Below, in pieces: positions 1 to 64,000 of a DNA stretch of 64,000 nucleotides. Position numbers and translations under genes: made by a program. The stretch comes from Demequina sp. (lineage in GTDB: Bacteria > Actinomycetota > Actinomycetes > Actinomycetales > Demequinaceae): the NCBI GenBank assembly GCA_024707205.1, contig JANQAD010000001.1:682001-746000 (forward strand). The letters are read 5' to 3'. The notes beneath the pieces are model-generated. The model did not search any database. It was not told the origin of the DNA and saw nothing but the letters and a program-made list of their open reading frames with translations. The stretch's first letter is position 1. Every line of letters starts with the position of its first letter.

Positions 1-304
1 TGGACATCGTGGGGAATGGGTTGGGGCGCTGGAACACCATGCCGACGTGACGGCGGACCGCGACCGGGTCGATCCCCGGGGCGTAGAGGTTGACGCCGTC
101 CATGAGCACCTCACCCTCGACGCGGGCGCCGGGGATGACCTCGTGCATGCGGTTCAGCGTGCGCAGGAAGGTGGACTTGCCGCAGCCGGACGGGCCGATG
201 AACGCCGTGACGGATTTGGGCTCGATGGCGAGCGAGATGTCCTCAACGGCCAGGAAGTCCCCGTAGTAGACGTTGAGGTTGTTGACGTCGATGCGCTTGG
301 ACAC
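1..304 (-). CDS. pstB: PstB, phosphate ABC transporter ATP-binding subunit (partial, 3' end off window)
   Basis: This is the ATPase of the PstSCAB high-affinity phosphate importer, working on the cytoplasmic face of the membrane. Only about the first 101 codons are present. The GTG start at 302-304 has GGAAG four bases upstream and lies 10 bases after the pstA stop. The product opens [14 protein letters not shown], has Walker [10 protein letters not shown] at residues 37-45 and reaches the Q-loop (VFQRPNPFP) at the window edge. The signature motif and Walker B lie outside. It is the last visible gene of a pstS-C-A-B operon. Confidence 0.96.
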
Positions 305-313
305 TGTGCTTCC

Positions 314-1270
314 TTACCGGCCCGTCTTGGGCGCGAAGATGCGGGAGATGAGACGCGCAATCAGGTTGAGCGTCATGACGATGAGGATGAGGACCAGGGC
401 GGCGGCCCACGCGCGGTACTCGGTGATCTCGGGGATGCAGACGGCGCTTGGGTCGTTGCAGACCGCGTCGCCCTTGCGCCACTCGGAGACAATGTAGACC
501 GGCAGGGTCATCATGCGGCCGTCGAAGAGGTTGAGGTTCATGGAATCCGCAAAGCCCACCGCAACGAGCAGCGGCGCGGTTTCGCCGATCACGCGCGCGA
601 TGGCGAGGGTCACGCCGGTTGCGAGTCCCGCGATCGCCGTGCGCAGCACCACCTTGAGGACCGTGAGCCACTTGGGAACGCCAAGGGCGTACGAGGCCTC
701 GCGCAGCTCGTTGGGGACCAGGCGCAGCATCTCCTCGGACGCCCTCACCACCACGGGGATCATGAGCACCGAGAGCGCAATGGCTCCCACGAAGCCCGTC
801 TTTGTCCCTGGTCCCATGACGATTGCGGCGAGCGCGTAGGCGAACAGGCCCGCGACGATCGACGGAATGCCGGTCATGACGTCAACGAAGAACGTCACCG
901 AGCGCTTGAGCCGGCCCTGGCCGTATTCCACGAGGTACACGGCGGTGAGGATGCCGATCGGCACCGAGATGACAGCCGTGGCGAGCGTGATGAGAACCGT
1001 GCCCCAAATGGCGTGCAGAGCGCCGCCCGCTGGAGCGCCGCCGACGACGCCGCGCATCGACTGCTGGAGGAAGTCGAGGTTGAAGTTGTGCTCGCCGTTC
1101 TCGTCGACGAAGAAGCGGTCGATGCCCTTGGAGACAACCGTCCACGAGAGCCACACCAGCGGGATCAGCGCGAGGCCGAAGGCCGAGTAGACCAGGCCGG
1201 TGGCCAGCCCATTCTTGAAGCGACGCGAGCCGCTCAGCTGCCCCAGCGTCGTGCTGTCAATGACTGCCAT
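314..1270 (-). CDS. pstA: PstA, phosphate ABC transporter permease
   Basis: This is one of the two membrane-spanning subunits that form the phosphate channel with PstC. The 318-residue product has the usual family length, about six hydrophobic helices and the permease EAA loop (REASYALGVPKWLTVLK, about residues 190-207) that docks on PstB. Its ATG overlaps the pstC stop as ATGA, so the two are translationally coupled. It lacks the long hydrophilic N-terminus of PstC, which supports the A rather than C assignment. Confidence 0.96.
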   Translation of the reverse strand: MAVIDSTTLGQLSGSRRFKNGLATGLVYSAFGLALIPLVWLSWTVVSKGIDRFFVDENGEHNFNLDFLQQSMRGVVGGAPAGGALHAIWGTVLITLATAVISVPIGILTAVYLVEYGQGRLKRSVTFFVDVMTGIPSIVAGLFAYALAAIVMGPGTKTGFVGAIALSVLMIPVVVRASEEMLRLVPNELREASYALGVPKWLTVLKVVLRTAIAGLATGVTLAIARVIGETAPLLVAVGFADSMNLNLFDGRMMTLPVYIVSEWRKGDAVCNDPSAVCIPEITEYRAWAAALVLILIVMTLNLIARLISRIFAPKTGR

Positions 1271-2277
1271 CAGTTGGCTCCTGAGAACTCAGCGCGGCGG
1301 GAGACGATCCAGCGGGCAAGCATGTTGACGAGAAGGGTGATGACGAACAGCGCGAGGCCCATCGTGATGAGCGCGCTCACTCCCCAGTTGTTGGCCTCCG
1401 GGAACTGCGACGCGATGTACGCGGCGATCGTGTCGTGCTTGCCGGACTGCAGGATGCCGAACGAGAAGCTGAGGCCGGAGGAGAGGATCATGTAGACGGC
1501 CATGGTCTCGCCAAGCGCGCGGCCAAGGCCGAGCATCGTGGCGCCGATGACGCCGGAGCGGCCGAACGGGAAGACGGCCATGCGGACCATCTCCCAGCGA
1601 GTGGCGCCCATGGCGAGCGCGGCTTCCTCGTGAAGCTTGGGCGTCTGCAGGAACACCTCGCGAGTGACCGCGGTGATGATGGGGATGATCATGATCGCGA
1701 GCACGATGCCCGCGGCGAGCGCCACGCGACCCGTTGGTGACGCCTGGCCCGTGTTGGGGTCCGGCGCGAACAGCGGGAACCAGCCAAAGGTGGTGGTCAG
1801 CCACGCAAAGAAGGGCCTGAGGAAGGGCACGAGGACGCCGGCGCCCCACAGGCCGTAGACCACGGATGGGATCGCCGCGAGCAGGTCGATGAGATAGCCG
1901 AGCCCGGCGGCGAGGCGGCGCGGCGCGTAGTGCGAGATGAACAGCGCGATGCCGATCGCGAGCGGGGTGGCGATCACGAGCGCGATCGCGGAGATCAGCA
2001 GGGTGCCAAAGAGCAGATAGCCGATGATCTCGATGAGGCTCTCGCCCTGGTCGGGGCGGATCCAGCTCACGTTCTTGTTGAGCGTCGCCTGGTCAGTGAT
2101 GGCGGGCCACGCCTCCGCGAGGAGGAAGGTCGCGACGGCGGCGAGCACGATGAGGATGACGACGGCGGAGCCGGTGGAGAGCCCGGCGAAGGTCTTGTTG
2201 GCGCGCGAAGGCGTGCTCGCCTCAAGGGGCGTTGGCGGTGGAGCTACATCGGCCCGTGGGGCCTGTGTCTGCGTCAC
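1270..2277 (-). CDS. pstC: PstC, phosphate ABC transporter permease
   Basis: This is the second channel subunit of the phosphate importer. The product has 335 residues, a short proline-rich cytosolic N-terminus, about six membrane helices and the EAA loop HEEAALAMGATRWEMVRMAV in its second half. The start is GTG at 2275-2277. It follows pstS by about 80 bases that contain a strong hairpin (2307-2346), an arrangement expected to lower pstCAB expression relative to the binding protein. Confidence 0.96.
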   Translation of the reverse strand: MTQTQAPRADVAPPPTPLEASTPSRANKTFAGLSTGSAVVILIVLAAVATFLLAEAWPAITDQATLNKNVSWIRPDQGESLIEIIGYLLFGTLLISAIALVIATPLAIGIALFISHYAPRRLAAGLGYLIDLLAAIPSVVYGLWGAGVLVPFLRPFFAWLTTTFGWFPLFAPDPNTGQASPTGRVALAAGIVLAIMIIPIITAVTREVFLQTPKLHEEAALAMGATRWEMVRMAVFPFGRSGVIGATMLGLGRALGETMAVYMILSSGLSFSFGILQSGKHDTIAAYIASQFPEANNWGVSALITMGLALFVITLLVNMLARWIVSRRAEFSGAN

Positions 2278-2306
2278 GCGGATTCTCCGTCAGTCAAGCG
2301 TGAAGA

Positions 2307-2346
2307 ACGGTGGTGGACTCATCCTCGCGGACGAGCCCACCACCGT
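2307..2346 (-). terminator. Hairpin between pstS and pstC, likely transcription attenuator
   Basis: A perfect 10-base inverted repeat (ACGGTGGTGG at 2307-2316 and CCACCACCGT at 2337-2346) extends inward by a further three pairs (CTC/GAG) after one mismatch. On the transcript it lies 12 bases after the pstS stop and about 30 bases before pstC. No U-run follows, so it may act as a partial terminator or as an mRNA 3'-end stabiliser for pstS. Confidence 0.6.
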
Positions 2347-2358
2347 CCAATCCGGGTA

Positions 2359-3479
2359 CTACTTGGCAGCGATCTCGGCGAGGATCGACTCGATCTGCGT
2401 CGAGAGCTCCGCGGGAAGCGGCGCCGAGCCGGCCGCGGAGGCGGCGGCCGCCTGGCCGTCGGCCGACGCGACGTAGCTGAGGAAGCCCGTCACGTTCGCC
2501 TTGGTGGCGGCGTCGGTGTAGGTCTGGCACACCACGGCGTACGAGATGAGGAACAGCGGGTAGGCGCCGGCCTCGGTCGTGGTGCGGTCGATCTTGTAGG
2601 CAAGGTCGTTGGCGCCGTTGACGCTGGCGACCGACGAGGCCGCGAGCGCGGTGGCTGCACCCTCCGCGGACGGAGCGGTGAACGCGTCGCCAACCTGGAC
2701 CGAGACCACGCCGAGCGTGCCGGCCTTGGACGCGTCCGCGTAGCCGATGGTGCCGGGCGTGCTGCTGATCACGTCGATGAGGCCGGACGTGCCCTCACCG
2801 GACTCACCGGAAGAGATGGGCCACACCTTGTCCGCGGGGTACGTCCACGCTCCGCCAGAGGCCTTCTCCAGGTAGTCGGTGAAGTTCTTGGTGGTGCCGG
2901 ACTCGTCGGAACGGTGCACGGTGGTGATGGTCGAGTCGGGCAGCGTCGCGCCGTCGTTGAGGGCGGCGATGGCCGGGTCGTTCCACTTGGTGATCTGGCC
3001 GTCGAAGATCTTGGAGATCGTGGCGGCGTCCAGGTTGAGGGAGGTGACACCCTCGAGGTTGAAGACCACCGCGATGGGGGAGATGTAAACGGGAAGGTTG
3101 ATCGCGCCGTCGGCACCGCAGTACGCCTGGGCGGCCTCGTACTCGTCGGGGTCCTTGAGCGGCGAGTCCGAGCCGCCCACGCGACCGCGCCGGACGTGAA
3201 GGCCGTGATGCCGCCACCGGAGCCGACCGGGTCGTAGTTGATCGTGAGGTCGGGGTTCTCGGTCTGGAACGCCGCGCGCCAGGCGTCCATCGCGGACTCC
3301 TGCGACGTGGCGCCCGAGCCGTTCAAGGTACCCGAGAGCGAGGCCGGAGCGTCGGTGGCACCGGTGGTCGAGCCCGTGGTGGGGGCGGCGGTGTTCTCGT
3401 TGTCCGCGCTGCACGCGGCGAGCGAAAGCGAAAGCACAGCGGCGGCGGCGAGTGCGCCGGCGCGGTAGGCGTTCTTCAC
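2359..3479 (-). CDS. pstS: PstS, phosphate-binding lipoprotein (single-base frameshift near 3173-3179)
   Basis: This is the extracytoplasmic phosphate-binding lipoprotein that feeds PstCAB. The GTG start at 3477-3479 gives KNAYRAGALAAAAVLSLSLAACS, a lipoprotein signal with lipobox LAAC. The N-terminal part contains GSGATSQESAMDAW and INYDPVGSGGG. At about 3173-3179 the frame changes: the expected AVAWGGSDSPL is recovered only if one base is restored in the GTGGGCGGC stretch. After that the sequence runs normally (GAINLPVYISPIAVVFNLEGV ... HRSDESGTTKNF ... ) to the stop. The repaired length is 373 residues, normal for PstS. The break could be real, but the many similar shifts in this window favour a sequencing error. 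Confidence 0.93.
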
Positions 3480-3562
3480 AGTCAGTAGTCCTTACGTGTT
3501 TCACAACCGGCTCCGTGCCGGATACCTCCACGCTAGGGAGCGAAGGTAACGTCACAAACGTC

Positions 3563-3595
3563 CATATCTGAACCTTCGGTGAACGTTGAGTGAAC
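3563..3595 (-). promoter_or_regulatory. PHO box upstream of pstS (three 11-base direct repeats)
   Basis: Read on the minus strand there are three contiguous 11-mers: GTTCACTCAAC, GTTCACCGAAG and GTTCAGATATG. This is the actinomycete PHO-box design bound by PhoP/RegX3-type response regulators. The array ends 83 bases before the pstS start, just after the regX3 stop at 3607, so RegX3 very probably activates pstSCAB from here when phosphate is low. Confidence 0.8.
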
Positions 3596-3606
3596 GCTCA
3601 AGCGGG

Positions 3607-4302
3607 TCACGCCTCGAACGTGTATCCCACTCCGCGCACGGTCTGGATGAGCTTGGGCTCCGCGGGGTCGTCCTCAACCCTCGCGCGCAGCCTCTTGACG
3701 TGCACATCGAGCGTCTTGGTGTCGCCAAAGTAGTCCGCGCCCCACACCCGCTCGATGATCACGTGCCGCGGGAGCACGCGCCCCGCGTTCTGCGCCAGCA
3801 GGTTGAGCAGCGCGAACTCCTTGGGCGGCAGCGACAGGGTCTCCCCGTTCTTGCGGACGGTGAGGCGCTCGGCATCGAGCACAAGCGGCCCGACGCTGAG
3901 GCGGGTTGGCTCGTCGGGTATCCCCGCCATTCCCACGGCTTGGCGGCGCAGCACCGAGCGGATTCTCGCCACGAGCTCGCGGCCCGAGTAGGGCTTGGTG
4001 ACGTAGTCGTCCGCACCCAGCTCGAGCCCAATGATCTTGTCTACCTGATCGTCCTTCGCGGTGACCATGATGACGGGCACATCCGTCCGCTCGCGCAGCG
4101 AGCGGAACACCTCGGCGCCCGACATACCAGGGAGCATGAGGTCAAGAAGCACAACGTCCGCGCCGCGTCTGGCGAACTCCTCGATGCCCTTGGGTCCCGT
4201 CTCGGCGAGCGTGACGGTGAAGCCCTCTCGGCCCAAGAGGAAGTTGAGCGAGTCCCTGTACGACTCCTCGTCCTCGATGACGAGCACGCGTTCGCCTGTC
4301 AT
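3607..4302 (-). CDS. regX3: RegX3/PhoP-type phosphate response regulator
   Basis: This OmpR/PhoB-class two-component regulator has 231 residues from the ATG at 4300-4302, chosen because GGAGGAG precedes it and it forms ATGA with the senX3 stop. The receiver domain starts TGERVLVIEDEESY, with phospho-acceptor Asp in VVLLDLMLPGMSG and Lys in YVTKPYSGREL. The C-terminal winged helix is seen in LPPKEFALLNLLAQNAGRVL and TLDVHVKRLRARVE...TVRGVGYTFE. Placement between senX3 and pstS, beside PHO boxes, points to phosphate control. Confidence 0.93.
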   Translation of the reverse strand: MTGERVLVIEDEESYRDSLNFLLGREGFTVTLAETGPKGIEEFARRGADVVLLDLMLPGMSGAEVFRSLRERTDVPVIMVTAKDDQVDKIIGLELGADDYVTKPYSGRELVARIRSVLRRQAVGMAGIPDEPTRLSVGPLVLDAERLTVRKNGETLSLPPKEFALLNLLAQNAGRVLPRHVIIERVWGADYFGDTKTLDVHVKRLRARVEDDPAEPKLIQTVRGVGYTFEA

Positions 4303-5420
4303 TCCTGCTCCTCCTGTTGTCCGCCGAGCGGGAGCTTCAGTGTGAACGTCGAGCCGACGCCCGGCGTGCTCCACACCTCCACCTTTCCGTCATGGCGAAG
4401 CGCAATGTGCTTGACGATGCTGAGGCCCAGGCCTGTTCCGCCGGTCTCGCGAGAGCGCGCTGGATCCACTCGATAGAAGCGCTCGAAGATGCGTTCCGTC
4501 TCCGCGGGCGCGATGCCGATGCCTTGGTCGACCACCGAGATGGAGGCCACCTCGTCCGCGGTCTCGCAGGTGATGATGATGCGTTTACCAGGCTCGGAGT
4601 ACTGAATCGCGTTCTCAATGAGATTGCGCAGGGCCATCACGAGCAGCTCGTCGTTGCCCAGCACGGTGGCGTCGTCGCGCATCTCCGTTGTCACGGTGAT
4701 GTTGCGGCTCGACGCTGCACTCGCCGTCGCCTCGAGAGCCTCCTCAACCACGTGCCCAAGCCGAACCGGAGCGGCATCCATGACCGCAGCGTCGGACTGG
4801 AGGCGCGTGATCTCGATGATCTCCTGAATGAGGGTGCTGAGGCGCTTGGCCTCCTTGCGCAGCTTCTTGGTGAAGGCGAGCACCATGTCGGGATCGTCGG
4901 CGCCGGCCTCAACGGACTCGGCGAGCAGCTGGATGGCGCCGACGGGCGTCTTGAGTTCGTGCGACACGTTGATCGCGAAGTTGCGGCGCATCTGCTCCGC
5001 GGCCTGCTGCTCGGTGCGGTCGGCGATGAGGGCGAGCACGGTCTCGTCGTCGATCACGCACACGCGCGCCTGCAGCGTGCGGCTCGACGCGAGCACGCCG
5101 CGCTGAACCTCGATGTCTTCCTCGATGATCTCGTTGTGGTTCCAGGCGATCTCGGCGAGGCGGGCCAATTCTGGATGCAGGGCGCCGTCTGGGCGAGCGA
5201 CGCCGAGGGCGAGGGCCGCGTTGTTGCAGTAGGCGCTCCTGCGGTCGCGGCGAACGATCACGGCGCCACCCGGCATCACGGACAGCACCTGGCGCGTGCG
5301 CGCAGGGACAAGGGTGTTGCTCGTGGCGCGCGAGCGGCCGCCCGAACGCGCCGACCACAGACCGGCACCCAGCCCAACGCCCATAGCAACGACCACGAGC
5401 AACCACGCTACGGGGGTCAT
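4299..5420 (-). CDS. senX3: SenX3-type phosphate sensor histidine kinase
   Basis: This is a membrane sensor kinase of 373 residues. It has one N-terminal helix (AWLLVVVAMGVGLGAGLW), a PAS-like segment (VMPGGAVIVRRDRRSAYCNNAAL), the phospho-accepting H-box SHELKTPVGAIQLLAESVE, an N-box (LRNLIENAIQYS) and G-boxes (VVDQGIGI, GTGLGLSIVKHIA). ATG at 5418-5420 is taken as the start; an in-frame GTG two codons upstream is possible. It is operonic with regX3 and divergent from phoU across a shared PHO-box region. Confidence 0.93.
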   Translation of the reverse strand: MTPVAWLLVVVAMGVGLGAGLWSARSGGRSRATSNTLVPARTRQVLSVMPGGAVIVRRDRRSAYCNNAALALGVARPDGALHPELARLAEIAWNHNEIIEEDIEVQRGVLASSRTLQARVCVIDDETVLALIADRTEQQAAEQMRRNFAINVSHELKTPVGAIQLLAESVEAGADDPDMVLAFTKKLRKEAKRLSTLIQEIIEITRLQSDAAVMDAAPVRLGHVVEEALEATASAASSRNITVTTEMRDDATVLGNDELLVMALRNLIENAIQYSEPGKRIIITCETADEVASISVVDQGIGIAPAETERIFERFYRVDPARSRETGGTGLGLSIVKHIALRHDGKVEVWSTPGVGSTFTLKLPLGGQQEEQE

Positions 5421-5447
5421 GCGCACACCCTAACTACGAGGGCCCGA

Positions 5448-5489
5448 GTTCACCGAATGTTCAGGCGCTTCACCAAATGTTCACCGTAG
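5448..5489 (+). promoter_or_regulatory. PHO box in the senX3-phoU divergent promoter region
   Basis: Two pairs of GTTCA-type units are visible: GTTCACCGAAT followed by GTTCAGGCG, then CTTCACCAAAT followed by GTTCACCGTAG. Spacing is 11 bases except for one 9-base unit. The site starts 27 bases upstream of senX3 and ends 107 bases before phoU, so it probably serves autoregulation of senX3-regX3, control of phoU, or both. Confidence 0.72.
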
Positions 5490-5596
5490 TTGGCACGGAT
5501 TCCGGCCAACCCCAAGTGGGACGGTGCCAGACTTGATGCCAACACGCACGGGCGTCTTTGTTGCCTCCACATGAGGCGGCGCCACCAAGGAGAGAC

Positions 5597-6256
5597 ATGC
5601 GCACGATCTTCACTGCCGAGATGTCGGAACTGCGGGACGACCTCATCGCCATGAGCCAGCTGGTTGCCAAGGCGATCGCCGACGCGTCCGACGCACTCCT
5701 CACGGAGAACATCGAGCTCGCCCAGTCGGTGATCGCGGCCGACGCCAAGCTCGACGACCTCGAGGAGACCGTCGACGAGCGCTGTGTTCTGCTCATCGCG
5801 CAGCAGCAGCCAGTTGGCCTCGACCTGCGGACGATCATCGCCTCGCTGCGCATCTCGGCTTCGCTTGAGCGCATGGGTGACCTCGCGCAGCACATCGCTG
5901 AGTCCGCTCGCCGCGCCTATCCGGGGTCCGCGGTCCCCGTGGGGCACCGGGAGATCGTGGAGGGCATGGCCGCTGCCGCGCGGGAGGCAGCGGGCGAGGT
6001 GCAGGCCCTGCTCGAGACGCGCGACCTCAACACCGCCGCGAACCTCGTTGCCGACGACGACACCCTCGACGAGTTGCACGCCAAGGCCTACGCCTCGCTC
6101 CTTGCCGACGACTATGACGGCGACGCCCAGACCACGCTCGACATTGCGCTGCTCGCCCGGTACTACGAGCGGTTCGGCGACCACGCGGTGAGCGTGTCCC
6201 GCAGGATCGTGTACTTGGTGACTGGGGATCACGGCGGAGACGGCGCCAAGATCTAG
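5597..6256 (+). CDS. phoU: PhoU, phosphate-specific transport regulator
   Basis: This cytoplasmic helical protein dampens Pho signalling through PstB and SenX3. The 219-residue product begins MRTIFTAEMSELRDDLIAMS and carries the two tandem three-helix PhoU repeats, seen in VDERCVLLIAQQQPVGLDLRTIIASLRISASLERMGD and LLARYYERFGDHAVSVSRRI. These contain the E(x)R(x3)D/H metal-binding pattern. ATG at 5597 is chosen over an in-frame ATG at 5558 because AAGGAGAG precedes it. It is divergent from senX3. Confidence 0.95.
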   Translation: MRTIFTAEMSELRDDLIAMSQLVAKAIADASDALLTENIELAQSVIAADAKLDDLEETVDERCVLLIAQQQPVGLDLRTIIASLRISASLERMGDLAQHIAESARRAYPGSAVPVGHREIVEGMAAAAREAAGEVQALLETRDLNTAANLVADDDTLDELHAKAYASLLADDYDGDAQTTLDIALLARYYERFGDHAVSVSRRIVYLVTGDHGGDGAKI

Positions 6257-6286
6257 TTGGCGCCCCGGGGTGTGCGCCCACCCGCG

Positions 6287-6484
6287 GTTTAGGCAGCTCA
6301 CGCATACCAATCCCCGCGAAGCGCGCTCACTTAGGCACGCCACGCATACCTTGCCGTTTGGCCGCGCTTCGCCGGGGAAGGTCGCCCGTGGCTGGTGCTC
6401 AGCCCGCTTGGGACGCCGAAGGTATGCGCAGTCTGCCTAAACGGGGTGGAAATGACGGCGCCGGTATGCGCAGTCTGCCTAAAC
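6287..6484. repeat. Four-unit inverted array, block 1 (F-F-R-R), between convergent genes
   Basis: Four related 21-22 base units share GTTTAGGCAG at one end and GCATACC at the other. Two are forward (6287-6308 and 6330-6350) and two are reversed (6421-6442 and 6463-6484); the reversed pair is identical. Gaps inside each pair are 20-21 bases, a period of about 42. The outer and inner units can pair as nested stems. It lies between phoU and gpmA, which converge. No plausible gene is seen in 6257-6908. Confidence 0.8.
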
Positions 6485-6545
6485 ACAGGGGGCGGCTCAC
6501 CGCGCGGGCCCCGCTGAGCCGCATCCCACGGAGCCGTCTCCCGGG

Positions 6546-6742
6546 GTTTAGGCAGCTGAGTCCTGCTCTCCGGGTGTCGGGCGGAGGTTCTGGGCAGATC
6601 AGTCCTGATGTGGCGGGCTCACGCCGAGCCGTCACCCATCGGCAGTCAAGACCTCGATTCGCGGGGGCACTCAAGCCAAACAGGACTGAGATGCCCAATC
6701 CACGCGGGTTTGGCCCATCACCCAGGACTCAGCTGCCTAAAC
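6546..6742. repeat. Four-unit inverted array, block 2 (F-F-R-R)
   Basis: This block has the same design as the one just upstream but a different unit. The outer copies are exact inverted repeats of GTTTAGGCAGCTGAGTCCTG (6546-6565, and its complement at 6723-6742). The inner copies are diverged (6589-6607 and 6681-6700, sharing GGCA and CAGTCCTG). Gaps inside each pair are 22-23 bases. The shared GTTTAGGCAG end shows that blocks 1 and 2 are related. Confidence 0.8.
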
Positions 6743-6829
6743 CCAGGGAGCGGTCGCGGCGGGGCTCCGCACCACCCGCACCCCCGCGGCGGGACGGCGC
6801 GCGCCGCCCAGACCCCCAAGAAGCAGACG

Positions 6830-6857
6830 AGGGCCCCGGGATTGCTCCCGGGGCCCT
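6830..6857 (-). terminator. Strong hairpin downstream of gpmA
   Basis: A perfect 12-base stem (AGGGCCCCGGGA and TCCCGGGGCCCT) encloses the four-base loop TTGC, about 50 bases after the gpmA stop. There is no long U-run, as is common for actinobacterial terminators. Being symmetric, it could also stop transcription arriving from the phoU side. Confidence 0.7.
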
Positions 6858-6908
6858 GCTGCATCGGCCCGCAATGAGAGGCTGACCGAAAACTCGATTG
6901 GCTACAGC

Positions 6909-7649
6909 CTACTTCTTTCCTTGGTTCGCCACAGCGGCAATGGACGCAGCCGCCGCAGCCGGGTCCAGGTAGCGCCCGCCGCGCTCCACCGGGGTGAAGT
7001 CGTCGTTGAGCTCGTAGTACAGCGGAATGCCAGTGGGGATGTTCACGCCGACGATGTCGTCGTCGCTGATCCCGTCGAGGTACTTGACGATCGCGCGCAG
7101 CGAGTTGCCGTGCGCGGCGACCAGCACCGTGCGGCCCGCGACCAGATCGGGCACGATCTCCTCGTGCCAGTACGGCAGCGCGCGCTCGAGCACGTCCTTG
7201 AGGCACTCGGTCTGCGGCACCGGCGCACCCTCGTAGCGCGGGTCGCCCTCCTGAGAGAACTGTGCACCCGCCTCGAGCGGCGGCGGCGGCACGTCATACG
7301 AGCGGCGCCAGATCATGAACTGCTCCTCGCCGAACTCGGCGAGCGTCTCGGCCTTGTTCTTGCCCTGCAGCGCGCCGTAGTGACGCTCGTTGAGCCGCCA
7401 GCTGCGCTTCACAGGAATCCAGTGGCGGTCGGCGGCATCAAGCGCGAGGTTCGCGGTCATGATGGCGCGGCGCAGCAGTGAGGTGTGCACCACGTCCGGC
7501 AGCAGCTCCTGCTCCTTGAGCAGCACGCCGCCCAGCGTCGCCTCGGCGCGCCCCTTGTCGTCAAGCGGCACGTCAACCCAGCCGGTGAACAGGTTCTTCT
7601 CGTTCCATTCGCTCTCGCCGTGGCGGAGCAGGATCAACTTAAGCGTCAT
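6909..7649 (-). CDS. gpmA: 2,3-bisphosphoglycerate-dependent phosphoglycerate mutase
   Basis: This glycolytic enzyme interconverts 3- and 2-phosphoglycerate. The 246-residue product has the phosphohistidine loop [18 protein letters not shown] at the N-terminus and the second catalytic His in [19 protein letters not shown]. It also has [14 protein letters not shown] and the C-terminal segment GIPLYYEL of the cofactor-dependent family. The ATG start lies 47 bases downstream of the lactonase stop. Confidence 0.97.
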
Positions 7650-7696
7650 GGTTCTATCCTCGCGTATGCGCGCGCCCGACGCTAACGGCCTTGGTC

Positions 7697-8749
7697 CTAT
7701 GCCGTCACGCAGGCGGGGCTTGTGACCGCGACGGCGCGGTAGGGCAGCGCGGCCATGCCGCCAACGGAGTTCTCCGGCGGGAGCGCAAGCACCCGAGCGA
7801 GCTCAAAGGACCGCACCTCATGCCCGCGCTCACACCCCACATGCAGCCGGTCGCCGATCACCGCGAAGTACCGCGGCCACTCTCCAACATCGAGGCTGGT
7901 GCGGTAACGCGCCTCGCCCTCGGGGCTCAGGTCGAAGACGGCGATCACGTCGACGCCACGAACGGACACGAGCAGCACGTCCTCGCCCACGAGCGTCACA
8001 TGAGCCTCGTAGATGTCGTCGCCAGTGCGCTGCGGAGCCCTCGTTGTGGGGACCTCCGCGATGACATCCGCCTCCGCGTCACCCGGCGACCACCGCAAGG
8101 TGCGCAGCTGGTGGTCGAGCTCGCACACCAGGTAGATGTTCTCCCCGCGCACCGCGAAGTGCCGCGGCCCGCTGCCAGGGGGAAGGGTCGCCCCGATGCC
8201 GTCCGGCTCCAGGAGCCCGTCCTCGAGCACGAGGTAGCGACGCAGCTCATCGGTGCCCAGGTCCGCCACCAGCACGTGCCGACCCCCAGGTGCGTAGCCC
8301 GCGAAGTGCGCGTGCGGGCCCTCCTGGCGGTCCTCGCGCGGCCCGGAGCCGGTGTGCCCCAACAGCTGCTGCGGCGAGCCATCCACGGGCAGTCCGTCCT
8401 CGCCCAACCGCACCACCGCAACGTCCCCCGAGCCGTAGTGCGAGACGTAGGCGACCCCAGAGTCGGGCGCCAGAAGGATGTGGCACGCGTCCACGCCCCC
8501 GGTCGCCACCGACACGGCCACGCGCGCCGCGGCGCCGCTGACGTCGATCACGTGGAGCGAGCTCTCGGAAGACTCGCTCACCGCGTAGATCAGGGGCAGC
8601 GACGGATGCGCAACCACAAACGAGGGTGCGTCAAGCGACAAGGCGAGCGCGGCGTCGGGCCCGTGCTGGAGGTACAGCCCTTCGCCCTGCCCTACGGGCG
8701 TGCCAAGGCCGAGCGGCGGGTACGTGCCCCACCAGAGAGATTCGCTCAC
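7697..8749 (-). CDS. Lactonase family beta-propeller protein (6-phosphogluconolactonase-like)
   Basis: The product has 350 residues and the repeated blade pattern of the seven-bladed lactonase family, for example [70 protein letters not shown] and [22 protein letters not shown]. Family members include 6-phosphogluconolactonases and muconate cycloisomerase-like enzymes, so the exact substrate is uncertain. No signal peptide is seen, indicating a cytoplasmic protein. The GTG start overlaps the lsr2 stop (GTGA). Confidence 0.85.
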
Positions 8750-9066
8750 TTGCTGGCGGCGTATGCCTCACGGATCTCCGCGGAAACGCGACCGCGCTCG
8801 GAGACCTTATAGCCGTTCGCCTTGGCCCACTCGCGGATCTTGCTCGCGTCCGACCCGACCCGGCTGCGCCCACGCCCAGCCGCACGACGACCGCTCACGC
8901 GACGACCGGCCGCGACCCACGGAGCGAGCGCGTCGCGCAGCGCGGCCGCATTCTTGTCGGAAAGGTCAACCTCGTAGCCAACGCCGTCGAGCGAAAAGCT
9001 CACGGTCTCCGTGGCGCTGCCGCCGTCAACATCGTCAACGAGAACAACCTGAACCCTCTGAGCCAT
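8746..9066 (-). CDS. lsr2: Lsr2-like nucleoid-associated protein
   Basis: This is an actinobacterial H-NS-like protein that bridges DNA and silences AT-rich, often horizontally acquired, genes. The 106-residue product has the N-terminal dimerisation strand region (MAQRVQVVLVDDVDGGSATETVSFSLDG), the conserved YEVDLSDKNAAALRDAL segment and the C-terminal DNA-binding motif IREWAKANGYKVSERGRVSAEIREAY with its minor-groove RGR. It lies downstream of lysS as in many actinobacteria and is coupled to the lactonase gene. Confidence 0.95.
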   Translation of the reverse strand: MAQRVQVVLVDDVDGGSATETVSFSLDGVGYEVDLSDKNAAALRDALAPWVAAGRRVSGRRAAGRGRSRVGSDASKIREWAKANGYKVSERGRVSAEIREAYAASK

Positions 9067-9111
9067 TGCAAAGCCTTCCGATTTCCCCCGAGAGATTGGT
9101 TTAGCAACGCC

Positions 9112-9142
9112 ATCGTAGTCACCGGCAATAGCGCCGTGTCAA
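9112..9142 (-). promoter_or_regulatory. Candidate lsr2 promoter
   Basis: On the minus strand a perfect TTGACA (9137-9142) is followed 19 bases later by TACGAT (9112-9117), leaving a leader of about 40 bases before the lsr2 ATG. The spacing is longer than the usual 17-18 bases, so the -10 call is tentative. Confidence 0.4.
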
Positions 9143-9145
9143 TTT

Positions 9146-9343
9146 CTAGGCGTTTTCCGCCGGTTTCTTTTCGCCATTGCCCGACGCTTCGGCCGCGCGG
9201 CGCGCATCCTCGGCATCGATGCGGGCGATTTCGGCGCGCTCGCGCCTATCGGCGCGAATAACGGCGCGCATCACGTACCAGAAGATGAGGCCGATCCCGA
9301 CGGACGGGAGGACGCTGATGAGCACAGCTTCAAGGCCGGTCAT
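9146..9343 (-). CDS. Small single-pass membrane protein
   Basis: The product has 65 residues: an N-terminal membrane helix ([26 protein letters not shown]) followed by a charged helical tail ([26 protein letters not shown]). Its ATG overlaps the lysS stop (ATGA), which supports real translation and co-expression with lysS. No function is recognised. Similar short membrane proteins often sit between lysS and lsr2 in related genomes, but I cannot assign a role. Confidence 0.75.
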
Positions 9344-10851
9344 GACTCCTCCGGCTTCACGAGCGGGAACAGAATGGTCTCGCGGATGCCGAGCCCGGTC
9401 AGCGCCATGAGGAGTCGGTCGACCCCAAGGCCCATTCCGCCGGACGGCGGCATCGCGTACTCCATGGCCGCGAGGAAGTCCTCGTCAAGCTTCATGGCCT
9501 CATCGTCTCCCTGCGCCGCCATGGCCGCCTGTTGGGCGAAGCGCTCGCGCTGAATGACAGGGTCCACGAGCTCCGAGTACGCCGTGGCGAGCTCGAAACC
9601 CCGCACGTAGAGGTCCCACTTCTCGACCACGCCGCGCTGCGTGCGGTGATCGCGCGTGAGGGGGCTGGTCTCCACTGGGAAGTCGCGGACGAACGTGGGC
9701 GCGTGGAGGTCGTCGCCCACGTAGTGCTCCCACAGCACCTCCACGAGCTTGCCGTGGTTGATGCGCTTGGGGTCCACGGAGAGGTCCGCGGCGGCGAGCA
9801 GCTGCGTGAGCCGTTCCAGTGTGGTCTCCGGCGTCACCTCTTCACCGATCGCGGACGAAAGCGACCCGTACATCGTGATGTCCGCCCATTCGCCGCCGAG
9901 GTCGTATTCCTCGCCGTCGGCGAGCGTCACGACTTGAGTGCCGAAGACGTCCTGCGCGGACTGCTGGATGAGGTCCTTGGTCAACACCGCCATGGTGTTG
10001 TAGTCGCCGTACGCCTCATATGCCTCGAGCATGGAGAACTCGGGCGAGTGCGAAGAATCGGAGCCTTCGTTGCGGAAATTGCGGTTGATCTCGAATACCT
10101 TCTCGATTCCGCCAACTGCCGCCCTCTTGAGGAACAGCTCGGGGGCGATCCGGAGGTAGAGATCAATATCGAAAGCGTTCATGTGCGTGACGAAGGGGCG
10201 GGCGGCCGCGCCGCCCGCCTGGGTCTGCAGCATGGGGGTCTCCACCTCGAGGAAGCCGCGCTCGTGGAGCGATTCGCGAATGCTCCGCACCACGAGCGCG
10301 CGGCGGCGCACAGTGTCCCGCGCGAGCGGGCGCGCGATGAGGTCAACGTAGCGGTGGCGCACCCGCGACTCTTCGCTGAGCTCCTTGTGCAGAACCGGCA
10401 GCGGGCGGAGCGCCTTCGCGGCCAGCCGCCACTCGGTCGCGAACACAGAGATCTCGCCGCGGCGGGACCTGCCCACCGGTCCCTGTGCGAACAGGTGGTC
10501 GCCCAAGTCGACGTCGGACTTGAAGGCGGCAAGAGCGTCGGGCCCAACGGCGTCGAGCGAGAGCATCAGCTGAAGCCGCTCCCCCGCGCCGTCCTGAATG
10601 GTCGCGAAGCACAGCTTGCCGGTGTTGCGGATGAAGACAACGCGGCCGGCGACGCCGACGACGTCCGTGGTCTCCTCGCCGTCCTCGAGATCCGCGTACC
10701 GCGCGCGCACGTCCGCGATCTGTGCGGTGACGGGCACGCCAACGGGGTACGCCTCACCGCCGTTCGCGATGATCTTGGCGCGCTTCTCCAGCCGCACCTG
10801 GATCTGCTCGGGCAGGTCGGCGTCTGGGGTGTCGGTGGGCTCGTTGGTCAC
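9340..10851 (-). CDS. lysS: Lysyl-tRNA synthetase, class II
   Basis: This enzyme charges tRNA-Lys. The 503-residue product has an N-terminal OB-fold anticodon-binding domain (about residues 50-160) and the class II catalytic core. Motif 1 lies near [21 protein letters not shown], motif 2 in [31 protein letters not shown], and motif 3 in [19 protein letters not shown] at 10849-10851 is preferred because the longer in-frame extension would run into nadC. It begins 37 bases after nadC. Confidence 0.96.
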
Positions 10852-10888
10852 GGCATCAAGGGTACCGGCGCGTATGGGTGCGCAGGAT

Positions 10889-11788
10889 TCAGAGCAGATC
10901 CAGCGCGATGTCGAGGATAGGGCTCGAATGCGTGAGCCCGCCAACACTCATGAAGTCGACGCCCGTCTCGGCCACGGACCGCGCGTTGTCCAGGGTCAGC
11001 CCACCGGTCGCCTCGATCCACACCTTGCCGATCTCCGGCTCGCGCGCGCGCAGCCTCACCACGAACTGTGCCATGTGGCCCGTGGACATGTTGTCCAGCA
11101 TCAGGAAGCGGACGCCCGCCGCGAGCGCCTCCTCCACCTGCGACCAGCTTTCGACCTCGACCTGCACGGGCACGTCGGGGAACCGCGCGGTGATCGCCTC
11201 CACCGCGGCCGTCACCGACCCCGCGGCCACCACGTGGTTGTCCTTGACCATCGCGCAGTCGAACAGCCCCATGCGCTTGTTGACCCCGCCGCCGCACCTG
11301 ACCGCGTACTTCTCGAGCTCGCGCAGGCCGGGCGTGGTCTTTCGCGTGTCGAGCACGCGAGCGCCGGTTCCCGCGAGCGCGTCCGCCCACTTGCGCGTGT
11401 GCGTCGCCACGCCCGACGCCCTGCTCAGCAGGTTGAGCGCCGTCCGTTCCCCAACGAGCACCACGTGCCCGGCGCCGCTGAGCTCCGCGAGAGTGGCGCC
11501 CTTGGCCACGGCAGCGCCGTCCTTGACACGCGCTTCCACGGCCACCGGGTCCATCCCAAAGCGCCGCGCTACCTGGGCCATCGTCTCGGCGACGGCGTCG
11601 ATGCCCGCGACCACGCCGTCGGCCCTCGCCACGATGCTGCCGCGCACCCACGAGCTGGTGGGAATCGTGGCCTGAGTGGTGACGTCCCTGCCGGGCGCGG
11701 GGCCAAGATCCTCGTCGAGCGCGGTGGTCACGATTCGCGCAAGAAACACCGGGTCGAGCGGGCGGTCCTGGGGAAGCTCCTCTGGCAT
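10889..11788 (-). CDS. nadC: Nicotinate-nucleotide pyrophosphorylase (quinolinate phosphoribosyltransferase)
   Basis: NadC converts quinolinate and PRPP to nicotinate mononucleotide, with CO2 release, in de novo NAD synthesis. The 299-residue product shows [58 protein letters not shown] and [13 protein letters not shown], all diagnostic. ATG at 11786-11788 has GGAGG seven bases upstream. nadB lies upstream, separated by a PrsW-like gene and a small membrane-protein gene; nadA is not in the window. Confidence 0.97.
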
Positions 11789-11815
11789 CAGCACGCCTCC
11801 ATTGTGGCGCGTGCG

Positions 11816-13014
11816 CTACACCTGGTATCCGCGTTCCGCCCAGTAGCGGCGATATTCCTCGAGTTGGCGCTGGTATTCGGCCTGCGCCCGTGCCGCCTCC
11901 GCTGCCCGACGCTGCCCCTCCTCGAGCGACAGCCTCACCCGGGTACGCAGGTCGTTGGCGACTTGGTCCCCCGCGTCCACGGCGTCCGCAAGGTCCACGA
12001 GGAGCGCCTCGTGGGTGCGCTGGACCGGCTTGGCGGCGGGGCCGTACGCGCCCACCGCCTCGCGGCGGCGGCGCCTGCGGGCGCGCAGCGTTCCACCGAG
12101 GCCTTCGGCCCACTCTCGGGGAGGGTGCCGGCCTCCACCTCGCCGTTGAGCACGGTCGCCACCCACGCGTGCTCCGCGCGCCGTGCAAGGTGGATGACGA
12201 GCCACAGCAGGAACGGGATGCACGTTGCGAAGGCCATGCGGGACAAGATGCCTGGCAGAACGGGAGAGTTCCAGAGGAAGTGCACGCCGTATGCGAGGGC
12301 GAGGCAAAGGAGTCCCCAGCCATAGCGTCGGGCCTGGGGGCGACCGAAGAGAAAGCCGAGCGCGGCGCCGGTGAACGCGGTGAAGATCGCGTGCGAGACG
12401 GGCCAGAACAGCCCCGTGCGTAGCAGATAGGTCACGAGGGTGGCGATGGGCTGGCTCTCGCCAAAGCTCATGGTGGTGATGTTGAACGCGTAGATGACGT
12501 TCTCGGTGAGCAGGAATCCGAGGCCGACAAGCGCCCCGAGCAGCAGCCCGTCCATGGCCGTGCGCAGCCACGAGCGCGCCGCGAAGATCACGGCGACCAC
12601 GCCAAGCAGCTTTCCGGTCTCCTCGGTGAGCGGGGCGGCGATGGCGGCGCCCCACTCGTTCGCGAAGTCGAGGCTCACGTGCTGAGCGAGGAGCAGGATG
12701 ATGGCGCCGTTGGCGTTGAGCGCGAAGACGCCGGTGGCGACCACCGCACCCCAGATCACGGCCGCGAGAGCCGCAGAGCGCGCGGGCCGGGTCACGATCT
12801 GCATGCCCTTCACCAGGAACCAGACGAGCACGAACATCGGGGCCGAGAGCAGCACCGCGAGCGCGCCCGTCACCGCGAAGCGCTGAAATGCCGGCGCGAG
12901 GCCGGTCGCCAAGACCCATGCGCCGGCCGCGGTGAAGACGACAAGCAGCCACCACCCAGGGTTGCCTGGGTTCCACAAGCGAACCGTGGCGCTGCGGCGT
13001 GCGATCTCCTTCAT
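11816..13014 (-). CDS. PrsW-family glutamic-type intramembrane protease (frameshift near 12080-12115)
   Basis: This multi-pass membrane protein has PrsW-type motifs: EE in APLTEETGKLLGV, the downstream Glu in GFLLTENVIYAF and His in VSHAIFTAFTGAALGF. PrsW proteases cleave anti-sigma or other membrane proteins; the target here is unknown. After the last helix the frame shifts by one base near 12080-12115. The continuation is a charged helical tail (THEALLVDLADAVDAG ... QRQLEEYRRYWAERGYQV) that ends at 11816. The repaired length is 399 residues. The catalytic domain is upstream of the shift and intact. Its ATG overlaps the upstream gene stop (ATGA). Confidence 0.85.
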
Positions 13015-13649
13015 GGTCGGGGCCCCTGAGCCTCCGGGAACACCTGCGGGTCCCGCGGGACGTCATCGACGCTGACCACGCCAACGTCTACCGATGACTT
13101 CATGGCGGCGATGTCGTCTGCGTGATCGGCCATTGCTGCCGCAGGCCCCGTGGTGCGCAGCAGCGCGACTCCGACGTCCTCGCGCACCACCATCAACTCG
13201 CCGGGATCGCTGCCCAGAGTGAAGTCGATGACGTACTCGGTTCGCGGGATCGTCTGCGTCGGGGTCTTGGCGGGATCGAGCGTGACGAGGGCGTCATCGC
13301 TCGGGGCGTCGGGGATCTGGCCAACCGTTGCCCCCGCCTCCTCCAAGAGCTCGGCCATGCGCGCCAGCAGGTCCGCGCTGGAGCCGAACCACACGCCATC
13401 GCTGAGTCGGACCGTCACGCCGTCGCTGGTCACGACCGGACGGGACGACACGGCCGCGTCGAGGTCAAGGGTCCAGCCCTGCGCGGGCGCGAACGAGGCC
13501 GTCGTTGCGGTGACCCGCTCGCCCGGCTCCACGGGACGGGTCGTCGAGGCGAGTCCCGGGAGTGCAGGAACCACGAACAGCGCGAGCAGCCCCAGCGCGA
13601 CCACCACGGGGACCCACACGCTCGCGCGCCATGGCTTCGCGGTAATCAC
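13011..13649 (-). CDS. Membrane-anchored protein of unknown function
   Basis: The product has 212 residues with one N-terminal membrane helix (VWVPVVVALGLLALFVVPALPGL) and an outside domain without cysteines, metal motifs or recognisable enzyme signatures. The GTG start lies at 13647-13649. The stop overlaps the ATG of the PrsW-like gene, so the pair is probably one functional unit, for example protease plus substrate or regulator. That link is inference. Confidence 0.75.
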   Translation of the reverse strand: MITAKPWRASVWVPVVVALGLLALFVVPALPGLASTTRPVEPGERVTATTASFAPAQGWTLDLDAAVSSRPVVTSDGVTVRLSDGVWFGSSADLLARMAELLEEAGATVGQIPDAPSDDALVTLDPAKTPTQTIPRTEYVIDFTLGSDPGELMVVREDVGVALLRTTGPAAAMADHADDIAAMKSSVDVGVVSVDDVPRDPQVFPEAQGPRP

Positions 13650-13861
13650 GGGCCAACGCTAACAGCGGGCGCTCACCCAGGGACTTCGGTCCCTATCCCC
13701 CGCGCCGCGCGCCAGTAGCGTGAAAGTGGCGTCGTCTATGACGGCGCCGGGCCCGCTGCTCGGTCGCCCGAGCCGCGAGCCTTCCTCACACGCGACGGCG
13801 GGCGGCGCAGGTCGCCCGTCGTTGTGTGGCACGGGTCGCGTCGTGCGGCCCGACGCTGTGG

Positions 13862-15553
13862 CTAAGCCAGTTCGAGCGGCGCCTCAGTGAGGTGCAGCTC
13901 CCCGTCCGGGTCCAGCGTGGCCACGAGCCGCACTCGCCACCGGTCGTCCGTGGCGGGGTAGTCGCTGCGGACGTGACCGCCGCGGGTCTCCGTGCGCGTC
14001 AGTGCGGCACTGGAGAGGATCGAGGCGGTGGCGAGCACGTTCGAGGTCTCCCACTCCGCCACCTGCGGCATCACGGCTCCAGGCTCGGAGGTGTGGAAAC
14101 GGCCGCGAATGCCCGCGAGGCGCGACACCGCGGTGGCGAGGCCCTCCATGTCGCGGATCGGACCTGCGCCGTCGTGGGCCACCGCCTGAATCTTGCGTCG
14201 CATCGTGGCCGGCACCAGGGACGTTGGCGCCGGGCGGTCTACGGGCTCCGCCTGGGTAAGCACGCCGTCGGCCACCAAACCGGCTGCATCCGTCGCCGCG
14301 CGCTTGGCGAAGACCAGGCCCTCGAGCAGCGAGTTCGAAGCGAGGCGATTGGCGCCGTGCACGCCCGTGCATGCGGCCTCGCCGATCGCGTAGAGGCCCT
14401 GCTGGGTGGAGCGGCCGTTGAGCTCGGTGAGGATGCCGCCAGAGTGGAAGTGCTGCGCGGGCGCTACCGGAATGAGGTCGCGGCCCATGTCGATGCCCCG
14501 CTCCTCGAGCCGCGCCCAGATGGTGGGAAAGCGCTGCTTGAGGAACGCGCCGCCGAGGTGGCGGCAGTCGAGGAAGACGTTGTCCGAGCCGTCCTCCTTC
14601 ATCTGCGCCACGATGTTGCGGCTCACGACGTCGCGGGGGGCGAGCTCCGCGAGCTCGTGGCGGCCGACCATGAACCGCTCGCCATCCGCGTTGAGGAGGT
14701 AGGCGCCCTCGCCACGCACGGCCTCGGAAATGAGCGGGAGCTGGCCGCGGGCGCCGGAGCCCTCCCACAGCACCGTGGGGTGGAACTGCACGAACTCGAT
14801 GTCGGCGACGGCGGCGCCGGCCCGGATCGCGGTCGCGATGCCGTCGCCCGTCGCCGAGGCGGGGTTGGTGGACGAGCGGAAGACCTGGCCGATGCCCCCG
14901 GTCGCCACGATGACCGCCTTGGCAAGCGCGGCGCCGACGCCGTCTCGCGTGCCCTCGCCGATGACGTGGAGGGTGACGCCGCAGACCTTGCCCGCGCGGC
15001 CGTCGGCCGTTGGCGCGGCCGTGAGGAGGTCCACCACCATCGCGTGCTCAATGACCTCGATGCCAGGGTCGTTGCGGATCGCCTCGAGCTGGGCGACCAG
15101 CGCGCGGCTGATTTCCGCCCCGGTCGCGTCGCCGCCGGCGTGGACGATGCGGTCGCGGTGGTGACCACCCTCGCGGGTCAGGTTGATGTCGCCAGAGGGG
15201 CCGGTGTCGAAGTGCGCGCCGCGCGCCACGAGCTCGCGCACGCGGTCCGGGCCCTCGGTGACGAGCGTCCGCACCGCCTCCTCGCTGCACAGCCCTGCGC
15301 CCGCCACGAGGGTGTCCTCGAGGTGCTCTTGCGGAGTGTCCTCGGGGTCGAGCGCGGCGGCGATGCCACCCTGCGCCCACACCGTGGAGCCGGAGCTCAG
15401 CACGCCCTTGGTGACCACGAGCACGCGGTCCACCTTTTCGCGGAGCTCGAGAGCGGCGCTCAGCCCGGCGATGCCGGAGCCGACCACGATAACGTCCGCG
15501 GTGATGGTCCAGCCGGGCTCGGGCGCGGTGAGGCGGTGAACAAAACGGGTCAT
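13862..15553 (-). CDS. nadB: L-aspartate oxidase
   Basis: NadB is an FAD flavoenzyme that oxidises aspartate to iminoaspartate, the first step of de novo NAD synthesis. The 563-residue product has the FAD dinucleotide fold VIVVGSGIAGLSAALELRE, the catalytic region LTREGGHHRDRIVHAGGDATG, and ATGGIGQVFRSSTNPASATGDGIA with EFVQFHPT. It also has the C-terminal signature GGILTELNGRSTQQGLYAIGEAACTGVHGANRLASNSLLEG. The ATG at 15551-15553 starts the reading frame. Its usual partner nadA is not seen nearby. Confidence 0.97.
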   Translation of the reverse strand: MTRFVHRLTAPEPGWTITADVIVVGSGIAGLSAALELREKVDRVLVVTKGVLSSGSTVWAQGGIAAALDPEDTPQEHLEDTLVAGAGLCSEEAVRTLVTEGPDRVRELVARGAHFDTGPSGDINLTREGGHHRDRIVHAGGDATGAEISRALVAQLEAIRNDPGIEVIEHAMVVDLLTAAPTADGRAGKVCGVTLHVIGEGTRDGVGAALAKAVIVATGGIGQVFRSSTNPASATGDGIATAIRAGAAVADIEFVQFHPTVLWEGSGARGQLPLISEAVRGEGAYLLNADGERFMVGRHELAELAPRDVVSRNIVAQMKEDGSDNVFLDCRHLGGAFLKQRFPTIWARLEERGIDMGRDLIPVAPAQHFHSGGILTELNGRSTQQGLYAIGEAACTGVHGANRLASNSLLEGLVFAKRAATDAAGLVADGVLTQAEPVDRPAPTSLVPATMRRKIQAVAHDGAGPIRDMEGLATAVSRLAGIRGRFHTSEPGAVMPQVAEWETSNVLATASILSSAALTRTETRGGHVRSDYPATDDRWRVRLVATLDPDGELHLTEAPLELA

Positions 15554-15650
15554 GCGCTCAACTTAGCGCGGGCGGGGAGGTGGTCCAGCGTCGGGCTGCA
15601 ACACTTGGGCGCGGGCCGGGGGAGAATTCCGTCGAATGCCATCTGCCGAT

Positions 15651-16950
15651 CTAGGGCTTCTCCACGCTCACAATTCGCGGTTCGTATGCATACTGACCAA
15701 GGTCGTCCTGGTCCCCCGACTCGCGGGCCATCACCACTTCCCCACCGTCCGTAACGGCGACGTTGAAGGTGGACCCATTGCCGATTACGTACCACGTGTT
15801 GGTCGAGGCGCGCCAGAACAATTGGCGCCCCGGATAGTCCCCGTCCCATTCGAATGCGAAAACACCACCAGGCACGACCAAGACTTGACCGGCACCGGAG
15901 GACTGGTCCGGTTGCAGTGAAAGCGAGGTCACTGGGTCGCCACGCTGGTACACCGTAAGGAAGTGGTCCATGGCCACAGAGTCTGAGTCCGCCTTATATG
16001 CCACAGCGACAGTGTCTCCGCAAACACCCACGGAGTCGATGAAGCGACCAGAGACGCTGTCGCTCCACAAGACGGAGTCGCGCTGCACTTCGCCAGCTGC
16101 ATCGAGGGTCACACCGTGAAGTGTCGCAACTGTGTCCGGGTAACCCGTGCTCACGCGATCGACCATATAGATGAGACGGGGCTGGTCGGCGGGCGCGCAC
16201 CGATCCAGACGCGAGAATCGAGCAGAGTCAAACGCAACTTCCTGAGGCTTGCTTCCGTCCAACGGCGCGGAAAACACCGAAGCATAGGACTTGTATCCAG
16301 CATCCTGCGTCGGATCCGCCCGCGTAACACTCTCAACCCAATAGGCACGATTGCCGACTGCGGTGAGGTAGTTGCTGTCACCGGGCGCAGCGAACGTCAA
16401 TCCGTCCCAGTCCACAGTGCTCTCGCCCACCTTCACCGGGGTGCCGGCCGGAGCGCGGGCGAACACGTCGTACGAGTCGAGTGTCAGTTGCCCGCTCTCA
16501 TCGCGGGCGAACCACACGACCGTTCCTCCGGGCGTTAGGACGCGCTCGCCCACGACTCCATTCGCACCGGGGGCCGCCGCCTTCCCCACGAGTAGTGAGT
16601 CACCATAGTCGCGCCAAGCGCGCGTATCGGGATTCATCACGCCGACGCCAGCGCCTTCCGTGCCCCACGACCACAGGTCCCCGTAGGGGTCTATCCAGTA
16701 GAAGCTGCCCCGCGGGGGTGGGCAATCCGGCCGGAATCGGCAAGTCTGCCAAGGCGCCGCCAGCGCTTGGGTCCTCAATTGCCTCACGGACTGAGACCTC
16801 GACGCTCGGTGAGCCTGTCCCGTCCGCACTCGCTGAACTCGTGACAGGAGGCGCAATCGAGGACGGGGGTGGCGCAGTGTCGCAACCGACCAGTACAAGA
16901 AGCGCGACGGTCAAGCCAAGGGAAATAGCGGAGATCCGCGTGCGCGTCAC
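15651..16950 (-). CDS. Secreted lipoprotein of unknown function (frameshift at 16714-16718)
   Basis: GTG at 16948-16950 opens TRTRISAISLGLTVALLVLVGCD, a lipoprotein signal with lipobox LVGC, followed by a Ser/Pro/Thr-rich linker. The frame then shifts at a run of five G (16714-16718). Removing one base gives a continuous 432-residue product. The exported domain (GSFYWIDPYGDLWSWGTEG ... VVWFARDESGQLTLDSYDVFARAPAG ... LFWRASTNTWYVIGNGSTF) has repeated W/Y-G and DG turns like a beta-propeller, but no family is recognised. It overlaps the upstream peptidase gene (GTGA). Base composition is visibly less GC-rich than its neighbours. Confidence 0.72.
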
Positions 16951-17875
16951 CACACCGAGAAGCGATTTGCCGTGGACTTGTAAAATGACGACGACGTCGG
17001 GACGTAGATCTTCGCGGAGCTTTCGTAATTGGCCAGTCCGGCGGCGGGGTCCATCATGGACAAATGTCCGCCGTTGTCCGTGTACCCGATTCCAGTCACC
17101 CAATGGCCGATCGTGTGACTCACGGGATGATTGTTGTAATGGGGTCCATCTGCGGACTCGCCGGTTGAAACAGCAAAAGGTTCGTTCCCCGAGATAGACA
17201 GAATAAACATGTCTTCCAACTGGCTTTGGCTCGTGACTTTGCTCCGCACATAATAGCCGGTATTGGCTCCCGATCGCCAAAGGTTCATTCCGTAGTTCAT
17301 GTTGTTGCCCCGCGTGGACGTTTCGGTGTTGGCCTCAGTCTTCAGGTAAGTGGAGCTCGCCAAATGCGCTTGGGTGAGCGAAACTCCATCCTTGGCGCCC
17401 GTGGTCTTGCCTATGAACTTGAAGGTCATGTATGCGGTGGCGGCCCGCAGTAGTAGTACTTCTGCTGTTGCGCCCACGTCACGCTCAGCGCTTTTGCCAC
17501 CTGGAAGGACTGCGTCGTAGCGCCTGTGGAGAGCGCTTGCGCACCGACAACCAAGCCAGATGGCACCGCGCTCGCGCCGTAGGTGCTTGCGTATCCTGCG
17601 AGTAACTCGTCATAACTGGCACTCGACTTACTCGCGCCATCCAATCTCACGGTGGTACCAGAGCGCGCAGCCTCAATCTTCTGGCGCAATGCGTTGGCCA
17701 GTGCCAATTTGTCGCGCGATTGTTGAGTTTCGGGCGCCACGCTCGCCGGAACTTGCACCGAGCCCCCTCCGCCGTCAATATCCGTGGTGTGCGCGTCTGC
17801 AATGGCCACGGTGCCGCTCATGACAATTGCAACTGAGCACGCAACTGATCCGCAAATAGTTCGTAATGTGCGCAT
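16947..17875 (-). CDS. Secreted C39-like cysteine peptidase (frameshift near 17439-17446)
   Basis: The N-terminus (RTICGSVACSVAIVMSGTVAIADAH) is a Sec signal. A helical pro-region follows (QQSRDKLALANALRQKIEAA), then the catalytic start QQQKYYYCGPATAYM. That last stretch is read only if one base is restored near 17439-17446. The downstream part has the His block HYNNHPVSHTIGHWVTGIGYTDNGG, as in papain-like C39 peptidases. The repaired length is 309 residues. The next gene is the lipoprotein, overlapping by four bases, so they probably act together at the cell surface. Lower GC than the flanking nad/pan genes suggests a later acquisition. Confidence 0.78.
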
Positions 17876-18011
17876 GATTTACCCCCGATCTTTCGCGGGC
17901 GACGTCAACGTCGCCTCGGCTATCTTGACGGTAGACCCGCGCGCGCACACTGTCAACCGCAGTAGCGGTCTGCCAATCTCTACTTTCGGGGTGTCCGGCT
18001 CAAAGTGCCGA

Positions 18012-18817
18012 TTACGTCGCCCAAGGCACCCGCACATTGTCGATGAGCCGCACGTCCCCCACCCGGATAGCGCCAGCAATCGTCGCCTGGTTGAGCGCGT
18101 GCGTAAGCACGTCGAAGTAGTCCACGCTGATGCCCGGCTCGGCGTCGAGGACCGCCCGCCCCGTCGCGAGCGCCTCCGCAAGCGGGCGCCCCCCCGGAAC
18201 ACTCCCGCGGCGGCCTCGAGCGCCCGCGGCAAGACGAGCGCCGCCTCTCGCTGCGTTGGCGTGAGGAACCGGTTGCGCGAGGACATCGCCAGCCCGTCTG
18301 GGTCGCGCACCGTCACAGCCTCAAAGATCTCCACGGGCAGGTTGAAGTCGGCGACCATGCGCTCCACGAGCAGCAGCTGCTGCGCGTCCTTCTGGCCGAA
18401 CACCGCGACATCGGCCCTGGTAAGCATCAGCAGCTTGAGCACCACGGTGAGCATGCCGTCGAAGTGGCCGGGCCGCGCGGCGCCCTCCAGGATCTCTCCA
18501 AGCCGGCCCGACGCTACGGTCACCTCCGGCGTCCCGCTCGGGTAGACCTCGTGGACGGAGGGCGCGAAGACGACGTCAACGCCAAGCGGCTCCAGCAGGG
18601 CCAAGTCCGCATCGAGGTCCCGCGGATAGCGCTCCAGGTCCGCGGGGTCGTCGAACTGAAGCGGGTTGACGAAAATCGTCACCACCACCTCGTCGCACGC
18701 ACCCCGCGCGCCGCGCACGAGCAGCGCATGGCCCTCGTGCAGCGAGCCCATCGTCATCACCACGCCTCGGCGGCCGCGCGGCTCGCCGAGCTCCTCGGCC
18801 GTCGTCACCACTCGCAT
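18012..18817 (-). CDS. panC: Pantothenate synthetase (frameshift at the C7 run 18189-18195)
   Basis: PanC condenses pantoate and beta-alanine using ATP. From the ATG at 18815-18817 the product shows [70 protein letters not shown] and [24 protein letters not shown]. At 18189-18195 a run of seven C (G on the coding strand) breaks the frame. Restoring one base gives the normal C-terminus ([20 protein letters not shown] ... [13 protein letters not shown]) with TAA at 18012, 268 residues in total. panB and panD are not in the window. Confidence 0.93.
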
Positions 18818-18821
18818 CAGA

Positions 18822-19712
18822 TCAGTCCTCCCCCAGTCCCAACGTCGCGATGAGGTCCGCGTATTGCGCTGGCCCAATCCGCCCGCCCTCGAGCGCCAGG
18901 TCCGCGGTGGCCCGCGCCATCGCCCGGTAGGTCGCGCGCGTGACCGGCATGCCGGCGAGCGCCGCGAGGTGATCCGCCACGGTTCCCGCGTCCCCGCGAA
19001 CAACGGGCCCGGTGAGGGACGCCACCGACCCCGGGGCACCCGCGAGCGCGTTCTCAATGGAAGCATGGACCACCGGCCCGAGCACGCGGCCCGGCTCCTC
19101 CACGCCAAGCCGCGACAAGACCGCGGCAGACTGCGCCGCGAGTGTCACCGCATGATTCGCCGCGTGCACGATCGCCGCGTGATACGCCGCGCGGTCGCCC
19201 TCGGCGATCACGAGCGGCTCGCCGCCCATCTCCACCACCAGGGCCTGCGCGATGGGCAGCAGCGCCGCGGGCGCGGTGACCCCGAACACGGTGTCGGCGA
19301 GCCGGGCGCGGTCCAGCGACGTACCCGTGAAGGTCATGGCCGGGTGGATGGCGAGGGGAAGCGCCCCGGCGGCCACAGCGTCGGCCAGGATGCCCACGCC
19401 GAACCGCCCCGCCGTGTGCACCACCAGCTGCCCCGCGCGGAACGCGCCAACCGTGGCGAGCCCCGCGCACAGGGGAGCGAGCGCGTCGTCTGGGACGGTG
19501 ATGAGCACCAGGTCGGCGCCGCGCACCACCGCCTCCGGCTCCACACGCGGCACCCCTGGCAGCAGCGTCTCGATGCGGCTCACCGATTCCGCGGATACGC
19601 CCGACGCTCCCGTCACCGAGTGCCCCGCCTCGCGCAGGGCGGCGGCCAAGACTGCGCCAACGCGGCCGGCGCCCACCACGCCTACGGCGAGGCGGCTCGA
19701 GGAATCAGCCAC
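18822..19712 (-). CDS. Rossmann-fold DUF2520 protein next to panC (possible PanG-type ketopantoate reductase)
   Basis: The product has 296 residues with an N-terminal NAD(P)-binding motif ([23 protein letters not shown]), then [18 protein letters not shown] and [17 protein letters not shown] helical C-terminal domain of the DUF2520 type follows ([53 protein letters not shown]). As I recall, the alternative ketopantoate reductase PanG has this two-domain architecture, and adjacency to panC fits a role in pantothenate synthesis. That function is inference. GTG at 19710-19712 overlaps the upstream PH-domain gene by eight bases. Confidence 0.85.
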
Positions 19713-21234
19713 GGCCGGACCCCACGTCTGAACCACGCCCGAGCGCCCGGTACTGGCGCGCGCGTTCGGCCTGCTGATCCAGCAGGTCCAGGGCCGCGTC
19801 GGCGTCGAGGTTCGCGGCGACCGGCCGCACCGGGCCGGGAGTCGAGTGGACCACGAGGCTGCCGAGGTGCCGCGCGCGCTGCACCGGGCCCTGGCGCACG
19901 CCGAGCGACTGGGTGCGCTCATGCGGCACCACGGCGAGCTCGTGGGTGAGCCAGCCGCCGCGAATGAACAGTGCGCGCTCGCCCGCGAGCACGCCGCGGC
20001 GCCGCCACTGGAAGGGGTCCAGCAGCCATGCGCGGCGCGGGGCGCCCGTGAAGCCGCCGTCGGCACCGCGTCCCGTGACCAGCGCGGCGAGGGACTCGTC
20101 CGAGACCTGCGGCAGCACCAGCCGCAGCGCGAGCAGCACGTCGTCGAGGGTGCCCACGGGGAGCAGCGTGTTGACTCGCGCCTGATCCTCCTGGTAACCG
20201 GCCACATTCATCGTGATGCGGTACCACCCGCGCGCGCGCCACAGCACGCCCTGGCTCACGAGCACGGCCTGCACGCGGCCCGGCGTCACCGTCTGGCGGC
20301 GCGTCTCCAGCAGGCCGTGGCTCAGCCGCAGCCCGTCGGAGGAGGTGGCCGCCGTGAACCGGAACCCGCCGTTGATCTGGTTCCAGAAGTAGCCGAAGAT
20401 CGCCACCACAAAACCGACCATCGCGAACAGCGAGGTGCCAACGAAAGCGAGGATCGCCTCCCCCACCGCCGAGCCGAGGAAGATCGCCGCGACCACCAAG
20501 GCCACCCCGGCCGCGGCCACCACGAACGTCGGCGTCGACAGCGCGACCGAGCCCAGGAGCCTCCCCGTCGGCACCGTGTAGACGTCGGTCTCGGGCGCGG
20601 CCGGCACCGCGGTCGCCGGTCGGGTCTCGCCGAGATGGCTCGCCAGGTCACGCAAAGAAGCCGGCCCGACGCTCTGGTTACCTTCGGCGCCCGAGGCGGG
20701 CACAGCGTCGGGTAGCTTGGCTCCCGCCGAAAGCGCGAGCACCTCATTGCGCAGCGCCTCCGCATCACCGAGCCGCAGGAACTTGAGGTCGATGCCGGAG
20801 TCGCGGCCACCGGCGACCTGCACGTTCAGCTGCGCCAGCCCAAAGATGCGCGCGAGCAGCGGCTGGATGACGTCAACGGCCTCGATCCGGTCCAGCCGCG
20901 CCTGGCGGTGCTGGCGGAAGAGGATGCCCTTGCGGTGGTACATCGCGTCGTCGCCGATGCGGAACTCGTTGCGGCGCCAGCTGAGCACGCCAAAGCCGAC
21001 CACCACCCCGACGATCACCGCGACCCCGGCCAGCAGGGCAAGCACAGGGAACTCGTTGAGGAACTCGTACTCGCTGTCGCCGCCGGCGACCCACGACGGC
21101 AGGGCGCGCGCGATCCAGTACAGCGCGATGAACCCGAGGATCGGTCCCGAGCCCAGGTACGGCGACACGGGGTGCACGCGGGTCCACTCGCGCGGGGCAG
21201 CGTAGACGGCGCCCTGCATGCCTGGAAGCGTCAC
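19705..21234 (-). CDS. Large bacterial PH-domain membrane protein (YdbT-like)
   Basis: The product has 509 residues with paired membrane helices (PILGFIALYWIARALPSW and FPVLALLAGVAVIVGVVVGFGVLSW) and repeated bPH2 domains. Each domain shows the pattern RIGDDAMYHRKGILFRQHRQARLDRIEAVDVIQPLLARIFGLAQLNVQVAGG or its relative RLSHGLLETRRQTVTPGRVQAVLVSQ. It resembles YdbT of Bacillus; the function is unclear. The GTG start (21232-21234) forms GTGA with the stop of the smaller PH-domain gene, matching the usual YdbS-YdbT gene pair. Confidence 0.87.
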   Translation of the reverse strand: MTLPGMQGAVYAAPREWTRVHPVSPYLGSGPILGFIALYWIARALPSWVAGGDSEYEFLNEFPVLALLAGVAVIVGVVVGFGVLSWRRNEFRIGDDAMYHRKGILFRQHRQARLDRIEAVDVIQPLLARIFGLAQLNVQVAGGRDSGIDLKFLRLGDAEALRNEVLALSAGAKLPDAVPASGAEGNQSVGPASLRDLASHLGETRPATAVPAAPETDVYTVPTGRLLGSVALSTPTFVVAAAGVALVVAAIFLGSAVGEAILAFVGTSLFAMVGFVVAIFGYFWNQINGGFRFTAATSSDGLRLSHGLLETRRQTVTPGRVQAVLVSQGVLWRARGWYRITMNVAGYQEDQARVNTLLPVGTLDDVLLALRLVLPQVSDESLAALVTGRGADGGFTGAPRRAWLLDPFQWRRRGVLAGERALFIRGGWLTHELAVVPHERTQSLGVRQGPVQRARHLGSLVVHSTPGPVRPVAANLDADAALDLLDQQAERARQYRALGRGSDVGSGRG

Positions 21235-21707
21235 AGCCCCGCCAGCCGCGCCTCGCCGCGCGAGGTCATGCGGTCGCGGAGCGTCTCGGCGTCCGCCGCT
21301 CGCACTCCGCTCAGGGTCGCGTCGGTTCCAGGGCTCGCGGTGTGGAGCTGGATGGTCGCCATCTTGAACGCGCGCGCCAACGGTCCGGCGCTCACCTCCA
21401 CGAACTGCATGCGACCGTAGGGAACCACCGTCACTGAGCGGAAGAGTCGGCCGCGCTTGACGATCAGGTCGTCCTCGCGCTCCGCCCACGCGTGCGCCGT
21501 GACGCTGCGATAGATGATCCACGTGAACCACGCGCCAACCAGCAGGGCCGCGCCCGCCGCCCATGCCCAGGCCGGCGAGAACAGGATGCCGAAGACCACG
21601 AAGTCCGCGATCACGAACAGCATGAACGCCCACAGCACAATGCACCGCGTGATGATGAGGCGGCGGTCAGCGTAGGTCCAGTCCGCGTCGGGTTCGTACC
21701 AGGTCAT
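21231..21707 (-). CDS. Small bacterial PH-domain membrane protein (YdbS-like)
   Basis: The product has 158 residues with two membrane helices (IVLWAFMLFVIADFVVFGILF and AWAAGAALLVGAWFTWIIYRSV) and one C-terminal bPH2 domain (DDLIVKRGRLFRSVTVVPYGRMQFVEVSAGPLARAFKMATIQLHTAS). It is the short partner of the long PH-domain protein directly downstream. The biological role of these pairs is not established. Confidence 0.87.
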   Translation of the reverse strand: MTWYEPDADWTYADRRLIITRCIVLWAFMLFVIADFVVFGILFSPAWAWAAGAALLVGAWFTWIIYRSVTAHAWAEREDDLIVKRGRLFRSVTVVPYGRMQFVEVSAGPLARAFKMATIQLHTASPGTDATLSGVRAADAETLRDRMTSRGEARLAGL

Positions 21708-21774
21708 GCGTTAAGTCTGCCATTGCGCGAACTTTGACCGCCCCGCGGCCCGACGCTGTGGCCGGGTTCGCGGC

Positions 21775-22245
21775 CTACGCGCCCAGCGGCGGTGTGGGCT
21801 TGGGATCCTCTGGGGGTTTGGTGCGGCACCAGTGCTCGGCGATGAGGCCAGCGATGAGCAGCACGGCGGCCCCGGCCGCGGCGATGAGCGCCGAGATCGC
21901 AACCTCGCGCCGCGGGCCGTGCGACCAGTCGCCGCCAACGCCGAGCGCGTAGCCAAGCAGCCCACCCCCAAGAAGCACTCCCGCGTACGCACACGCCTGC
22001 GCGAACACGGCCGCGCGCGCGGCCCGGAGCCCGTCGAGCCCCGGGTTCTTGCCTCGCTGGAATTGCCGCACCGGCCAGGCGAATACCAGGGACAATACTC
22101 CGCCAACGATGCAGATCACGGGCAGCGTCCACGGGATCGTGGCGGGCGTGTAGCCGTCGCCAAGCCCCACGCGAGTGATGAGCCAGGCGAGCGCGAAGGT
22201 GGCAGCCGCCACAAGGGCGAGGCGCTGCCAGGTGAGGTGCTCCAT
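21775..22245 (-). CDS. DUF3180 family membrane protein
   Basis: The product has 156 residues with four predicted membrane helices (LALVAAATFALAWLITRVGLG; LPVICIVGGVLSLVFAW; ACAYAGVLLGGGLLGYALG; ALIAAAGAAVLLIAGLIAEHW) and the PFRxGKNPGLDxLRA-type loop of DUF3180 (RQFQRGKNPGLDGLRAARA). ATG at 22243-22245 begins MEHLTWQRLALV two bases after the folBK stop. This family routinely follows folK in actinobacteria; its function is unknown. Confidence 0.88.
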   Translation of the reverse strand: MEHLTWQRLALVAAATFALAWLITRVGLGDGYTPATIPWTLPVICIVGGVLSLVFAWPVRQFQRGKNPGLDGLRAARAAVFAQACAYAGVLLGGGLLGYALGVGGDWSHGPRREVAISALIAAAGAAVLLIAGLIAEHWCRTKPPEDPKPTPPLGA

Positions 22246-22247
22246 GG

Positions 22248-23321
22248 TCAGGAGGATTCGGACGGATCCACGATGGGGATCGCGCCGCTGTCCTCCGCCG
22301 CAGGCTCTGGCCCGGACGGCCATGGCGTGACGACCACCTCAACAGAGTCCACGTCCACGTTGCCGAGCAGGTCGGAGACGGCGCCGCCGTTGGGGCCGGG
22401 AAGCACCGCCTCGGAGTCCACCGCGGCAAGCGGCACCAGCACGAACGCGCGCTCGTGGGCGCGCGGGTGGGGCAGCACCAGGTCGCGCGCCTCGCCAACC
22501 ACGTCCGCGTATGCGATCACGTCAAGATCCAGGGTGCGCGGCCCGTTCTCGACCGTCCGCTCGCGCCCGTGCACCACCTCGATGCCTTGACAGGCCAACA
22601 GGAACTCGCGCGGGGCGAGCGCGGTCTCCACGAGCGCCACCGCGTTGAAATAGTCCGGCTGCGGGGGCCCGCCGACGGCCGCGGACTTGACCAGCGGCGA
22701 CGTCGACAGGACGTGGATGCCGCTGATCCGGTCCAACTCGCGAATCGCCGCACGCATCGTGGCGTCGACGGAGCCCACGTTGCCGCCAAGCGCGATCCAC
22801 GCCTGCACCGGCTGCAGGGGCCGCTCATCGAAGGCGTCGCGCGAGAAGGCGGGGGCGAGCAGCGGGTCATCGGACATGCCCGCGGAAGAGCCGATCCGCT
22901 TGTCCGCCCACAGCGTCCCGGAGCGCAGGTCGCGCCGGATACGCACCACCACGTCGCCGAACTCCACCAGCAGCGGAGCCTGCGGCTTGTGAATGAAGAC
23001 GTCCACGCACTCGACGCCCTCGAACTCGAGCACCGCCCGCGCGCAATGCTCGGCGACCGTCTCGAGCAGGTCGCTCGGGTCTCCGGCGAGCACCGCCGCA
23101 ACGGCGTCGGCGACGTCCGAGTAGTTCACGGTGCGGCTGAGGTGGTCGGTCGCGGCCGCGAGGCGCGTGCTGACGTGCGCAACGACGTCGGCGATGAACA
23201 GCTGCCCGCTCTCGCGCTCGGTGGCGAGCACCCCGTGATACGCGGTCACGCGAATGCCCTCGACGATGATCTGATCCAGTTCCACGCCGCCCTTGACGTA
23301 CGGCCCGACCATCAGTGTCAT
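22248..23321 (-). CDS. folBK: Bifunctional dihydroneopterin aldolase / HPPK (FolB-FolK fusion)
   Basis: This is a fusion of two consecutive folate enzymes. The N-terminal FolB part (about residues 15-130) has DQIIVEGIRVTAYHGVLATERESGQLFIADV and VNYSDVADAV. The C-terminal FolK part (about 165-330) has AWIALGGNVGSVDATMRAAI, VKSAAVGGPPQPDYFNAVA and RERTVENGPRTLDLDVIAY ... LPHPRAHERAFVLVPLA. ATG at 23321 is used; a GTG 12 codons later is possible, since FolB often starts near DQI. It lies four bases after folP, within the fol operon. Confidence 0.94.
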   Translation of the reverse strand: MTLMVGPYVKGGVELDQIIVEGIRVTAYHGVLATERESGQLFIADVVAHVSTRLAAATDHLSRTVNYSDVADAVAAVLAGDPSDLLETVAEHCARAVLEFEGVECVDVFIHKPQAPLLVEFGDVVVRIRRDLRSGTLWADKRIGSSAGMSDDPLLAPAFSRDAFDERPLQPVQAWIALGGNVGSVDATMRAAIRELDRISGIHVLSTSPLVKSAAVGGPPQPDYFNAVALVETALAPREFLLACQGIEVVHGRERTVENGPRTLDLDVIAYADVVGEARDLVLPHPRAHERAFVLVPLAAVDSEAVLPGPNGGAVSDLLGNVDVDSVEVVVTPWPSGPEPAAEDSGAIPIVDPSESS

Positions 23322-23325
23322 GGGC

Positions 23326-24135
23326 TCATCCTGCCCCGTAGGAGGCTTTTTCCCAAGCGCTGGCCACGGCGATTGCGTCTTTCGCCGCGGTCACCTCATG
23401 CACACGCACGCCCCATACGCCCGACGCTGCCGCAAGGGCCGTGACGGCCGTCGTGGCGGCCTCGCGCTGGCTTGGGTCGCCGTCGGGCCTCTCGATCGCC
23501 GCGCCGAGGAAGCGCTTTCGGCTGGCGCCGATGAGCACACGGTGGCCCTGCGACCAGCCATCGATGTTGGCGAGCAGCGGCCAGTTGCTGGCGCCGACCT
23601 TGGAGAAGCCGAGGCCCGGGTCGAGAATGATCTTGTCTCTCATCACGCCGGCCGCGCTGAGCGCGGCCACGCGTGAGGCGAGTTCGTTGCGCACCTCGGC
23701 GACGACGTCGGCGTAGTTGTCTCTCGCATCCATCTGCGTGGAGTGCGCTCGCCAGTGCATGCAGACGAAGTCGCAGCCAAGCTCTGCAACCGTCGCGGCC
23801 ATGTCGGGGTCGGCGAGGCCGCCACTCACGTCGTTGATCATCACGGCGCCGGCGTCGTAGGCCGCCCTGGCGGTGCTCGCACGCATCGTGTCCACGCTGA
23901 CCCAGATGCCGCGCTCGGTCAGGGCCTCGATCACTGGCACGACTCGTCGCACTTCTTCCTCGGGCGAGACCCTCGCCGCCCCCGGCCGCGTGGATTCGCC
24001 GCCGACGTCCACGAACCTGGCCCCCGCCTCGGCGAGTTCCACGCCTTTGGCGACCGCAGCGTCGGGCCCAAGGAAGAGGCCGCCATCGCTGAAGCTGTCA
24101 GGGGTGACGTTGAGGATGCCCATGACGAGGGTCAT
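23326..24135 (-). CDS. folP: Dihydropteroate synthase
   Basis: FolP joins the pterin pyrophosphate to p-aminobenzoate and is the sulfonamide target. The 269-residue product has the two family signatures GILNVTPDSFSDGG and ARFVDVGGESTRPGA. It also has VMINDVSGG, IILDPGLGFSKVGASNW and VLIGASRKRFLG. A second ATG four codons downstream (at MGILNV) is an alternative start. The gene sits 12 bases downstream of folE. Confidence 0.96.
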   Translation of the reverse strand: MTLVMGILNVTPDSFSDGGLFLGPDAAVAKGVELAEAGARFVDVGGESTRPGAARVSPEEEVRRVVPVIEALTERGIWVSVDTMRASTARAAYDAGAVMINDVSGGLADPDMAATVAELGCDFVCMHWRAHSTQMDARDNYADVVAEVRNELASRVAALSAAGVMRDKIILDPGLGFSKVGASNWPLLANIDGWSQGHRVLIGASRKRFLGAAIERPDGDPSQREAATTAVTALAAASGVWGVRVHEVTAAKDAIAVASAWEKASYGAG

Positions 24136-24147
24136 GCGCCCACCGCC

Positions 24148-24714
24148 TTATTTCCCGACGATGAGGCTCATCGCCTCCGCGCGCGTGGCGGCGTCGCGCA
24201 TGATGCCGCGGACGGCGCTGGTCACGGTGCGGGAGCCGGGCTTGCGGACGCCGCGCATGGACATGCACAGGTGTTCGGCCTCGACGACGACGATCACGCC
24301 GCGCGCGCCCAGCTGCTCCACGAGGGCGTCCGCGACCTGGGTGGTGAGGCGCTCCTGGACCTGGGGGCGCTTGGCGTAGAGGTCCACGAGCCGCGCGAGC
24401 TTGGACAGGCCCGTGATCCGCCCGTCCGTGCCGGGGATGTATGCGACGTGGGCCACGCCGTGGAAGGGGACAAGGTGGTGCTCGCACATCGAGTACAGCT
24501 CGATGTCCTTGACCAGGATCATCTCCTCGTGTCCCAGCTCGAAGACGGCCGAGAGCACCTCGGCGGGGTCCTGGTCGAGCCCGGCGAAGAACTCCTCGTA
24601 GGCGCGCGCCACGCGGGCGGGCGTGTCCCGCAGGCCGTCGCGGTCGGGATCCTCGCCGATCCCGGCGAGCAGCTCGCGGACGGCGGCCTCGACCCGGGGC
24701 TTGTCCACGGCCAT
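24148..24714 (-). CDS. folE: GTP cyclohydrolase I
   Basis: FolE opens GTP to dihydroneopterin triphosphate, the first folate step. The 188-residue product shows [20 protein letters not shown], the zinc and catalytic region [46 protein letters not shown] and [17 protein letters not shown]. Cys and His ligands are all present. The ATG lies three bases after the ftsH stop, so folE is co-transcribed with ftsH. Confidence 0.97.
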
Positions 24715-24717
24715 GGG

Positions 24718-26727
24718 TCAGGCCTCGTCCTTGGGCTCAACCGCCTGCTCAACCGGAGCGGTGGGTTCGTCCGCGCTCTCCTCAACAACAGCGTCGGGCT
24801 GGGAGATCACGGCCGGCGCCTTGGCGCTTGCGGGCGCGTTCGCCACCCACTCGCCGCTGAGCCAGTCGCCGCGCGGGGCGATCTTGACCACGTCCTTGAA
24901 GATCTCCGCGAGTTCGACCTCGCCGAGCGTCTCCTTGTCCAGGAGCTCAAGCGCGAGGGCGTCAAGCAGCGCGCGGTTCTGCGAGAGGGCGGTGGTCGCC
25001 TCGGCGAGGGCGTTGTCCATGAGGCCGCGCACCTCCTGATCGACCACGGAGGCCACCTGCTCGCTGTACTCCCGGCCGTGGCCCATGTCGCGGCCAAGGA
25101 AGACCTCGCCAGAGCTTCCCGCTAGTCGCACGGAGCCCACCTTGGTGGACATGCCGAACTCGGTGACCATCTGGCGCGCGATCTCGGTGGCCTGGCTGAT
25201 GTCGTTGGACGCGCCCGTGGACGGGTCGCCGAAGACGAGCTCCTCCGCGATGCGGCCGCCCATCGAGTACGCGAGGTTGTCGAGGAGCTGGTTGCGCGTC
25301 TTCGAGTAGCGGTCCTCTTGCGGCATGACCATGGTGTAGCCGAGCGCGCGACCACGCGGAAGGATCGTCACCTTGGTGACGGGGTCCGTGTGGTTCATCG
25401 CCGCTGCTACGAGCGCGTGTCCACCCTCGTGGTAGGCGGTGACGCGCTTGTCGTGGTCGTTCATGACGCGCGTGCGGCGCTGCGGGCCGGCGATGACGCG
25501 GTCGATGGCCTCGTCCACCTCGCTCGAGCCGATCTGCTGCTTCTCCCTTCTTGCCGTGAGGAGAGCAGCCTCGTTCAGGACGTTCGCGAGGTCGGCGCCG
25601 GTGAAGCCCGGGGTTCGGCGGGCGATGGCCTCGAGGTTGACGTCCGGGGCGATGGGCTTGCCCTTGGCGTGAACGTCGAGGACCTTGTGGCGGCCCTTGA
25701 GGTCGGGGGCGTCTACGCCCACCTGACGGTCGAAGCGTCCAGGGCGCAGGAGCGCGGGGTCGAGGATGTCGGGACGGTTGGTCGCCGCGATCATGATGAC
25801 GTTGGTGCGGGCGTCGAAGCCGTCCATCTCCACGAGCATCTGGTTGAGGGTCTGCTCGCGCTCGTCGTGACCGCCGCCGAGGCCGGCTCCGCGGTGACGG
25901 CCAACGGCGTCGATCTCGTCAACGAAGATGATGGCCGGGGAGTTCTTCTTGGCCTGCTCAAAGAGGTCACGGACGCGGCTGGCGCCAACGCCAACGAACA
26001 TCTCCACGAAGTCAGAGCCGGAGATGGAGAAGAACGGCACTCCCGCCTCGCCCGCGACCGCGCGCGCCAGAAGCGTCTTGCCGGTGCCGGGAGGGCCGTA
26101 CAGCAGCACGCCCTTGGGAATCTTGGCGCCCACGGCCTGGAACTTGGCCGGGTTCTCGAGGAACTCCTCGATCTCGCGCAGCTCCTCGACGGCCTCGTCC
26201 ACGCCGGCGACGTCCTCGAACTTCACGGTCGGGGTGTCAGGGGTGACGAGCGTGGCGCGGCTGCGGCCGAACTTCATCACCGAGTTGCCGCCGCCCTGCA
26301 TGCTCGACATCAGGAACCAGAAGAGGCCAACGAGCAGGAGGATCGGCAGGAACGTCAGCAGCAGGCTCGCCCATACGGAGGTCTTGGGGACCTCCGAGTT
26401 GAAGCCCTTCTCCGGGTTCGCCGCGGTGACGGCGTTGACCACGTCGGTGCCCTGCGGCTCCACGTAGAAGAACTGGACTACGGGGCCCAGGTCTTCCCAG
26501 TCGCTCGGGCTGCCCTCGGGAAGAGTCTCCTTGAGCACCAGCTGGACGCGCTGATCGCCGTCAACGATCTTCACCTGCTCCACGGCGCCAGCCTTGAGCA
26601 TGGCGAACCCCTCTGAGGTGTCGATGCTCGTAATCCGCGGTTGGAACAGGCCATGCACGAGCCAGCCGATGAGCACCGCAAGCAGCACTACGAGGACGAT
26701 TCGGCGCAGCGAAAAGGCGTTCTTCAT
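24718..26727 (-). CDS. ftsH: FtsH, ATP-dependent zinc metalloprotease
   Basis: This is a hexameric membrane AAA+ protease for quality control. The 669-residue product has two helices ([20 protein letters not shown] and [22 protein letters not shown]). It has Walker A GPPGTGKT, Walker [16 protein letters not shown], the second region of homology [20 protein letters not shown], the aromatic pore loop [11 protein letters not shown] and the zinc motif HEGGH. The C-terminal tail is acidic and Pro/Glu-rich. It heads the ftsH-folE-folP-folBK operon. hpt, normally just upstream, is displaced by the exopolysaccharide locus. Confidence 0.97.
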
Positions 26728-26812
26728 GGTGCCCCAACCCTACGCGAGCGGCGATACCGGGCGAGAACCGTTTCGCTGAGGGCATTCAGCGCGATTCCTC
26801 CGTTATTCACTG

Positions 26813-29800
26813 CTACTTGACGACGATGGACTTTCCGGTTGCCGAGGCCTTCAGGTACACCGAGCTGCCCGGGTAGCTGACCTTGACCTTCCACGTGCCC
26901 TTGACCAGCTTGGGCACGGTGACGGTGACCACGCCGGACTTCAGCGTGCCGTAGACCTTCTTGGTGGTCTTGCCCTTCGTGAGGGTCACCGTGACCTTCC
27001 CGGAGACGGTCGGCAGGCCCGTGGCATGAGACACCGTGACCGAGTACTTGCCCGACGCCTTGGTCGTCGGCGCCTTGACCACGGCGGTGGAGATCTTCGA
27101 GATCTTCGTGTGTCCCACCACGATGGCGTTGCCGGAGACGGTCTTGGCCGCGTACGTGGTGTTGCCCGCGTACGTCACGGACGCCTTCCAGACGCCGTTC
27201 GCCAGCTTCGGGACCGTGATGGTCACCACGCCGGACTTCAGCGTTCCGGTCACCTTCTTGGTGCTCGAGCCCTTCTTGAGGGTCACCGTCACCTTTCCGG
27301 TTGCGGCCGAGAGGCCCGACGGCGGGGTCACCGTGACCTTGTACGTACCCGACTTCGAGGTGGTGGGCCGCTTGGTCACCGAGGTGGTCACCTTGGAAAC
27401 GGCCCCCTTGGCCGCGATCACGGACGGGCCGGTGGCGGTCTTGGCCGCGTAGTTCGAGTCGCCTCCGTAGGCGATCGACGCGGTCCACGTTCCGGCCGTG
27501 AGCCTGGGCACCACGATCGCCGCGGTGCCGTCGGACAGCGTGCCGGTGGCCGTCTGTGTGGCGGAGCCGTTCTTGAGGGTGATGGTGACGTCGCCGGTGG
27601 GGGCGTGAGGCCCGACGGCGGGGTCACCGTGACCGAGAACGAGCCGGCCGTTGTGGTCGTCGGCTTCGTGATGACGGCGCCTACGACGGTGCTTACGTCC
27701 GCCTTGACGGACTCCACCGACTCGCCGGTGGTCGGCGCTGCGCCGTAGTTGTCATCGCCCGCGTACGTGATCGACGCCGTCCACGTGCCCGCGGCGAGGC
27801 TGGGCAAGTCGAACCCGGCGACGCCAGCGTCCAGCGCAGCCGTGTCGGAGTAGGTGTCGGAGCCCTTCGTCAGCGTGAGGGTCACGTTGCCCGTGGGCAC
27901 GTCGAGCCCGTCGGGTTGCGTCACCGCGACCGCGTAGGTGCCACCGTGCTGCGGTGACGGCGCGTCGCCGACCGTGCCGGCGATCGTGACGACCGCGCGG
28001 GTCGATGTCACAGGATCCGGGTTCGCCGACTTGGGCGCGTAGTTGAGGTCACCGGAGTACGCGATCGTCACGTTCCAGGACCCCGCGTGGAGGCTGTCCA
28101 CGGGCACCGTGGCGGCGCCGTTGATCAGCCCGACCGTCTTGGTAAAGGTGTCGAGTTCGTTCGCGAGGGTGAGCGTCACGTTGCCCGTGGGCGCCTCCAG
28201 CCCCTCAGGCTGGGTCACCGTGATCAGGTAGGTGCCACCCTCCTGCGGGTTCGGCGCATCGCCAACGGCACCTGCGACGGCGACCTCGTCCGGGTTGGAG
28301 GTCATGTCGGCGCCCGTGGTTGTGAGAGCCGTGTAGTTGTCGTCGCCCGTGTACGCGATCGACGCGGTCCACGTGCCGGCCGGCAGCTTATCCAGCTCGA
28401 CCGTGCCGACTCCGTTGATCACTTCGACCGTCTTCTCGACCTCGGCGGCACCGTTCGCGAACGTCACCGTCACGTTGCCCGTCGGCGCCGCGAGGCCGTC
28501 GGGCTGGGTGACCGTGACCTTGTACGTTCCGGGCTTCTGCGGCGACGGGGCCAAGGTGACGGCGCCTACTGCCGTGACGGCAGCCTTGACCGAGACCACG
28601 GATGCGCCGGCGACCGTCGTCAGCGCGTAGTTGTCGTCGCCCTCGTAAGTGACCATTGCGTCCCACGTGCCAGCAGGCAGCTTCGGCAGGTCGATGGTGG
28701 CGGTTCCGCCGACGCCCAGGGTGCCGGGGAACGGGACCGTTGTGACGGATCCATTCGTGAGCGTCACCGACACACCACCGGTTGCGTCGGGCAGGCCCGT
28801 GCCTTGCGTCACCGAGACCGAGTACGTTCCGGTCGTCTGCGGCGTGGGCACTGTCCCCACGGAGCCGACTACCCCGACACTCGCCTTCGTCGAGACCACG
28901 TCCGCGCCGGCGACCGGCGACAGCTCGGTGTAGTTGGAATCGCCCGAGTACGCGACGGAAGCCGTCCACGTGCCCGCCGGCAGCGCCGGCACATTGAGCG
29001 TGACGGTGCCGCCGTCCAGCGGACCGCTTATTGGGTCCTTGGTGACGGAACCGTTCGTGAGTGTCAGCGTCGCGGTGCCCGTAGGCGCGACGAGACCGCT
29101 CGGCGGGATCACCGTGACCTGGTAGGTGCCGCCCTGCACCGGCGTCGGCGCCGTCAGAAGGGCACCGGTAGCCGTGACCGCGGCCTTGGTCACCGTCACG
29201 GATCCAGTCAGGGAGAACGGCAGGATGTGCACGTCAGAGCCGTAGCTAACCGTGTAGGGATAGTTGCCTACCAGAAGGCTAGGCACGGAGAACGTGGCCG
29301 TGTTGCCCACGATGGGCGCCGTGGCCGTAGTGCCATTGATGTCCAGCGTGGCCGTGCCCGAGGGCGCGTGCCCCGCGGAGGTGGCCACATTGAGCGTGAC
29401 GGTCGCGGCGGTGCCGTAGACCACGTCAGGCGAGACAACTGTGGCCTCTGCCAGTCGCTGCACCGGCGGCGAGACCGTGGACCAAGGACCGGCTCCCACT
29501 GCGTTGACTGCGCGCATCCGGAAGATGTAGTCCTTCGTCGGATCCAGGTCAAAGACGGAGGTGCTCGTGACAAGGCCTGGGAAGAGCGTCGTGCTCCAGC
29601 TTGGCGTCGCCGTGTCCAGGCTTACCTCGTACTCGTAGCGGATGATGTCCGAGTTTCCAGTGACCACCGGCGCGGCCCAGGTCAAGGTCAGCGGGGTGTC
29701 GACCGCCCCAAACGCAGCGCTCAGCACAGTGGGAGCGTCGGGCACCGTGTGGCCGATGTAGCCGCCCAACGGTGCGGTTGGCGTCGCGACAACCGCGCCG

Positions 29801-31902
29801 GGCGCGGTCGCGTTCAGCCATCCGGAAAGCTCGCCGTCGTAGGACTCGAGAGGGTCACCGCTGACTGGGGTTCCGGCGGGAACGGTGAGCGGCACCTGAG
29901 TGCCGTCTGGTCCGGCGACATGCACGCCGTTTGCGTCGAGGTAGGCAGTGACCCCGGACTGCTCCGTGGCCCACTCCGTGCTTCGCTGCATCGTCTCGCC
30001 AAGGGTGACGGTGTCCTCCGTCACCAGTGGTGAGACGGTCGTGTTGTGCGTCTTCGCGTACTGAGCGAGGATTCCCTCGACCACCGGGTAGAGGATGCGG
30101 CTCTCCGCCAGGTTCGACTGGTGCGCGTAGAACGGTCGCGGGTCTCCGGAGATGACGTAGCGGTACGCGTTCCGCACCTCGATCGGGACGATGTAGTTCT
30201 TGAAACTGGCCTCAGACTGGCTCGCATTGCCGTTGTCCAGCGGCGTGATGCAGGTGCTCGTGTCCGAGTGGCAGATGCCGCTCCCCGTGGGGGTGTCGGT
30301 GTAGATCCAGTTGTACTCGTCGACCTCGTCGGCGTAGGTGCCGGCGTTGTAGAAGATGTTCATGGGGTGCCGCGGCAAGGTCTTTGTGGTGGTGCTGCCC
30401 TCAACGAAGCGCGAATCCGCCTCACGGGACGCATCGGAGCCCGTGTAGGTGATGCCGGCATCGAGCAGCGCTTGCGCGAGGAACGGGTTGTCGATCGTCT
30501 GCTCCGTGCCCGACTTCAGGCCCGAGTGCTCGCCGGTGACCAGGGCGTGCGAGTCGAAGTTGGTCAGGCCGTGGGCGGTCGCCCACTGCTGGTTCTGCGT
30601 GATCTCGGCGAAGATCCGGTCATACGAGAGCCACATGGTGCCGTTCACGTCGACGCCGTCGACCGCCAAGTCCTCGTCGTAGTACGGCCCAGTCTCGCCT
30701 GGGGTCGCGCAGTGCCAATCACCGGTCGGCGTGGTGGGCGCGATCTGGATGCACCCCAAGAACGGGTGCGAGTAGGTGTGGTTGGCCCACAAGAACTCGG
30801 CCTGGTTTGTCAGGAAGGCGTCGGTCAGGGGATCGTCCCTCGTCGCGCCGCCCGGCTCCAGCGGCGCGGTGGCCGAGTCGCTGCCATAGGCGTTGAACAG
30901 CATGTCGAACTTGAAGTCGTGCGTGTTCTGCCAGTTCACCAAGTAGGTGACATCGGGCGCCGTCATGCGGATGTCGTGCGTCGCGTTGTCGCCCGCGCCG
31001 TAGTTGCAGCTGGGAGTGTCACCGGGCGTGCAGTTGGACGCCGAGCTCCACCGGCTGTCGGCCATGAAGATGTCGTCCACGTGTACGGCGAAGTAGTTGC
31101 GGTGGTACCCCAAGTGAGTGCCGCGCGTCATCCAGGTGATGATCCCGTGGGAGAGCTCGTTGAACCACTGCTGGTCCGCGTTGTAGTTCACGCTGATGAT
31201 GAGCTCTTCGCGGAAGTTGTGCGAGTAGACGCCGACGATGGGGCCGCTGTTGCCGCCGCTCGTCGCGGTGAGCAACGTGGTGAAGGTGCCGTTCGGGTCC
31301 GAAGCCAGCGGCTGCGCGAGGTACCCGTAGGCCTCATCGACCGCCGGGTCGAAGTCGTCGACCGCCAGCGTCATTGGCTGGGGGAGGTAGGCGAAGGCGC
31401 CCGTGCGGGCGTCGCTTGTCGCACCGACGGTGGCACCGTCGAGCGGTCCGGTGAAGCTGGCCGCGTTCTGGCCCGTTGATGCGCCGGGGCTCTGGTAGGC
31501 GTCAACCTGGCGCACCCCGTAGGTCTGCTCGTACGTGAAGAGGGCGGTTCGCTCCGCCACCGCGAATGAGTTGTCCCACTCCGGCTGGCTCGGCACCACG
31601 ACGGCCTGGAAGCGACCCCGTCCGGTCGCGGGGTCCACGAGGAAGGCGTCGTTGATCGCGGGACGAGAACCCGATTCGAGATTGACCTCGGTGTACGGCA
31701 CGCCCTCGCGGTCCATGACCGCGGCGATGGCCTGCGTCGCCTCGTCGCCATGAGTGAAGAGCAGCACTCTGAGGTTCACGCCGACGCCGGGGCTGGCCTG
31801 CACCCCTGCGGCCGGCAACACTGCGAGAAGCAGCGCTGCGGTCACTGCGGCGACGATCCCCCGTCGCGACGTCGTTACGAAAGTTCGGCGAGATGTTCTC
31901 AT
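26813..31902 (-). CDS. Agd3-like secreted polysaccharide deacetylase with nine Ig-like repeats (frameshift near 27599-27605)
   Basis: The start at 31900-31902 follows GAGGGGGT and gives a secretion signal (RRGIVAAVTAALLLAVLPAAGVQA). An N-terminal domain with VLLFTHGDEATQAIAAVMDREGVPY precedes a deacetylase-like core: YFAVHVDDIFMADSRW (Asp-Asp) and LWANHTYSHPFLGC (HxxxxH). The order and motifs resemble fungal Agd3 (CE18 with CBM87). A fibronectin III domain (PDAPTVLSAAFGAVDTPLTL) follows, then nine Ig-like repeats of about 97 residues with the pattern GTYxVTV..P.GL..PTGxVT.TL and LPAGTWTASIAYxGDDNY. A one-base loss near 27599-27605 splits repeat 7; repaired, the protein is 1696 residues. The substrate is inferred to be an N-acetylgalactosamine-rich polymer. 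Confidence 0.8.
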
Positions 31903-32034
31903 CGGACCCCCTCATGGGTTCAACGGATCTTCAACATGGACTGGCACTCCCTGTGGGCGCACCACGCAACGAGCCTGGATGGGTGGTGACAGCCGATGTG
32001 GTTCTCAGCACTTCCAGCGACGCCGTTGCGCCTG

Positions 32035-32063
32035 ATCCTAGAGTGTGACTTATATCACCGCAA
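32035..32063 (-). promoter_or_regulatory. Candidate promoter of the Agd3-like gene
   Basis: On the minus strand TTGCGG (32058-32063) and TAGGAT (32035-32040) are separated by 17 bases, a good SigA-type arrangement. It lies about 130 bases upstream of the start codon, leaving a long leader. Confidence 0.55.
32044..32059. promoter_or_regulatory. CRP/GlxR-like operator inside the Agd3-like promoter
   Basis: TGTGACTTATATCACC matches the actinobacterial GlxR/CRP consensus TGTGANNTANNTCACA at all defined positions except the last. It sits between the -35 and -10 elements of the candidate promoter, where a bound protein would most simply repress. Confidence 0.55.
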
Positions 32064-32299
32064 TAGCTGAATTTCCCGGGGACGCAAATCGGCCCGCCGA
32101 ACCGGCCAATTCTGCGCGAACTACTCGTTCACGTCCTGCGCGTTCGCCGGCCAGACCGTGCTCAAACTCCGGGCTCGTTCATCTTCGTCACGGCGTGTCG
32201 AACGGCGTTCAGATGGCCCACGCCCTCATTCTTGATTCAACGGAGGCCATTTTCCTATTGCCGAGCCGTGTATTTCCTAAATGTGCGATAAATCCCAAT

Positions 32300-32313
32300 T
32301 TACACGCGTGTAA
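32300..32313. promoter_or_regulatory. 14-base perfect palindrome in the divergent region
   Basis: TTACACGCGTGTAA is perfectly symmetric and lies in an AT-rich stretch, about 400 bases from the Agd3-like start and 600 from the galE-like start. It is a candidate operator for an unknown dimeric regulator. Confidence 0.35.
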
Positions 32314-32909
32314 CTTATATTCCCATTGTTCCCCGAAGGCGTCGCGCTGAGATATTCGATTCCCTGATGAGACCCGCGGGTGCGGGCGGGTTGGGGCAGC
32401 TCGGGTCATGGCGCCGCCTCCGTGCCTCCACGGCCACCAGGCGACGTCGGCGCCGCGCCGCCGGCGCCAAATGGCGGCCAGATGACAACTGTGTAAACGT
32501 CCGCGCACGAGTGGGCGCGACCCATAGACTTCCCCGGCGGGCGGTGCTACTTTCTTAGCAACCGGGTCAGAGAGCCAATACCACGTTTTTCGCGTGTACG
32601 GCTGAACGACACGGTCGCTTATCCGTTCTGCTGAGGAAAATATCGTGATCTGTCTGCGTACCCTGTCAGCCCCCAAGGGCGGGCTTGGCGTCGTCGGCGA
32701 TGCAGTGGACGGGCTTCCTGCCCAACGCGCTCATCGGGTGCGTCCCCCACACGGGACAACTCTTGGGCGCTTGGGAAGGGTACAGATGACGAGAGCGGAC
32801 GCAACCTAGTACCGTCGTTGGCGGATCCGGGAGTCAGTCACCAAGTGACCCTGGATTCGGCAAGAAAACGGGCCGGGCGGTCTGCGGGGAGTAGATAGAG
32901 GGGGAGTAC

Positions 32910-33914
32910 ATGTCCTGGCTACTGACTGGGGGCGCTGGCTACATCGGGAGCCACGTTGTCCGAGCAATGCTGGATGCAGGGTTGTCCGTCGTCGTGCTTG
33001 ACGATCTGTCGACTGGCGTGGCGCGGCGCGTCCCATCGAACGTTCCGTTCGTGCGCGGGTCGGTGCTCGACGTGGGGCTTCTGCGCGCCACCTTCAGAGA
33101 CCACGCGATCACCGGCGTGGTCCACTTGGCGGGCAAGAAGTCGGTGCCCGAATCCGTGGAGCAGCCGCTGCGCTACTACCACGAGAACGTCGCCGGCACC
33201 CTCACGCTCATCGAGGCGATGGTCGCCGAGGGCGTGTCACGACTGGTCTTCTCGTCGAGCGCTGCCGTCTACGGCTCATCCGACGCGCACTTCGTCACCG
33301 AGACCTCGCCCACGCGGCCGGAGAGCCCTTACGGGCGCTCAAAGCTGATGGCGGAATGGGTGATCGAGGATGCCGCAGCCGCGGTCAATCTCAGCTGCAT
33401 CAAGCTGCGCTACTTCAACGTCGTCGGCTGTGCGGACCCGCGCCTCGCGGAGGCGGGCGGCACCAACCTCTTCCCGCTCGTGTTCGACGCTTTGGACAAG
33501 GGAAAGCAGCCCGTCGTGTTCGGAGACGACTACGCAACCCGGGATGGAAGCTGCGTTCGCGACTACATCCATGTTCAGGACCTTGCGGAGGCGCACGTCG
33601 CGGCCGTGAGTCGCGTGACGCTCGGCACCGTTGACGAGACCGTGAACGTCGGCTGCGGAGCGGGCCACACGGTGTTCGAGGTGCTCGCGGAGATCGCCAG
33701 GGTTACCGGCAAGGACACCACCCCAAAGGTGCTGCCGAGGCGTCCAGGGGATCCCGCAAGCATGGTCGCCGCCACCGGGCCGGCCGAGCGCATCCTTGGC
33801 TGGAGCGCGCACCGGAACCTGGAGGAGATGGTCGCGAGCGCCTGGCGTGGAGCGTCGGCGCCCCACCGCGGCGAAGCGGCGGTGACCTCGCTCGACGAGC
33901 GGAGGGCTTCGTGA
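32910..33914 (+). CDS. UDP-glucose/UDP-GlcNAc 4-epimerase (GalE/Uge3-like)
   Basis: This NAD-dependent sugar-nucleotide epimerase of the SDR family has 334 residues. It shows the Rossmann motif LTGGAGYIGSHVVRAML, the Ser/Tyr/Lys catalytic set (VFSSSAAVYGSS and SPYGRSKLMAEW) and LRYFNVVGCADP. By position it should supply UDP-Gal or UDP-GalNAc to the downstream GT4 enzyme; specificity is not readable. ATG at 32910 follows AGAGGGGGAG. The stop overlaps the next gene (GTGA). Confidence 0.9.
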   Translation: MSWLLTGGAGYIGSHVVRAMLDAGLSVVVLDDLSTGVARRVPSNVPFVRGSVLDVGLLRATFRDHAITGVVHLAGKKSVPESVEQPLRYYHENVAGTLTLIEAMVAEGVSRLVFSSSAAVYGSSDAHFVTETSPTRPESPYGRSKLMAEWVIEDAAAAVNLSCIKLRYFNVVGCADPRLAEAGGTNLFPLVFDALDKGKQPVVFGDDYATRDGSCVRDYIHVQDLAEAHVAAVSRVTLGTVDETVNVGCGAGHTVFEVLAEIARVTGKDTTPKVLPRRPGDPASMVAATGPAERILGWSAHRNLEEMVASAWRGASAPHRGEAAVTSLDERRAS

Positions 33915-35340
33915 GGATTGCGCTACTCGTCGAGGGCGCCTACCCATTCGTCACGGGCGGCGTCAGTACGTGGTGCGATCAACTCATGCGCGGGCTCGAG
34001 GAGCACGAATTCGAGATCTTCGCGATTGCCGGAAACTCGAAGGAGCGCGCGGCCCTGCCCCTGCCCCCGAACGTCGCGAGGATGAACGTCGTGGCGCTGT
34101 GGGACCTCGACGCCTCGCCGCACCGCCGCCCCGGCCAGCGGACGAGAAGGCCTTCCTCGCCCTGTACCGCGAGTTCCTGCGGGCCGCGCTCGACCCCAGC
34201 GCCGCCCAGGAGGACTTCACCCGTTCCCTGCGAGGGGTGTTCGAGTTCGCCCAGCGCGAGGACCTTACCGCCGTGCTGCAGACCGACGCTGCCATCGCCG
34301 TCCTTTCCGAGACCTGGCATGAGCTCGACGGGCCCGAGTCGCTGACGATGCTCGACGCGGTTCAGGCGACCGAGCTCATCGAGCACTTCCTGCGGCCCCT
34401 CTCGGCGCCCGTGGTCAAGGCCGACCTGTGCCACACCGTGTCCAACGGGCTTCCCGCCCTGCTCGCGGTCGCCGCGAAGTGGACGTACGGCACGCCGATC
34501 GTCATGTCGGAGCACGGCGTCTACCTGCGCGAGCGCTACCTTGCGTTCCGCAACGTCCAGTACCGCCTGCCCGTCAAGGTCATCCTGCTCGCGCTGTTCC
34601 GGCGCCTGTGCGCCACCGGCTACGCCTTGGCGGACGTCATCACGCCTGTCAACGTCTACAACCAGCGGTGGGAGACACGGCACGGGGCGGACCCCGACGC
34701 CATTGCCACCGCCTTCAACGGCATCCTCGCCGACGACTACCCGGTGGCCGAGCACGAGCCGGACGTGCCCACCGTCGGATGGGTGGGCCGGATCGACCCG
34801 CTCAAGGACCTCGAGACTCTCATCAGGTGCTTCGCCATCGTCCACGAGCGCGTTCCCGACGCCGTGCTGCGGCTCTTCGGCCCCACGCCCGTCGGCAACG
34901 AGTGGTACGAGGCGAAGCTCCATGATCTTGCCGAGACGCTCGAAATCACGGATGTCGTCAAGTTCGAGGGACCCATCAGGCCCGTGACCCGCGCCTACGC
35001 GGAGTCCACCGTCGTGGCGCTCTCGAGCATCTCCGAGGGCCTGCCCTACACGGTAATGGAGGCCATGATGTGCGGCCGGGCAACGGTCTCGACCGAGGTC
35101 GGGGGCATCCCAGAGCTCGTCGGCGATGCCGGCGAGCTCGTCCCTCCGCGCGATCCCGTGGCGTTCGCCGAAGCCTGCGCGCGCCTGCTTGAGGACGACG
35201 AGCTGCGCCACCGCATGGCGGCCCAAGCGAGGGAGCGGGCGCTCGGCCTCTTCCAGCTGAGCCAGATGCTCGACACCTTCCGTGACGTCTATCGTCGTGC
35301 CCTCCCGGTTCCGAGCGAGCCGCTGGTGAGCCAACCGTGA
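33911..35340 (+). CDS. PelF-like GT4 glycosyltransferase (frameshift near 34129-34132)
   Basis: This is a cytoplasmic retaining GT-B enzyme predicted to polymerise the exopolysaccharide. The GTG start gives RIALLVEGAYPFVTGGVSTWCDQLMRGL, the PelF-type N-terminus. A one-base loss near the CCCC at 34129-34132 changes frame, after which ADEKAFLALYREFLRAALDP continues normally. The C-terminal half has TVGWVGRIDPLKDLETLIRCFAIVHERVPDAVLRLFGP and the nucleotide-sugar region EGLPYTVMEAMMCGRATVSTEVGGIPELVGDAG. The repaired length is 476 residues. PelF makes the GalNAc/GalN-rich Pel polymer in bacteria, and Gt4c plays the similar role in fungal galactosaminogalactan synthesis. Confidence 0.9.
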
Positions 35341-36842
35341 GCGCGCCAACCGTCCTCGATGCTGGGGCGCTCGTCACCGGGCTGGCCTGGCGGGTGCAGC
35401 CTCAGGACTCGCACGACGAGGCGCTCCCCGAGGAGTTCGCCGGCGACGAGCAGCGCAGCCTCGCTCGGATCGCGCAGCTGACGCGCACCCACAACACGCT
35501 GTGCACCCAGGCCGTCGACGCCTTCGAGATCGCCGCCGGCCTCGAGGCCGCCGGCGTGAACGACCGACAGGCGCGCGCTGAGTACGGAGCGGCCAGCGTC
35601 TTCGAGCTCGCCCAGGCGATGTACGACCTTGTGCCGACCCGGCCCGCGAAGGCCGCCGAGCCCGTGGACCCGTGGCAACGCCCCGTGCGCGTGCACCTGG
35701 TGCATGGGCTCCTGTATGCGCTGCCTGGCCTCATGTACGCCGTTGCCCTGAGCATGCTCCAGACGGGGCTCAACCTGTTGCTGCTGCTCATGGCCACCAT
35801 CATTGCGGCGGGCCTCGGCCAGGGTCTGTCGCTGCTCGGCCACGTGCTCATCGGACGCGGACAGCGAGACGCCGCGAGCGCGCTGTTCCGGACGGCTCTC
35901 GTGGCCACGGCAAGCGTCGGCGCGCTCGTCATGCTCATAGACAGGGCATTCGGTTCCACCCACCCCGTGGCGGTGCTGGCGGGATGGCAGATCGCGTACC
36001 TGCTTGCCGCGACGATCCTCATGGTCATGGAGTCGAGCGTGCTCTTGTTGATCGTCTTGGCGCCCGGAGTGGTGCTCGCGATCGTCGAGCTCTCCGGCGC
36101 GGTCTCGATTCCTCGCGACGTGACCCTCGGAATCTTCGCGCTGTGCGTGGTCGCCGCCTGCGTCGCCGCCTGGTTCCGCCTGACCGGCAACGCCCTGCAG
36201 GCGCGAGAGCAGTTGCGCGATCGGTTCGGTCTGGCGCGATTCGACTTCGCGATGAGCTCCGGCTACTTCGTTTACGGCATTGCCACCGCGGGGCTGATCT
36301 CGTTCGCCGTGGTCGACGCTGTGGCTCGCGGGGGCAACGCGGGCGCGGGGTCCATCGCGTTGATGATGCTTCCGCTCGTGGCGAGCCTCGGCGTAGCCGA
36401 GTGGCTGGTCTATCGGCTGCGGAGCCGCGCGATCACCCTGCTTCGCGGCACGTCGTCGGTCGAGGGCTTTCGGGTGGTCGCTCGCGCAGAGCTGGCCCGC
36501 GCCACCCTCCTCTACAGCACGGTGCTCGCTGGCCTCACGGTGGCTACGGTCATGGCATTCCCCCAAGATCGCGCGGAGATGTTCGTCCTCAACACCTGCG
36601 CTTACGGGGTCCTCGGCCTCGCGTTCTTCTGCACGACGCTGTTGCTGTCTTTGCAGCGGCACCGCCTTGCGCTTGGGCTCGCCGGGGGCGCCCTACTGGT
36701 CGACACGAGCCTGCGCCTGGCGCTGTCCTCGTACTCCGCGGGCGTGACGGCCGCGATGCACCTGTTGGTTTTCGCCCTGTTCCTCATGGTGGTGCTCCCA
36801 ACGGTGATGTCCCGATACGCCAGCGCGGGTGCGCACCGTTGA
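35337..36842 (+). CDS. Polytopic membrane protein of the exopolysaccharide locus (PelG-like role proposed)
   Basis: The product has 501 residues: a soluble helical N-terminus of about 115 residues, then roughly 10-12 membrane helices (LLYALPGLMYAVALSMLQTGLNLLLLLMATIIAAG ... LLVFALFLMVVLPTVM). It overlaps the PelF-like gene (GTGA). No sequence signature fixes its family. In Pel systems the PelF glycosyltransferase works with PelG, a 12-helix export protein, and fungal Gt4c carries its own membrane domain. A matching export or assembly role is the simplest inference. Confidence 0.75.
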   Translation: MSAPTVLDAGALVTGLAWRVQPQDSHDEALPEEFAGDEQRSLARIAQLTRTHNTLCTQAVDAFEIAAGLEAAGVNDRQARAEYGAASVFELAQAMYDLVPTRPAKAAEPVDPWQRPVRVHLVHGLLYALPGLMYAVALSMLQTGLNLLLLLMATIIAAGLGQGLSLLGHVLIGRGQRDAASALFRTALVATASVGALVMLIDRAFGSTHPVAVLAGWQIAYLLAATILMVMESSVLLLIVLAPGVVLAIVELSGAVSIPRDVTLGIFALCVVAACVAAWFRLTGNALQAREQLRDRFGLARFDFAMSSGYFVYGIATAGLISFAVVDAVARGGNAGAGSIALMMLPLVASLGVAEWLVYRLRSRAITLLRGTSSVEGFRVVARAELARATLLYSTVLAGLTVATVMAFPQDRAEMFVLNTCAYGVLGLAFFCTTLLLSLQRHRLALGLAGGALLVDTSLRLALSSYSAGVTAAMHLLVFALFLMVVLPTVMSRYASAGAHR

Positions 36843-37561
36843 CGGATTCCGCGGACGCCCTCTCTCTCGCCGTCCCCGCGTACTTCCACCCTGCGGTGGC
36901 GCCGCGCGACTGGACCAGGCTCGCCAACCTGGCGCACCTGATGCGCTTCGTCATCGTCAACGTCCACAGCGGACCAGGCGAGAAGCTGGACCCCACCTAC
37001 GTTCCGGTCATCGACGCGTTGAAGGAAGCGGGCATCAGGACCATCGGCTACATCGACTCCGACTACGGGCGCCGGGATCCCGCGGAGCTCGGCCGCGAGG
37101 CTCGCACGTATCGCGAGCGCTACGGGGTGGACGGCGTGTTCCTTGACCAGGTGGGCAGCGATCTGGAGAAGCTGGACCACTTCGCTCAATGCGTGGTCGC
37201 CGTGAAAACCGCCGGCGCGCACTTCGTGGTCCTCAATCCAGGGACGACGCCCCATCCGGGCTACGTGGACCTCGCCAATGTCACCGTCACCTTCGAGGGT
37301 TCGTGGGCGGAGTACCGGTCGCTTGAGGAGCCGGAGTGGACGCGTCGCTATGCGCGCAAGAGGTTCTGCCACCTGGTCCACTCGCTGCCCAGCAGACAGT
37401 TCCCCGCAGCGCTCAACATGGCCGCGAGCCGCCACGTCGGCAGCGTCTTCTTCAGCGACGGCAAGGGCGAGAACCCTTGGGATCGCCTCCCTCCGGCCCT
37501 GCGGAGGAGCTCTCTCGCGTCAGGGCCCAGGCGACCCGGACAGACGCCGAAGGTACCGTGA
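36839..37561 (+). CDS. Spherulin-4-like (GH135/Sph3-like) protein
   Basis: The product has about 240 residues of the Spherulin-4 family, seen as SLAVPAYFHPAVAPRDWTRLANL, VIVNVHSGPGEKLDPTYVPVIDALKEAGIRTIGYIDSDYGRRDPAEL, RYGVDGVFLDQVGSD and VVLNPGTTPHPGYVDLANVTVTFEGSWAEY. Fungal Sph3 with this fold is a hydrolase acting on GalNAc-containing galactosaminogalactan and is required for its production. The only upstream start in frame is TTG at 36839-36841, overlapping the membrane-protein gene. No signal peptide is obvious. Confidence 0.85.
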   Translation: MTDSADALSLAVPAYFHPAVAPRDWTRLANLAHLMRFVIVNVHSGPGEKLDPTYVPVIDALKEAGIRTIGYIDSDYGRRDPAELGREARTYRERYGVDGVFLDQVGSDLEKLDHFAQCVVAVKTAGAHFVVLNPGTTPHPGYVDLANVTVTFEGSWAEYRSLEEPEWTRRYARKRFCHLVHSLPSRQFPAALNMAASRHVGSVFFSDGKGENPWDRLPPALRRSSLASGPRRPGQTPKVP

Positions 37562-37571
37562 GGCGGTGACC

Positions 37572-38552
37572 ATGCGCCGCCGGCTCGCCGTGCTCTCCAT
37601 CGTGGGAGCCATGGCGCTGAGCCTCGCCGCGTGCTCGGGCCCGGACCCGACGCTGTCCTCACCCCAGCAGCCAACGTCCAGTCCCACCGCCACGGCGCCA
37701 ACGGCGAGCGCCACCGCCCAGTCCTCCACGACGCCCTCAGCCACGCCGTCGGGCAGCAGCTCCCCTTCCGCGAGTGCCAGCCCCGCGCCGTCCAAGGGCG
37801 ACAAGCCAAGCAGCAAGCCGAAGCCAACCAAGCCGTCGGGCTCAAGCAATGCCAGCGGCCACTGGAAGCCAAAGGCGGGTCTCACCTGGCAGTGGCAGCT
37901 CAGCGGCAAGCTGGATACCAGCGTCAACGCCAAGGTGTACGACGTGGACCTGTACGACATCTCGGCGGCGCAGGTCAAGGCTCTCCACGACAAGGGGCGG
38001 AAGGTCATCTGCTACTTCTCGGCTGGGTCGTACGAATCGGGGCGCCCGGACAGCGGCGACTTCCCGGCCGCGGTCAAGGGGAAGAAGATGGAGGGCTGGC
38101 CGGAGTACTGGCTCGACATCCGCGACCCACGGGTGCTCAAGATCATGGCAGCGCGCATGGACCTCTGCGCCAAGAAGGGGTTCGACGGGGTCGAGGCGGA
38201 CAACGTCGACGCGTATGACAACGAAAGCGGCTTCGATCTGACCGCGAGCGATCAGTTGAAGTACAACAAGGCGCTCGCCAAGCTCGCGCATGCGCGCGGG
38301 CTCGCGATCGGGCTCAAGAACGATCTTGAGCAGGTGTCCGCGCTGCAGCCGTCATTCGACTTCGCGGTGAACGAGGAGTGCTACGCGTACGACGAGTGCT
38401 CGGTGCTCAAGGCGTTCATCAACGCGGGCAAGCCGGTGTTCCACGTGGAGTACGAGGTTTCAACGAGCGAGTTCTGCCCCACGACCACCAAGCTCGGATT
38501 CAGCTCGATGCTCAAGGATCTGGACCTCGACGCGAGCAGGACGCCCTGCTAG
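37572..38552 (+). CDS. GH114-like lipoprotein (endo-alpha-1,4-polygalactosaminidase family)
   Basis: The product has 326 residues with a lipoprotein signal (LAVLSIVGAMALSLAACS) and a Ser/Thr/Pro/Lys linker to about residue 95. The GH114/TM1410-type domain then shows TWQWQLSGKLDTSVNAKVYDVDLYDISAAQVKALHDKGRKVICYFSAGSYE, YWLDIRDPRVLKIMAARMDLCAKKGFDGVEADNVDAY and LKNDLEQV. The acidic residues of VEADNVD and YDVDLYD are likely catalytic. Fungal Ega3 (GH114) cuts galactosaminogalactan. The protein would act on the polymer at the cell surface. Confidence 0.88.
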   Translation: MRRRLAVLSIVGAMALSLAACSGPDPTLSSPQQPTSSPTATAPTASATAQSSTTPSATPSGSSSPSASASPAPSKGDKPSSKPKPTKPSGSSNASGHWKPKAGLTWQWQLSGKLDTSVNAKVYDVDLYDISAAQVKALHDKGRKVICYFSAGSYESGRPDSGDFPAAVKGKKMEGWPEYWLDIRDPRVLKIMAARMDLCAKKGFDGVEADNVDAYDNESGFDLTASDQLKYNKALAKLAHARGLAIGLKNDLEQVSALQPSFDFAVNEECYAYDECSVLKAFINAGKPVFHVEYEVSTSEFCPTTTKLGFSSMLKDLDLDASRTPC

Positions 38553-38591
38553 TAGGCGTAGGGCCTCCGCCGGCAGCTCACCCCAGCGCCC

Positions 38592-38727
38592 AGGTGGAGC
38601 CTCAGTTCCGGCCCGGGCACCCGAGTGCATTGCAGTGGAGTCTGAGCTCCGAGCGCCCGGTCGTGCCCGGAACGCATGCGCCACTGGCACCCGGCACCGC
38701 GAAATAGCCGGAACGCACGCTCCACCT
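38592..38727. repeat. Four-unit inverted array (F-F-R-R) between convergent genes
   Basis: Two forward units (AGGTGGAGCCTCAGTTCCGG at 38592-38611 and a variant at 38633-38651) and two reversed units (38667-38687 and 38708-38727) share GGTGGAG at one end and GTTCCGG at the other. Gaps inside each pair are 20-21 bases, as in the blocks at 6.3-6.7 kb, although the unit sequence differs. The array lies between the GH114-like gene and hpt, which converge. Confidence 0.75.
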
Positions 38728-38763
38728 CGCCGTAGCGTCGGGCAGAGCTCGTAGCTGCCCCTG

Positions 38764-38817
38764 GAATGGGCTCTCAGGGTCACCAAAATCGAGTTTCGTA
38801 GCACTCAGAACCCATTC
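38764..38817. repeat. Imperfect 14-base inverted repeat downstream of hpt
   Basis: GAATGGGCTCTCAG (38764-38777) pairs with CTCAGAACCCATTC (38804-38817), 12 of 14 positions, around a 26-base loop. It lies 26 bases past the hpt stop and may act as its terminator. Confidence 0.5.
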
Positions 38818-38842
38818 GGGGGAGGTGCTGCGGTGTGGGACC

Positions 38843-39394
38843 TCAGCTGTAGACGCGCGGGTTCAGCTCGGCCACGAAGGGCAGGGTCCGGTACTTCTCG
38901 GCGAAGTCGAGGCCGTAGCCCACGACGAACGCCGGCGGAATGTCGAAGCCCACGTACTTGACGGGGACATCGACCACGGCCGCCTCGGGCTTGCGCAGCA
39001 GCGCGGCCACCTCAACGGACGCGGCTCCACGCGAGCGCAAGTTCCCCAGCAGCCACGAGAGCGTCACGCCGGAGTCGATGATGTCCTCCACGATGAGCAC
39101 ATCGCGGCCCGTGATGTCCGTGTCCAGGTCCTTGAGGATGCGCACCACCCCGGACGACTTGGTCCCAGACCCGTAGGACGAGACGGCCATCCAGTCCATC
39201 TGCACGTGCGGCGGCATGCGCCGCGCGAGGTCCGCCATCACCATCACCGCGCCCTTGAGCACGCCTACGAGCAGCACATTGCGGCCCTCGTAGTCGGCGC
39301 GAATGGCGGCGGCCAGTTCGTCGAGGCGGTTGCGGATCTGGTTCTCGGACACCACGATCCGAGCAAAGTCATCCATGTCGAACTGGGCGTCCAC
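38843..39394 (-). CDS. hpt: Hypoxanthine phosphoribosyltransferase
   Basis: This purine salvage enzyme converts hypoxanthine or guanine and PRPP to IMP or GMP. From GTG at 39392-39394, preceded by GGAGG, the product has 183 residues. It shows LLVGVLKGAVMVMADLARRM, the PRPP motif VLIVEDIIDSGVTLSWLLGNL and VKYVGFDIPPAFVVGYGLDFAEKYRTLPFVAEL. An ATG six codons later is an alternative start. tilS lies 23 bases upstream, the usual actinobacterial pairing. Confidence 0.95.
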   Translation of the reverse strand: MDAQFDMDDFARIVVSENQIRNRLDELAAAIRADYEGRNVLLVGVLKGAVMVMADLARRMPPHVQMDWMAVSSYGSGTKSSGVVRILKDLDTDITGRDVLIVEDIIDSGVTLSWLLGNLRSRGAASVEVAALLRKPEAAVVDVPVKYVGFDIPPAFVVGYGLDFAEKYRTLPFVAELNPRVYS

Positions 39395-39417
39395 GCATCC
39401 TCCGGGATTGTGATGAG

Positions 39418-40464
39418 CTATGCGCCGTCGGACAGCGGGGCTGGCGCAATGACCAGCCTGCCATACTCGCGTCGGGCTTCGTAGCCACCGGGAAGCGAGA
39501 CGGGACCCTGGCCGCGGAACGACGTCACGAGCGTGTCCAGCGCGGCCACGTGATACGCGGTGAGCGGCCCTGTGCCCTTGTTCTCGGCGAGCATCTTGAG
39601 CATGCGCGAGCGGATCGCGTCGGGCAGCGCGGCGAGCATGTCGCACCGCCACTCGTCGCCGCGGACCGCGCTCTCGGACAGGATCAGCGCCGACCGCGCC
39701 TGCCGCTCCAGCTCGTCGGCATCGGACTGCAGCAGCGCGGCGGACCGCGCCAGCCCCGAGACCACTCCGGGCCCCAACACCTCAACCAGCGCCGGCATCA
39801 CCCGCACGCGCAGCGCGGATCGGCGCGGGCCGTCGATGATCTCGTTGGTCGGGTCCATCCACGGCTCCAGCCCCTGCACGCGGCACGCCATGACGGTGTC
39901 GGCCCGTCGCAGCGACAGGAACGGTCGAATGATGCGCCCGCGCCGCACCGGGATCCCGGACAGCGCCCGCGCCCCCGAGCCGCGCGCCAGCGCCATCAGC
40001 ACCGTCTCGGCTTGGTCGTCCATGGTGTGGCCGGTGAGGATCTGCGGGTTGATTCCGCCCTCCTCGGAGACCCGACGCTCGATCGCCGCGTATCGCGCGT
40101 TGCGCGCCGCCGCCTCCAGTCCGCCCTCGCGGCCCACCACGACGCGCTCGATGTGCACGTTCGCTATTCCCGCGCGTCGTGCCTGGTCAGCGGCGTGTTT
40201 GGCGATCTCCGCCGAGTCCTCCTGCAGCCCGTGGTCCACCACGATCGCCCCGGCGAAGAAGCCTTCCTTGCGCGCCACGAACCCGGTTGCCGCGACCAGC
40301 GCGAGCGAGTCCGGACCGCCGGAGCACGCCACCCACACGCGAGTTCCCAGCTCCAGTCCCTCGAGCATGGTGCGCACCGCGGTGCGCGTTGCGGCGACGG
40401 ACGGATGCGGCCCGCTCACCGGGGAGCCGCCAGCTTCTCCAGCGGAACGAGCATCAGCCGTCAC
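39418..40464 (-). CDS. tilS: tRNA(Ile)-lysidine synthase
   Basis: TilS modifies C34 of tRNA-Ile(CAU) to lysidine using ATP. The PP-loop VWVACSGGPDSLALVAA is followed by AIVVDHGLQEDSAE, ILTGHTMDDQAETVLMALARGSG and GRIIRPFLSLRRADT, with PRRSALRVRVMPAL. The GTG start at 40464 overlaps the dacB end; an upstream in-frame ATG at 40485 would give seven more residues. It lies in the dacB-tilS-hpt cluster. Confidence 0.93.
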   Translation of the reverse strand: MTADARSAGEAGGSPVSGPHPSVAATRTAVRTMLEGLELGTRVWVACSGGPDSLALVAATGFVARKEGFFAGAIVVDHGLQEDSAEIAKHAADQARRAGIANVHIERVVVGREGGLEAAARNARYAAIERRVSEEGGINPQILTGHTMDDQAETVLMALARGSGARALSGIPVRRGRIIRPFLSLRRADTVMACRVQGLEPWMDPTNEIIDGPRRSALRVRVMPALVEVLGPGVVSGLARSAALLQSDADELERQARSALILSESAVRGDEWRCDMLAALPDAIRSRMLKMLAENKGTGPLTAYHVAALDTLVTSFRGQGPVSLPGGYEARREYGRLVIAPAPLSDGA

Positions 40465-41881
40465 ACCCACATTGTGCCAACGCATTGACGAACTCGTCGA
40501 CGGCGGCCATCGGCTTGGCCTGTCCGTACCCCATTCCGTCGAGCAAAGTCGCGAAGGCGAGCTGCCGCCCGTCGGCCGTCACGACCACCCCCGTGAGCGC
40601 GGTGACCCCCGTCAAAGAGCCCGTCTTGGCGCGCAAGAAACCCGCGGCCGGCGCGTCCTCGAACCTTGCGGCCACCGTCCCCTCGAGCCCGCCGAGCGGC
40701 AGGTACGTGAGCAGCCCGGCCGCGTTCGGCGCGGTCCGCGCCGCCACCAACGCGCCCACAAGCGTCGCGGGCGCCACCCGGTTCTGGTCCGAGAATCCGG
40801 CGCCGTCGTGCAGCACCATCCCGGTGATGTCCACGCCCATCCTCGCGAGGGTCTTCGCGGTCACGGCCGCGGCGTTCTGGGGCGTCGCCTCGAGCCCCGC
40901 GTGCAGCGCGAGCACGCGCGCGGTCTGCTCGGCGACCGTGTTGTCGGAGTAGCGCAGGAACTCGCTCACCACCGCGCTCAGCGGCGCGCCGTGCACCCTC
41001 GCCACCTCTTCGGTGCCCGACGGCGCACTCGCCTTTCCCTCGATCGTCACCTTAAAGCCGCGTTTCTTGAGATCGGCCCCAAGCGCCTCGAGCGCGCGCA
41101 GCGCGGGCTCCTTGTCTCTCACCCCGTACGCCGAAGCGGGCACCCCGCTCTTCTTGCCGATGTTGATCGCGATGCCCTCCACGCGGCCCGCATACCCGGA
41201 ACTGAACGCGTACTGCGGCCATGCCGCCGGATACGAGGGGCCAGGGAAGTCGCTGGTATCCACCGCAATGGTCACGGGCCCCACGGGCACGGCGGCCTCG
41301 ATCTGGTCGCCCAGATCGGCGATGCCCGCCCACCCGTTCGCCTGCGGCTCGCCCTCGGCGTCCACCTTGGTGCCGCCGTGTCCGTGACCGGCGGTGAGCA
41401 TCAGGTCGCCGCCAGCCACGAGGGTCAGCACGGATCCGGATCGGACAACCGTGGTGTCGAACGTGAAGTCCGGCCCCAGCTCCTCGAGCGCGGCGACCGC
41501 CGTCAGCAGCTTGGTCGTGGAGGCGGGCACCTGGGTCTCGCTGCCGTCGAGAGACGCGACCACGTCGCCGGTCGTGTAATCGGCGACGTAGACATTCGTG
41601 GACGCCCCGGTGCGCTTATCGGCACGTAACGCGGCAGCGAGAGCCGCAACAGCGTCGGGCGACGGAACGGGAGCCGACGCGGAGAACGAGCCAACCGGGC
41701 CTGGCGAAGGCGAGGCCACCGCAAGAGGCGAGGCCGTGATCAGGGGCGGCTGGGGCGACGGGAGCGGCGAGGAGGTCAGGACGCCGGGAACGAGGTCGCG
41801 AGCGTCGGCCCACGCGTAGGCGCCCGCGCCGGCAACGAGCAGCGACGGCACGAGGACCGCAGCCACCACCTTGCCCCGCAC
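40454..41881 (-). CDS. dacB: D-alanyl-D-alanine carboxypeptidase/endopeptidase (PBP4, S13 family)
   Basis: This exported penicillin-binding protein trims peptidoglycan peptides. GTG at 41879-41881 is chosen because AAAGGAGG lies six bases upstream, giving 475 residues with an N-terminal membrane signal (VVAAVLVPSLLVAGAGAYAWA) and a Pro/Ser linker. The three active-site motifs are present: SxxK in VPASTTKLLTA, SxN in FLRYSDNTVAEQ and KTG in FLRAKTGSLTGVTAL. The large S13 insertion lies between the first two motifs. Confidence 0.94.
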   Translation of the reverse strand: MRGKVVAAVLVPSLLVAGAGAYAWADARDLVPGVLTSSPLPSPQPPLITASPLAVASPSPGPVGSFSASAPVPSPDAVAALAAALRADKRTGASTNVYVADYTTGDVVASLDGSETQVPASTTKLLTAVAALEELGPDFTFDTTVVRSGSVLTLVAGGDLMLTAGHGHGGTKVDAEGEPQANGWAGIADLGDQIEAAVPVGPVTIAVDTSDFPGPSYPAAWPQYAFSSGYAGRVEGIAINIGKKSGVPASAYGVRDKEPALRALEALGADLKKRGFKVTIEGKASAPSGTEEVARVHGAPLSAVVSEFLRYSDNTVAEQTARVLALHAGLEATPQNAAAVTAKTLARMGVDITGMVLHDGAGFSDQNRVAPATLVGALVAARTAPNAAGLLTYLPLGGLEGTVAARFEDAPAAGFLRAKTGSLTGVTALTGVVVTADGRQLAFATLLDGMGYGQAKPMAAVDEFVNALAQCGCDG

Positions 41882-41948
41882 GCGGTACCTCCTTTGATGC
41901 GCCACACTAGTACCCAGACCAAAGCCCTAAACACAAAAGGACTTGACC

Positions 41949-42473
41949 ATGGAATTCGACGTCACCATCGAGATCCCCAAGGGCAGCCGCAACAAGTATG
42001 AGGTGGACCACGAGACGGGTCGCATCCGCCTTGACCGGATGCTCTTCACCTCCACGCGCTACCCCGACGACTACGGCTTCATCGACGGCACGCTCGGCAT
42101 GGACGGCGACCCGCTGGACGCGCTCGTGCTGCTCGAGGAGCCCACGTTCCCCGGCTGCCAGATCCGCTGCCGCGCGCTCGGCATGTTCCGCATGCGCGAC
42201 GAGGCCGGCGGCGACGACAAGGTGCTGTGCGTCCCCGTTGGCGACCACCGCCAGACGTGGCGCCAGGAGCTCAACGACGTCAGCGACTTCCACCGGCTAG
42301 AGGTGCAGCACTTCTTCGAGGTCTACAAGGACCTCGAGCCCGGCAAGTCCGTTGAGGGCGCGCACTGGGTGTCCCGCGAGGAGGCGGAGGCGGAGATCAC
42401 CGCCTCGTTTGAGCGCGCCGCCGGCACGCCGTTCGCGCACATGAACCCGCTGGTCCCCCCGCCGGGGCACTGA
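41949..42473 (+). CDS. ppa: Inorganic pyrophosphatase
   Basis: This soluble family I pyrophosphatase hydrolyses PPi and drives biosynthesis. The 174-residue product begins [32 protein letters not shown] and has the metal site [19 protein letters not shown], with [13 protein letters not shown], and [10 protein letters not shown] near [29 protein letters not shown] at 41949 follows AAAAGGA; a TTG two codons upstream is less likely. Confidence 0.97.
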
Positions 42474-42479
42474 TCCCGG

Positions 42480-43877
42480 TTACGGCCGCCCCGCCACCGG
42501 GATCAGGTCGTCGATGCGCCAGAACGCGTCATACGCGCGCACCTGGCTGAGGTTGCCCGGGCTCGTCGCCTCGGCCACCATGCCGCCGCCGATGTAGATC
42601 GTCACGTGGTAGATCTTGCTGGGGTCGCGGTTGTCGCCGTAGAAGATCAGATCGCCCTTGCGCAGCTGGCTGAACGGCACGTGCTTGAGCGAGTTGTACT
42701 GCATCTGCGACGAGCGCTGAATCGAGATGCCGGCCGCCTTCCACGCGGTCATCGTCAGCCCCGAGCAGTCGTACGACGACGGCCCCGTGCCACCCAACTT
42801 GTACGGCAGCCCCATGAGCGTGAGCGCCTTCGTCACGGCCTTCTCGCCTTGAGCGGCGGTTGACTTCCAGCCGCCCGACGCTGTTGGCGGCGGTGCCGGA
42901 TCTTCCGTCTTGGTGGGGGTCGGGTCTTCGGTCTTGGTTGGGGTCGGGTCTTCGGTCTTGGTCGGCGTTGGGTTCTCGGTCTTGGTCGGCGTGGAAGACC
43001 CGCCGGAGCTCGACCCGCCAGAACTTGAACCACCCTTGCCGCCGTTGCCCTTCTGGGCATCCTTCTCCGCCTGAGCCTGAGCGGCCTTCGCGGCCGCTTC
43101 CTTCTTCTTGTTGCGTTCCTCGGCGAGTCCCTGTTGGCGCGCGGTCTCGAGCGCCACCGTTGTCCCTTGCAGTTCTGCCAGGTGCTTCACGGCCTGGTCG
43201 CGCACGGCGTCGGCGTCCTTGACGGCCTGCGCGGCGGCATCCGCGGCCGCGGTGGCGTCGTCGTAGGCGTCTGCGGCGTCGAGTTTGGCCGCCTCGGCCT
43301 TGGCAGCGGCATCGTCCGCGGCCCTGCGCATCGTCTCCGCGACGAGCTTGGCGGCCTCCACGCGCTGCACCAGGGTGGCCATCTCGTCGGACGCGCGGCT
43401 CATCGCCTCGGACGTGGTGATGGCCTGCTCAAAGCCGTCGGCGTTGACCACGGCCTCCACTTGGCTCATGTCGCCGCCGTCGCGGTAGGCCGCCTGGGCC
43501 ACCACCGCAAGTTTGCTCTGCGCGTCGGCGAGCGCAGCGTCGGCCTCATCCGCGCGCTGGCGCGCGGTCGCGAGGTTGGTCTGCGCGTCCTCGAGGGCGC
43601 CCTGCGCCTGCGCGTACTTGTCTGCGGCGAGGAGCTGAGCGGCCTCGGCGTCGTGCTGCGCCTTCTCGAGCTTGGCCACCGCCGCGTCAAGATCGCCGAC
43701 CGTCGCCGCCTGCGATGTGGCCGCCTGGCGTGCAGCCTCGATCTCCGCCTGGCCGGGATAGTCGTCCGCGGTGGCGCCGCCGGCGGTCACCAGAGCGATC
43801 CCCGTGGCGGCAAGCGCACCAACGCACACCGCGGCGATGCGGGTGCTGACGGGTCGAAGGCTCAAGGTGATTCGCAT
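42480..43877 (-). CDS. Secreted NlpC/P60 peptidoglycan endopeptidase with coiled-coil region
   Basis: The product has 465 residues with a Sec signal (VCVGALAATGIALVTAGGATA), a long Ala-rich coiled coil (about residues 40-270), a Gly/Ser linker, PTPTKTED repeats and a C-terminal NlpC/P60 domain. The catalytic Cys lies in SSYDCSGLTMTAWKAAG and the His in KIYHVTIYIGGGMVAEAT. This is the RipA/PcsB-like layout of cell-separation hydrolases, where the coiled coil controls activity, often through FtsEX. Neither partner nor substrate can be read from the window. It converges on ppa with six bases between stops. Confidence 0.92.
   Translation of the reverse strand: MRITLSLRPVSTRIAAVCVGALAATGIALVTAGGATADDYPGQAEIEAARQAATSQAATVGDLDAAVAKLEKAQHDAEAAQLLAADKYAQAQGALEDAQTNLATARQRADEADAALADAQSKLAVVAQAAYRDGGDMSQVEAVVNADGFEQAITTSEAMSRASDEMATLVQRVEAAKLVAETMRRAADDAAAKAEAAKLDAADAYDDATAAADAAAQAVKDADAVRDQAVKHLAELQGTTVALETARQQGLAEERNKKKEAAAKAAQAQAEKDAQKGNGGKGGSSSGGSSSGGSSTPTKTENPTPTKTEDPTPTKTEDPTPTKTEDPAPPPTASGGWKSTAAQGEKAVTKALTLMGLPYKLGGTGPSSYDCSGLTMTAWKAAGISIQRSSQMQYNSLKHVPFSQLRKGDLIFYGDNRDPSKIYHVTIYIGGGMVAEATSPGNLSQVRAYDAFWRIDDLIPVAGRP
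42895..42990 (-). repeat. 24-base tandem repeats encoding PTPTKTED
   Basis: Four near-identical 24-base units encode the eight-residue repeat PTPTKTE(D/N) in the linker of the NlpC/P60 protein. Such repeats can vary in copy number by slippage and would change linker length. Confidence 0.75.
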
Positions 43878-43977
43878 AAAACTCCTGGTCAGGCGATGGT
43901 AAGTCCGCTTTGTCGCGGTTTACCAGGGCGTGTGGCGAATGCCACGCGGCCCTCATACGTACCTCGGCACCTTGGGG

Positions 43978-44103
43978 GGTGACCTTGAGCGCGCGGTGAC
44001 CTTGAGCGCGCGCCTCCACCAGGCGCCCACCACAACCGCCCCCAACCGCTCAGCGACTGTTTGGCGGCACTGTGCACGGTCAAAGGTCCTCTGAGCGGTT
44101 GGG
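43978..44103. repeat. Tandem 17-mer and 13-base inverted repeat in the intergenic region
   Basis: GGTGACCTTGAGCGCGC occurs twice in tandem without a gap (43978-43994 and 43995-44011). Just beyond, CCCAACCGCTCAG (44041-44053) and CTGAGCGGTTGGG (44091-44103) form a perfect inverted repeat 37 bases apart. The region separates the divergent NlpC/P60 and metX genes, so operator or leader-hairpin roles are possible. Confidence 0.65.
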
Positions 44104-44164
44104 ACGGTTGGGGGGCGGCGGGCGCCGGCATCGTCGCCGGCACGCCGTGCCCTAGGCTTCCCTC

Positions 44165-45360
44165 GTGGATGACGACGGCATCGAGACCGACGCTTGGGCC
44201 GCCGACGAGGGGCCCGGCGAGGGCGCGCCCATCCCCGCGAGCGCCGCATGGCGCGAGGGCGACAACCCCGGTCGGCGCCAGTTCTTCGCCCTGGGCGACC
44301 TCCCGCTCGAGGCCGATCCCCTCGGTGTGCTCCCCGGCACCACCATCGCCTTCGAGACCTGGGGCACCCTGAACAACGCCAAAGACAACGCGATCTACGT
44401 CGCGCACGCTCTCACGGGCGACAGCCACGTCTGGGGCCCCGCCGAGCCCGGCCACCACACTGGCGGCTGGTGGAACGCGATGGTCGGGCCGGGCAAGCCC
44501 ATCGATCCGGCAAGGCACTTCATCGTCAGCGCGAACGTGGTGGGCGGCTGCCAGGGCACCACCGGCCCCGCGAGCGCACACCCGGAGGACGGCCTGCCGT
44601 GGGGCAGCCGGTTCCCCTACGTCACGATGCGGGACATGGTCGCCGCGGAGCTGGCGCTCACGGACCACCTGGGCATCGACAACTGGCGCCTCATGGCCGG
44701 CCCGTCGATGGGCGGGATGCGCGCCATCGAGTGGGCGGTCAGCCACCCGGACCGCGTGGGCGCCATCGCGCCCGTCGGCTCCACCGCCGCGACCACCGCG
44801 GACCAGATCGCCTGGTCAACGTCACAGGTGGCAGCGATCACCGCGGATCCCAGGTTCCGCGGCGGCGACTACTACGACGCCGAGGACGGCGACGGCCCGC
44901 ACGTGGGAATGGGCATCGCGCGCATGATCGCGCACACCACCTACCGCAGCGAGTCCGAACTCGCGGAGCGCTTTGGCCGCAATTACCAGGGCAATGGCGA
45001 CCCGCTGGGCAAGGGCGGCCAGTTCGCGGTGCAGTCGTACCTCGCCCACCACGCGCGCAAGCTCGCCCGACGCTTTGACGCCAACACCTACATCCGCCTC
45101 GCGCAGGCGATCCAGTCGCATGACGTGGGCCGCGACCGCGGCGGCGTCGAGACCGCGCTGGCCCGGTTCACCAACCCGGCGCTCGTGGTCGCGGTGGACA
45201 GCGATCGCCTCTACCCGCTCAAGAATTCGCAGCGGCTGGACGCCGCGCTCAGCGGCTCGGACGGCGTCAAGGTGGTCCACTCCCCGTTGGGCATGACGGC
45301 TTCCTGGTGGAGTCGGGCCAGCTAAACGCGTTTATGGCGGACTTCGAAACGGCCCTCTAG
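44165..45360 (+). CDS. metX: Homoserine O-acetyltransferase, copy 1 (frameshift near 45291-45293)
   Basis: This alpha/beta-hydrolase-fold enzyme makes O-acetylhomoserine for methionine synthesis. It shows IAFETWGTLNNAKDNAIYVAHALTGDSHV, the nucleophile elbow LMAGPSMGGMRAIEWA and the acid in VAVDSDRLYPLKNSQRL. The catalytic His region reads SPLGHDGFLVESGQL only if one C is restored near 45291-45293. The repaired length is 398 residues with TAG at 45358-45360. A second copy lies at 50129-51265. The two share most motifs but differ in the N-terminus, and this copy has an insertion near RNYQGNGDPLGKGG. Confidence 0.9.
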
Positions 45361-45388
45361 CAGGCCCGACGCTATGCCCCGGCGGGCG

Positions 45389-47869
45389 CTACCGCGTCAC
45401 CTTCGCGGTGGCCGGGCTGGTGCGGTACACGGTGGCGTACCCCGCCTTTGTGCCCTTGACCCTCACGGTGATGCGCTTGCCCACGACGGCGGTCGTCGCC
45501 TTATACGTGGACTTCGTGGCGCCCGTGATGGCGACTCCGTTCGCGTACCACTGGTACGCGAACGACGTCCCGCTGGTCCACGTGCCGTGGTGAGCTGCCA
45601 GGGTGTGGCCAACGCGAGCCGTGCCGGTGATGTACGCGGCCGAGGCGATCGGAACGCCCACAGCAGCGGAGGTCACCGTCTTGGTGGCGTATCCCGTCTT
45701 GGTGCCCGTGACCTTCACCGTGAGCTTCTTGCCGGCGAGCTTGCTGGGCACCGTGAAGCTGCTGCTGGTGGCGCCGGAGATCGCCGTCCCGTTCGCGTAC
45801 CACCGGTACTTGAACGTGGTGCCCGCGGTCCACGTGCCGCGGCTCACGGTGAGCTTGTGCCCCACGGCCGAGGTTCCGGAGATCACGGGTATGGGCGCGG
45901 TGAGCGCCCCGGCCGCGATCGCCACGGCGGCGGACTTCAGGGTCACCGAGCCCCACCCATCGCCGGCGCCGGTCACGCGCACGGACAGCTTCTTGCCGAG
46001 CGCGGACACCGGCGGCGTGTACGTCGCGCCCGTCGCGCCGCTGACGGCCGCGCCGTTCAGCAGCCACTGGTACGTGAGCACGGTTCCCGAGGGCCATACG
46101 CCGGCCGCAGCGACCGCCGACCCCACGCGCACGGCCCCGCCGAGCGTCGGCGCCCCCGGAACCACTGCGGAAGTAGCGACGGCCTGCGAGGGTGAGGCGG
46201 CGTCGGTCCGTGCCTCGACGCGCACGGTGAGTTTGGTGCCCGCGTCAGCCGCGACGGGTGTGTACGTGTCGCTGGTCCGCCCCGCGAGCTCCACGCCGTT
46301 GCGGTACCAGCGGTACGTGACGGTGGCGCCCGCGGGCACCGAGGCGACCGCCGTCACCGGCTCGCCCAGCACCGGCGTGCCGAGCGTCACCGAGACCGGC
46401 GAGACGCGCGGCATCGAGCCGGTAGTGACGGTGATCGAGGCCACGTCCCCGCTGATGGAGTCGATGGAAATGTTCAGGTCGCCGGAGCTCGAGCGGAACC
46501 AATCGCCCTGGTCAAGGGCCATTTCGCCGAACGTGGCGCTCTCGAGGTGCGAGCGCACGGACTCGACGCGAGTGTTGGCGCCCGCCTGCAGCAGCAGCAC
46601 GCGCACGCCGGGCCCCTCCGGGATGATCCCGGTGGTGCAGGTGGGCGAGGGCTCCCACTCGGCCGTGCAGTTGCCCGTGTCGAGGAAGTACCCCAGCGGC
46701 TCTCCCGTGGCGTTGCGGTACTCCACGTAATACGTGCCCGACGCCACGGCCACCTTCACGCCCTTGCGCCCGCCCGACGCTCCTACCGCAGTGAGGTCGT
46801 AGGTCGCCTTTGCGCTTCCCGACTGGGCGGCGAGCGTGGTGGGTGTGGTCAGGCCAAGCTGGTCGAGGCGTGCGACGTCGAGCACGGGCACCCAGGACAG
46901 CGGTAGGCCGAAGCCCATCACGGACCACTCGTCGCCGTATTCGTAGGTGCCGCAGCCGGTGATCTGGGTGTACGCGGGGACGCTGGTGATGGTGCAGCCG
47001 TCAGTCGAGACCGCGTTCGCGTGGTTGAGGCTGAAGTTGTGGCCGAACTCGTGGGCGAGCAGCCCGTTGAGCAGCTGCGGTGCGTAGCTGTTCGCGTAGA
47101 CGTTCGCCTGTGTGAGGACCACGCCGCCGCTGCTGAGCGACTCGCCAACGGAGCCGAGCGCGGCCTTGCCCTCGTGGCTGCATTCGCCGATCAGCACCAG
47201 GTGCTGCCCGGAGTCGTCGAGGTAGGCGTTGATGTTGGTGCCGAGCTTGGCTGCGGCCTCCACCCACCAGTCCTCAGCGTCGGCGCCGCACTTGAGCTTC
47301 GAGGTGTACCGCACCGTGCTGCGCACCGTGAATCCGGGGAAGACGCCGCCGGTGTTGGCCACCCAGTAGGCGCTCGCGTCCGCGATCGCCTGCGTGATCG
47401 CGGCGGTCGACGGCTGCTGGTAGCCGTCGCCGTTGACGTTCACGGCGATATCCACGTAGTGCGTGGCGACCGCCGCGGCCGCCGCGACGTGGATCTCGGT
47501 CACGGATGCGGCTTCGAGGGGCGCGTCAATCGCGTCGAGGACGGTCTCCCCCTTCGCGGACTCGGCCGCGATGTCGCTCGTGATCCGCAGCTCCCGCGCG
47601 GTCTGGGCCGGGATGGTGAGTTCCGCTGAAACGGTGGCGCCGGCGTCGAACCCGGCCACAGCGTCGGGCTGGACCGGAATCATCGTGTTACCAGTGACGA
47701 TGAAGGTGTCGCCGTCCAGTTCGCCGTCCGCGAAGGTCGCGACTACGCCGGTCACGGTGAGTGTGGGCGCGTCGTCGGCGAGCGCGGGGGCCGCGAGTGC
47801 GGGAACCGTGAGGCACGAGGCGACGAGGGTGGCGAGCAGCGGGACCGCGAGCGAGCGCCTTACGCGCAT
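45389..47869 (-). CDS. Secreted zinc metallopeptidase with four C-terminal Ig-like repeats
   Basis: The product has 826 residues with a Sec signal (VPLLATLVASCLTVPALAAPALA). The zinc motif is HEFGHNFSLNHAN (HExxHxxGxxH-like), with Met-turn candidate WSVMGFG, giving a metzincin or M11-like fold over about residues 130-480. The C-terminus carries four repeats of about 85 residues with the pattern G(T/A)xxTYRWYxNGxxIxGATSxxYTxxxxxxGKKLTVRVT. These are typical cell-surface or substrate-binding modules. It is convergent with metX copy 1. The role is probably extracellular protein degradation; no substrate is evident. Confidence 0.85.
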   Translation of the reverse strand: MRVRRSLAVPLLATLVASCLTVPALAAPALADDAPTLTVTGVVATFADGELDGDTFIVTGNTMIPVQPDAVAGFDAGATVSAELTIPAQTARELRITSDIAAESAKGETVLDAIDAPLEAASVTEIHVAAAAAVATHYVDIAVNVNGDGYQQPSTAAITQAIADASAYWVANTGGVFPGFTVRSTVRYTSKLKCGADAEDWWVEAAAKLGTNINAYLDDSGQHLVLIGECSHEGKAALGSVGESLSSGGVVLTQANVYANSYAPQLLNGLLAHEFGHNFSLNHANAVSTDGCTITSVPAYTQITGCGTYEYGDEWSVMGFGLPLSWVPVLDVARLDQLGLTTPTTLAAQSGSAKATYDLTAVGASGGRKGVKVAVASGTYYVEYRNATGEPLGYFLDTGNCTAEWEPSPTCTTGIIPEGPGVRVLLLQAGANTRVESVRSHLESATFGEMALDQGDWFRSSSGDLNISIDSISGDVASITVTTGSMPRVSPVSVTLGTPVLGEPVTAVASVPAGATVTYRWYRNGVELAGRTSDTYTPVAADAGTKLTVRVEARTDAASPSQAVATSAVVPGAPTLGGAVRVGSAVAAAGVWPSGTVLTYQWLLNGAAVSGATGATYTPPVSALGKKLSVRVTGAGDGWGSVTLKSAAVAIAAGALTAPIPVISGTSAVGHKLTVSRGTWTAGTTFKYRWYANGTAISGATSSSFTVPSKLAGKKLTVKVTGTKTGYATKTVTSAAVGVPIASAAYITGTARVGHTLAAHHGTWTSGTSFAYQWYANGVAITGATKSTYKATTAVVGKRITVRVKGTKAGYATVYRTSPATAKVTR

Positions 47870-47961
47870 GGGTCCCCCTCAGTCAGTGGCCGGTCGCACG
47901 CACACTAACAGGAGGGGGTGACGCCAGCGCAAGCGAATGTGAGGGAGTCGGCAGGCGCGGC

Positions 47962-48471
47962 CTACTCCGAAGCCTCCGGAACGACCACCGACGAAAGCGG
48001 CGGATCATTGATGATGGACTCCGCCTGGTACGTGTTCCCGTCGGTTCCCGTCGCCGGCTCGGCGACAATCGTGTAGGAGAGGTCGTAGCTTCCGGGATCC
48101 ACCGGATCAGCAATTGCCGTCAGGGAAGCGCCCCCGATCGTTAGCGCTCCCGAAGTCGTGGCGACATACTGCTTGCCTGCATTGGGCTCGTCCGTCTTGG
48201 TGGCAGTAAGCGTGAGGGTGGCTGTCACAGCCGTCACCCCGGCGTCAGCCCATTCCTGGTTGTAACCGAGGTATGCCGAGATCTCGGCCCCAAGGCTTTG
48301 TTGGGAACCCCAACTCGCGCCCTGCTCCACGCTGCTGACCACGATCACGCTGCCCGCAACGGTCGACGCGGCCGCCCTGGGCACGCTCACGGCAAGCACG
48401 ATCGCGGGCGTGGTCCAGGCCACCCCGGCCAACACTCTCCTGCGCGAAATCTCACCGGGCTGCGACGCCAT
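47962..48471 (-). CDS. Small Tat-secreted protein, paralogue 1
   Basis: The product has 169 residues with a twin-arginine signal (SRRRVLAGVAWTTPAIVLAVSVPRAAAS). The mature part of about 130 residues is Thr/Ala/Ser/Val-rich and predicted beta, with no Cys and no known domain. The signal is nearly identical to those of six other genes in this window, while the mature parts differ. ATG at 48469-48471. Confidence 0.8.
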   Translation of the reverse strand: MASQPGEISRRRVLAGVAWTTPAIVLAVSVPRAAASTVAGSVIVVSSVEQGASWGSQQSLGAEISAYLGYNQEWADAGVTAVTATLTLTATKTDEPNAGKQYVATTSGALTIGGASLTAIADPVDPGSYDLSYTIVAEPATGTDGNTYQAESIINDPPLSSVVVPEASE

Positions 48472-48773
48472 GGTCCCTCCCCAGGGTTTTCGAAAATGGC
48501 TTCGATCCAACCTAACCCGGCGAACGCGACTTGCCAAACGCGCCACCGTCGGGCTAGCCTCACCAACGTGCTGAACCGAATGTGTCGCTAACAAGCGCAC
48601 GTTTGGCGTGCGCCCGTGACGGGCGCCCTTAGGCAAATCTGCCTGAGCACTCCCCACCTCACGGGCCCACACTCCACGTGTCACCTCGCAGACCTATAGG
48701 TCGCGGGCTGCTTGTGGCGGCTCCGGTGATGGTCTGCACCCCCTCAACGCAGATCACCACCTAGGAGCAACCC
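48472..48773. other. Divergent intergenic region upstream of metY
   Basis: No gene is seen. It holds two adjacent hairpins: GCGCCCG-TGA-CGGGCGC at about 48611-48627 and AGGCA-AATC-TGCCT just after it. Further on is the palindrome at 48691-48702. I looked for a SAM-type riboswitch and did not find the conserved core. Confidence 0.5.
48691..48702. promoter_or_regulatory. 12-base palindrome in the metY promoter region
   Basis: GACCTATAGGTC is perfectly symmetric and contains TATAGG, a possible -10 element, 74 bases before the metY ATG. It is a plausible operator for control by methionine or cysteine supply; the regulator is unknown. Confidence 0.45.
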
Positions 48774-50132
48774 ATGAGCAGCAACTGGAAATTCGAGACC
48801 CAGCAGATTCACGCCGGCCAGAACCCAGACTCGGAGACGGGCGCCCGCGCCCTGCCCATCTACCAGACCACGTCGTTCGTCTTCGAGGACACCACGCAGG
48901 CCGCGGCCCGCTTCGCCCTCTCGGAGCTCGGCCCCATCTACACCCGCATCGGCAACCCCACGCAGCAGGCTGTCGAGGACCGCGTCGCGGCCCTCGAGGG
49001 CGGCGTGGCGGCGCTGCTGGTCGCCAGCGGGTCCAGCGCCAACACGCTCGCGATCCTCAACCTCGCGCAGGCGGGCGATCACATCGTCTCGAGCCCCAGC
49101 CTCTACGGCGGCACGTACAACCTGTTCCACTACACGCTGCCCAAGTACGGCATCGAGGTGACGTTCGTGGAGGACCCCGACGACCCGAACGAGTGGCGCA
49201 AGGCGTCCCGCCCCAACACCAAGGCGTTCTTCGGCGAGTCCATCTCCAACCCCAAGCAGGACCTCCTGGACATCGAGGCGGTCGCGGATGTGGCGCATGA
49301 GGTGGGCGTTCCGCTGATCGTGGACAACACGGTGGCGTCCCCCTACCTGGTGCAGCCCTTCAAGTGGGGCGCGGACATCGTGACGCACTCGGCCACCAAG
49401 TACCTCGGCGGTCACGGCACGGCCATCGGCGGCGTGATCGTGGACGCGGGCACGTTCGACTACGGACAGCAGCCGGAGCGGTTCCCCCAGTACAACGAGC
49501 CCGACCCCAGCTACCACGGTCTCGTCTACGCGCGTGACCTGGGCGTCGGCTCCGCGCTCGGCGCCAACCTGGCGTTCATCCTCAAGGCGCGCGTGCAGCT
49601 GCTGCGCGACCTGGGCCCGGCGATCAGCCCGTTCAACGCGTTCCTCATCGCGCAGGGTCTCGAGACGCTCTCCTTGCGCGTGGAGCGTCACGTGGAGAAC
49701 GCCAAGAAGGTGGTGGAGTGGCTCGGCACTCGTCCCGAGGTGGAGTCCATCGCCTACGCCGGCCTCGAGTCCAGCCCCTGGCACCACCTGCAGGTCAAGT
49801 ACGCGCCCAAGGGCTCCGGCTCGGTGCTCTCGTTTGAGATCGCCGGTGGGGCCGACGCTGGGCGCACCTTCGTCGATTCGCTTCAGCTTCACTCGCTGGT
49901 CGCGAACATCGGCGATGTCCGCTCGCTCGTGATCCACCCGGCCACCACCACGCACTCGCAGCTCACGCCCGAGGAGCAGGAGGCCACGGGTGTCACCCCT
50001 GGTCTGGTGCGCCTCGCGGTGGGCATCGAGCACATCGACGACATCCTCGCGGACCTCGAGGCAGGCTTCGCGGCCGTCGCCGCGCTGAAGTCTGCCGCCG
50101 TCGAGCAGGAGTTCGAGGGCGCGTCCGCGTGA
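48774..50132 (+). CDS. metY: O-acetylhomoserine sulfhydrylase
   Basis: This PLP enzyme forms homocysteine (or methionine) from O-acetylhomoserine and sulfide. The 452-residue product has ALPIYQTTSFVFEDT, YTRIGNPTQQAVEDRVAALEGG and VASGSSANTLAILNL. The PLP-lysine region is DIVTHSATKYLGGHGTAIGG, and VANIGDVRSLVIHPATTTHSQL and GLVRLAVGIEHIDDILADL follow. AGGAG precedes the ATG. It overlaps metX copy 2 (GTGA), forming a metY-metX operon that supplies and uses the same intermediate. Confidence 0.96.
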   Translation: MSSNWKFETQQIHAGQNPDSETGARALPIYQTTSFVFEDTTQAAARFALSELGPIYTRIGNPTQQAVEDRVAALEGGVAALLVASGSSANTLAILNLAQAGDHIVSSPSLYGGTYNLFHYTLPKYGIEVTFVEDPDDPNEWRKASRPNTKAFFGESISNPKQDLLDIEAVADVAHEVGVPLIVDNTVASPYLVQPFKWGADIVTHSATKYLGGHGTAIGGVIVDAGTFDYGQQPERFPQYNEPDPSYHGLVYARDLGVGSALGANLAFILKARVQLLRDLGPAISPFNAFLIAQGLETLSLRVERHVENAKKVVEWLGTRPEVESIAYAGLESSPWHHLQVKYAPKGSGSVLSFEIAGGADAGRTFVDSLQLHSLVANIGDVRSLVIHPATTTHSQLTPEEQEATGVTPGLVRLAVGIEHIDDILADLEAGFAAVAALKSAAVEQEFEGASA

Positions 50133-51265
50133 CAACCACTCAGGTGGAGCCGACGCTGGGAGCCATCCCAGCGTCGGCCGCCTGGCGCCCGGGTGACCCC
50201 GTGGGCAACCGGCGATTCGCGTCCATAGGCGACGTGTGGCTTGAGGACGGCGGCGTGGTGCCCGACGCTGTGCTCGCCTATGAGACGTGGGGCACCTTGA
50301 ACGCGGCTCGCGATAACGCCGTCTACATCGCGCACGCCCTCACCGGGGACTCGCACGCATATGGCGATCCCGAACCGGGACACCCCACTCCGGGGTGGTG
50401 GAATCCGCTTATCGGTCCTGGCAAACCGGTGGATCCGGCGAAGCACTTCATCGTCAGCGCGAACGTCATCGGCGGGTGCCAGGGGTCAACGGGGCCGGCG
50501 TCGCTCGCCCCGGACGGCAGGGTCTGGGGCTCGCGCTTTCCGTGGCCGAGCGTGCGCGATCACGTGGACGCGGAGCTTCGACTCACTGAGTTGCTCGGCA
50601 TCGACCGCTGGCGGTTGCTCGCGGGTCCGTCCCTTGGCGGCATGCGCGTGCTGGAGTGGGCCGCGACCTATCCCGAGCGAGTGGGCGCTATTGCGGTCCT
50701 CGGCACCACGGCGGCCACCACCGCCGACCAGTTGGCGTGGGGCGTGCCGCAGGTGGCGGCGATCCGCGCGGATCCGCGCTTTCGCGACGGCGACTACTAC
50801 GACGCCGCGGACGGCGAGGGGCCGCACGTTGGGCTCGGCATTGCGCGGCAGATCGCGCACATCACGTACCGCTCGGAAGCGGAATTGGGGCGTCGGTTCG
50901 ATCGCGACCGCCGCGCTGACGGCGTCTTTGAGGTGCAGTCGTACCTTGAGCACCATGGCGACAAGCTCGCCCGGCGCTTTGACGCCAACACATACTTGCG
51001 CCTGGTTCACGCCATCAACGGTCACGATGTAGGGCGTGGCCGTGGTGGCGTGAACCGGGCGCTCGGCCGGTTCGAGGGTCCGGCCCTGGTCATCGCCGTG
51101 AGCAGCGACCGGCTCTATCCGCCGAGCAACGCGCAGGCGATCGCGGCCGCTCTGTCTGGTGCGGACGGCGTGACCCTGGTGTCCTCGCCGGTTGGCCACG
51201 ACGGGTTCCTCGTGGAGTCCGAGGCGATCAACGCGGTGGTTGGGGAGTTCGAGCGCGGGCTCTAG
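50129..51265 (+). CDS. metX: Homoserine O-acetyltransferase, copy 2
   Basis: This 378-residue copy has the complete catalytic set: LLAGPSLGGMRVLEWA, VISSDRLYPPSNAQAI-type acid loop (VIAVSSDRLYPPSNAQ) and SSPVGHDGFLVESEAIN. It also has AYETWGTLNAARDNAVYIAHALTGDSHA. The GTG start overlaps the metY stop. As the copy coupled to metY it is the better candidate for the main methionine enzyme; copy 1 may be differently regulated or have another acyl preference. Confidence 0.95.
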   Translation: MTTTQVEPTLGAIPASAAWRPGDPVGNRRFASIGDVWLEDGGVVPDAVLAYETWGTLNAARDNAVYIAHALTGDSHAYGDPEPGHPTPGWWNPLIGPGKPVDPAKHFIVSANVIGGCQGSTGPASLAPDGRVWGSRFPWPSVRDHVDAELRLTELLGIDRWRLLAGPSLGGMRVLEWAATYPERVGAIAVLGTTAATTADQLAWGVPQVAAIRADPRFRDGDYYDAADGEGPHVGLGIARQIAHITYRSEAELGRRFDRDRRADGVFEVQSYLEHHGDKLARRFDANTYLRLVHAINGHDVGRGRGGVNRALGRFEGPALVIAVSSDRLYPPSNAQAIAAALSGADGVTLVSSPVGHDGFLVESEAINAVVGEFERGL

Positions 51266-51504
51266 GTTTCCTCCCCAAGCATGCGCCGCGTCAAGGCGTC
51301 GACATCTCTATCCAGGCCATCGAGGCTGCGCTCCACTGAAGAGAACCGCGCGTCCATCACCACGCGGAGGCCGTCGACCTTCTCGTCGAGCCTACGAAAC
51401 TCGGCGCGCATCACACGGACGAACGAGTTCGAGACCACGGTCAGCATGCCAATGACGATTGTGGTGAAGACGCCAATGAGCGTCCACACTTGGGGTTCTG
51501 TCAA
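51262..51504 (-). CDS. Small membrane protein with coiled coil
   Basis: The product has about 80 residues: an N-terminal membrane helix (VWTLIGVFTTIVIGMLTVVSN) and a C-terminal heptad-rich coil (RLDEKVDGLRVVMDARFSSVERSLDGLDRDVDALTRRML). TTG at 51502-51504 is chosen because AGGAGG lies eight bases upstream; a GTG two codons earlier would sit on top of that site. It resembles the protein at 54203-54604 in layout and ending (LDGLDRDVxALTRxxxG). Four bases overlap with convergent metX copy 2. Function unknown. Confidence 0.7.
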   Translation of the reverse strand: MTEPQVWTLIGVFTTIVIGMLTVVSNSFVRVMRAEFRRLDEKVDGLRVVMDARFSSVERSLDGLDRDVDALTRRMLGEET

Positions 51505-51560
51505 CTGCACCACCTCCTCACTATGGAGCACGTGTGCTTTGCGCTGTCAAGACCCGCAGC
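51501..51560 (-). repeat. Duplicated upstream block, copy A
   Basis: This block is nearly identical to 54601-54660. It covers the start region of the coiled-coil gene, the GAGGAGG ribosome site and a perfect TTGACA (minus strand, 51545-51550). A second matching stretch follows at 51594-51615 and 54694-54715 (GTCGGGCCTGGGGACGCGA). The TTGACA may be a -35 element, but the only -10-like hexamer lies so close to the ribosome site that a promoter here is uncertain. Confidence 0.75.
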
Positions 51561-51618
51561 GCGCTCCCCCGGCGTCTGGGGAAAACCGAACCCAGCGTCG
51601 GGCCTGGGGACGCGACTG

Positions 51619-52629
51619 CTACGCGGGGCCCACCTGAGACGTGGTGAGCGCAAACCCCTCGGAGACGCCGGTGGCGGTGATGGTGGCCGCGTTTACGACC
51701 TTGGTGGTGGAGGCCGCGCGGATGGCGACGTCGAGGGTCGCCGTGTTCGTGGCTCCGGTGGGGCCGGCCGTGGACGGCGAGTAGGTATAGACGATCGTGT
51801 ACACGCCGCCCGCGAGCGTGATGGCGGGCGTGCCCCACGCCGGGTCGATGGTTCCGGAGGCGTAGGGATAGATCGAGAGCGGCGAGTACAGCGCGCTTGC
51901 CGCGATCGTGAAGGTCACCTTGATGTCGCTGATCTTCTCCGCGCCAACGTGGGTGGCGTCCGCGGCCGCACCCGTGTTCCGGACCGTGCCTCGGAGCCGA
52001 TAGATGGGGATGTTGCCCGGCACATAGCCACCCCTTCTGGCGTTCCAAGCCACGCTGTTGCCCGTGGCCGCGAGCCGGATGGTGCCGACGTTCGTGGTCC
52101 CGATGGTGCTGGTGGCGGTCACGGGCGCCAGGAGCGACAGCCCGCTGCCAACGTAGGTGAGGTTGAGCGTGTTGACGCTCGAGGACTTGGCGAAGCTGAC
52201 GGCGAGCTGCGCGGTGATGGGGTTGGTGGAGCTCAAGGGCTGGGGGCTGGTGTACGTAAAGGTGTAGGTCACCGTGCGCGCGCTGCCGCTGCCCGACGTT
52301 GTGTACGGCCCCGCGTACGACCAGCCAGTATTCGGGGTGACGGTGGGCGCGGTCGCCACCGTGATCCGGTTAAGCAGCATCGTGATCTTGAGCTGCACGC
52401 TGGAGACGGGCGCGTCGGGCGAGGGCGAGCCGGCGCCGGAGTAGGCGACCTGGCCGCGCACATACAGGATGGCGCCGGTCATGGTCGAGACCAGGCTGCT
52501 CAGCGCGATGGCCCCACGGGTGGTCGAGGCCGCGGCCGCGGGCGCGGCCGTGGCGATGAGCACGGCCGGCGTGGCCCAGGCGGCGCCGATCAACACGTGT
52601 CGGCGCGTGAGGCTAGTTTGTTCCGCCAT
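51619..52629 (-). CDS. Tat-secreted protein, paralogue 2
   Basis: The product has 336 residues with signal TRRHVLIGAAWATPAVLIATAAPAAAAS. The mature region is beta-rich with two similar halves (VSSVQLKITMLLNRITVATAPTVTPNTGWSYAGPYTTSG ... VRNTGAAADATHVGAEKISDIKVTFTIAAS), like tandem Ig-type domains. A CRP-like site lies 81 bases upstream of the start. No catalytic motif. It probably acts at the cell surface. Confidence 0.8.
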   Translation of the reverse strand: MAEQTSLTRRHVLIGAAWATPAVLIATAAPAAAASTTRGAIALSSLVSTMTGAILYVRGQVAYSGAGSPSPDAPVSSVQLKITMLLNRITVATAPTVTPNTGWSYAGPYTTSGSGSARTVTYTFTYTSPQPLSSTNPITAQLAVSFAKSSSVNTLNLTYVGSGLSLLAPVTATSTIGTTNVGTIRLAATGNSVAWNARRGGYVPGNIPIYRLRGTVRNTGAAADATHVGAEKISDIKVTFTIAASALYSPLSIYPYASGTIDPAWGTPAITLAGGVYTIVYTYSPSTAGPTGATNTATLDVAIRAASTTKVVNAATITATGVSEGFALTTSQVGPA

Positions 52630-52709
52630 CTCAGTTCCCTCAGTAGGACGCGTCCGCCGCGCGTCTTGGGATAAGTGTGAAGCGCAACTCGGACAAATCC
52701 CTACATTTG

Positions 52710-52725
52710 GGTGACGAGGATCACA
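52710..52725. promoter_or_regulatory. CRP-like site upstream of Tat paralogue 2
   Basis: GGTGACGAGGATCACA has the GTGA-N6-TCACA half-site layout of CRP-family operators, flanked by CTACAT as in the site at 53811-53826. It lies 81 bases upstream of the start at 52629. Confidence 0.45.
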
Positions 52726-52758
52726 TGGCGCCGCGGGCGTGCTCGGCTTCGACAGCGA

Positions 52759-53737
52759 CTAGAAGAAGATGAAGTAGGTGTCGCTGCCGGTCGCGCTGGT
52801 CACGGCGCCTTGCGCGGTTGGCGAGTGCCCCTCGAACGTCACGGATACGGTGCCGCCGACCAAGAAGCCCCCCAGCAAACGGGGTGCGGAAGCTCACCGT
52901 CACGGGAGTGTTGGACGGCGGCAGCGGTGAAGCCGTGTGCGTGAACGTATAGACGGTGGTGCTCGCGCCCGTCACGGTGCCCGTCAGCTGCCACGGTCCG
53001 CCGTCCACTCCCGCAGTGCCGGATCCACCCACGGACGCGTTCGGCACGGTCAGCCGCGCCACGATGCCCACGATGTCACCCGCGTTCGGCTGGCTCACGT
53101 TGTTGCGGATCGTGGCCGTGGTCCGCAGGTAGCGGGGCGACGTGAAGGGACCATCGGCCTCTACGGCAACCGCGGTGCCGATCGTCAGAATCGAGTACGC
53201 GCCAACGGCCACCTGCGTGAGCGAGCTCGTGGGGTGTCCGTTCGATGTGCCAGTCGCGCTCGAGTCAACGGTGAGGGCGGTGCGCAGCGGCTCAGTGGCG
53301 CCCGACGGCGTCGGCTTGGTGAGCGTCACGCTGAGAGGGGTGCTCGTGGGCGCGCCCTTGGTGAGCGTCACCGAGTACTTGTACGTCAGCGTCGTATAGC
53401 CGCCGCCGGTGACCGGCGGCTGCGCCGACCAGTTGGTGCCGGTGAAGGACACACTCGACGCGGTAACGCGCGAGGACGGAATCCGGAACACCATCGTGAC
53501 GCCTGTCACGGGATAGTCGTCGGCACCGCCGGGGACGCTCTCCTGGTAGGTGGCCACGCCCGAGAGGTAGAGCTTGGTCGAGTCCTGATAGCCGCTGGTA
53601 CTGGCAACTATCAGGCCGTATCCAGGGACCGTCTGCGACGTCGCCGCCGCCGGAACGGCCGTCGCGACAACGAGCGCGGGCGTAGCCCACGCAACGCCCT
53701 GCAGCACGTGCCTACGTGACATTGACGTGTCGCTCAT
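52759..53737 (-). CDS. Tat-secreted protein, paralogue 3 (frameshift at the C6 run 52868-52873)
   Basis: The signal is SRRHVLQGVAWATPALVVATAVPAAATS. The mature part resembles paralogue 2 (YPVTGVTMVFRIPSSRVTASSVSFTGTNWSAQPPVTGGGYTTLTYKYSVTLTKG). At a run of six C (coding-strand G) one surplus base breaks the frame. Without it the product ends AGGFLVGGTVSVTFEGHSP ... TGSDTYFIFF with TAG at 52759, 325 residues. A CRP-like site lies 74 bases upstream. Confidence 0.78.
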
Positions 53738-53810
53738 GGTGAAACGGTCCCTCAGTCATACCCCCGCACGGAACATTGTTCCCTACGCTCGGCGTGCCCC
53801 TCTACATCCG

Positions 53811-53826
53811 CGTGAGGAGTTTCACA
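53811..53826. promoter_or_regulatory. CRP-like site upstream of Tat paralogue 3
   Basis: CGTGAGGAGTTTCACA keeps GTGA-N6-TCACA and is preceded by CTACAT at the same distance as the site near 52710. It lies 74 bases upstream of the start at 53737. Confidence 0.45.
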
Positions 53827-53858
53827 TTTTGGGGCATCGGCCCGACGCTGTGGCCGGG

Positions 53859-54206
53859 CTAAGCAGGCCCGGCGTCGAGGAAGTGGCGCTTGAGAGCGGC
53901 GAGGTTGCTTTCCAAGTTGTCGAGATAGCGATGGATTGCCGCGAAGTCCTCGTCCATCACTTCGCGCATCGCCACCATCTCCGTACGAAAGAGCTCGACC
54001 TCTGAACGAACCGAGCCGAACTCGGGTCCGAGTTCCGTTCGGAGCGAGCCGAGATCCATACGGATGTCCTCACGTAGTGAGGCGAACTCCGCCCTGAGTG
54101 TCTTGGTGAAGGTGCGCTCGAAGAGGATCAGCACGCTCACAAGAACGGCGGCGACCACGCCGATGAGTATCCACCCGTGGAGTTCGGCCGAGGAAGCGGC
54201 GATCAC
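53859..54206 (-). CDS. Membrane-anchored coiled-coil protein
   Basis: The product has 115 residues: an N-terminal helix (GWILIGVVAAVLVSVLILFERTF) and a coil of about 80 residues (LRAEFASLREDIRMDLGSLRTELGPEFGSVRSEVELFRTEM ... IHRYLDNLESNLAALKRHF). The GTG start overlaps the upstream coiled-coil gene stop (GTGA), so the two are co-translated and may form a heteromeric coil. Function unknown. Confidence 0.7.
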   Translation of the reverse strand: MIAASSAELHGWILIGVVAAVLVSVLILFERTFTKTLRAEFASLREDIRMDLGSLRTELGPEFGSVRSEVELFRTEMVAMREVMDEDFAAIHRYLDNLESNLAALKRHFLDAGPA

Positions 54207-54604
54207 TCAGACCTGCCGGCTTCGCCGCCCATCACCTCGCGGGTGAGCGCGGCGACGTCGCGGTCGAGCCCATCCAGCCGGCGGTCAACCACCATACGCA
54301 GGGCGTCGATTTGTGCCTGCATAGCGTCGAACCGGGAACTGTGGCCAGCCAGCTGCCCTGCGATCCCTTCGAACCGGTGATCGTGGCCGGCCAGCTGGTC
54401 AGCGATCCCGTCGAACCGATGATTCAGCCCCGCGACCTCGCCCTTCACGCCCAGCAGGTCGCCCTTCAGGGCTGCCATGTCCACTTGCAACCCGGCGAGC
54501 CCGGCGCGAACCTGTCGCGGGATCATTCCCACGACGAGACCAAACGAACTCAGCACTGTGGCCAGCAGCACGCCCAACACTGCCCAACCAAGGGGTTCGC
54601 TCAA
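54203..54604 (-). CDS. Membrane-anchored coiled-coil protein with GHDHRFEGIAGQLA repeats
   Basis: The product has about 133 residues: one membrane helix (LGWAVLGVLLATVLSSFGLVVG) and a coil. The coil contains three near-repeats: NHRFDGIADQLA, GHDHRFEGIAGQLA and GHSSRFDAMQAQI. TTG at 54602-54604 has AGGAGG eight bases upstream, as in the gene at 51504, and the two share their 5' sequence block. Function unknown. Confidence 0.7.
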   Translation of the reverse strand: MSEPLGWAVLGVLLATVLSSFGLVVGMIPRQVRAGLAGLQVDMAALKGDLLGVKGEVAGLNHRFDGIADQLAGHDHRFEGIAGQLAGHSSRFDAMQAQIDALRMVVDRRLDGLDRDVAALTREVMGGEAGRSE

Positions 54605-54660
54605 CTGGATCACCTCCTCACTATGGAGGAAGCGTGCTTTGCGCTGTCAAGCCCCGCAAC
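54601..54660 (-). repeat. Duplicated upstream block, copy B
   Basis: This is the partner of 51501-51560. About 50 of 60 positions are identical, including the ribosome site and TTGACA (54645-54650). Both copies sit between a Tat-protein gene and a coiled-coil gene, marking duplication of a gene-pair unit. Confidence 0.75.
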
Positions 54661-54727
54661 CGCGCCCGGGGGCGACGGTGGAGAACTCAGGTCAGTGTCG
54701 GGCCTGGGGACGCGAGTTACGCGGGGG

Positions 54728-55424
54728 CTACGGCTCCGAGTCGTCGTAGTCGGGAACGCCCGTAAGGGAGTAGGCACCAAACGGGGGCCACGGCACGACG
54801 CCCGAGCCAATAAGCGCGGCGCCGTTGGCCACGGTCGCCGTCGGGGTGGATTGGGAGAACGTGGTGTCCGAGAACGTCGCTCGGATCGTCACGGAGGACT
54901 GGGTGCCCGCCTTGGAGGTGGCGTCGGTCTGCATCCACAGCCACGGTTGTACCCCCCTTGTACAGGCTCAAATTCGGACCTATGTACTTGAGCGTCAGGG
55001 TGGCCACCCCGGCGTTGACCGCCAGCGGCGTCGCGATCTCGTACGGCGCGTCCGGAGGGATTTCCTCGGAGTTGCTGAGCAGCCCCCATCGCGGCAGCTG
55101 CGGAAGTGTGCCCACCTGCTGCGAGATCGTCATGGTGAACCCGGTGAGAAACACATTGCTGAGGTCGCACGAGCCGATGGACTGGTACTGGAAGTTGTAC
55201 TGGTTGAAGATCGCAGGCACGCTCTGGCCGAGGTCGTTGTCCCAGAAGTTCGCGTGCCACTTCGAGGAGAAGGTCCCGCCAATTTGGAGGAAGGCGGCGC
55301 AACTGCTGACTTCCGACGCCGCGGCTTGCGGCACGCTCACGGCGAGCACGATGGCTGGCGTAGTCCAGGCGATGCCTGCGAGCACGCGCCTGCGGTCGAT
55401 GCCCCCGGATGCCGCGCCCGCCAT
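54728..55424 (-). CDS. Tat-secreted protein, paralogue 4 (frameshift at the C6 run 54952-54957)
   Basis: The signal is DRRRVLAGIAWTTPAIVLAVSVPQAAAS, almost identical to paralogue 1. The mature part has two cysteines (SSCAAFLQIGG and IGSCDLSNVF). One surplus base in a run of six breaks the frame; without it the C-terminus reads QPWLWMQTDATSKAGTQSSV ... YSLTGVPDYDDSEP, 231 residues in total. Start ATG at 55422-55424. Confidence 0.76.
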
Positions 55425-55572
55425 CGGATCCTCCGCCGCCCGTCCTCTGCGTCCATACTAGGCGCGGAGTGCGGATTCCGGAGTGGTCATTGAGTGCCGA
55501 GAATGGTGGACACAAGACCCGAGCGCGCCGAGGATCAACAGGATGGTCAGCTCGACGCTCGGACCAGGTCGT

Positions 55573-56193
55573 CTAGTTGGCGACGATCGTCGACGTGGCG
55601 GCGGTGAGCCAGGTGCTGCCGTTGGCATTAGCACGTGCGGTCTGCGTCAACGTCTGACCGACCGGGCTCGGCGATGACGCCAGCTCGATCCGGTATTCCG
55701 GCGAGAACGTGCCGCTGCTGTTCGGCCCGAGCGAAGTCGGCGAAATCAGGGTGAAGATATAGGAGGTTGTGGCCTCGCTGACGGACACAGAGAAGGGAGG
55801 CGTGCCGCCACCCGGCTGGTAGGTGTACGCGCCGTGCCACGCGAGCTGGCCATTGGGGAGCCAAGACTTGGGTACTGCGAACTGGATAGTCACGTTTGTC
55901 GCCGTCGCGCCACCACCGGGCGCGGTGTTGGTCAGATCGGGGTCGATCAGGAGGATCGGTCGATCCTTGTCCCAGTTGTAGTCAAAGATCTTCTCCATCT
56001 TGAGATAGACGTGCGCCGTCGTGAATGTGAGATAGCCCGCAGGGGCTCCATCCGACGCAGCCGCCGGCGGCGTCGCGACAGCCAGGACGATCGCAGGTGT
56101 GGTCCAAGCCACGCCTTGGATGATTCGGCGGCGGCTGATGCCGCCCTCTGATTGGACGTGCGGACGCCCAGCCTCTTCGGCTTCTGTGTACAC
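55573..56193 (-). CDS. Tat-secreted protein, paralogue 5
   Basis: The product has 206 residues from GTG at 56191-56193. The signal ISRRRIIQGVAWTTPAIVLAVATPPAAAS is preceded by a longer acidic N-terminus than in the others. The mature part is beta-rich (ATATNVTIQFAVPKSWLPNG ... GTFSPEYRIELASSPSPVGQ) and lacks known motifs. Confidence 0.78.
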   Translation of the reverse strand: MYTEAEEAGRPHVQSEGGISRRRIIQGVAWTTPAIVLAVATPPAAASDGAPAGYLTFTTAHVYLKMEKIFDYNWDKDRPILLIDPDLTNTAPGGGATATNVTIQFAVPKSWLPNGQLAWHGAYTYQPGGGTPPFSVSVSEATTSYIFTLISPTSLGPNSSGTFSPEYRIELASSPSPVGQTLTQTARANANGSTWLTAATSTIVAN

Positions 56194-56305
56194 GGTGTTG
56201 CTCCCTCAGCTTCCCGGAGAAGCCATTCTAGCGGATGAAAAACGTCCCGATATCAGGACTAATGGACCAAATTCGGGACGAAAGCGAGACTTCAAGTGCT
56301 GGATC

Positions 56306-57214
56306 TCAGTTCGAGCCAATGGTCATCGACGGCACGGTGCCACTCACGCCTGCAGACGTGTAGGTGCCCGTGAAAGTGATCGCAGCCTTGGTGTTGCCGT
56401 TGATGAGCGAGAACAAAGCCGTGGCGCTCCCGGTTGACGAGTTGATGGCGAGCGATGCCGGAATGTAGGTGAAGCGCACCGTGCCCACGCCGTTCGCGAC
56501 GCCAAGCGGCGTGACCCGCCAGTTTCCAACGGTTGTCTGGGTGGGCGCGCTGACCTTCTGGGAGTTGTACGTCGCAGTCAGCTCCAGCGCGGTCGCGGCC
56601 GCAGCCGGCGGGTCGTACGGCCCGGCGTGGCGCAATTCGAACGAGTATTGGCCCTGGTTGTAGTTGCCCGCGCTGTTCCACCCGACCGAGGCCGTCTGCG
56701 TCGCCGTCGTGTTTGCCGTGGCAGCGACGGGAATGTTCATCGATGTGCCCGCAGCCCCCACCTGGATGGATGTCAGGTAGGTCGGCCAACCCGCGAACGT
56801 GGCCTGGAGCGGGGCGGACCCAGTGTTCGCCGTAGTCAGGTCGGCACCAAGGTACGTGAAGTTGAAGACGATCTTGCCCTCAGAGGTGAACGTGTAGTTG
56901 TCGTAACGCCATCCACTCCCCACGGACGTGGGGGGCTGATTGGGCATGTTGTAGCGGCTTGAGAACACGATGGTCGCCTTGAGTCCCGTCACCGGAGCGG
57001 AGCCCGAAGCGCCGGTGTGCGCCACCTCCGCCTTCACGGTGAGCACGTTCGACGCATACACAGCGGACTGCGACACGATGATCAGCCCGCCGGCCGTGAC
57101 CGATTGCACCGTATTCGACGCCGCAGAAGCCGGCACCGCCGTCGCCACCAAGACGGCAGGCGTCGCCCACGCGACGCCTTGCAGCACGCGCCGTCGGTCG
57201 ATCTCAGCCGTCAT
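56306..57214 (-). CDS. Tat-secreted protein, paralogue 6
   Basis: The product has 302 residues from ATG at 57212-57214. The signal is DRRRVLQGVAWATPAVLVATAVPASAAS. The mature part repeats the beta-rich layout of paralogues 2 and 3 (SAPVTGLKATIVFSSRYNMPNQPPTSVGSGWRYDNYTFTSEGKIVFNFTYLG). A CRP-like site lies 60 bases upstream. Confidence 0.8.
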   Translation of the reverse strand: MTAEIDRRRVLQGVAWATPAVLVATAVPASAASNTVQSVTAGGLIIVSQSAVYASNVLTVKAEVAHTGASGSAPVTGLKATIVFSSRYNMPNQPPTSVGSGWRYDNYTFTSEGKIVFNFTYLGADLTTANTGSAPLQATFAGWPTYLTSIQVGAAGTSMNIPVAATANTTATQTASVGWNSAGNYNQGQYSFELRHAGPYDPPAAAATALELTATYNSQKVSAPTQTTVGNWRVTPLGVANGVGTVRFTYIPASLAINSSTGSATALFSLINGNTKAAITFTGTYTSAGVSGTVPSMTIGSN

Positions 57215-57273
57215 GGGCATAGGTCCTCGGTCCATTCAGATGGGGCGCTCCGCCACGCCCTCACACCAATGAG

Positions 57274-57289
57274 AGTGACATACGTCACA
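57274..57289. promoter_or_regulatory. CRP/GlxR-like site upstream of Tat paralogue 6
   Basis: AGTGACATACGTCACA matches TGTGANNTANNTCACA except for the first base, including the central TA. It lies 60 bases upstream of the start at 57214. Confidence 0.5.
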
Positions 57290-57328
57290 GCTATGACGCG
57301 AGATTCACGCTCGCGTTTCAAACGACGC

Positions 57329-57619
57329 TCAGAGCGGCTCTGTTCCCGGCCCCGCAACGTGCACCACTCCGGCCTCACTCAGGCGCGCCACCATGATGCG
57401 CACCTGGTCGTTTGGCGAGTTCCCTGCCGGCGGCGGGCCGAACATCTCCGTGAGGTACTCGCCGAGCTCGGCGATCGTTGCACCGCTCGCCGCCACCTTC
57501 ACCAACTCGGAACTCACAGGAGACAGCAGCATCACCTCGGACGCCACGAGCACCAGCATCTGGTCGTCCCGCACCAGCGCGTCGTCCACGGTGGCCACCA
57601 CTATCGAGGAATCGTCCAT
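57329..57619 (-). CDS. PqqD-like small protein
   Basis: The product has 96 residues with the PqqD fold pattern VVATVDDALVRDDQMLVLVASEVMLLSPVSSELVKVAASGATIAELGEYLTEMFGPP ... VRIMVARLSEAGVV. PqqD-like domains usually bind leader peptides, and they also occur beside HprK-related kinases in surface-polymer clusters. The ATG overlaps the stop of the HprK-like gene, so both belong to one operon with the BY-kinase. Confidence 0.82.
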   Translation of the reverse strand: MDDSSIVVATVDDALVRDDQMLVLVASEVMLLSPVSSELVKVAASGATIAELGEYLTEMFGPPPAGNSPNDQVRIMVARLSEAGVVHVAGPGTEPL

Positions 57620-59019
57620 CACGCCTCACCCCCGGCGAGCATGGGCACCAGATCAATAAGGTCCGACGCTTCGGCATAGGTCACGCGCGCAAGCCCACCC
57701 GTGCGCTCAATCACCCTGGCAAGGGAGCGCAACGGCTCCGCGAGGCGCGGCAGGTACGAGACCTGCGCGGACAGCTCGGCGATCCCCGGCAAGAGGGGAA
57801 CGTCCTCAATCACGGGCGAGACAGCGTCGGGCTCCCTGGTGAGCAACACGATCCGCGCCAGCCGCAAACCGGAGGGCGCAACAACCAGCCCCTCGGCGTC
57901 GGGCGAGAGCTGGCGCTTGAGGCGATGCCCGGAGCGGATCACGGAGAGCGGCTTGGGGTACGGCGTCACGGTGCCGTCGAAGTTGATGACCACGGTCTCG
58001 TCGCTCACATACCCGAACGCCTTGCCCAGCGTGCGGGACAGCGTCGTCTTGCCCGTGCCCGAGGGCGCCACGAACGCCACCACGCGCCCGTCCGGGAGCG
58101 CGAGCCCGGCGGCGTGCAGCATGATGACCTCGCCGGCGCGCTGATCGATCGCGCGAACGGTGACGGCCCCGGCGAGCGAGTGCATGACGTCGCCCGTGGT
58201 GTCGCCGCCGATGGCGCCGCGGGCCCGCGCAACGCGCACCTCGGTGAGGTCGTCCGCGACGATCGCCTCCACGACGATTGGCGCCTCGGGCGCAGCGGCA
58301 GCAGGATCGCGCAACACGCGCGACCACGCCTCGCGCAGGCGCCGGGCGAGCGCCCGCCCGCCATCGCCCGTGCACCGGATGTCCACGGGAACGCCGAACG
58401 CGTCCACGTGCACCAGCTCCGCGTCGGCGCCCGCGTCGAGCAGCAGCGCCGCGCCCAGGGGGTCGCGGTGCGGGGCGCGCGCGGGGGCCATGGCGAGCCA
58501 CGCCTCGGCAAGGCCGCGCACGTTCTCCGCAATGGCCGACGCCGTCTTCCGGTAGGCCTCCTCGTCACGTCCGCGGGGGGTCAGGATGTCGTCGGCAGGG
58601 CCGAGCTGTGCCTCGTCGCGGCCGTCGGCGAGCATGAGCGGGTGCTCGCGCAGCGGCGCCATGGGGTACAGGAGCGCGTTGAGGCGCCCGTACTCGACGA
58701 GCGTGAAGGTGCGCCTGCGGGCCCGCGGGTGGGCGGCGACCACGGCCTCACGCTCGGCGAGGGACATGGTGAGGATGAGGTCGGCGTCGTCGATGATGTC
58801 GCCATCAAGCAGCCGCGAGTGGAAGCCGCCGGGGTTGCCGCCGAGCATGCGCAGCATGTCCTGCGCGTCCGGGTCCACGGGCTGTCCCGGCTCGCCTTCG
58901 AGCCCCGCGGAGGTCACGCGGATGGCCCAAGCCTCCACGCCCGCGTTCGCGAGCGCGGGCCGCATCAGCCGCTCGGCGAAGGCGGCGCACGTCGAGTTGT
59001 GCGTGGACACCAGCACCAC
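57619..59019 (-). CDS. Fusion of degenerate low-molecular-weight phosphatase and HprK-like kinase domain
   Basis: The product has 466 residues from GTG at 59017-59019; a TTG at 59049 is an alternative start. Residues 1-160 follow the LMW tyrosine phosphatase fold (VVLVSTHNSTCAAFAERLMR, SRLLDGDIIDDADLILTMSLAEREAVV, DEEAYRKTASAIAENVRGLAEAW), but the C(X)5R loop reads STHNSTC: the catalytic Cys and Arg are both lost. Residues 190-466 resemble HPr kinase-related proteins with Walker A FVAPSGTGKTTLSRTLG. It lies between a BY-kinase and a PqqD-like gene, with no separate intact phosphatase nearby. Confidence 0.82.
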   Translation of the reverse strand: MVLVSTHNSTCAAFAERLMRPALANAGVEAWAIRVTSAGLEGEPGQPVDPDAQDMLRMLGGNPGGFHSRLLDGDIIDDADLILTMSLAEREAVVAAHPRARRRTFTLVEYGRLNALLYPMAPLREHPLMLADGRDEAQLGPADDILTPRGRDEEAYRKTASAIAENVRGLAEAWLAMAPARAPHRDPLGAALLLDAGADAELVHVDAFGVPVDIRCTGDGGRALARRLREAWSRVLRDPAAAAPEAPIVVEAIVADDLTEVRVARARGAIGGDTTGDVMHSLAGAVTVRAIDQRAGEVIMLHAAGLALPDGRVVAFVAPSGTGKTTLSRTLGKAFGYVSDETVVINFDGTVTPYPKPLSVIRSGHRLKRQLSPDAEGLVVAPSGLRLARIVLLTREPDAVSPVIEDVPLLPGIAELSAQVSYLPRLAEPLRSLARVIERTGGLARVTYAEASDLIDLVPMLAGGEA

Positions 59020-59035
59020 GCGGAACGCGAGCCCG

Positions 59036-60451
59036 CTACGCCACGGCAAGGATCAGTCGCCCTTCGCCTTCTGGAGTTGGCCGCGGCCCCAGCGAGGCGT
59101 CGTAACGGTACTCGCGGCCGTAGTACTTGCCGTCTCCCTTGCGGCTCACGCCGTCGAGGATGACGCCCAGCGCGCGGCCCTTGACGCGCTCAAGGTTCTG
59201 CAGCGACTTGTCGAGCAGGTCGATCGTGGTCTTGCTCGCCCGCACCACCACCAGCGCGCCGTCCGTGCGCGCGGTCAGGATGGCAGCGTCGGTCACCGAG
59301 ATGAGCGGCGGGGTGTCGATGAGGATGATCGCGCCCTCGTCCAGCGAGTTCAGCATGTTGCGCATGGTCACGGAGCCGAGCAGCTCGGAGGGGTTCGGCG
59401 GCACGGGTCCGGCGCCCATCACGGACAGGCGGCCCGTGCTACCCCAGGGCTGCAGCACGTCGCTGGGCTGCGCGCGCCCAACGAGCACGTCCGTGAGGCC
59501 CACACCGGGCACGAGTCCCAGGTAGTCCACCAAGGACGGGCGGCGCAGGTCCGCGTCGATGAGGATCACGCGCTGGCCGGACTCGGCGATGGACTCGGCG
59601 AGCTTGATGGACACGGTGGACTTGCCGTCGCCGGGCAGCGAGGACGTGATGACGATGATGCGCGGCGGGTTGTCCACGTCCATGAACTGCAGGTTGGTGC
59701 GCAGCTGGCGCACGCCCTCCGAGGTGTGGAAGTCCTTGGTGCCGGAGGCCACTCCCCGCTTGGCGATGTCGTTGTCAAAGGGGATGGTGCCCAGCACGGG
59801 GATGTCGAACTCGCGCTCGATCTGCTCCGCGGAGCGCAGGCGCCGGTCAACGGCCGCACGGATCAGCGCGTAGGCGATGCCGATCGCGAAGCCAAGCAGC
59901 AGGCCAAGCGCAACGGCCAGCTTCACGTTGGGCGACGACGGCGAGGTGGGCGCCAGTGCGGTGTCCATGGTCTGCAGCCGCACCACGGAATCCTGGCTGC
60001 CGTCCGTGTTGCTGCCGTTCTCCAGATCGCTCACGACCTTCGTCATGCCGGCGATCCACGCCTCGGCGAGCTGCTGCGCCTCCTCGGGCGTAGAGCCATT
60101 GGCCGAGACGCGCAACACAGCCGTGTCAAGCGGATTGGAGACGGTCACCCGGCCAACCAGAGCGTCGGGCGAAGCCGTGATCCCCAACTGCTCAATGGCG
60201 TACTCGGCAACCTGACGGGACTTCGCGATGTCCAGATACGACTTCACGCGCGAGATCGCGTACTGGTTGCCCACGAGCGCGTCGCCGATGCTCGCCGACG
60301 TGCCCGTGGTGATGATCGCCGAGCCGCTGGCCGTGTAGACCTTGGGCTGCGTCAGGGTCCAGCCGAATGCGAGCGCGCCGCCCACGATGGTGGCGATGAT
60401 GATCGCCGCCCAGTGCTGGCGGAAGATCCGCATGTAGTCCTGGAGCTCCAT
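59036..60451 (-). CDS. Wzz-domain BY-kinase (exopolysaccharide chain length/tyrosine autokinase)
   Basis: The product has 471 residues with two membrane helices (AAIIIATIVGGALAFGWTL and LAVALGLLLGFAIGIAYALI) around a Wzz-type extracellular region. The cytoplasmic ATPase has Walker A SSLPGDGKSTVSIKLA, Walker A' VILIDADLRRP and Walker B IILIDTPP, and the tail is tyrosine-rich (KYYGREYRYD). These proteins control capsule or exopolysaccharide polymerisation by autophosphorylation. It starts at ATG 60449-60451 inside the direct repeat. Confidence 0.93.
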   Translation of the reverse strand: MELQDYMRIFRQHWAAIIIATIVGGALAFGWTLTQPKVYTASGSAIITTGTSASIGDALVGNQYAISRVKSYLDIAKSRQVAEYAIEQLGITASPDALVGRVTVSNPLDTAVLRVSANGSTPEEAQQLAEAWIAGMTKVVSDLENGSNTDGSQDSVVRLQTMDTALAPTSPSSPNVKLAVALGLLLGFAIGIAYALIRAAVDRRLRSAEQIEREFDIPVLGTIPFDNDIAKRGVASGTKDFHTSEGVRQLRTNLQFMDVDNPPRIIVITSSLPGDGKSTVSIKLAESIAESGQRVILIDADLRRPSLVDYLGLVPGVGLTDVLVGRAQPSDVLQPWGSTGRLSVMGAGPVPPNPSELLGSVTMRNMLNSLDEGAIILIDTPPLISVTDAAILTARTDGALVVVRASKTTIDLLDKSLQNLERVKGRALGVILDGVSRKGDGKYYGREYRYDASLGPRPTPEGEGRLILAVA

Positions 60452-60570
60452 GCCCGGCCTTTCGTGTGTTCCCGCGCGCTCAACGAACGGGGTGAGCAGG
60501 CGGTTTCCAGGGTACTAGGTGCGGCTTTGCTCGCAGGGAGGCCCGACGTTGGGGTGGGTTGGGCTGCTAG
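60439..60570. repeat. Long direct repeat, copy 1 (5' leader and first codons of the BY-kinase gene)
   Basis: This pairs with 62559-62693. The first 95 or so positions align without gaps with six or seven mismatches; the remaining 35 align with small indels. It spans the BY-kinase leader and codons MELQ and ends at the stop of the AbiEii-like gene. Confidence 0.9.
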
Positions 60571-61385
60571 CTTCCCAATGCCGCAAGCAGCTCGTTGACG
60601 AGCGCGGCGAACGAAGGCGCTATTGCCGGGTCGTCGCCTGCCGCGGACGCAGCGAGTCGCGGAAACCTCCCGTTGGCCGCAACGCCGTGTTCGCGATATA
60701 GCGCCAATGCCTCGCGGGACGCTTCGCTCGCCTCGGCGACAGTCGCGTGGAGCGAAAAGCCGGCGACGAGCTCCTCCGCGCTCGCGGTCTGCAGGAGGCG
60801 GAACGCGTCAAGCGCATCCTTCGCGGAGACGCGATCGGGCCGAGCGTCCTCCTGGGCGAGTCTCTCGCCGAGTTTCACAGCTTTGGCAACGAGGAGCGCG
60901 GCGGGCCCGGCTACTCGGAGTCGAAACGACCGCCTATCAGTTGGCTCAAAGGCGGCGATGGTCTCGACCGTGCTATCGATGAGGGCGGGCTCTAGTCCGT
61001 GAGCGATGCGGGCCGTCATCTTCTCGTGCGGTGGGATACGCGCCGCGCGTGCCGATTTGCTTGTAGCGCCTGCTTGGTGCGGAGCGACCATGAGGTCGAG
61101 TGCGACGTCTCCCGGTCCCACCCAGTGCCCCGGCTGGGCACCGAGCACAAAGCCCGCACTGCGCAATGACTCACCGATCTCGGGCTCGTCCGCGAGTGCG
61201 TCGGTGTCAACCGTTAGGTCACCGTCGGTCGTCATGAGCGGAACAAGGAGTTCAGTTTCACTGGCCCGCACATAGACCGCCTGGGCTCCCACCAGCACAA
61301 GGTTCGGCAGGTGAGGCTCAAGCGCCTGCAGGCCGTCGAGAAGCACGCGTCGCGCGACCACGTATTCCGGTTCAAGGTTTGCCAT
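60567..61385 (-). CDS. AbiEii-like nucleotidyltransferase (putative toxin)
   Basis: The product has 272 residues from ATG at 61383-61385. The nucleotidyltransferase core is recognisable as LVLVGAQAVYVRA and the DxD-type motif TTDGDLTVDTDAL, with VALDLMVAP following. The downstream region is helical (LLVAKAVKLGERLAQEDARPDRVSAKDALDAFRLLQ), where Lys and Asp recall AbiEii/MenT-like enzymes. The ATG lies one base after the stop of the wHTH gene. Pairing with an AbiEi-like regulator suggests a type IV toxin-antitoxin or abortive-infection module. Confidence 0.72.
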   Translation of the reverse strand: MANLEPEYVVARRVLLDGLQALEPHLPNLVLVGAQAVYVRASETELLVPLMTTDGDLTVDTDALADEPEIGESLRSAGFVLGAQPGHWVGPGDVALDLMVAPHQAGATSKSARAARIPPHEKMTARIAHGLEPALIDSTVETIAAFEPTDRRSFRLRVAGPAALLVAKAVKLGERLAQEDARPDRVSAKDALDAFRLLQTASAEELVAGFSLHATVAEASEASREALALYREHGVAANGRFPRLAASAAGDDPAIAPSFAALVNELLAALGS

Positions 61386-61386
61386 T

Positions 61387-62469
61387 TCACTCGCTCCAGG
61401 CAGGATCGGAGCGAGCGAGCATTTCCATGAGTTGTTCCGCCTCAGCGTCACCACGCCCCGGCAGCGTCAAGAGGTCGGCGACTACGAGCGCGGTGGGCGC
61501 GACCGCTGGGTTTCCTTGCGGCTCCGCCAGGATGTCGGGAACCTGCGGGATCGCGATCATGACCTGTGCGGTTGCTTGTCTCGTCTCGACTAAGCCCAGC
61601 TCGGCGGCAAGTCGGCGGGGAGACGCCGCGTAGACGGCAAGCAAGAACAGCGGAACCACGGGTGTCACGTTTCCCGGCACAAGGCGGCGCGCTCCCGCCG
61701 AGCCTGTCAACGCGATTGGCGTCTCGACGTCTTGCAGCCGCTCTAGCGCTCTGTTGACCCCGCGGGGCGCTATGAAATAGCTGCAATCGAGGTTCGTCTT
61801 GGCAAATGAATAGTCGAGTGCCCACCGCCGTACGAGGGAGCGCTTGCGCACCGTCGCGATGGAGCCCTCGGCACCACGATCTACGGTGCCCTCCGAGGCA
61901 AGAGTCTGAAGGAGTTTGGAGACTGATCCCGGGGAGACTCCTGCCACTCCAGCGAGGTCTCGCACACCGACCGGTCCCGTGGTGTCGGCGAGCGCGCAGA
62001 TGGTTCGATTGGTGGCGACGCCATTGAGCCGGCGCACCGCAGACTCGCGCGGTGGGCCGGGAACCGTTTCTGCCCCCTGGGCCGTAAGCAAAATCGGCGG
62101 GTCAGACACCACTAGCCGCACCCAGCCCGTGGCGTCCGCGTAACTGAACCCCTCTGCGTCAAGCTTTGCACGCAGCGCTGGTGGCGCGTAGTCGGTCGCC
62201 AGCAGCACGGGGAGGTCGTTGTGCGTCTGGATTGCGCGCAATTGACCGAGCACCGCCGAGACAGTTGAGGCCCTCGTTCGCTTGACCTCTACAGCTAGGC
62301 GGATCCGCAGGCCGTTCGGAGCGACGAGACTCGCGATGTAGTCAGCTAGGGGCGCTTCCCTGCCCTCCGGTGCGGTGTACGTGATCGTCCACCGCGAAGG
62401 CAGCAGTGCGCGGACGCTGTTGAACGCATCCTCCACCAGCGCTGTTTCTGAAAGAGTCGCGTTTCTCAT
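61387..62469 (-). CDS. AbiEi-like regulator: nuclease-fold N-terminus plus winged helix
   Basis: The product has 360 residues. The N-terminal 130 contain a PD-(D/E)XK-like pattern (LADYIASLVAPNGLRIRLAVEVKRT, then EGFSYADATGWVRLVV). A winged helix follows (NRTICALADTTGPVGVRDLAGVAGVSPGSVSKLLQTLASEGTVDRG), then a C-terminal domain typical of AbiEi-like antitoxins (IAPRGVNRALERLQDVETPIALTGSAGARRL). ATG at 62467-62469 lies within one arm of an inverted repeat, as expected for autoregulation. A GTG at 62481 is an alternative start. Confidence 0.7.
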   Translation of the reverse strand: MRNATLSETALVEDAFNSVRALLPSRWTITYTAPEGREAPLADYIASLVAPNGLRIRLAVEVKRTRASTVSAVLGQLRAIQTHNDLPVLLATDYAPPALRAKLDAEGFSYADATGWVRLVVSDPPILLTAQGAETVPGPPRESAVRRLNGVATNRTICALADTTGPVGVRDLAGVAGVSPGSVSKLLQTLASEGTVDRGAEGSIATVRKRSLVRRWALDYSFAKTNLDCSYFIAPRGVNRALERLQDVETPIALTGSAGARRLVPGNVTPVVPLFLLAVYAASPRRLAAELGLVETRQATAQVMIAIPQVPDILAEPQGNPAVAPTALVVADLLTLPGRGDAEAEQLMEMLARSDPAWSE

Positions 62470-62519
62470 GACAAGAAACACGCTAATCTAATAAACGACC
62501 TGTGGCAAGGCTTGTCATG
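62467..62519 (-). promoter_or_regulatory. Inverted repeat at the AbiEi-like start, probable autoregulatory operator
   Basis: CATGACAAG (62467-62475) and CTTGTCATG (62511-62519) are a perfect 9-base inverted repeat 35 bases apart. The AT-rich spacer contains a likely promoter (minus strand TTGCCA and TAGATT-like sequence). One arm covers the start codon. AbiEi antitoxins are known to repress their own operons through inverted repeats. Confidence 0.6.
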
Positions 62520-62571
62520 CCGGCCGCACGCATTCGGCTCGCTGGGCCCGCAGCCGCACCTGGAGCTCCAT
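62517..62571 (-). pseudogene. Remnant of the BY-kinase 5' end
   Basis: Within the second direct repeat the BY-kinase start is copied: an ATG followed by codons for ELQ, then unrelated sequence to a TGA after 17 residues. This shows that the original gene start was duplicated and separated from its body. Confidence 0.7.
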
Positions 62572-62693
62572 GCCCGGCCCTTCGTGTGTTCCCGCGCGCT
62601 CAACGAACGGGGTGAGCAGGCGGTTTCAAGGGCACGAGGCGCGGTTTTGCTCGCAGGGGAGGTCCGATGCTGGGGTTGGGTTGGGTGCGCTAG
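62559..62693. repeat. Long direct repeat, copy 2
   Basis: This is the second copy of 60439-60570, ending at the stop of the macrodomain gene. The two copies frame the AbiE-like module. Confidence 0.9.
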
Positions 62694-63214
62694 TCGAGAT
62701 TGAGTTCGTCCTCGAGGGCGATGAGTTCCTCGAGAGCCCGGCGCTGGGCTTCGGTCGACGCGCCCTGTGGCACAAACAACTGAACGTCCACGTTTGGCAC
62801 CGCACTGAAGGCGGCCCGGATCCGTGTCTCGACGTCCGGCCAGCTGAGGCCACCGTTGCCACAGCCGAGCGGCGGAACCGCGATTGACGCAATGTTGAGG
62901 TCTTTGACAACTCGGACGAGATCACGAAGCCCCTTCTCAATGTCCTCGAGGCGCGACTTGGCCTTCCAGTGTGACTTCGTGGGGAAGTTGATGACGTACC
63001 GCGGGCCTTCAAGGGCTTGCGTGTTCCACACGTGCATCGTTCCGAGCCGAACCTGCCCGCGGTTGGCTATGGCGCGATACTCCTCGAACATGTCGGGGTA
63101 CGCGTTCTTGAACTGAAAGGCGATGCCCTTGCCCATGACACCCTCGGTGTTGACAGCATTTACCAGCGCCTCTGCGCCAGCGCCGAGCAGGTTCCCTCTT
63201 GCTTCGGTGATCAT
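62690..63214 (-). CDS. DarG/TARG1-like macrodomain protein without a visible DarT partner
   Basis: The product has 174 residues from ATG at 63212-63214. The macrodomain motifs are GNLLGAGAEALVNAVNTEGVMGKGIAFQFKNAYP, RYVINFPTKSHWKAKSRLEDIEKGLRDLV and IAVPPLGCGNGGLSW. This is the pattern of DarG, which removes ADP-ribose from DNA, rather than of typical MacroD proteins. The DarG C-terminal DarT-binding domain is absent and no DarT-like gene adjoins. It may be a stand-alone hydrolase or immunity factor. Confidence 0.85.
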   Translation of the reverse strand: MITEARGNLLGAGAEALVNAVNTEGVMGKGIAFQFKNAYPDMFEEYRAIANRGQVRLGTMHVWNTQALEGPRYVINFPTKSHWKAKSRLEDIEKGLRDLVRVVKDLNIASIAVPPLGCGNGGLSWPDVETRIRAAFSAVPNVDVQLFVPQGASTEAQRRALEELIALEDELNLD

Positions 63215-63285
63215 CTTCAGAACGTACCAACAGCGTGTGACGCGGGCGCTTACGGCGTGGGAGGCTGCAGTCCATCCCTGCACAA

Positions 63286-63810
63286 CTACCAGCTGGGGTG
63301 CACCTGGAATGTGCTTCCGGACTTCGCGATCTCAAAACGGGCGGTCGCCGGGGTGCCGCCGCCCACGGGCGAGATGGTCGCGACGTAGCGGCCGACTGCC
63401 CCGTCCACGGCGTTCATGGTGATGCCGATGGTGTTCGCGGAGTTGTTCGGCAGGCCCGCAGCGAGCGAGACGTTGGTCGCCGTGTAGATGCTGTTAGTGG
63501 TCCACGTGGCGCTCTGGTACTTGGTGAAGATGGTGGTGAACGTGGCGGCGGGGCCGGTGAGCTTCTCGATCATGAGGTTCGCCACGCCCGCGCTGTACAT
63601 GCCAAAGCGGAAGCCCGGGGCGAGCGTTCCGGCGCCCTCCCAGTTGGGACCGGTGGCGCGCACGGCGGCCACGAAGACGGTTGCCACGGGCGGCTCCTGG
63701 CTTGCGGACGCCATCGGCAGGCCCTTGGCCAGGAGGATGGCCGGGGCGCCCCAGCCAGCGGCTTTGACTACGGTGCGGCGGTCCACGCCCACGACGTCGA
63801 TCTCGCTCAT
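63286..63810 (-). CDS. Tat-secreted protein, paralogue 7
   Basis: The product has 174 residues with a divergent signal of the same design (DRRTVVKAAGWGAPAILLAKGLPMASAS). The mature part is about 135 residues (VFVAAVRATGPNWEGAGTLAPGFRFGMYSAGVANLMIEKL ... TARFEIAKSGSTFQVHPSW). It has no known motif. ATG at 63808-63810. Confidence 0.8.
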   Translation of the reverse strand: MSEIDVVGVDRRTVVKAAGWGAPAILLAKGLPMASASQEPPVATVFVAAVRATGPNWEGAGTLAPGFRFGMYSAGVANLMIEKLTGPAATFTTIFTKYQSATWTTNSIYTATNVSLAAGLPNNSANTIGITMNAVDGAVGRYVATISPVGGGTPATARFEIAKSGSTFQVHPSW

Positions 63811-63955
63811 GCGAATCCCTCAGTTCCGCGGCCCCTCAGCCGCCGTGCGAGGGAGTCTACGCGAACCCCGTCCGATATGGCCGAGGCCCCGGAGCGTCGC
63901 AAGGAAGTGCGTGTGTCCCGGGCAACGACCTCGCGCTCAACTCCGAGGGCCTCAA

Positions 63956-64000
63956 CTAGTGGGTGAACGTCCGGGCGGCGGGGTGTTGTTCCAGGGTGTC
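63956..64000 (-). CDS. Possible 3' end of a gene entering from the right edge
   Basis: The last 45 bases read on the minus strand as DTLEQHPAARTFTH followed by TAG. The fragment is too short to identify and may be chance. Confidence 0.3.
   Translation of the reverse strand, partial: DTLEQHPAARTFTH

Follow-up and report, generated by a model that had tools for sequence, protein, structure and literature searches.

Genes and direct repeats at the kinase locus

The analysed window, a stretch of 64,000 nucleotides from a Demequina sp. genome (one contig, 2,538,242 bases), contains near one end a BY-kinase gene, described as a sugar-export kinase gene, and a macrodomain gene. The two are separated by a pair of direct repeats, between which only an AbiEi-like and an AbiEii-like gene were found, the regulator gene being first in the operon and the nucleotidyltransferase gene second (Table 1).

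Table 1. Features of the kinase locus, with positions in the window
Feature	Positions	Strand	Description
BY-kinase gene, 471 aa	59036..60451	-	Intact; served by copy 1
Direct repeat copy 1	60439..60567	-	BY-kinase leader and first four codons (MELQ); 119/131 identical to copy 2
AbiEii-like nucleotidyltransferase gene, 272 aa	60567..61385	-	GAQAVY ... TTDGDL; its stop codon overlaps the beginning of copy 1
Insert, 1,991 bases	60568..62558	-	Promoter region, AbiEi-like and AbiEii-like genes
AbiEi-like gene, 360 aa	61387..62469	-	Predicted PD-(D/E)XK-fold N-terminal domain, winged helix, C-terminal AbiEi_2-like part
N-terminal domain, AbiEi-like residues 1-124	62098..62469	-	Predicted restriction-endonuclease fold; D43, E61, K63
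Inverted repeat CATGACAAG / CTTGTCATG	62467..62519	-	Second arm over the AbiEi-like start; candidate operator
Dead stub, 18 codons, MELQVRLRAQRAECVRPA	62515..62571	-	Begins in copy 2; read by eye
Direct repeat copy 2	62559..62688	-	Placed by sequence comparison with copy 1
Macrodomain gene	62690..63283	-	DarG-type macrodomain; accessory in the genus

The ungapped match of the two leader copies is 94% over 100 bases, and with gaps 119 of 131 positions are identical (local comparison, E 2e-43). These values rule out a chance repeat and bear out the preliminary description, in which direct repeats had been reported around an AbiE-like module. Copy 1 indeed forms the start of the intact kinase gene, and copy 2 carries ATG GAG CTC CAG and then runs on into a dead stub, whose length had earlier been given as 17 codons and was corrected here to 18. 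The differences between the copies are spread unevenly: the 60 alignment columns most distant from the start codon hold 10 of the 12 (binomial p 0.009). A simple in-place duplication does not predict such a spread, and this counts against the insertion proposed below.

A search of the whole genome (E 0.001) showed that the leader region matches two places only, both at this locus, so that the widely shared promoter family considered earlier as a contrary possibility was not found. That the repeats form a family of promoters or other repeats independent of the module is therefore extremely improbable. In one other locus (L223) the toxin gene is indeed followed by an operator copy, but copy 2 here includes kinase codons, and the repeats around other modules derive from their own neighbours.

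The surroundings of the kinase gene were compared with those of 16 related kinase loci, for each of which 8 to 9 kb were read. Each of these loci has one leader, which cannot be aligned with that of the window, and none of the 16 was found to have a second copy of its own leader; a duplicated leader without a module, the other contrary outcome considered beforehand, was thus not encountered among them. The related kinase closest to that of the window shares 69% identity with it, also without an alignable leader, and no empty version of this exact site was found. A PqqD-like gene is located directly upstream of the kinase gene in 8 of the 16 loci; in this genome the distance between the two is 5.5 kb, module included. 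Because PqqD adjoins the kinase so often and the macrodomain gene occurs in only 2 of 44 genomes of the genus, the proposed original order macrodomain-leader-BY-kinase can apply, if at all, only to the stage immediately preceding the insertion.

An AbiE-type pair with an endonuclease-fold domain

The model of the AbiEii-like protein (pLDDT 94.7) resembles MenT toxins. It aligns with MenT1 (Z 13.7, 177 residues, rmsd 3.5, 20% identity) and with MenT3/TglT (Z 11.8, 222 residues, rmsd 4.0, 11% identity), and the G...DhD signature of the nucleotidyltransferase fold is present, G33, D54 and D56 being invariant in all 36 family members. MenAT1 and MenAT3 have partner genes of a type different from AbiEi-like genes. 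Foldseek gave no match for this model at E 0.001 or better, the best being ANT(2'')-Ia and MenT1, and sequence search found no solved relatives of note. The window toxin has no match to Pfam AbiEii (PF08843), which only 2 of the 36 family members match at E <=0.01.

As for the AbiEi-like protein, its winged helix is clear, and the AbiEi_2 score is 18.6 bits against a cutoff of 21; an E of <=0.01 was reached by 8 of 41 family members. NCBIfam and PADLOC named neither protein, and the AbiEi and AbiEii names used in the preliminary description can be kept on the grounds of fold and gene order more than of sequence profiles.

By its modelled core fold and D...ExK motif, the N-terminal domain of the AbiEi-like protein belongs to the PD-(D/E)XK fold. 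Residues 1-123 of the model align with PaqCI (8epx; Z 10.1, rmsd 2.8), and a further PaqCI comparison gave Z 9.2, whereas models without a clear match usually reach a best Z of 7 to 8. With Foldseek this model, too, had no match at E 0.001 or better; EndoMS/NucS appeared with probabilities of 0.82-0.98 (five chains, E 0.01 to 0.1). The VIA-align rows, within the families listed there, are mostly winged helices. The domain is like the N-terminal endonuclease domain of PaqCI, as presented in the relevant passages of PMC10201449, in its fold and in the presence of D, E and K, and differs from it in that identity is 14% and the motif is intact in 24 of 41 AbiEi-like family members and degenerate in the other 17. 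Since D/E/K is intact in only these 24, the predicted nuclease activity is uncertain. All four repeat-flanked modules with such a regulator, namely that of the window, L117, L120 and L121, have the intact motif.

According to the pertinent sections of PMC3985639 and PMC7319586, type IV AbiE systems likewise consist of a regulator gene followed by a gene for a DNA-polymerase-beta-type nucleotidyltransferase and share with the pair described here the winged helix, a promoter inverted repeat and a G...DhD-type motif. The AbiEi proteins treated there have two domains, and the one in the window has an extra predicted PD-(D/E)XK-fold domain before the winged helix. Other differences are the lack of a Pfam match for the toxin and the regulator score under the AbiEi_2 cutoff. 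At the window promoter one 9-base inverted repeat was found; the AbiE type system has two 23-base repeats. Judged by sequence and models, the window pair may be regarded as an AbiE-type toxin-antitoxin-like unit. In the open-licence literature searched, as far as its text was available, no report was found of an AbiE or other toxin-antitoxin unit with a target duplication or an endonuclease domain, nor is there one in the corresponding portions of PMC2654758.

Repeat-flanked modules in other genomes

A search for AbiE modules flanked by copies of neighbouring sequence, proposed in the preliminary description, was positive at four further loci. In genome G430 a P450 gene has 327 bases of its 3' end repeated (95% identity); in G026 the repeat, about 45 bases long, lies across the end of a GNAT gene (87%); in G192 it comprises 86 bases and was read by eye as the msrA 3' end (85%); and in G637 it is taken from the 5' end of a DsbH/DUF255 gene (123 bases, 98%) and encloses a unit of XRE and nucleotidyltransferase genes. 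The inserts measure 1,991 (window), 2,064, 2,066, 2,157 and, in G637, 1,755 bases, and each holds little beyond the operon. Thus the repeats differ in length (~45, 86, 123, 130 and 327 bases) and in sequence, they come from different genes, and both gene starts and gene ends serve as targets.

For two of these loci, a sister species has the target once. The G026 target is single in G025, which can be aligned to its left and to its right (overlap 49 bases), and in G024, where the target and 77 bases of the right flank are aligned. The G430 target is single in G760 (344-base overlap); beyond the right copy there is no alignment for ~1.2 to 1.4 kb, so this is not a clean two-sided match. GNAT adjoins glyA in 5 of 13 relatives, and at L144 a target copy is present, followed by ~0.9 kb of other sequence. 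Relevant passages of PMC3119063 describe a repeat-mediated deletion in a haloarchaeon, which would leave a single copy too. Insertion is preferred over deletion because AbiEi relatives among 37 genomes of the genus were found only in the genome studied (G000) and in G026, and because the module sequence aligns with none of the 13 compared GNAT-glyA sites. The AbiEi-like protein of G026 is encoded at another site and is 34% identical to the window regulator; the toxins of the two genomes, 40% identical, fall into separately supported clades, which shows that the module has separate lineages within the genus.

Integrase-type elements typically have direct repeats that restore the end of a gene, and this feature favours the view that the locus is the remnant of a genomic island, prophage or ICE whose repeats were attachment sites and whose integrase was lost. 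Such a remnant is nevertheless very improbable, given the variable length (~45 to 327) and sequence of the repeats, the use of both gene starts and ends, and inserts with so little beyond the operon. In agreement with the earlier remark that no integrase or transposase is present, a Pfam scan of eleven proteins (the two insert genes and nine neighbours) gave no integrase or transposase match, and positions 50000-64000 contain no tRNA gene. A phage vector was not indicated either: the toxin has no relative in 50,697 phage records, and none of 107 pattern matches in viral contigs was confirmed. Plasmid-borne relatives occur in 19 of 72,556 records, all with <60% identity and none spanning 80% of the query.

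Repeats near modules were compared with those in pseudo-module control windows using 700-base flanks. A strong repeat (45 bits or more, a threshold set after the scores were seen) was found in 7 of 55 modules versus 7 of 944 control windows (Fisher p 2.7e-6). The L223 repeat contains a TTCGGGAA box that also occurs upstream of AbiEi in L120 and L121 and was set aside as an operator copy; that of L220, which lies 385 bases past the toxin gene, resembles the 3' end of a tRNA and was rejected as a target duplication as well. Removal of these two left 5 of 55 modules (p 2.5e-4), and 4 of 54 when the window's own module was also omitted (p 0.0019). The control windows are ordinary loci and not other recent insertions, and therefore the enrichment need not be specific to AbiE units as opposed to any other small insertion; in G637 a DUF4143 ATPase gene, too, is enclosed by two copies of one target. 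The control windows also overlap, the seven high-scoring ones representing five places (L046, L125, L122, L038, L226); one of these has a tRNA-like end by eye, and two presumably hold a transposase gene. Strong repeats are absent from 48 of the 55 modules, for which age could be the reason.

The 55 modules were drawn from 58 loci. L131 and L134, which repeat the modules of L123 and L125, were left out, as was L135, with a downstream flank of 3 bases; L132 and L133 are nearly alike and come from one metagenome bin, and each was included. In several counted loci (L114, L207, L211, L218, L221) less than 700 bases of flank was available, which lowers the chance of a match. Among weaker candidates, the L123 repeat (45-55 bases, 76-78%) was too weak to count, that of L129 lies far upstream and has a third copy, with none in the close flanks, and that of L137, at a contig end, surrounds a broken module together with other genes and was not counted.

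Insertion with a long target duplication as the proposed origin

From these comparisons we infer, with a probability of roughly 0.76, that an AbiE-type unit inserted between the macrodomain and BY-kinase genes and that the same event duplicated about 130 bases of target sequence; what makes such an insertion is likewise a matter of interpretation. This agrees with the earlier proposal that the module arrived together with the leader duplication and that the kinase kept its own start. The incoming unit would have been a horizontally acquired, self-sufficient piece of ~2 kb with an operator/promoter, the three-domain AbiEi-like regulator and the AbiEii/MenT-like nucleotidyltransferase. The duplicated piece would begin at or near the upstream gene's stop codon and extend as far as codon 4 of the kinase, so that the kinase side keeps a complete leader and start (copy 1), which presumably keeps the kinase expressed, and the far side keeps the dead copy 2.

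A recombinase-free event seems most likely. One option would be a template switch, during repair or replication, into the incoming fragment and back to the sister chromatid slightly upstream; another would be capture at a staggered break. Selection may then filter for products with both neighbours intact. Ku-dependent end joining is not supported as a general mechanism, since Ku was not found in G000, G026, G025 and G517; it was found in the other five of the nine genomes tested.

The relevant passages of PMC3874152 and PMC3031569 (citing Nobusato et al. 2000 and Furuta et al. 2010) describe insertion with long target duplication for restriction-modification genes and offer no mechanism for it. 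In those passages, as here, a selfish unit without a visible transposase is accompanied by target duplications that are variable and long, in the range of 100 bases, and insertion is deduced by comparing related genomes; the cargo here differs in being an AbiE-type toxin-antitoxin unit. Moved genes with flanking direct repeats, often matching the target site, are also reported for plants in the sections of PMC2869330 concerned, which deal with genes lacking toxin-antitoxin cargo.

The same sections draw a circle model, which can be applied to the window as follows: recombination between the repeats in a related genome would have released a circle with the module and a single leader copy, and this circle would have integrated homologously in the resident leader. 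Such an origin is possible but doubtful. The copies differ by 9%, unevenly, as a mosaic of two alleles would, and no Ku is needed, in keeping with the genome studied. However, no donor with the same leader was found, the sole other AbiEi relative in the 37 genomes being at another site (G026), and the model accounts for spread at one site and not for the first insertion at a new one.

It is improbable that a tandem duplication of leader and kinase came first and that the module landed in one copy, the remainder of which was lost down to MELQ. The stub of the kinase start in copy 2 could be such a remainder, and three copies of one target 5' end stand in a row in G637; but only four kinase codons remain, the G026 repeats correspond to a stretch that occurs once in G025, where the flanks align on either side and nothing is left of a larger duplication, and the 16 related kinase loci have no duplicated leader.

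If insertion with target duplication is the origin of the structure, homologous recombination between the repeats could later remove the unit or put it back, and its loss would be disfavoured by toxin addiction. The locus bears on how stand-alone toxin-antitoxin units spread without plasmids, phages or transposons, and gives an example of a selfish unit that landed before a gene without breaking it. Together with its relatives, it provides precise insert limits, single-copy sites and a one-operon unit, which makes the mechanism testable; the predicted endonuclease-fold domain on the antitoxin side offers a direct and testable link to restriction-modification genes.

It is hardly likely that the unit is a minimal self-inserting element. 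In that case the PD-(D/E)XK domain fused to its AbiEi-like regulator would nick or cleave the target, leaving a staggered gap to be filled in on either side of the incoming operon. If true, this would make the unit the toxin-antitoxin counterpart of restriction-modification insertion, both being driven by a cargo-borne nuclease. The motif is found in 24 of 41 family members anyway, and the G637 unit, with its 98% repeats, has an XRE regulator for which the Pfam scan gave only helix-turn-helix-type matches. Self-insertion is favoured by the intact D/E/K in the window module, L117, L120 and L121, and by a DUF4143 ATPase gene, with an E-V-K stretch read by eye, which lies between two copies of the target in G637.

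Repeats and gene neighborhood of the AbiE-like module

The pair of AbiEi-like and AbiEii-like (toxin) genes lies between two direct repeats, copy 1 on the kinase side and copy 2 on the macrodomain side, separated by an insert of 1,991 bases. The two copies are identical at 119 of 131 alignment positions. No third copy turned up when the 2.54-Mb one-contig genome was searched. Copy 2 begins directly after the macrodomain stop codon and copy 1 inside that of the toxin gene; both run through ATG GAG CTC CAG G. Since the toxin C-terminus has approximately the usual length in the family comparison, the stop codon of this gene appears to be a natural one, with the insert ending directly behind it. 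The favored reading is insertion of the module with a long duplication of its target, the stretch that became the repeat.

Features of the module region (window coordinates)
Feature	Position	Strand
Macrodomain gene	63283-62690	minus
Repeat copy 2	62688-62559	minus
AbiEi-like gene	62469-61387	minus
AbiEii-like gene	61385-60567	minus
Repeat copy 1	60567-60439	minus
BY-kinase gene	60451-59036	minus
LMW-phosphatase-type gene	after BY-kinase in minus-strand order	minus

A possible -10 box is not the same in the two repeats: it reads CCTAGTACCC at window 60510-60519 (copy 1) and CCTCGTGCCC at window 62630-62639 (copy 2); in relatives, TAGACT- or TAAACT-like boxes were noted by eye before the kinase start.

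The kinase was found at 62-69% identity in 16 related loci, of which the locus of genome G026 yields two pieces. None of these relatives showed a duplicated kinase leader or an empty site at the analyzed locus, and their leaders do not align with the leader of the window. A PqqD-like gene is located directly upstream of the kinase in 8 of the 16 loci and ~3 kb upstream in one more; no PqqD-like match was detected in the other 7 (~8.6 kb read in each). In the genome under analysis, PqqD lies just outside the window edge, preceded by an NTP_transf_5 gene, and the interval between PqqD and the kinase contains two sugar-nucleotide epimerase/dehydratase genes, one unassigned gene, the macrodomain gene, and the AbiE module. 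Within the genus, 2/44 genomes carry the macrodomain gene, the analyzed genome being one of them. Therefore, the order macrodomain-leader-BY-kinase, considered original in the preliminary description, holds at most as the last step before insertion and not as an older arrangement.

Over approximately the first 158 profile positions, the macrodomain gene (62690-63283) gives a match to the macrodomain of the DarG antitoxin, with an E of 3.6e-73 in PADLOC and a score of 244.2 bits in NCBIfam, where the cutoff is 250. No scanned neighbor of this gene received the name DarT.

Repeats and single-copy targets at other modules

Direct repeats were analyzed in the 700-base flanks of 55 module loci and of 944 pseudo-module windows from the same and related loci. 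With a line of at least 45 bits, set after the scores were seen, and a control not matched for recent insertion, repeats flank 7/55 modules vs 7/944 pseudo-module windows (Fisher p 2.7e-6). Most modules (48/55) have no strong repeat within these flanks. Two repeats were rejected as target duplications, namely an operator copy at locus L223 and a tRNA-like end at L220; five modules are left without them (p 2.5e-4), and four without the module of the window as well (p 0.0019). At L223, the 39-base presumed-operator copy (5027-5065 / 7001-7039) lies behind the toxin gene, as if from a former second unit or circle junction.

The duplicated stretch is the kinase leader and start at the window module, 327 bases of a P450 gene 3' end in G430 (L120; 95% identity), 86 bases of the end of a gene read as msrA by eye in G192 (L117; 85%), ~45 bases spanning the stop codon of a GNAT gene in G026 (L121; 87%), and the first 123 bases of a DsbH/DUF255 gene in G637 (L232; 98%). 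The last surrounds an XRE + nucleotidyltransferase unit, the toxin of which is 34% identical to that of the window. The right-hand copy starts -1 base behind the toxin stop in the window and 7, 23, 111, and 112 bases behind it in G026, G430, G192, and G637, respectively.

In G025, the sister of G026, the left flank of the G026 module is matched through position 2082 of the G025 locus and the right side from 2034 to the locus end; 49 bases are present once, and the alignment extends on both sides. G024 shows the same overlap, but its right flank aligns for only 77 bases; ~0.9 kb of other sequence then precedes renewed alignment on the glyA side. From the 44 genomes with the gene, 30 loci were taken and 13 compared: GNAT is 160-279 bases from glyA in 5/13, and the gap is 1,043-1,125 bases, with an open frame of ~290-360 codons, in 8/13. 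No module sequence aligned at any of the 13 sites. The long gaps (L139, L141, L142, L144, L145, L146, L148, and L150) occupy the place of the G026 module.

The second sister-species site, G430/G760, is matched on one side only. In G760, whose P450 is 99% identical, the left copy is matched through position 2692 of its locus and the right copy from 2349, so that 344 shared bases occur a single time. Past the right copy, downstream of P450, ~1.2 kb of G760 (L169, 2693-3889) and ~1.4 kb of G430 (L120 oriented 8010-9445) do not align, after which the genomes align again; something else thus also changed at this site. At the other six P450 loci compared, one and the same stretch matches both G430 copies (DNA identity 86-91% in five, 83% in one).

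The G637 target start occurs three times (L232 oriented 5144-5266, 6987-7183, and 8808-9004), with the XRE + nucleotidyltransferase pair in one interval and a DUF4143 ATPase gene in the second; thus, this site may have been struck by two insertions, one with different cargo.

Further direct repeats were noted upstream of another AbiE-like module at L122 (2230-2350 / 4351-4471; 121 bases, 85%), enclosing a gene whose product reads like a helix-turn-helix protein, and in the related kinase regions of L046 (4053-4550 / 6451-6948; 498 bases, identical) and L038 (7144-7273 / 9610-9736; 130 bases, 83%). The genes between the L046 repeats and between the L038 repeats are presumably transposases.

Possible mechanism of insertion

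Evidence against site-specific recombination and transposition comes from the lack of any integrase or transposase among the proteins scanned, from the junctions, where no shared terminal sequence was seen by eye, and from the variation in target and in repeat length. Ku is present in 5/9 genomes tested and was not found in the analyzed genome, G026, or G025; this rules out Ku-dependent end joining as a common mechanism, unless Ku was lost after the event. Insertion with target duplication most likely proceeded by template switching or by capture at a staggered break, probably with selection for products sparing both neighbors. The differences between the window copies are uneven (10/12 in the distal 60 alignment columns, p 0.009). 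This pattern points to conversion at a later time or to a mosaic origin, and it leaves room for a route by homologous recombination.

For restriction-modification units, PMC3874152 and PMC3031569, which cite Nobusato 2000 and Furuta 2010, describe target duplications that are long (on the order of 100 bases) and variable. The literature searched yielded no description of AbiE units inserted with target duplication.

Distribution and proteins of the module

The module is distributed sporadically, as for a moving unit. At E 0.001, AbiEi-like matches occur in 4/59 genomes, the analyzed one included (two at only ~1e-4), and in 25/394 genomes of the class (15 of 25 at 1.2e-14 or better); AbiEii-like matches occur in 28/396 genomes of the order and 16/396 of the phylum, the analyzed one included in both. 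Nocardia macrotermitis is among the named relatives, and the second module of the genus (G026) falls in a separately supported clade of the tree. The G+C content of the insert is unremarkable (65.1% vs 67.9% in the window).

AbiE is described in PMC3985639 and PMC7319586 as a two-domain antitoxin with a pol-beta-type toxin. The unit is AbiE-like by anatomy. Since the toxin is not matched by Pfam AbiEii and the score of the antitoxin is below the AbiEi_2 cutoff, it is not filed as a proven AbiE member. The predicted AbiEii-like model (pLDDT 94.7) aligns with MenT1 (Z 13.7, 177 residues, rmsd 3.5) and MenT3 (Z 11.8, 222 residues, rmsd 4.0). The predicted AbiEi-like model (pLDDT 92.1, pTM 0.73) contains a winged helix at ~149-219. 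The PaqCI endonuclease domain, also N-terminal, aligns with residues 1-123 of this model (Z 10.1, rmsd 2.8 over 123 residues); the PaqCI paper gives a PD-(D/E)xK motif for that domain (PMC10201449). No report of an endonuclease-fold domain on AbiEi was found in the literature searched. The window protein has D43, E61, and K63, a triad that is intact in 24/41 family members and degenerate in 17/41. A 9-base inverted repeat is located at the AbiEi-like start.
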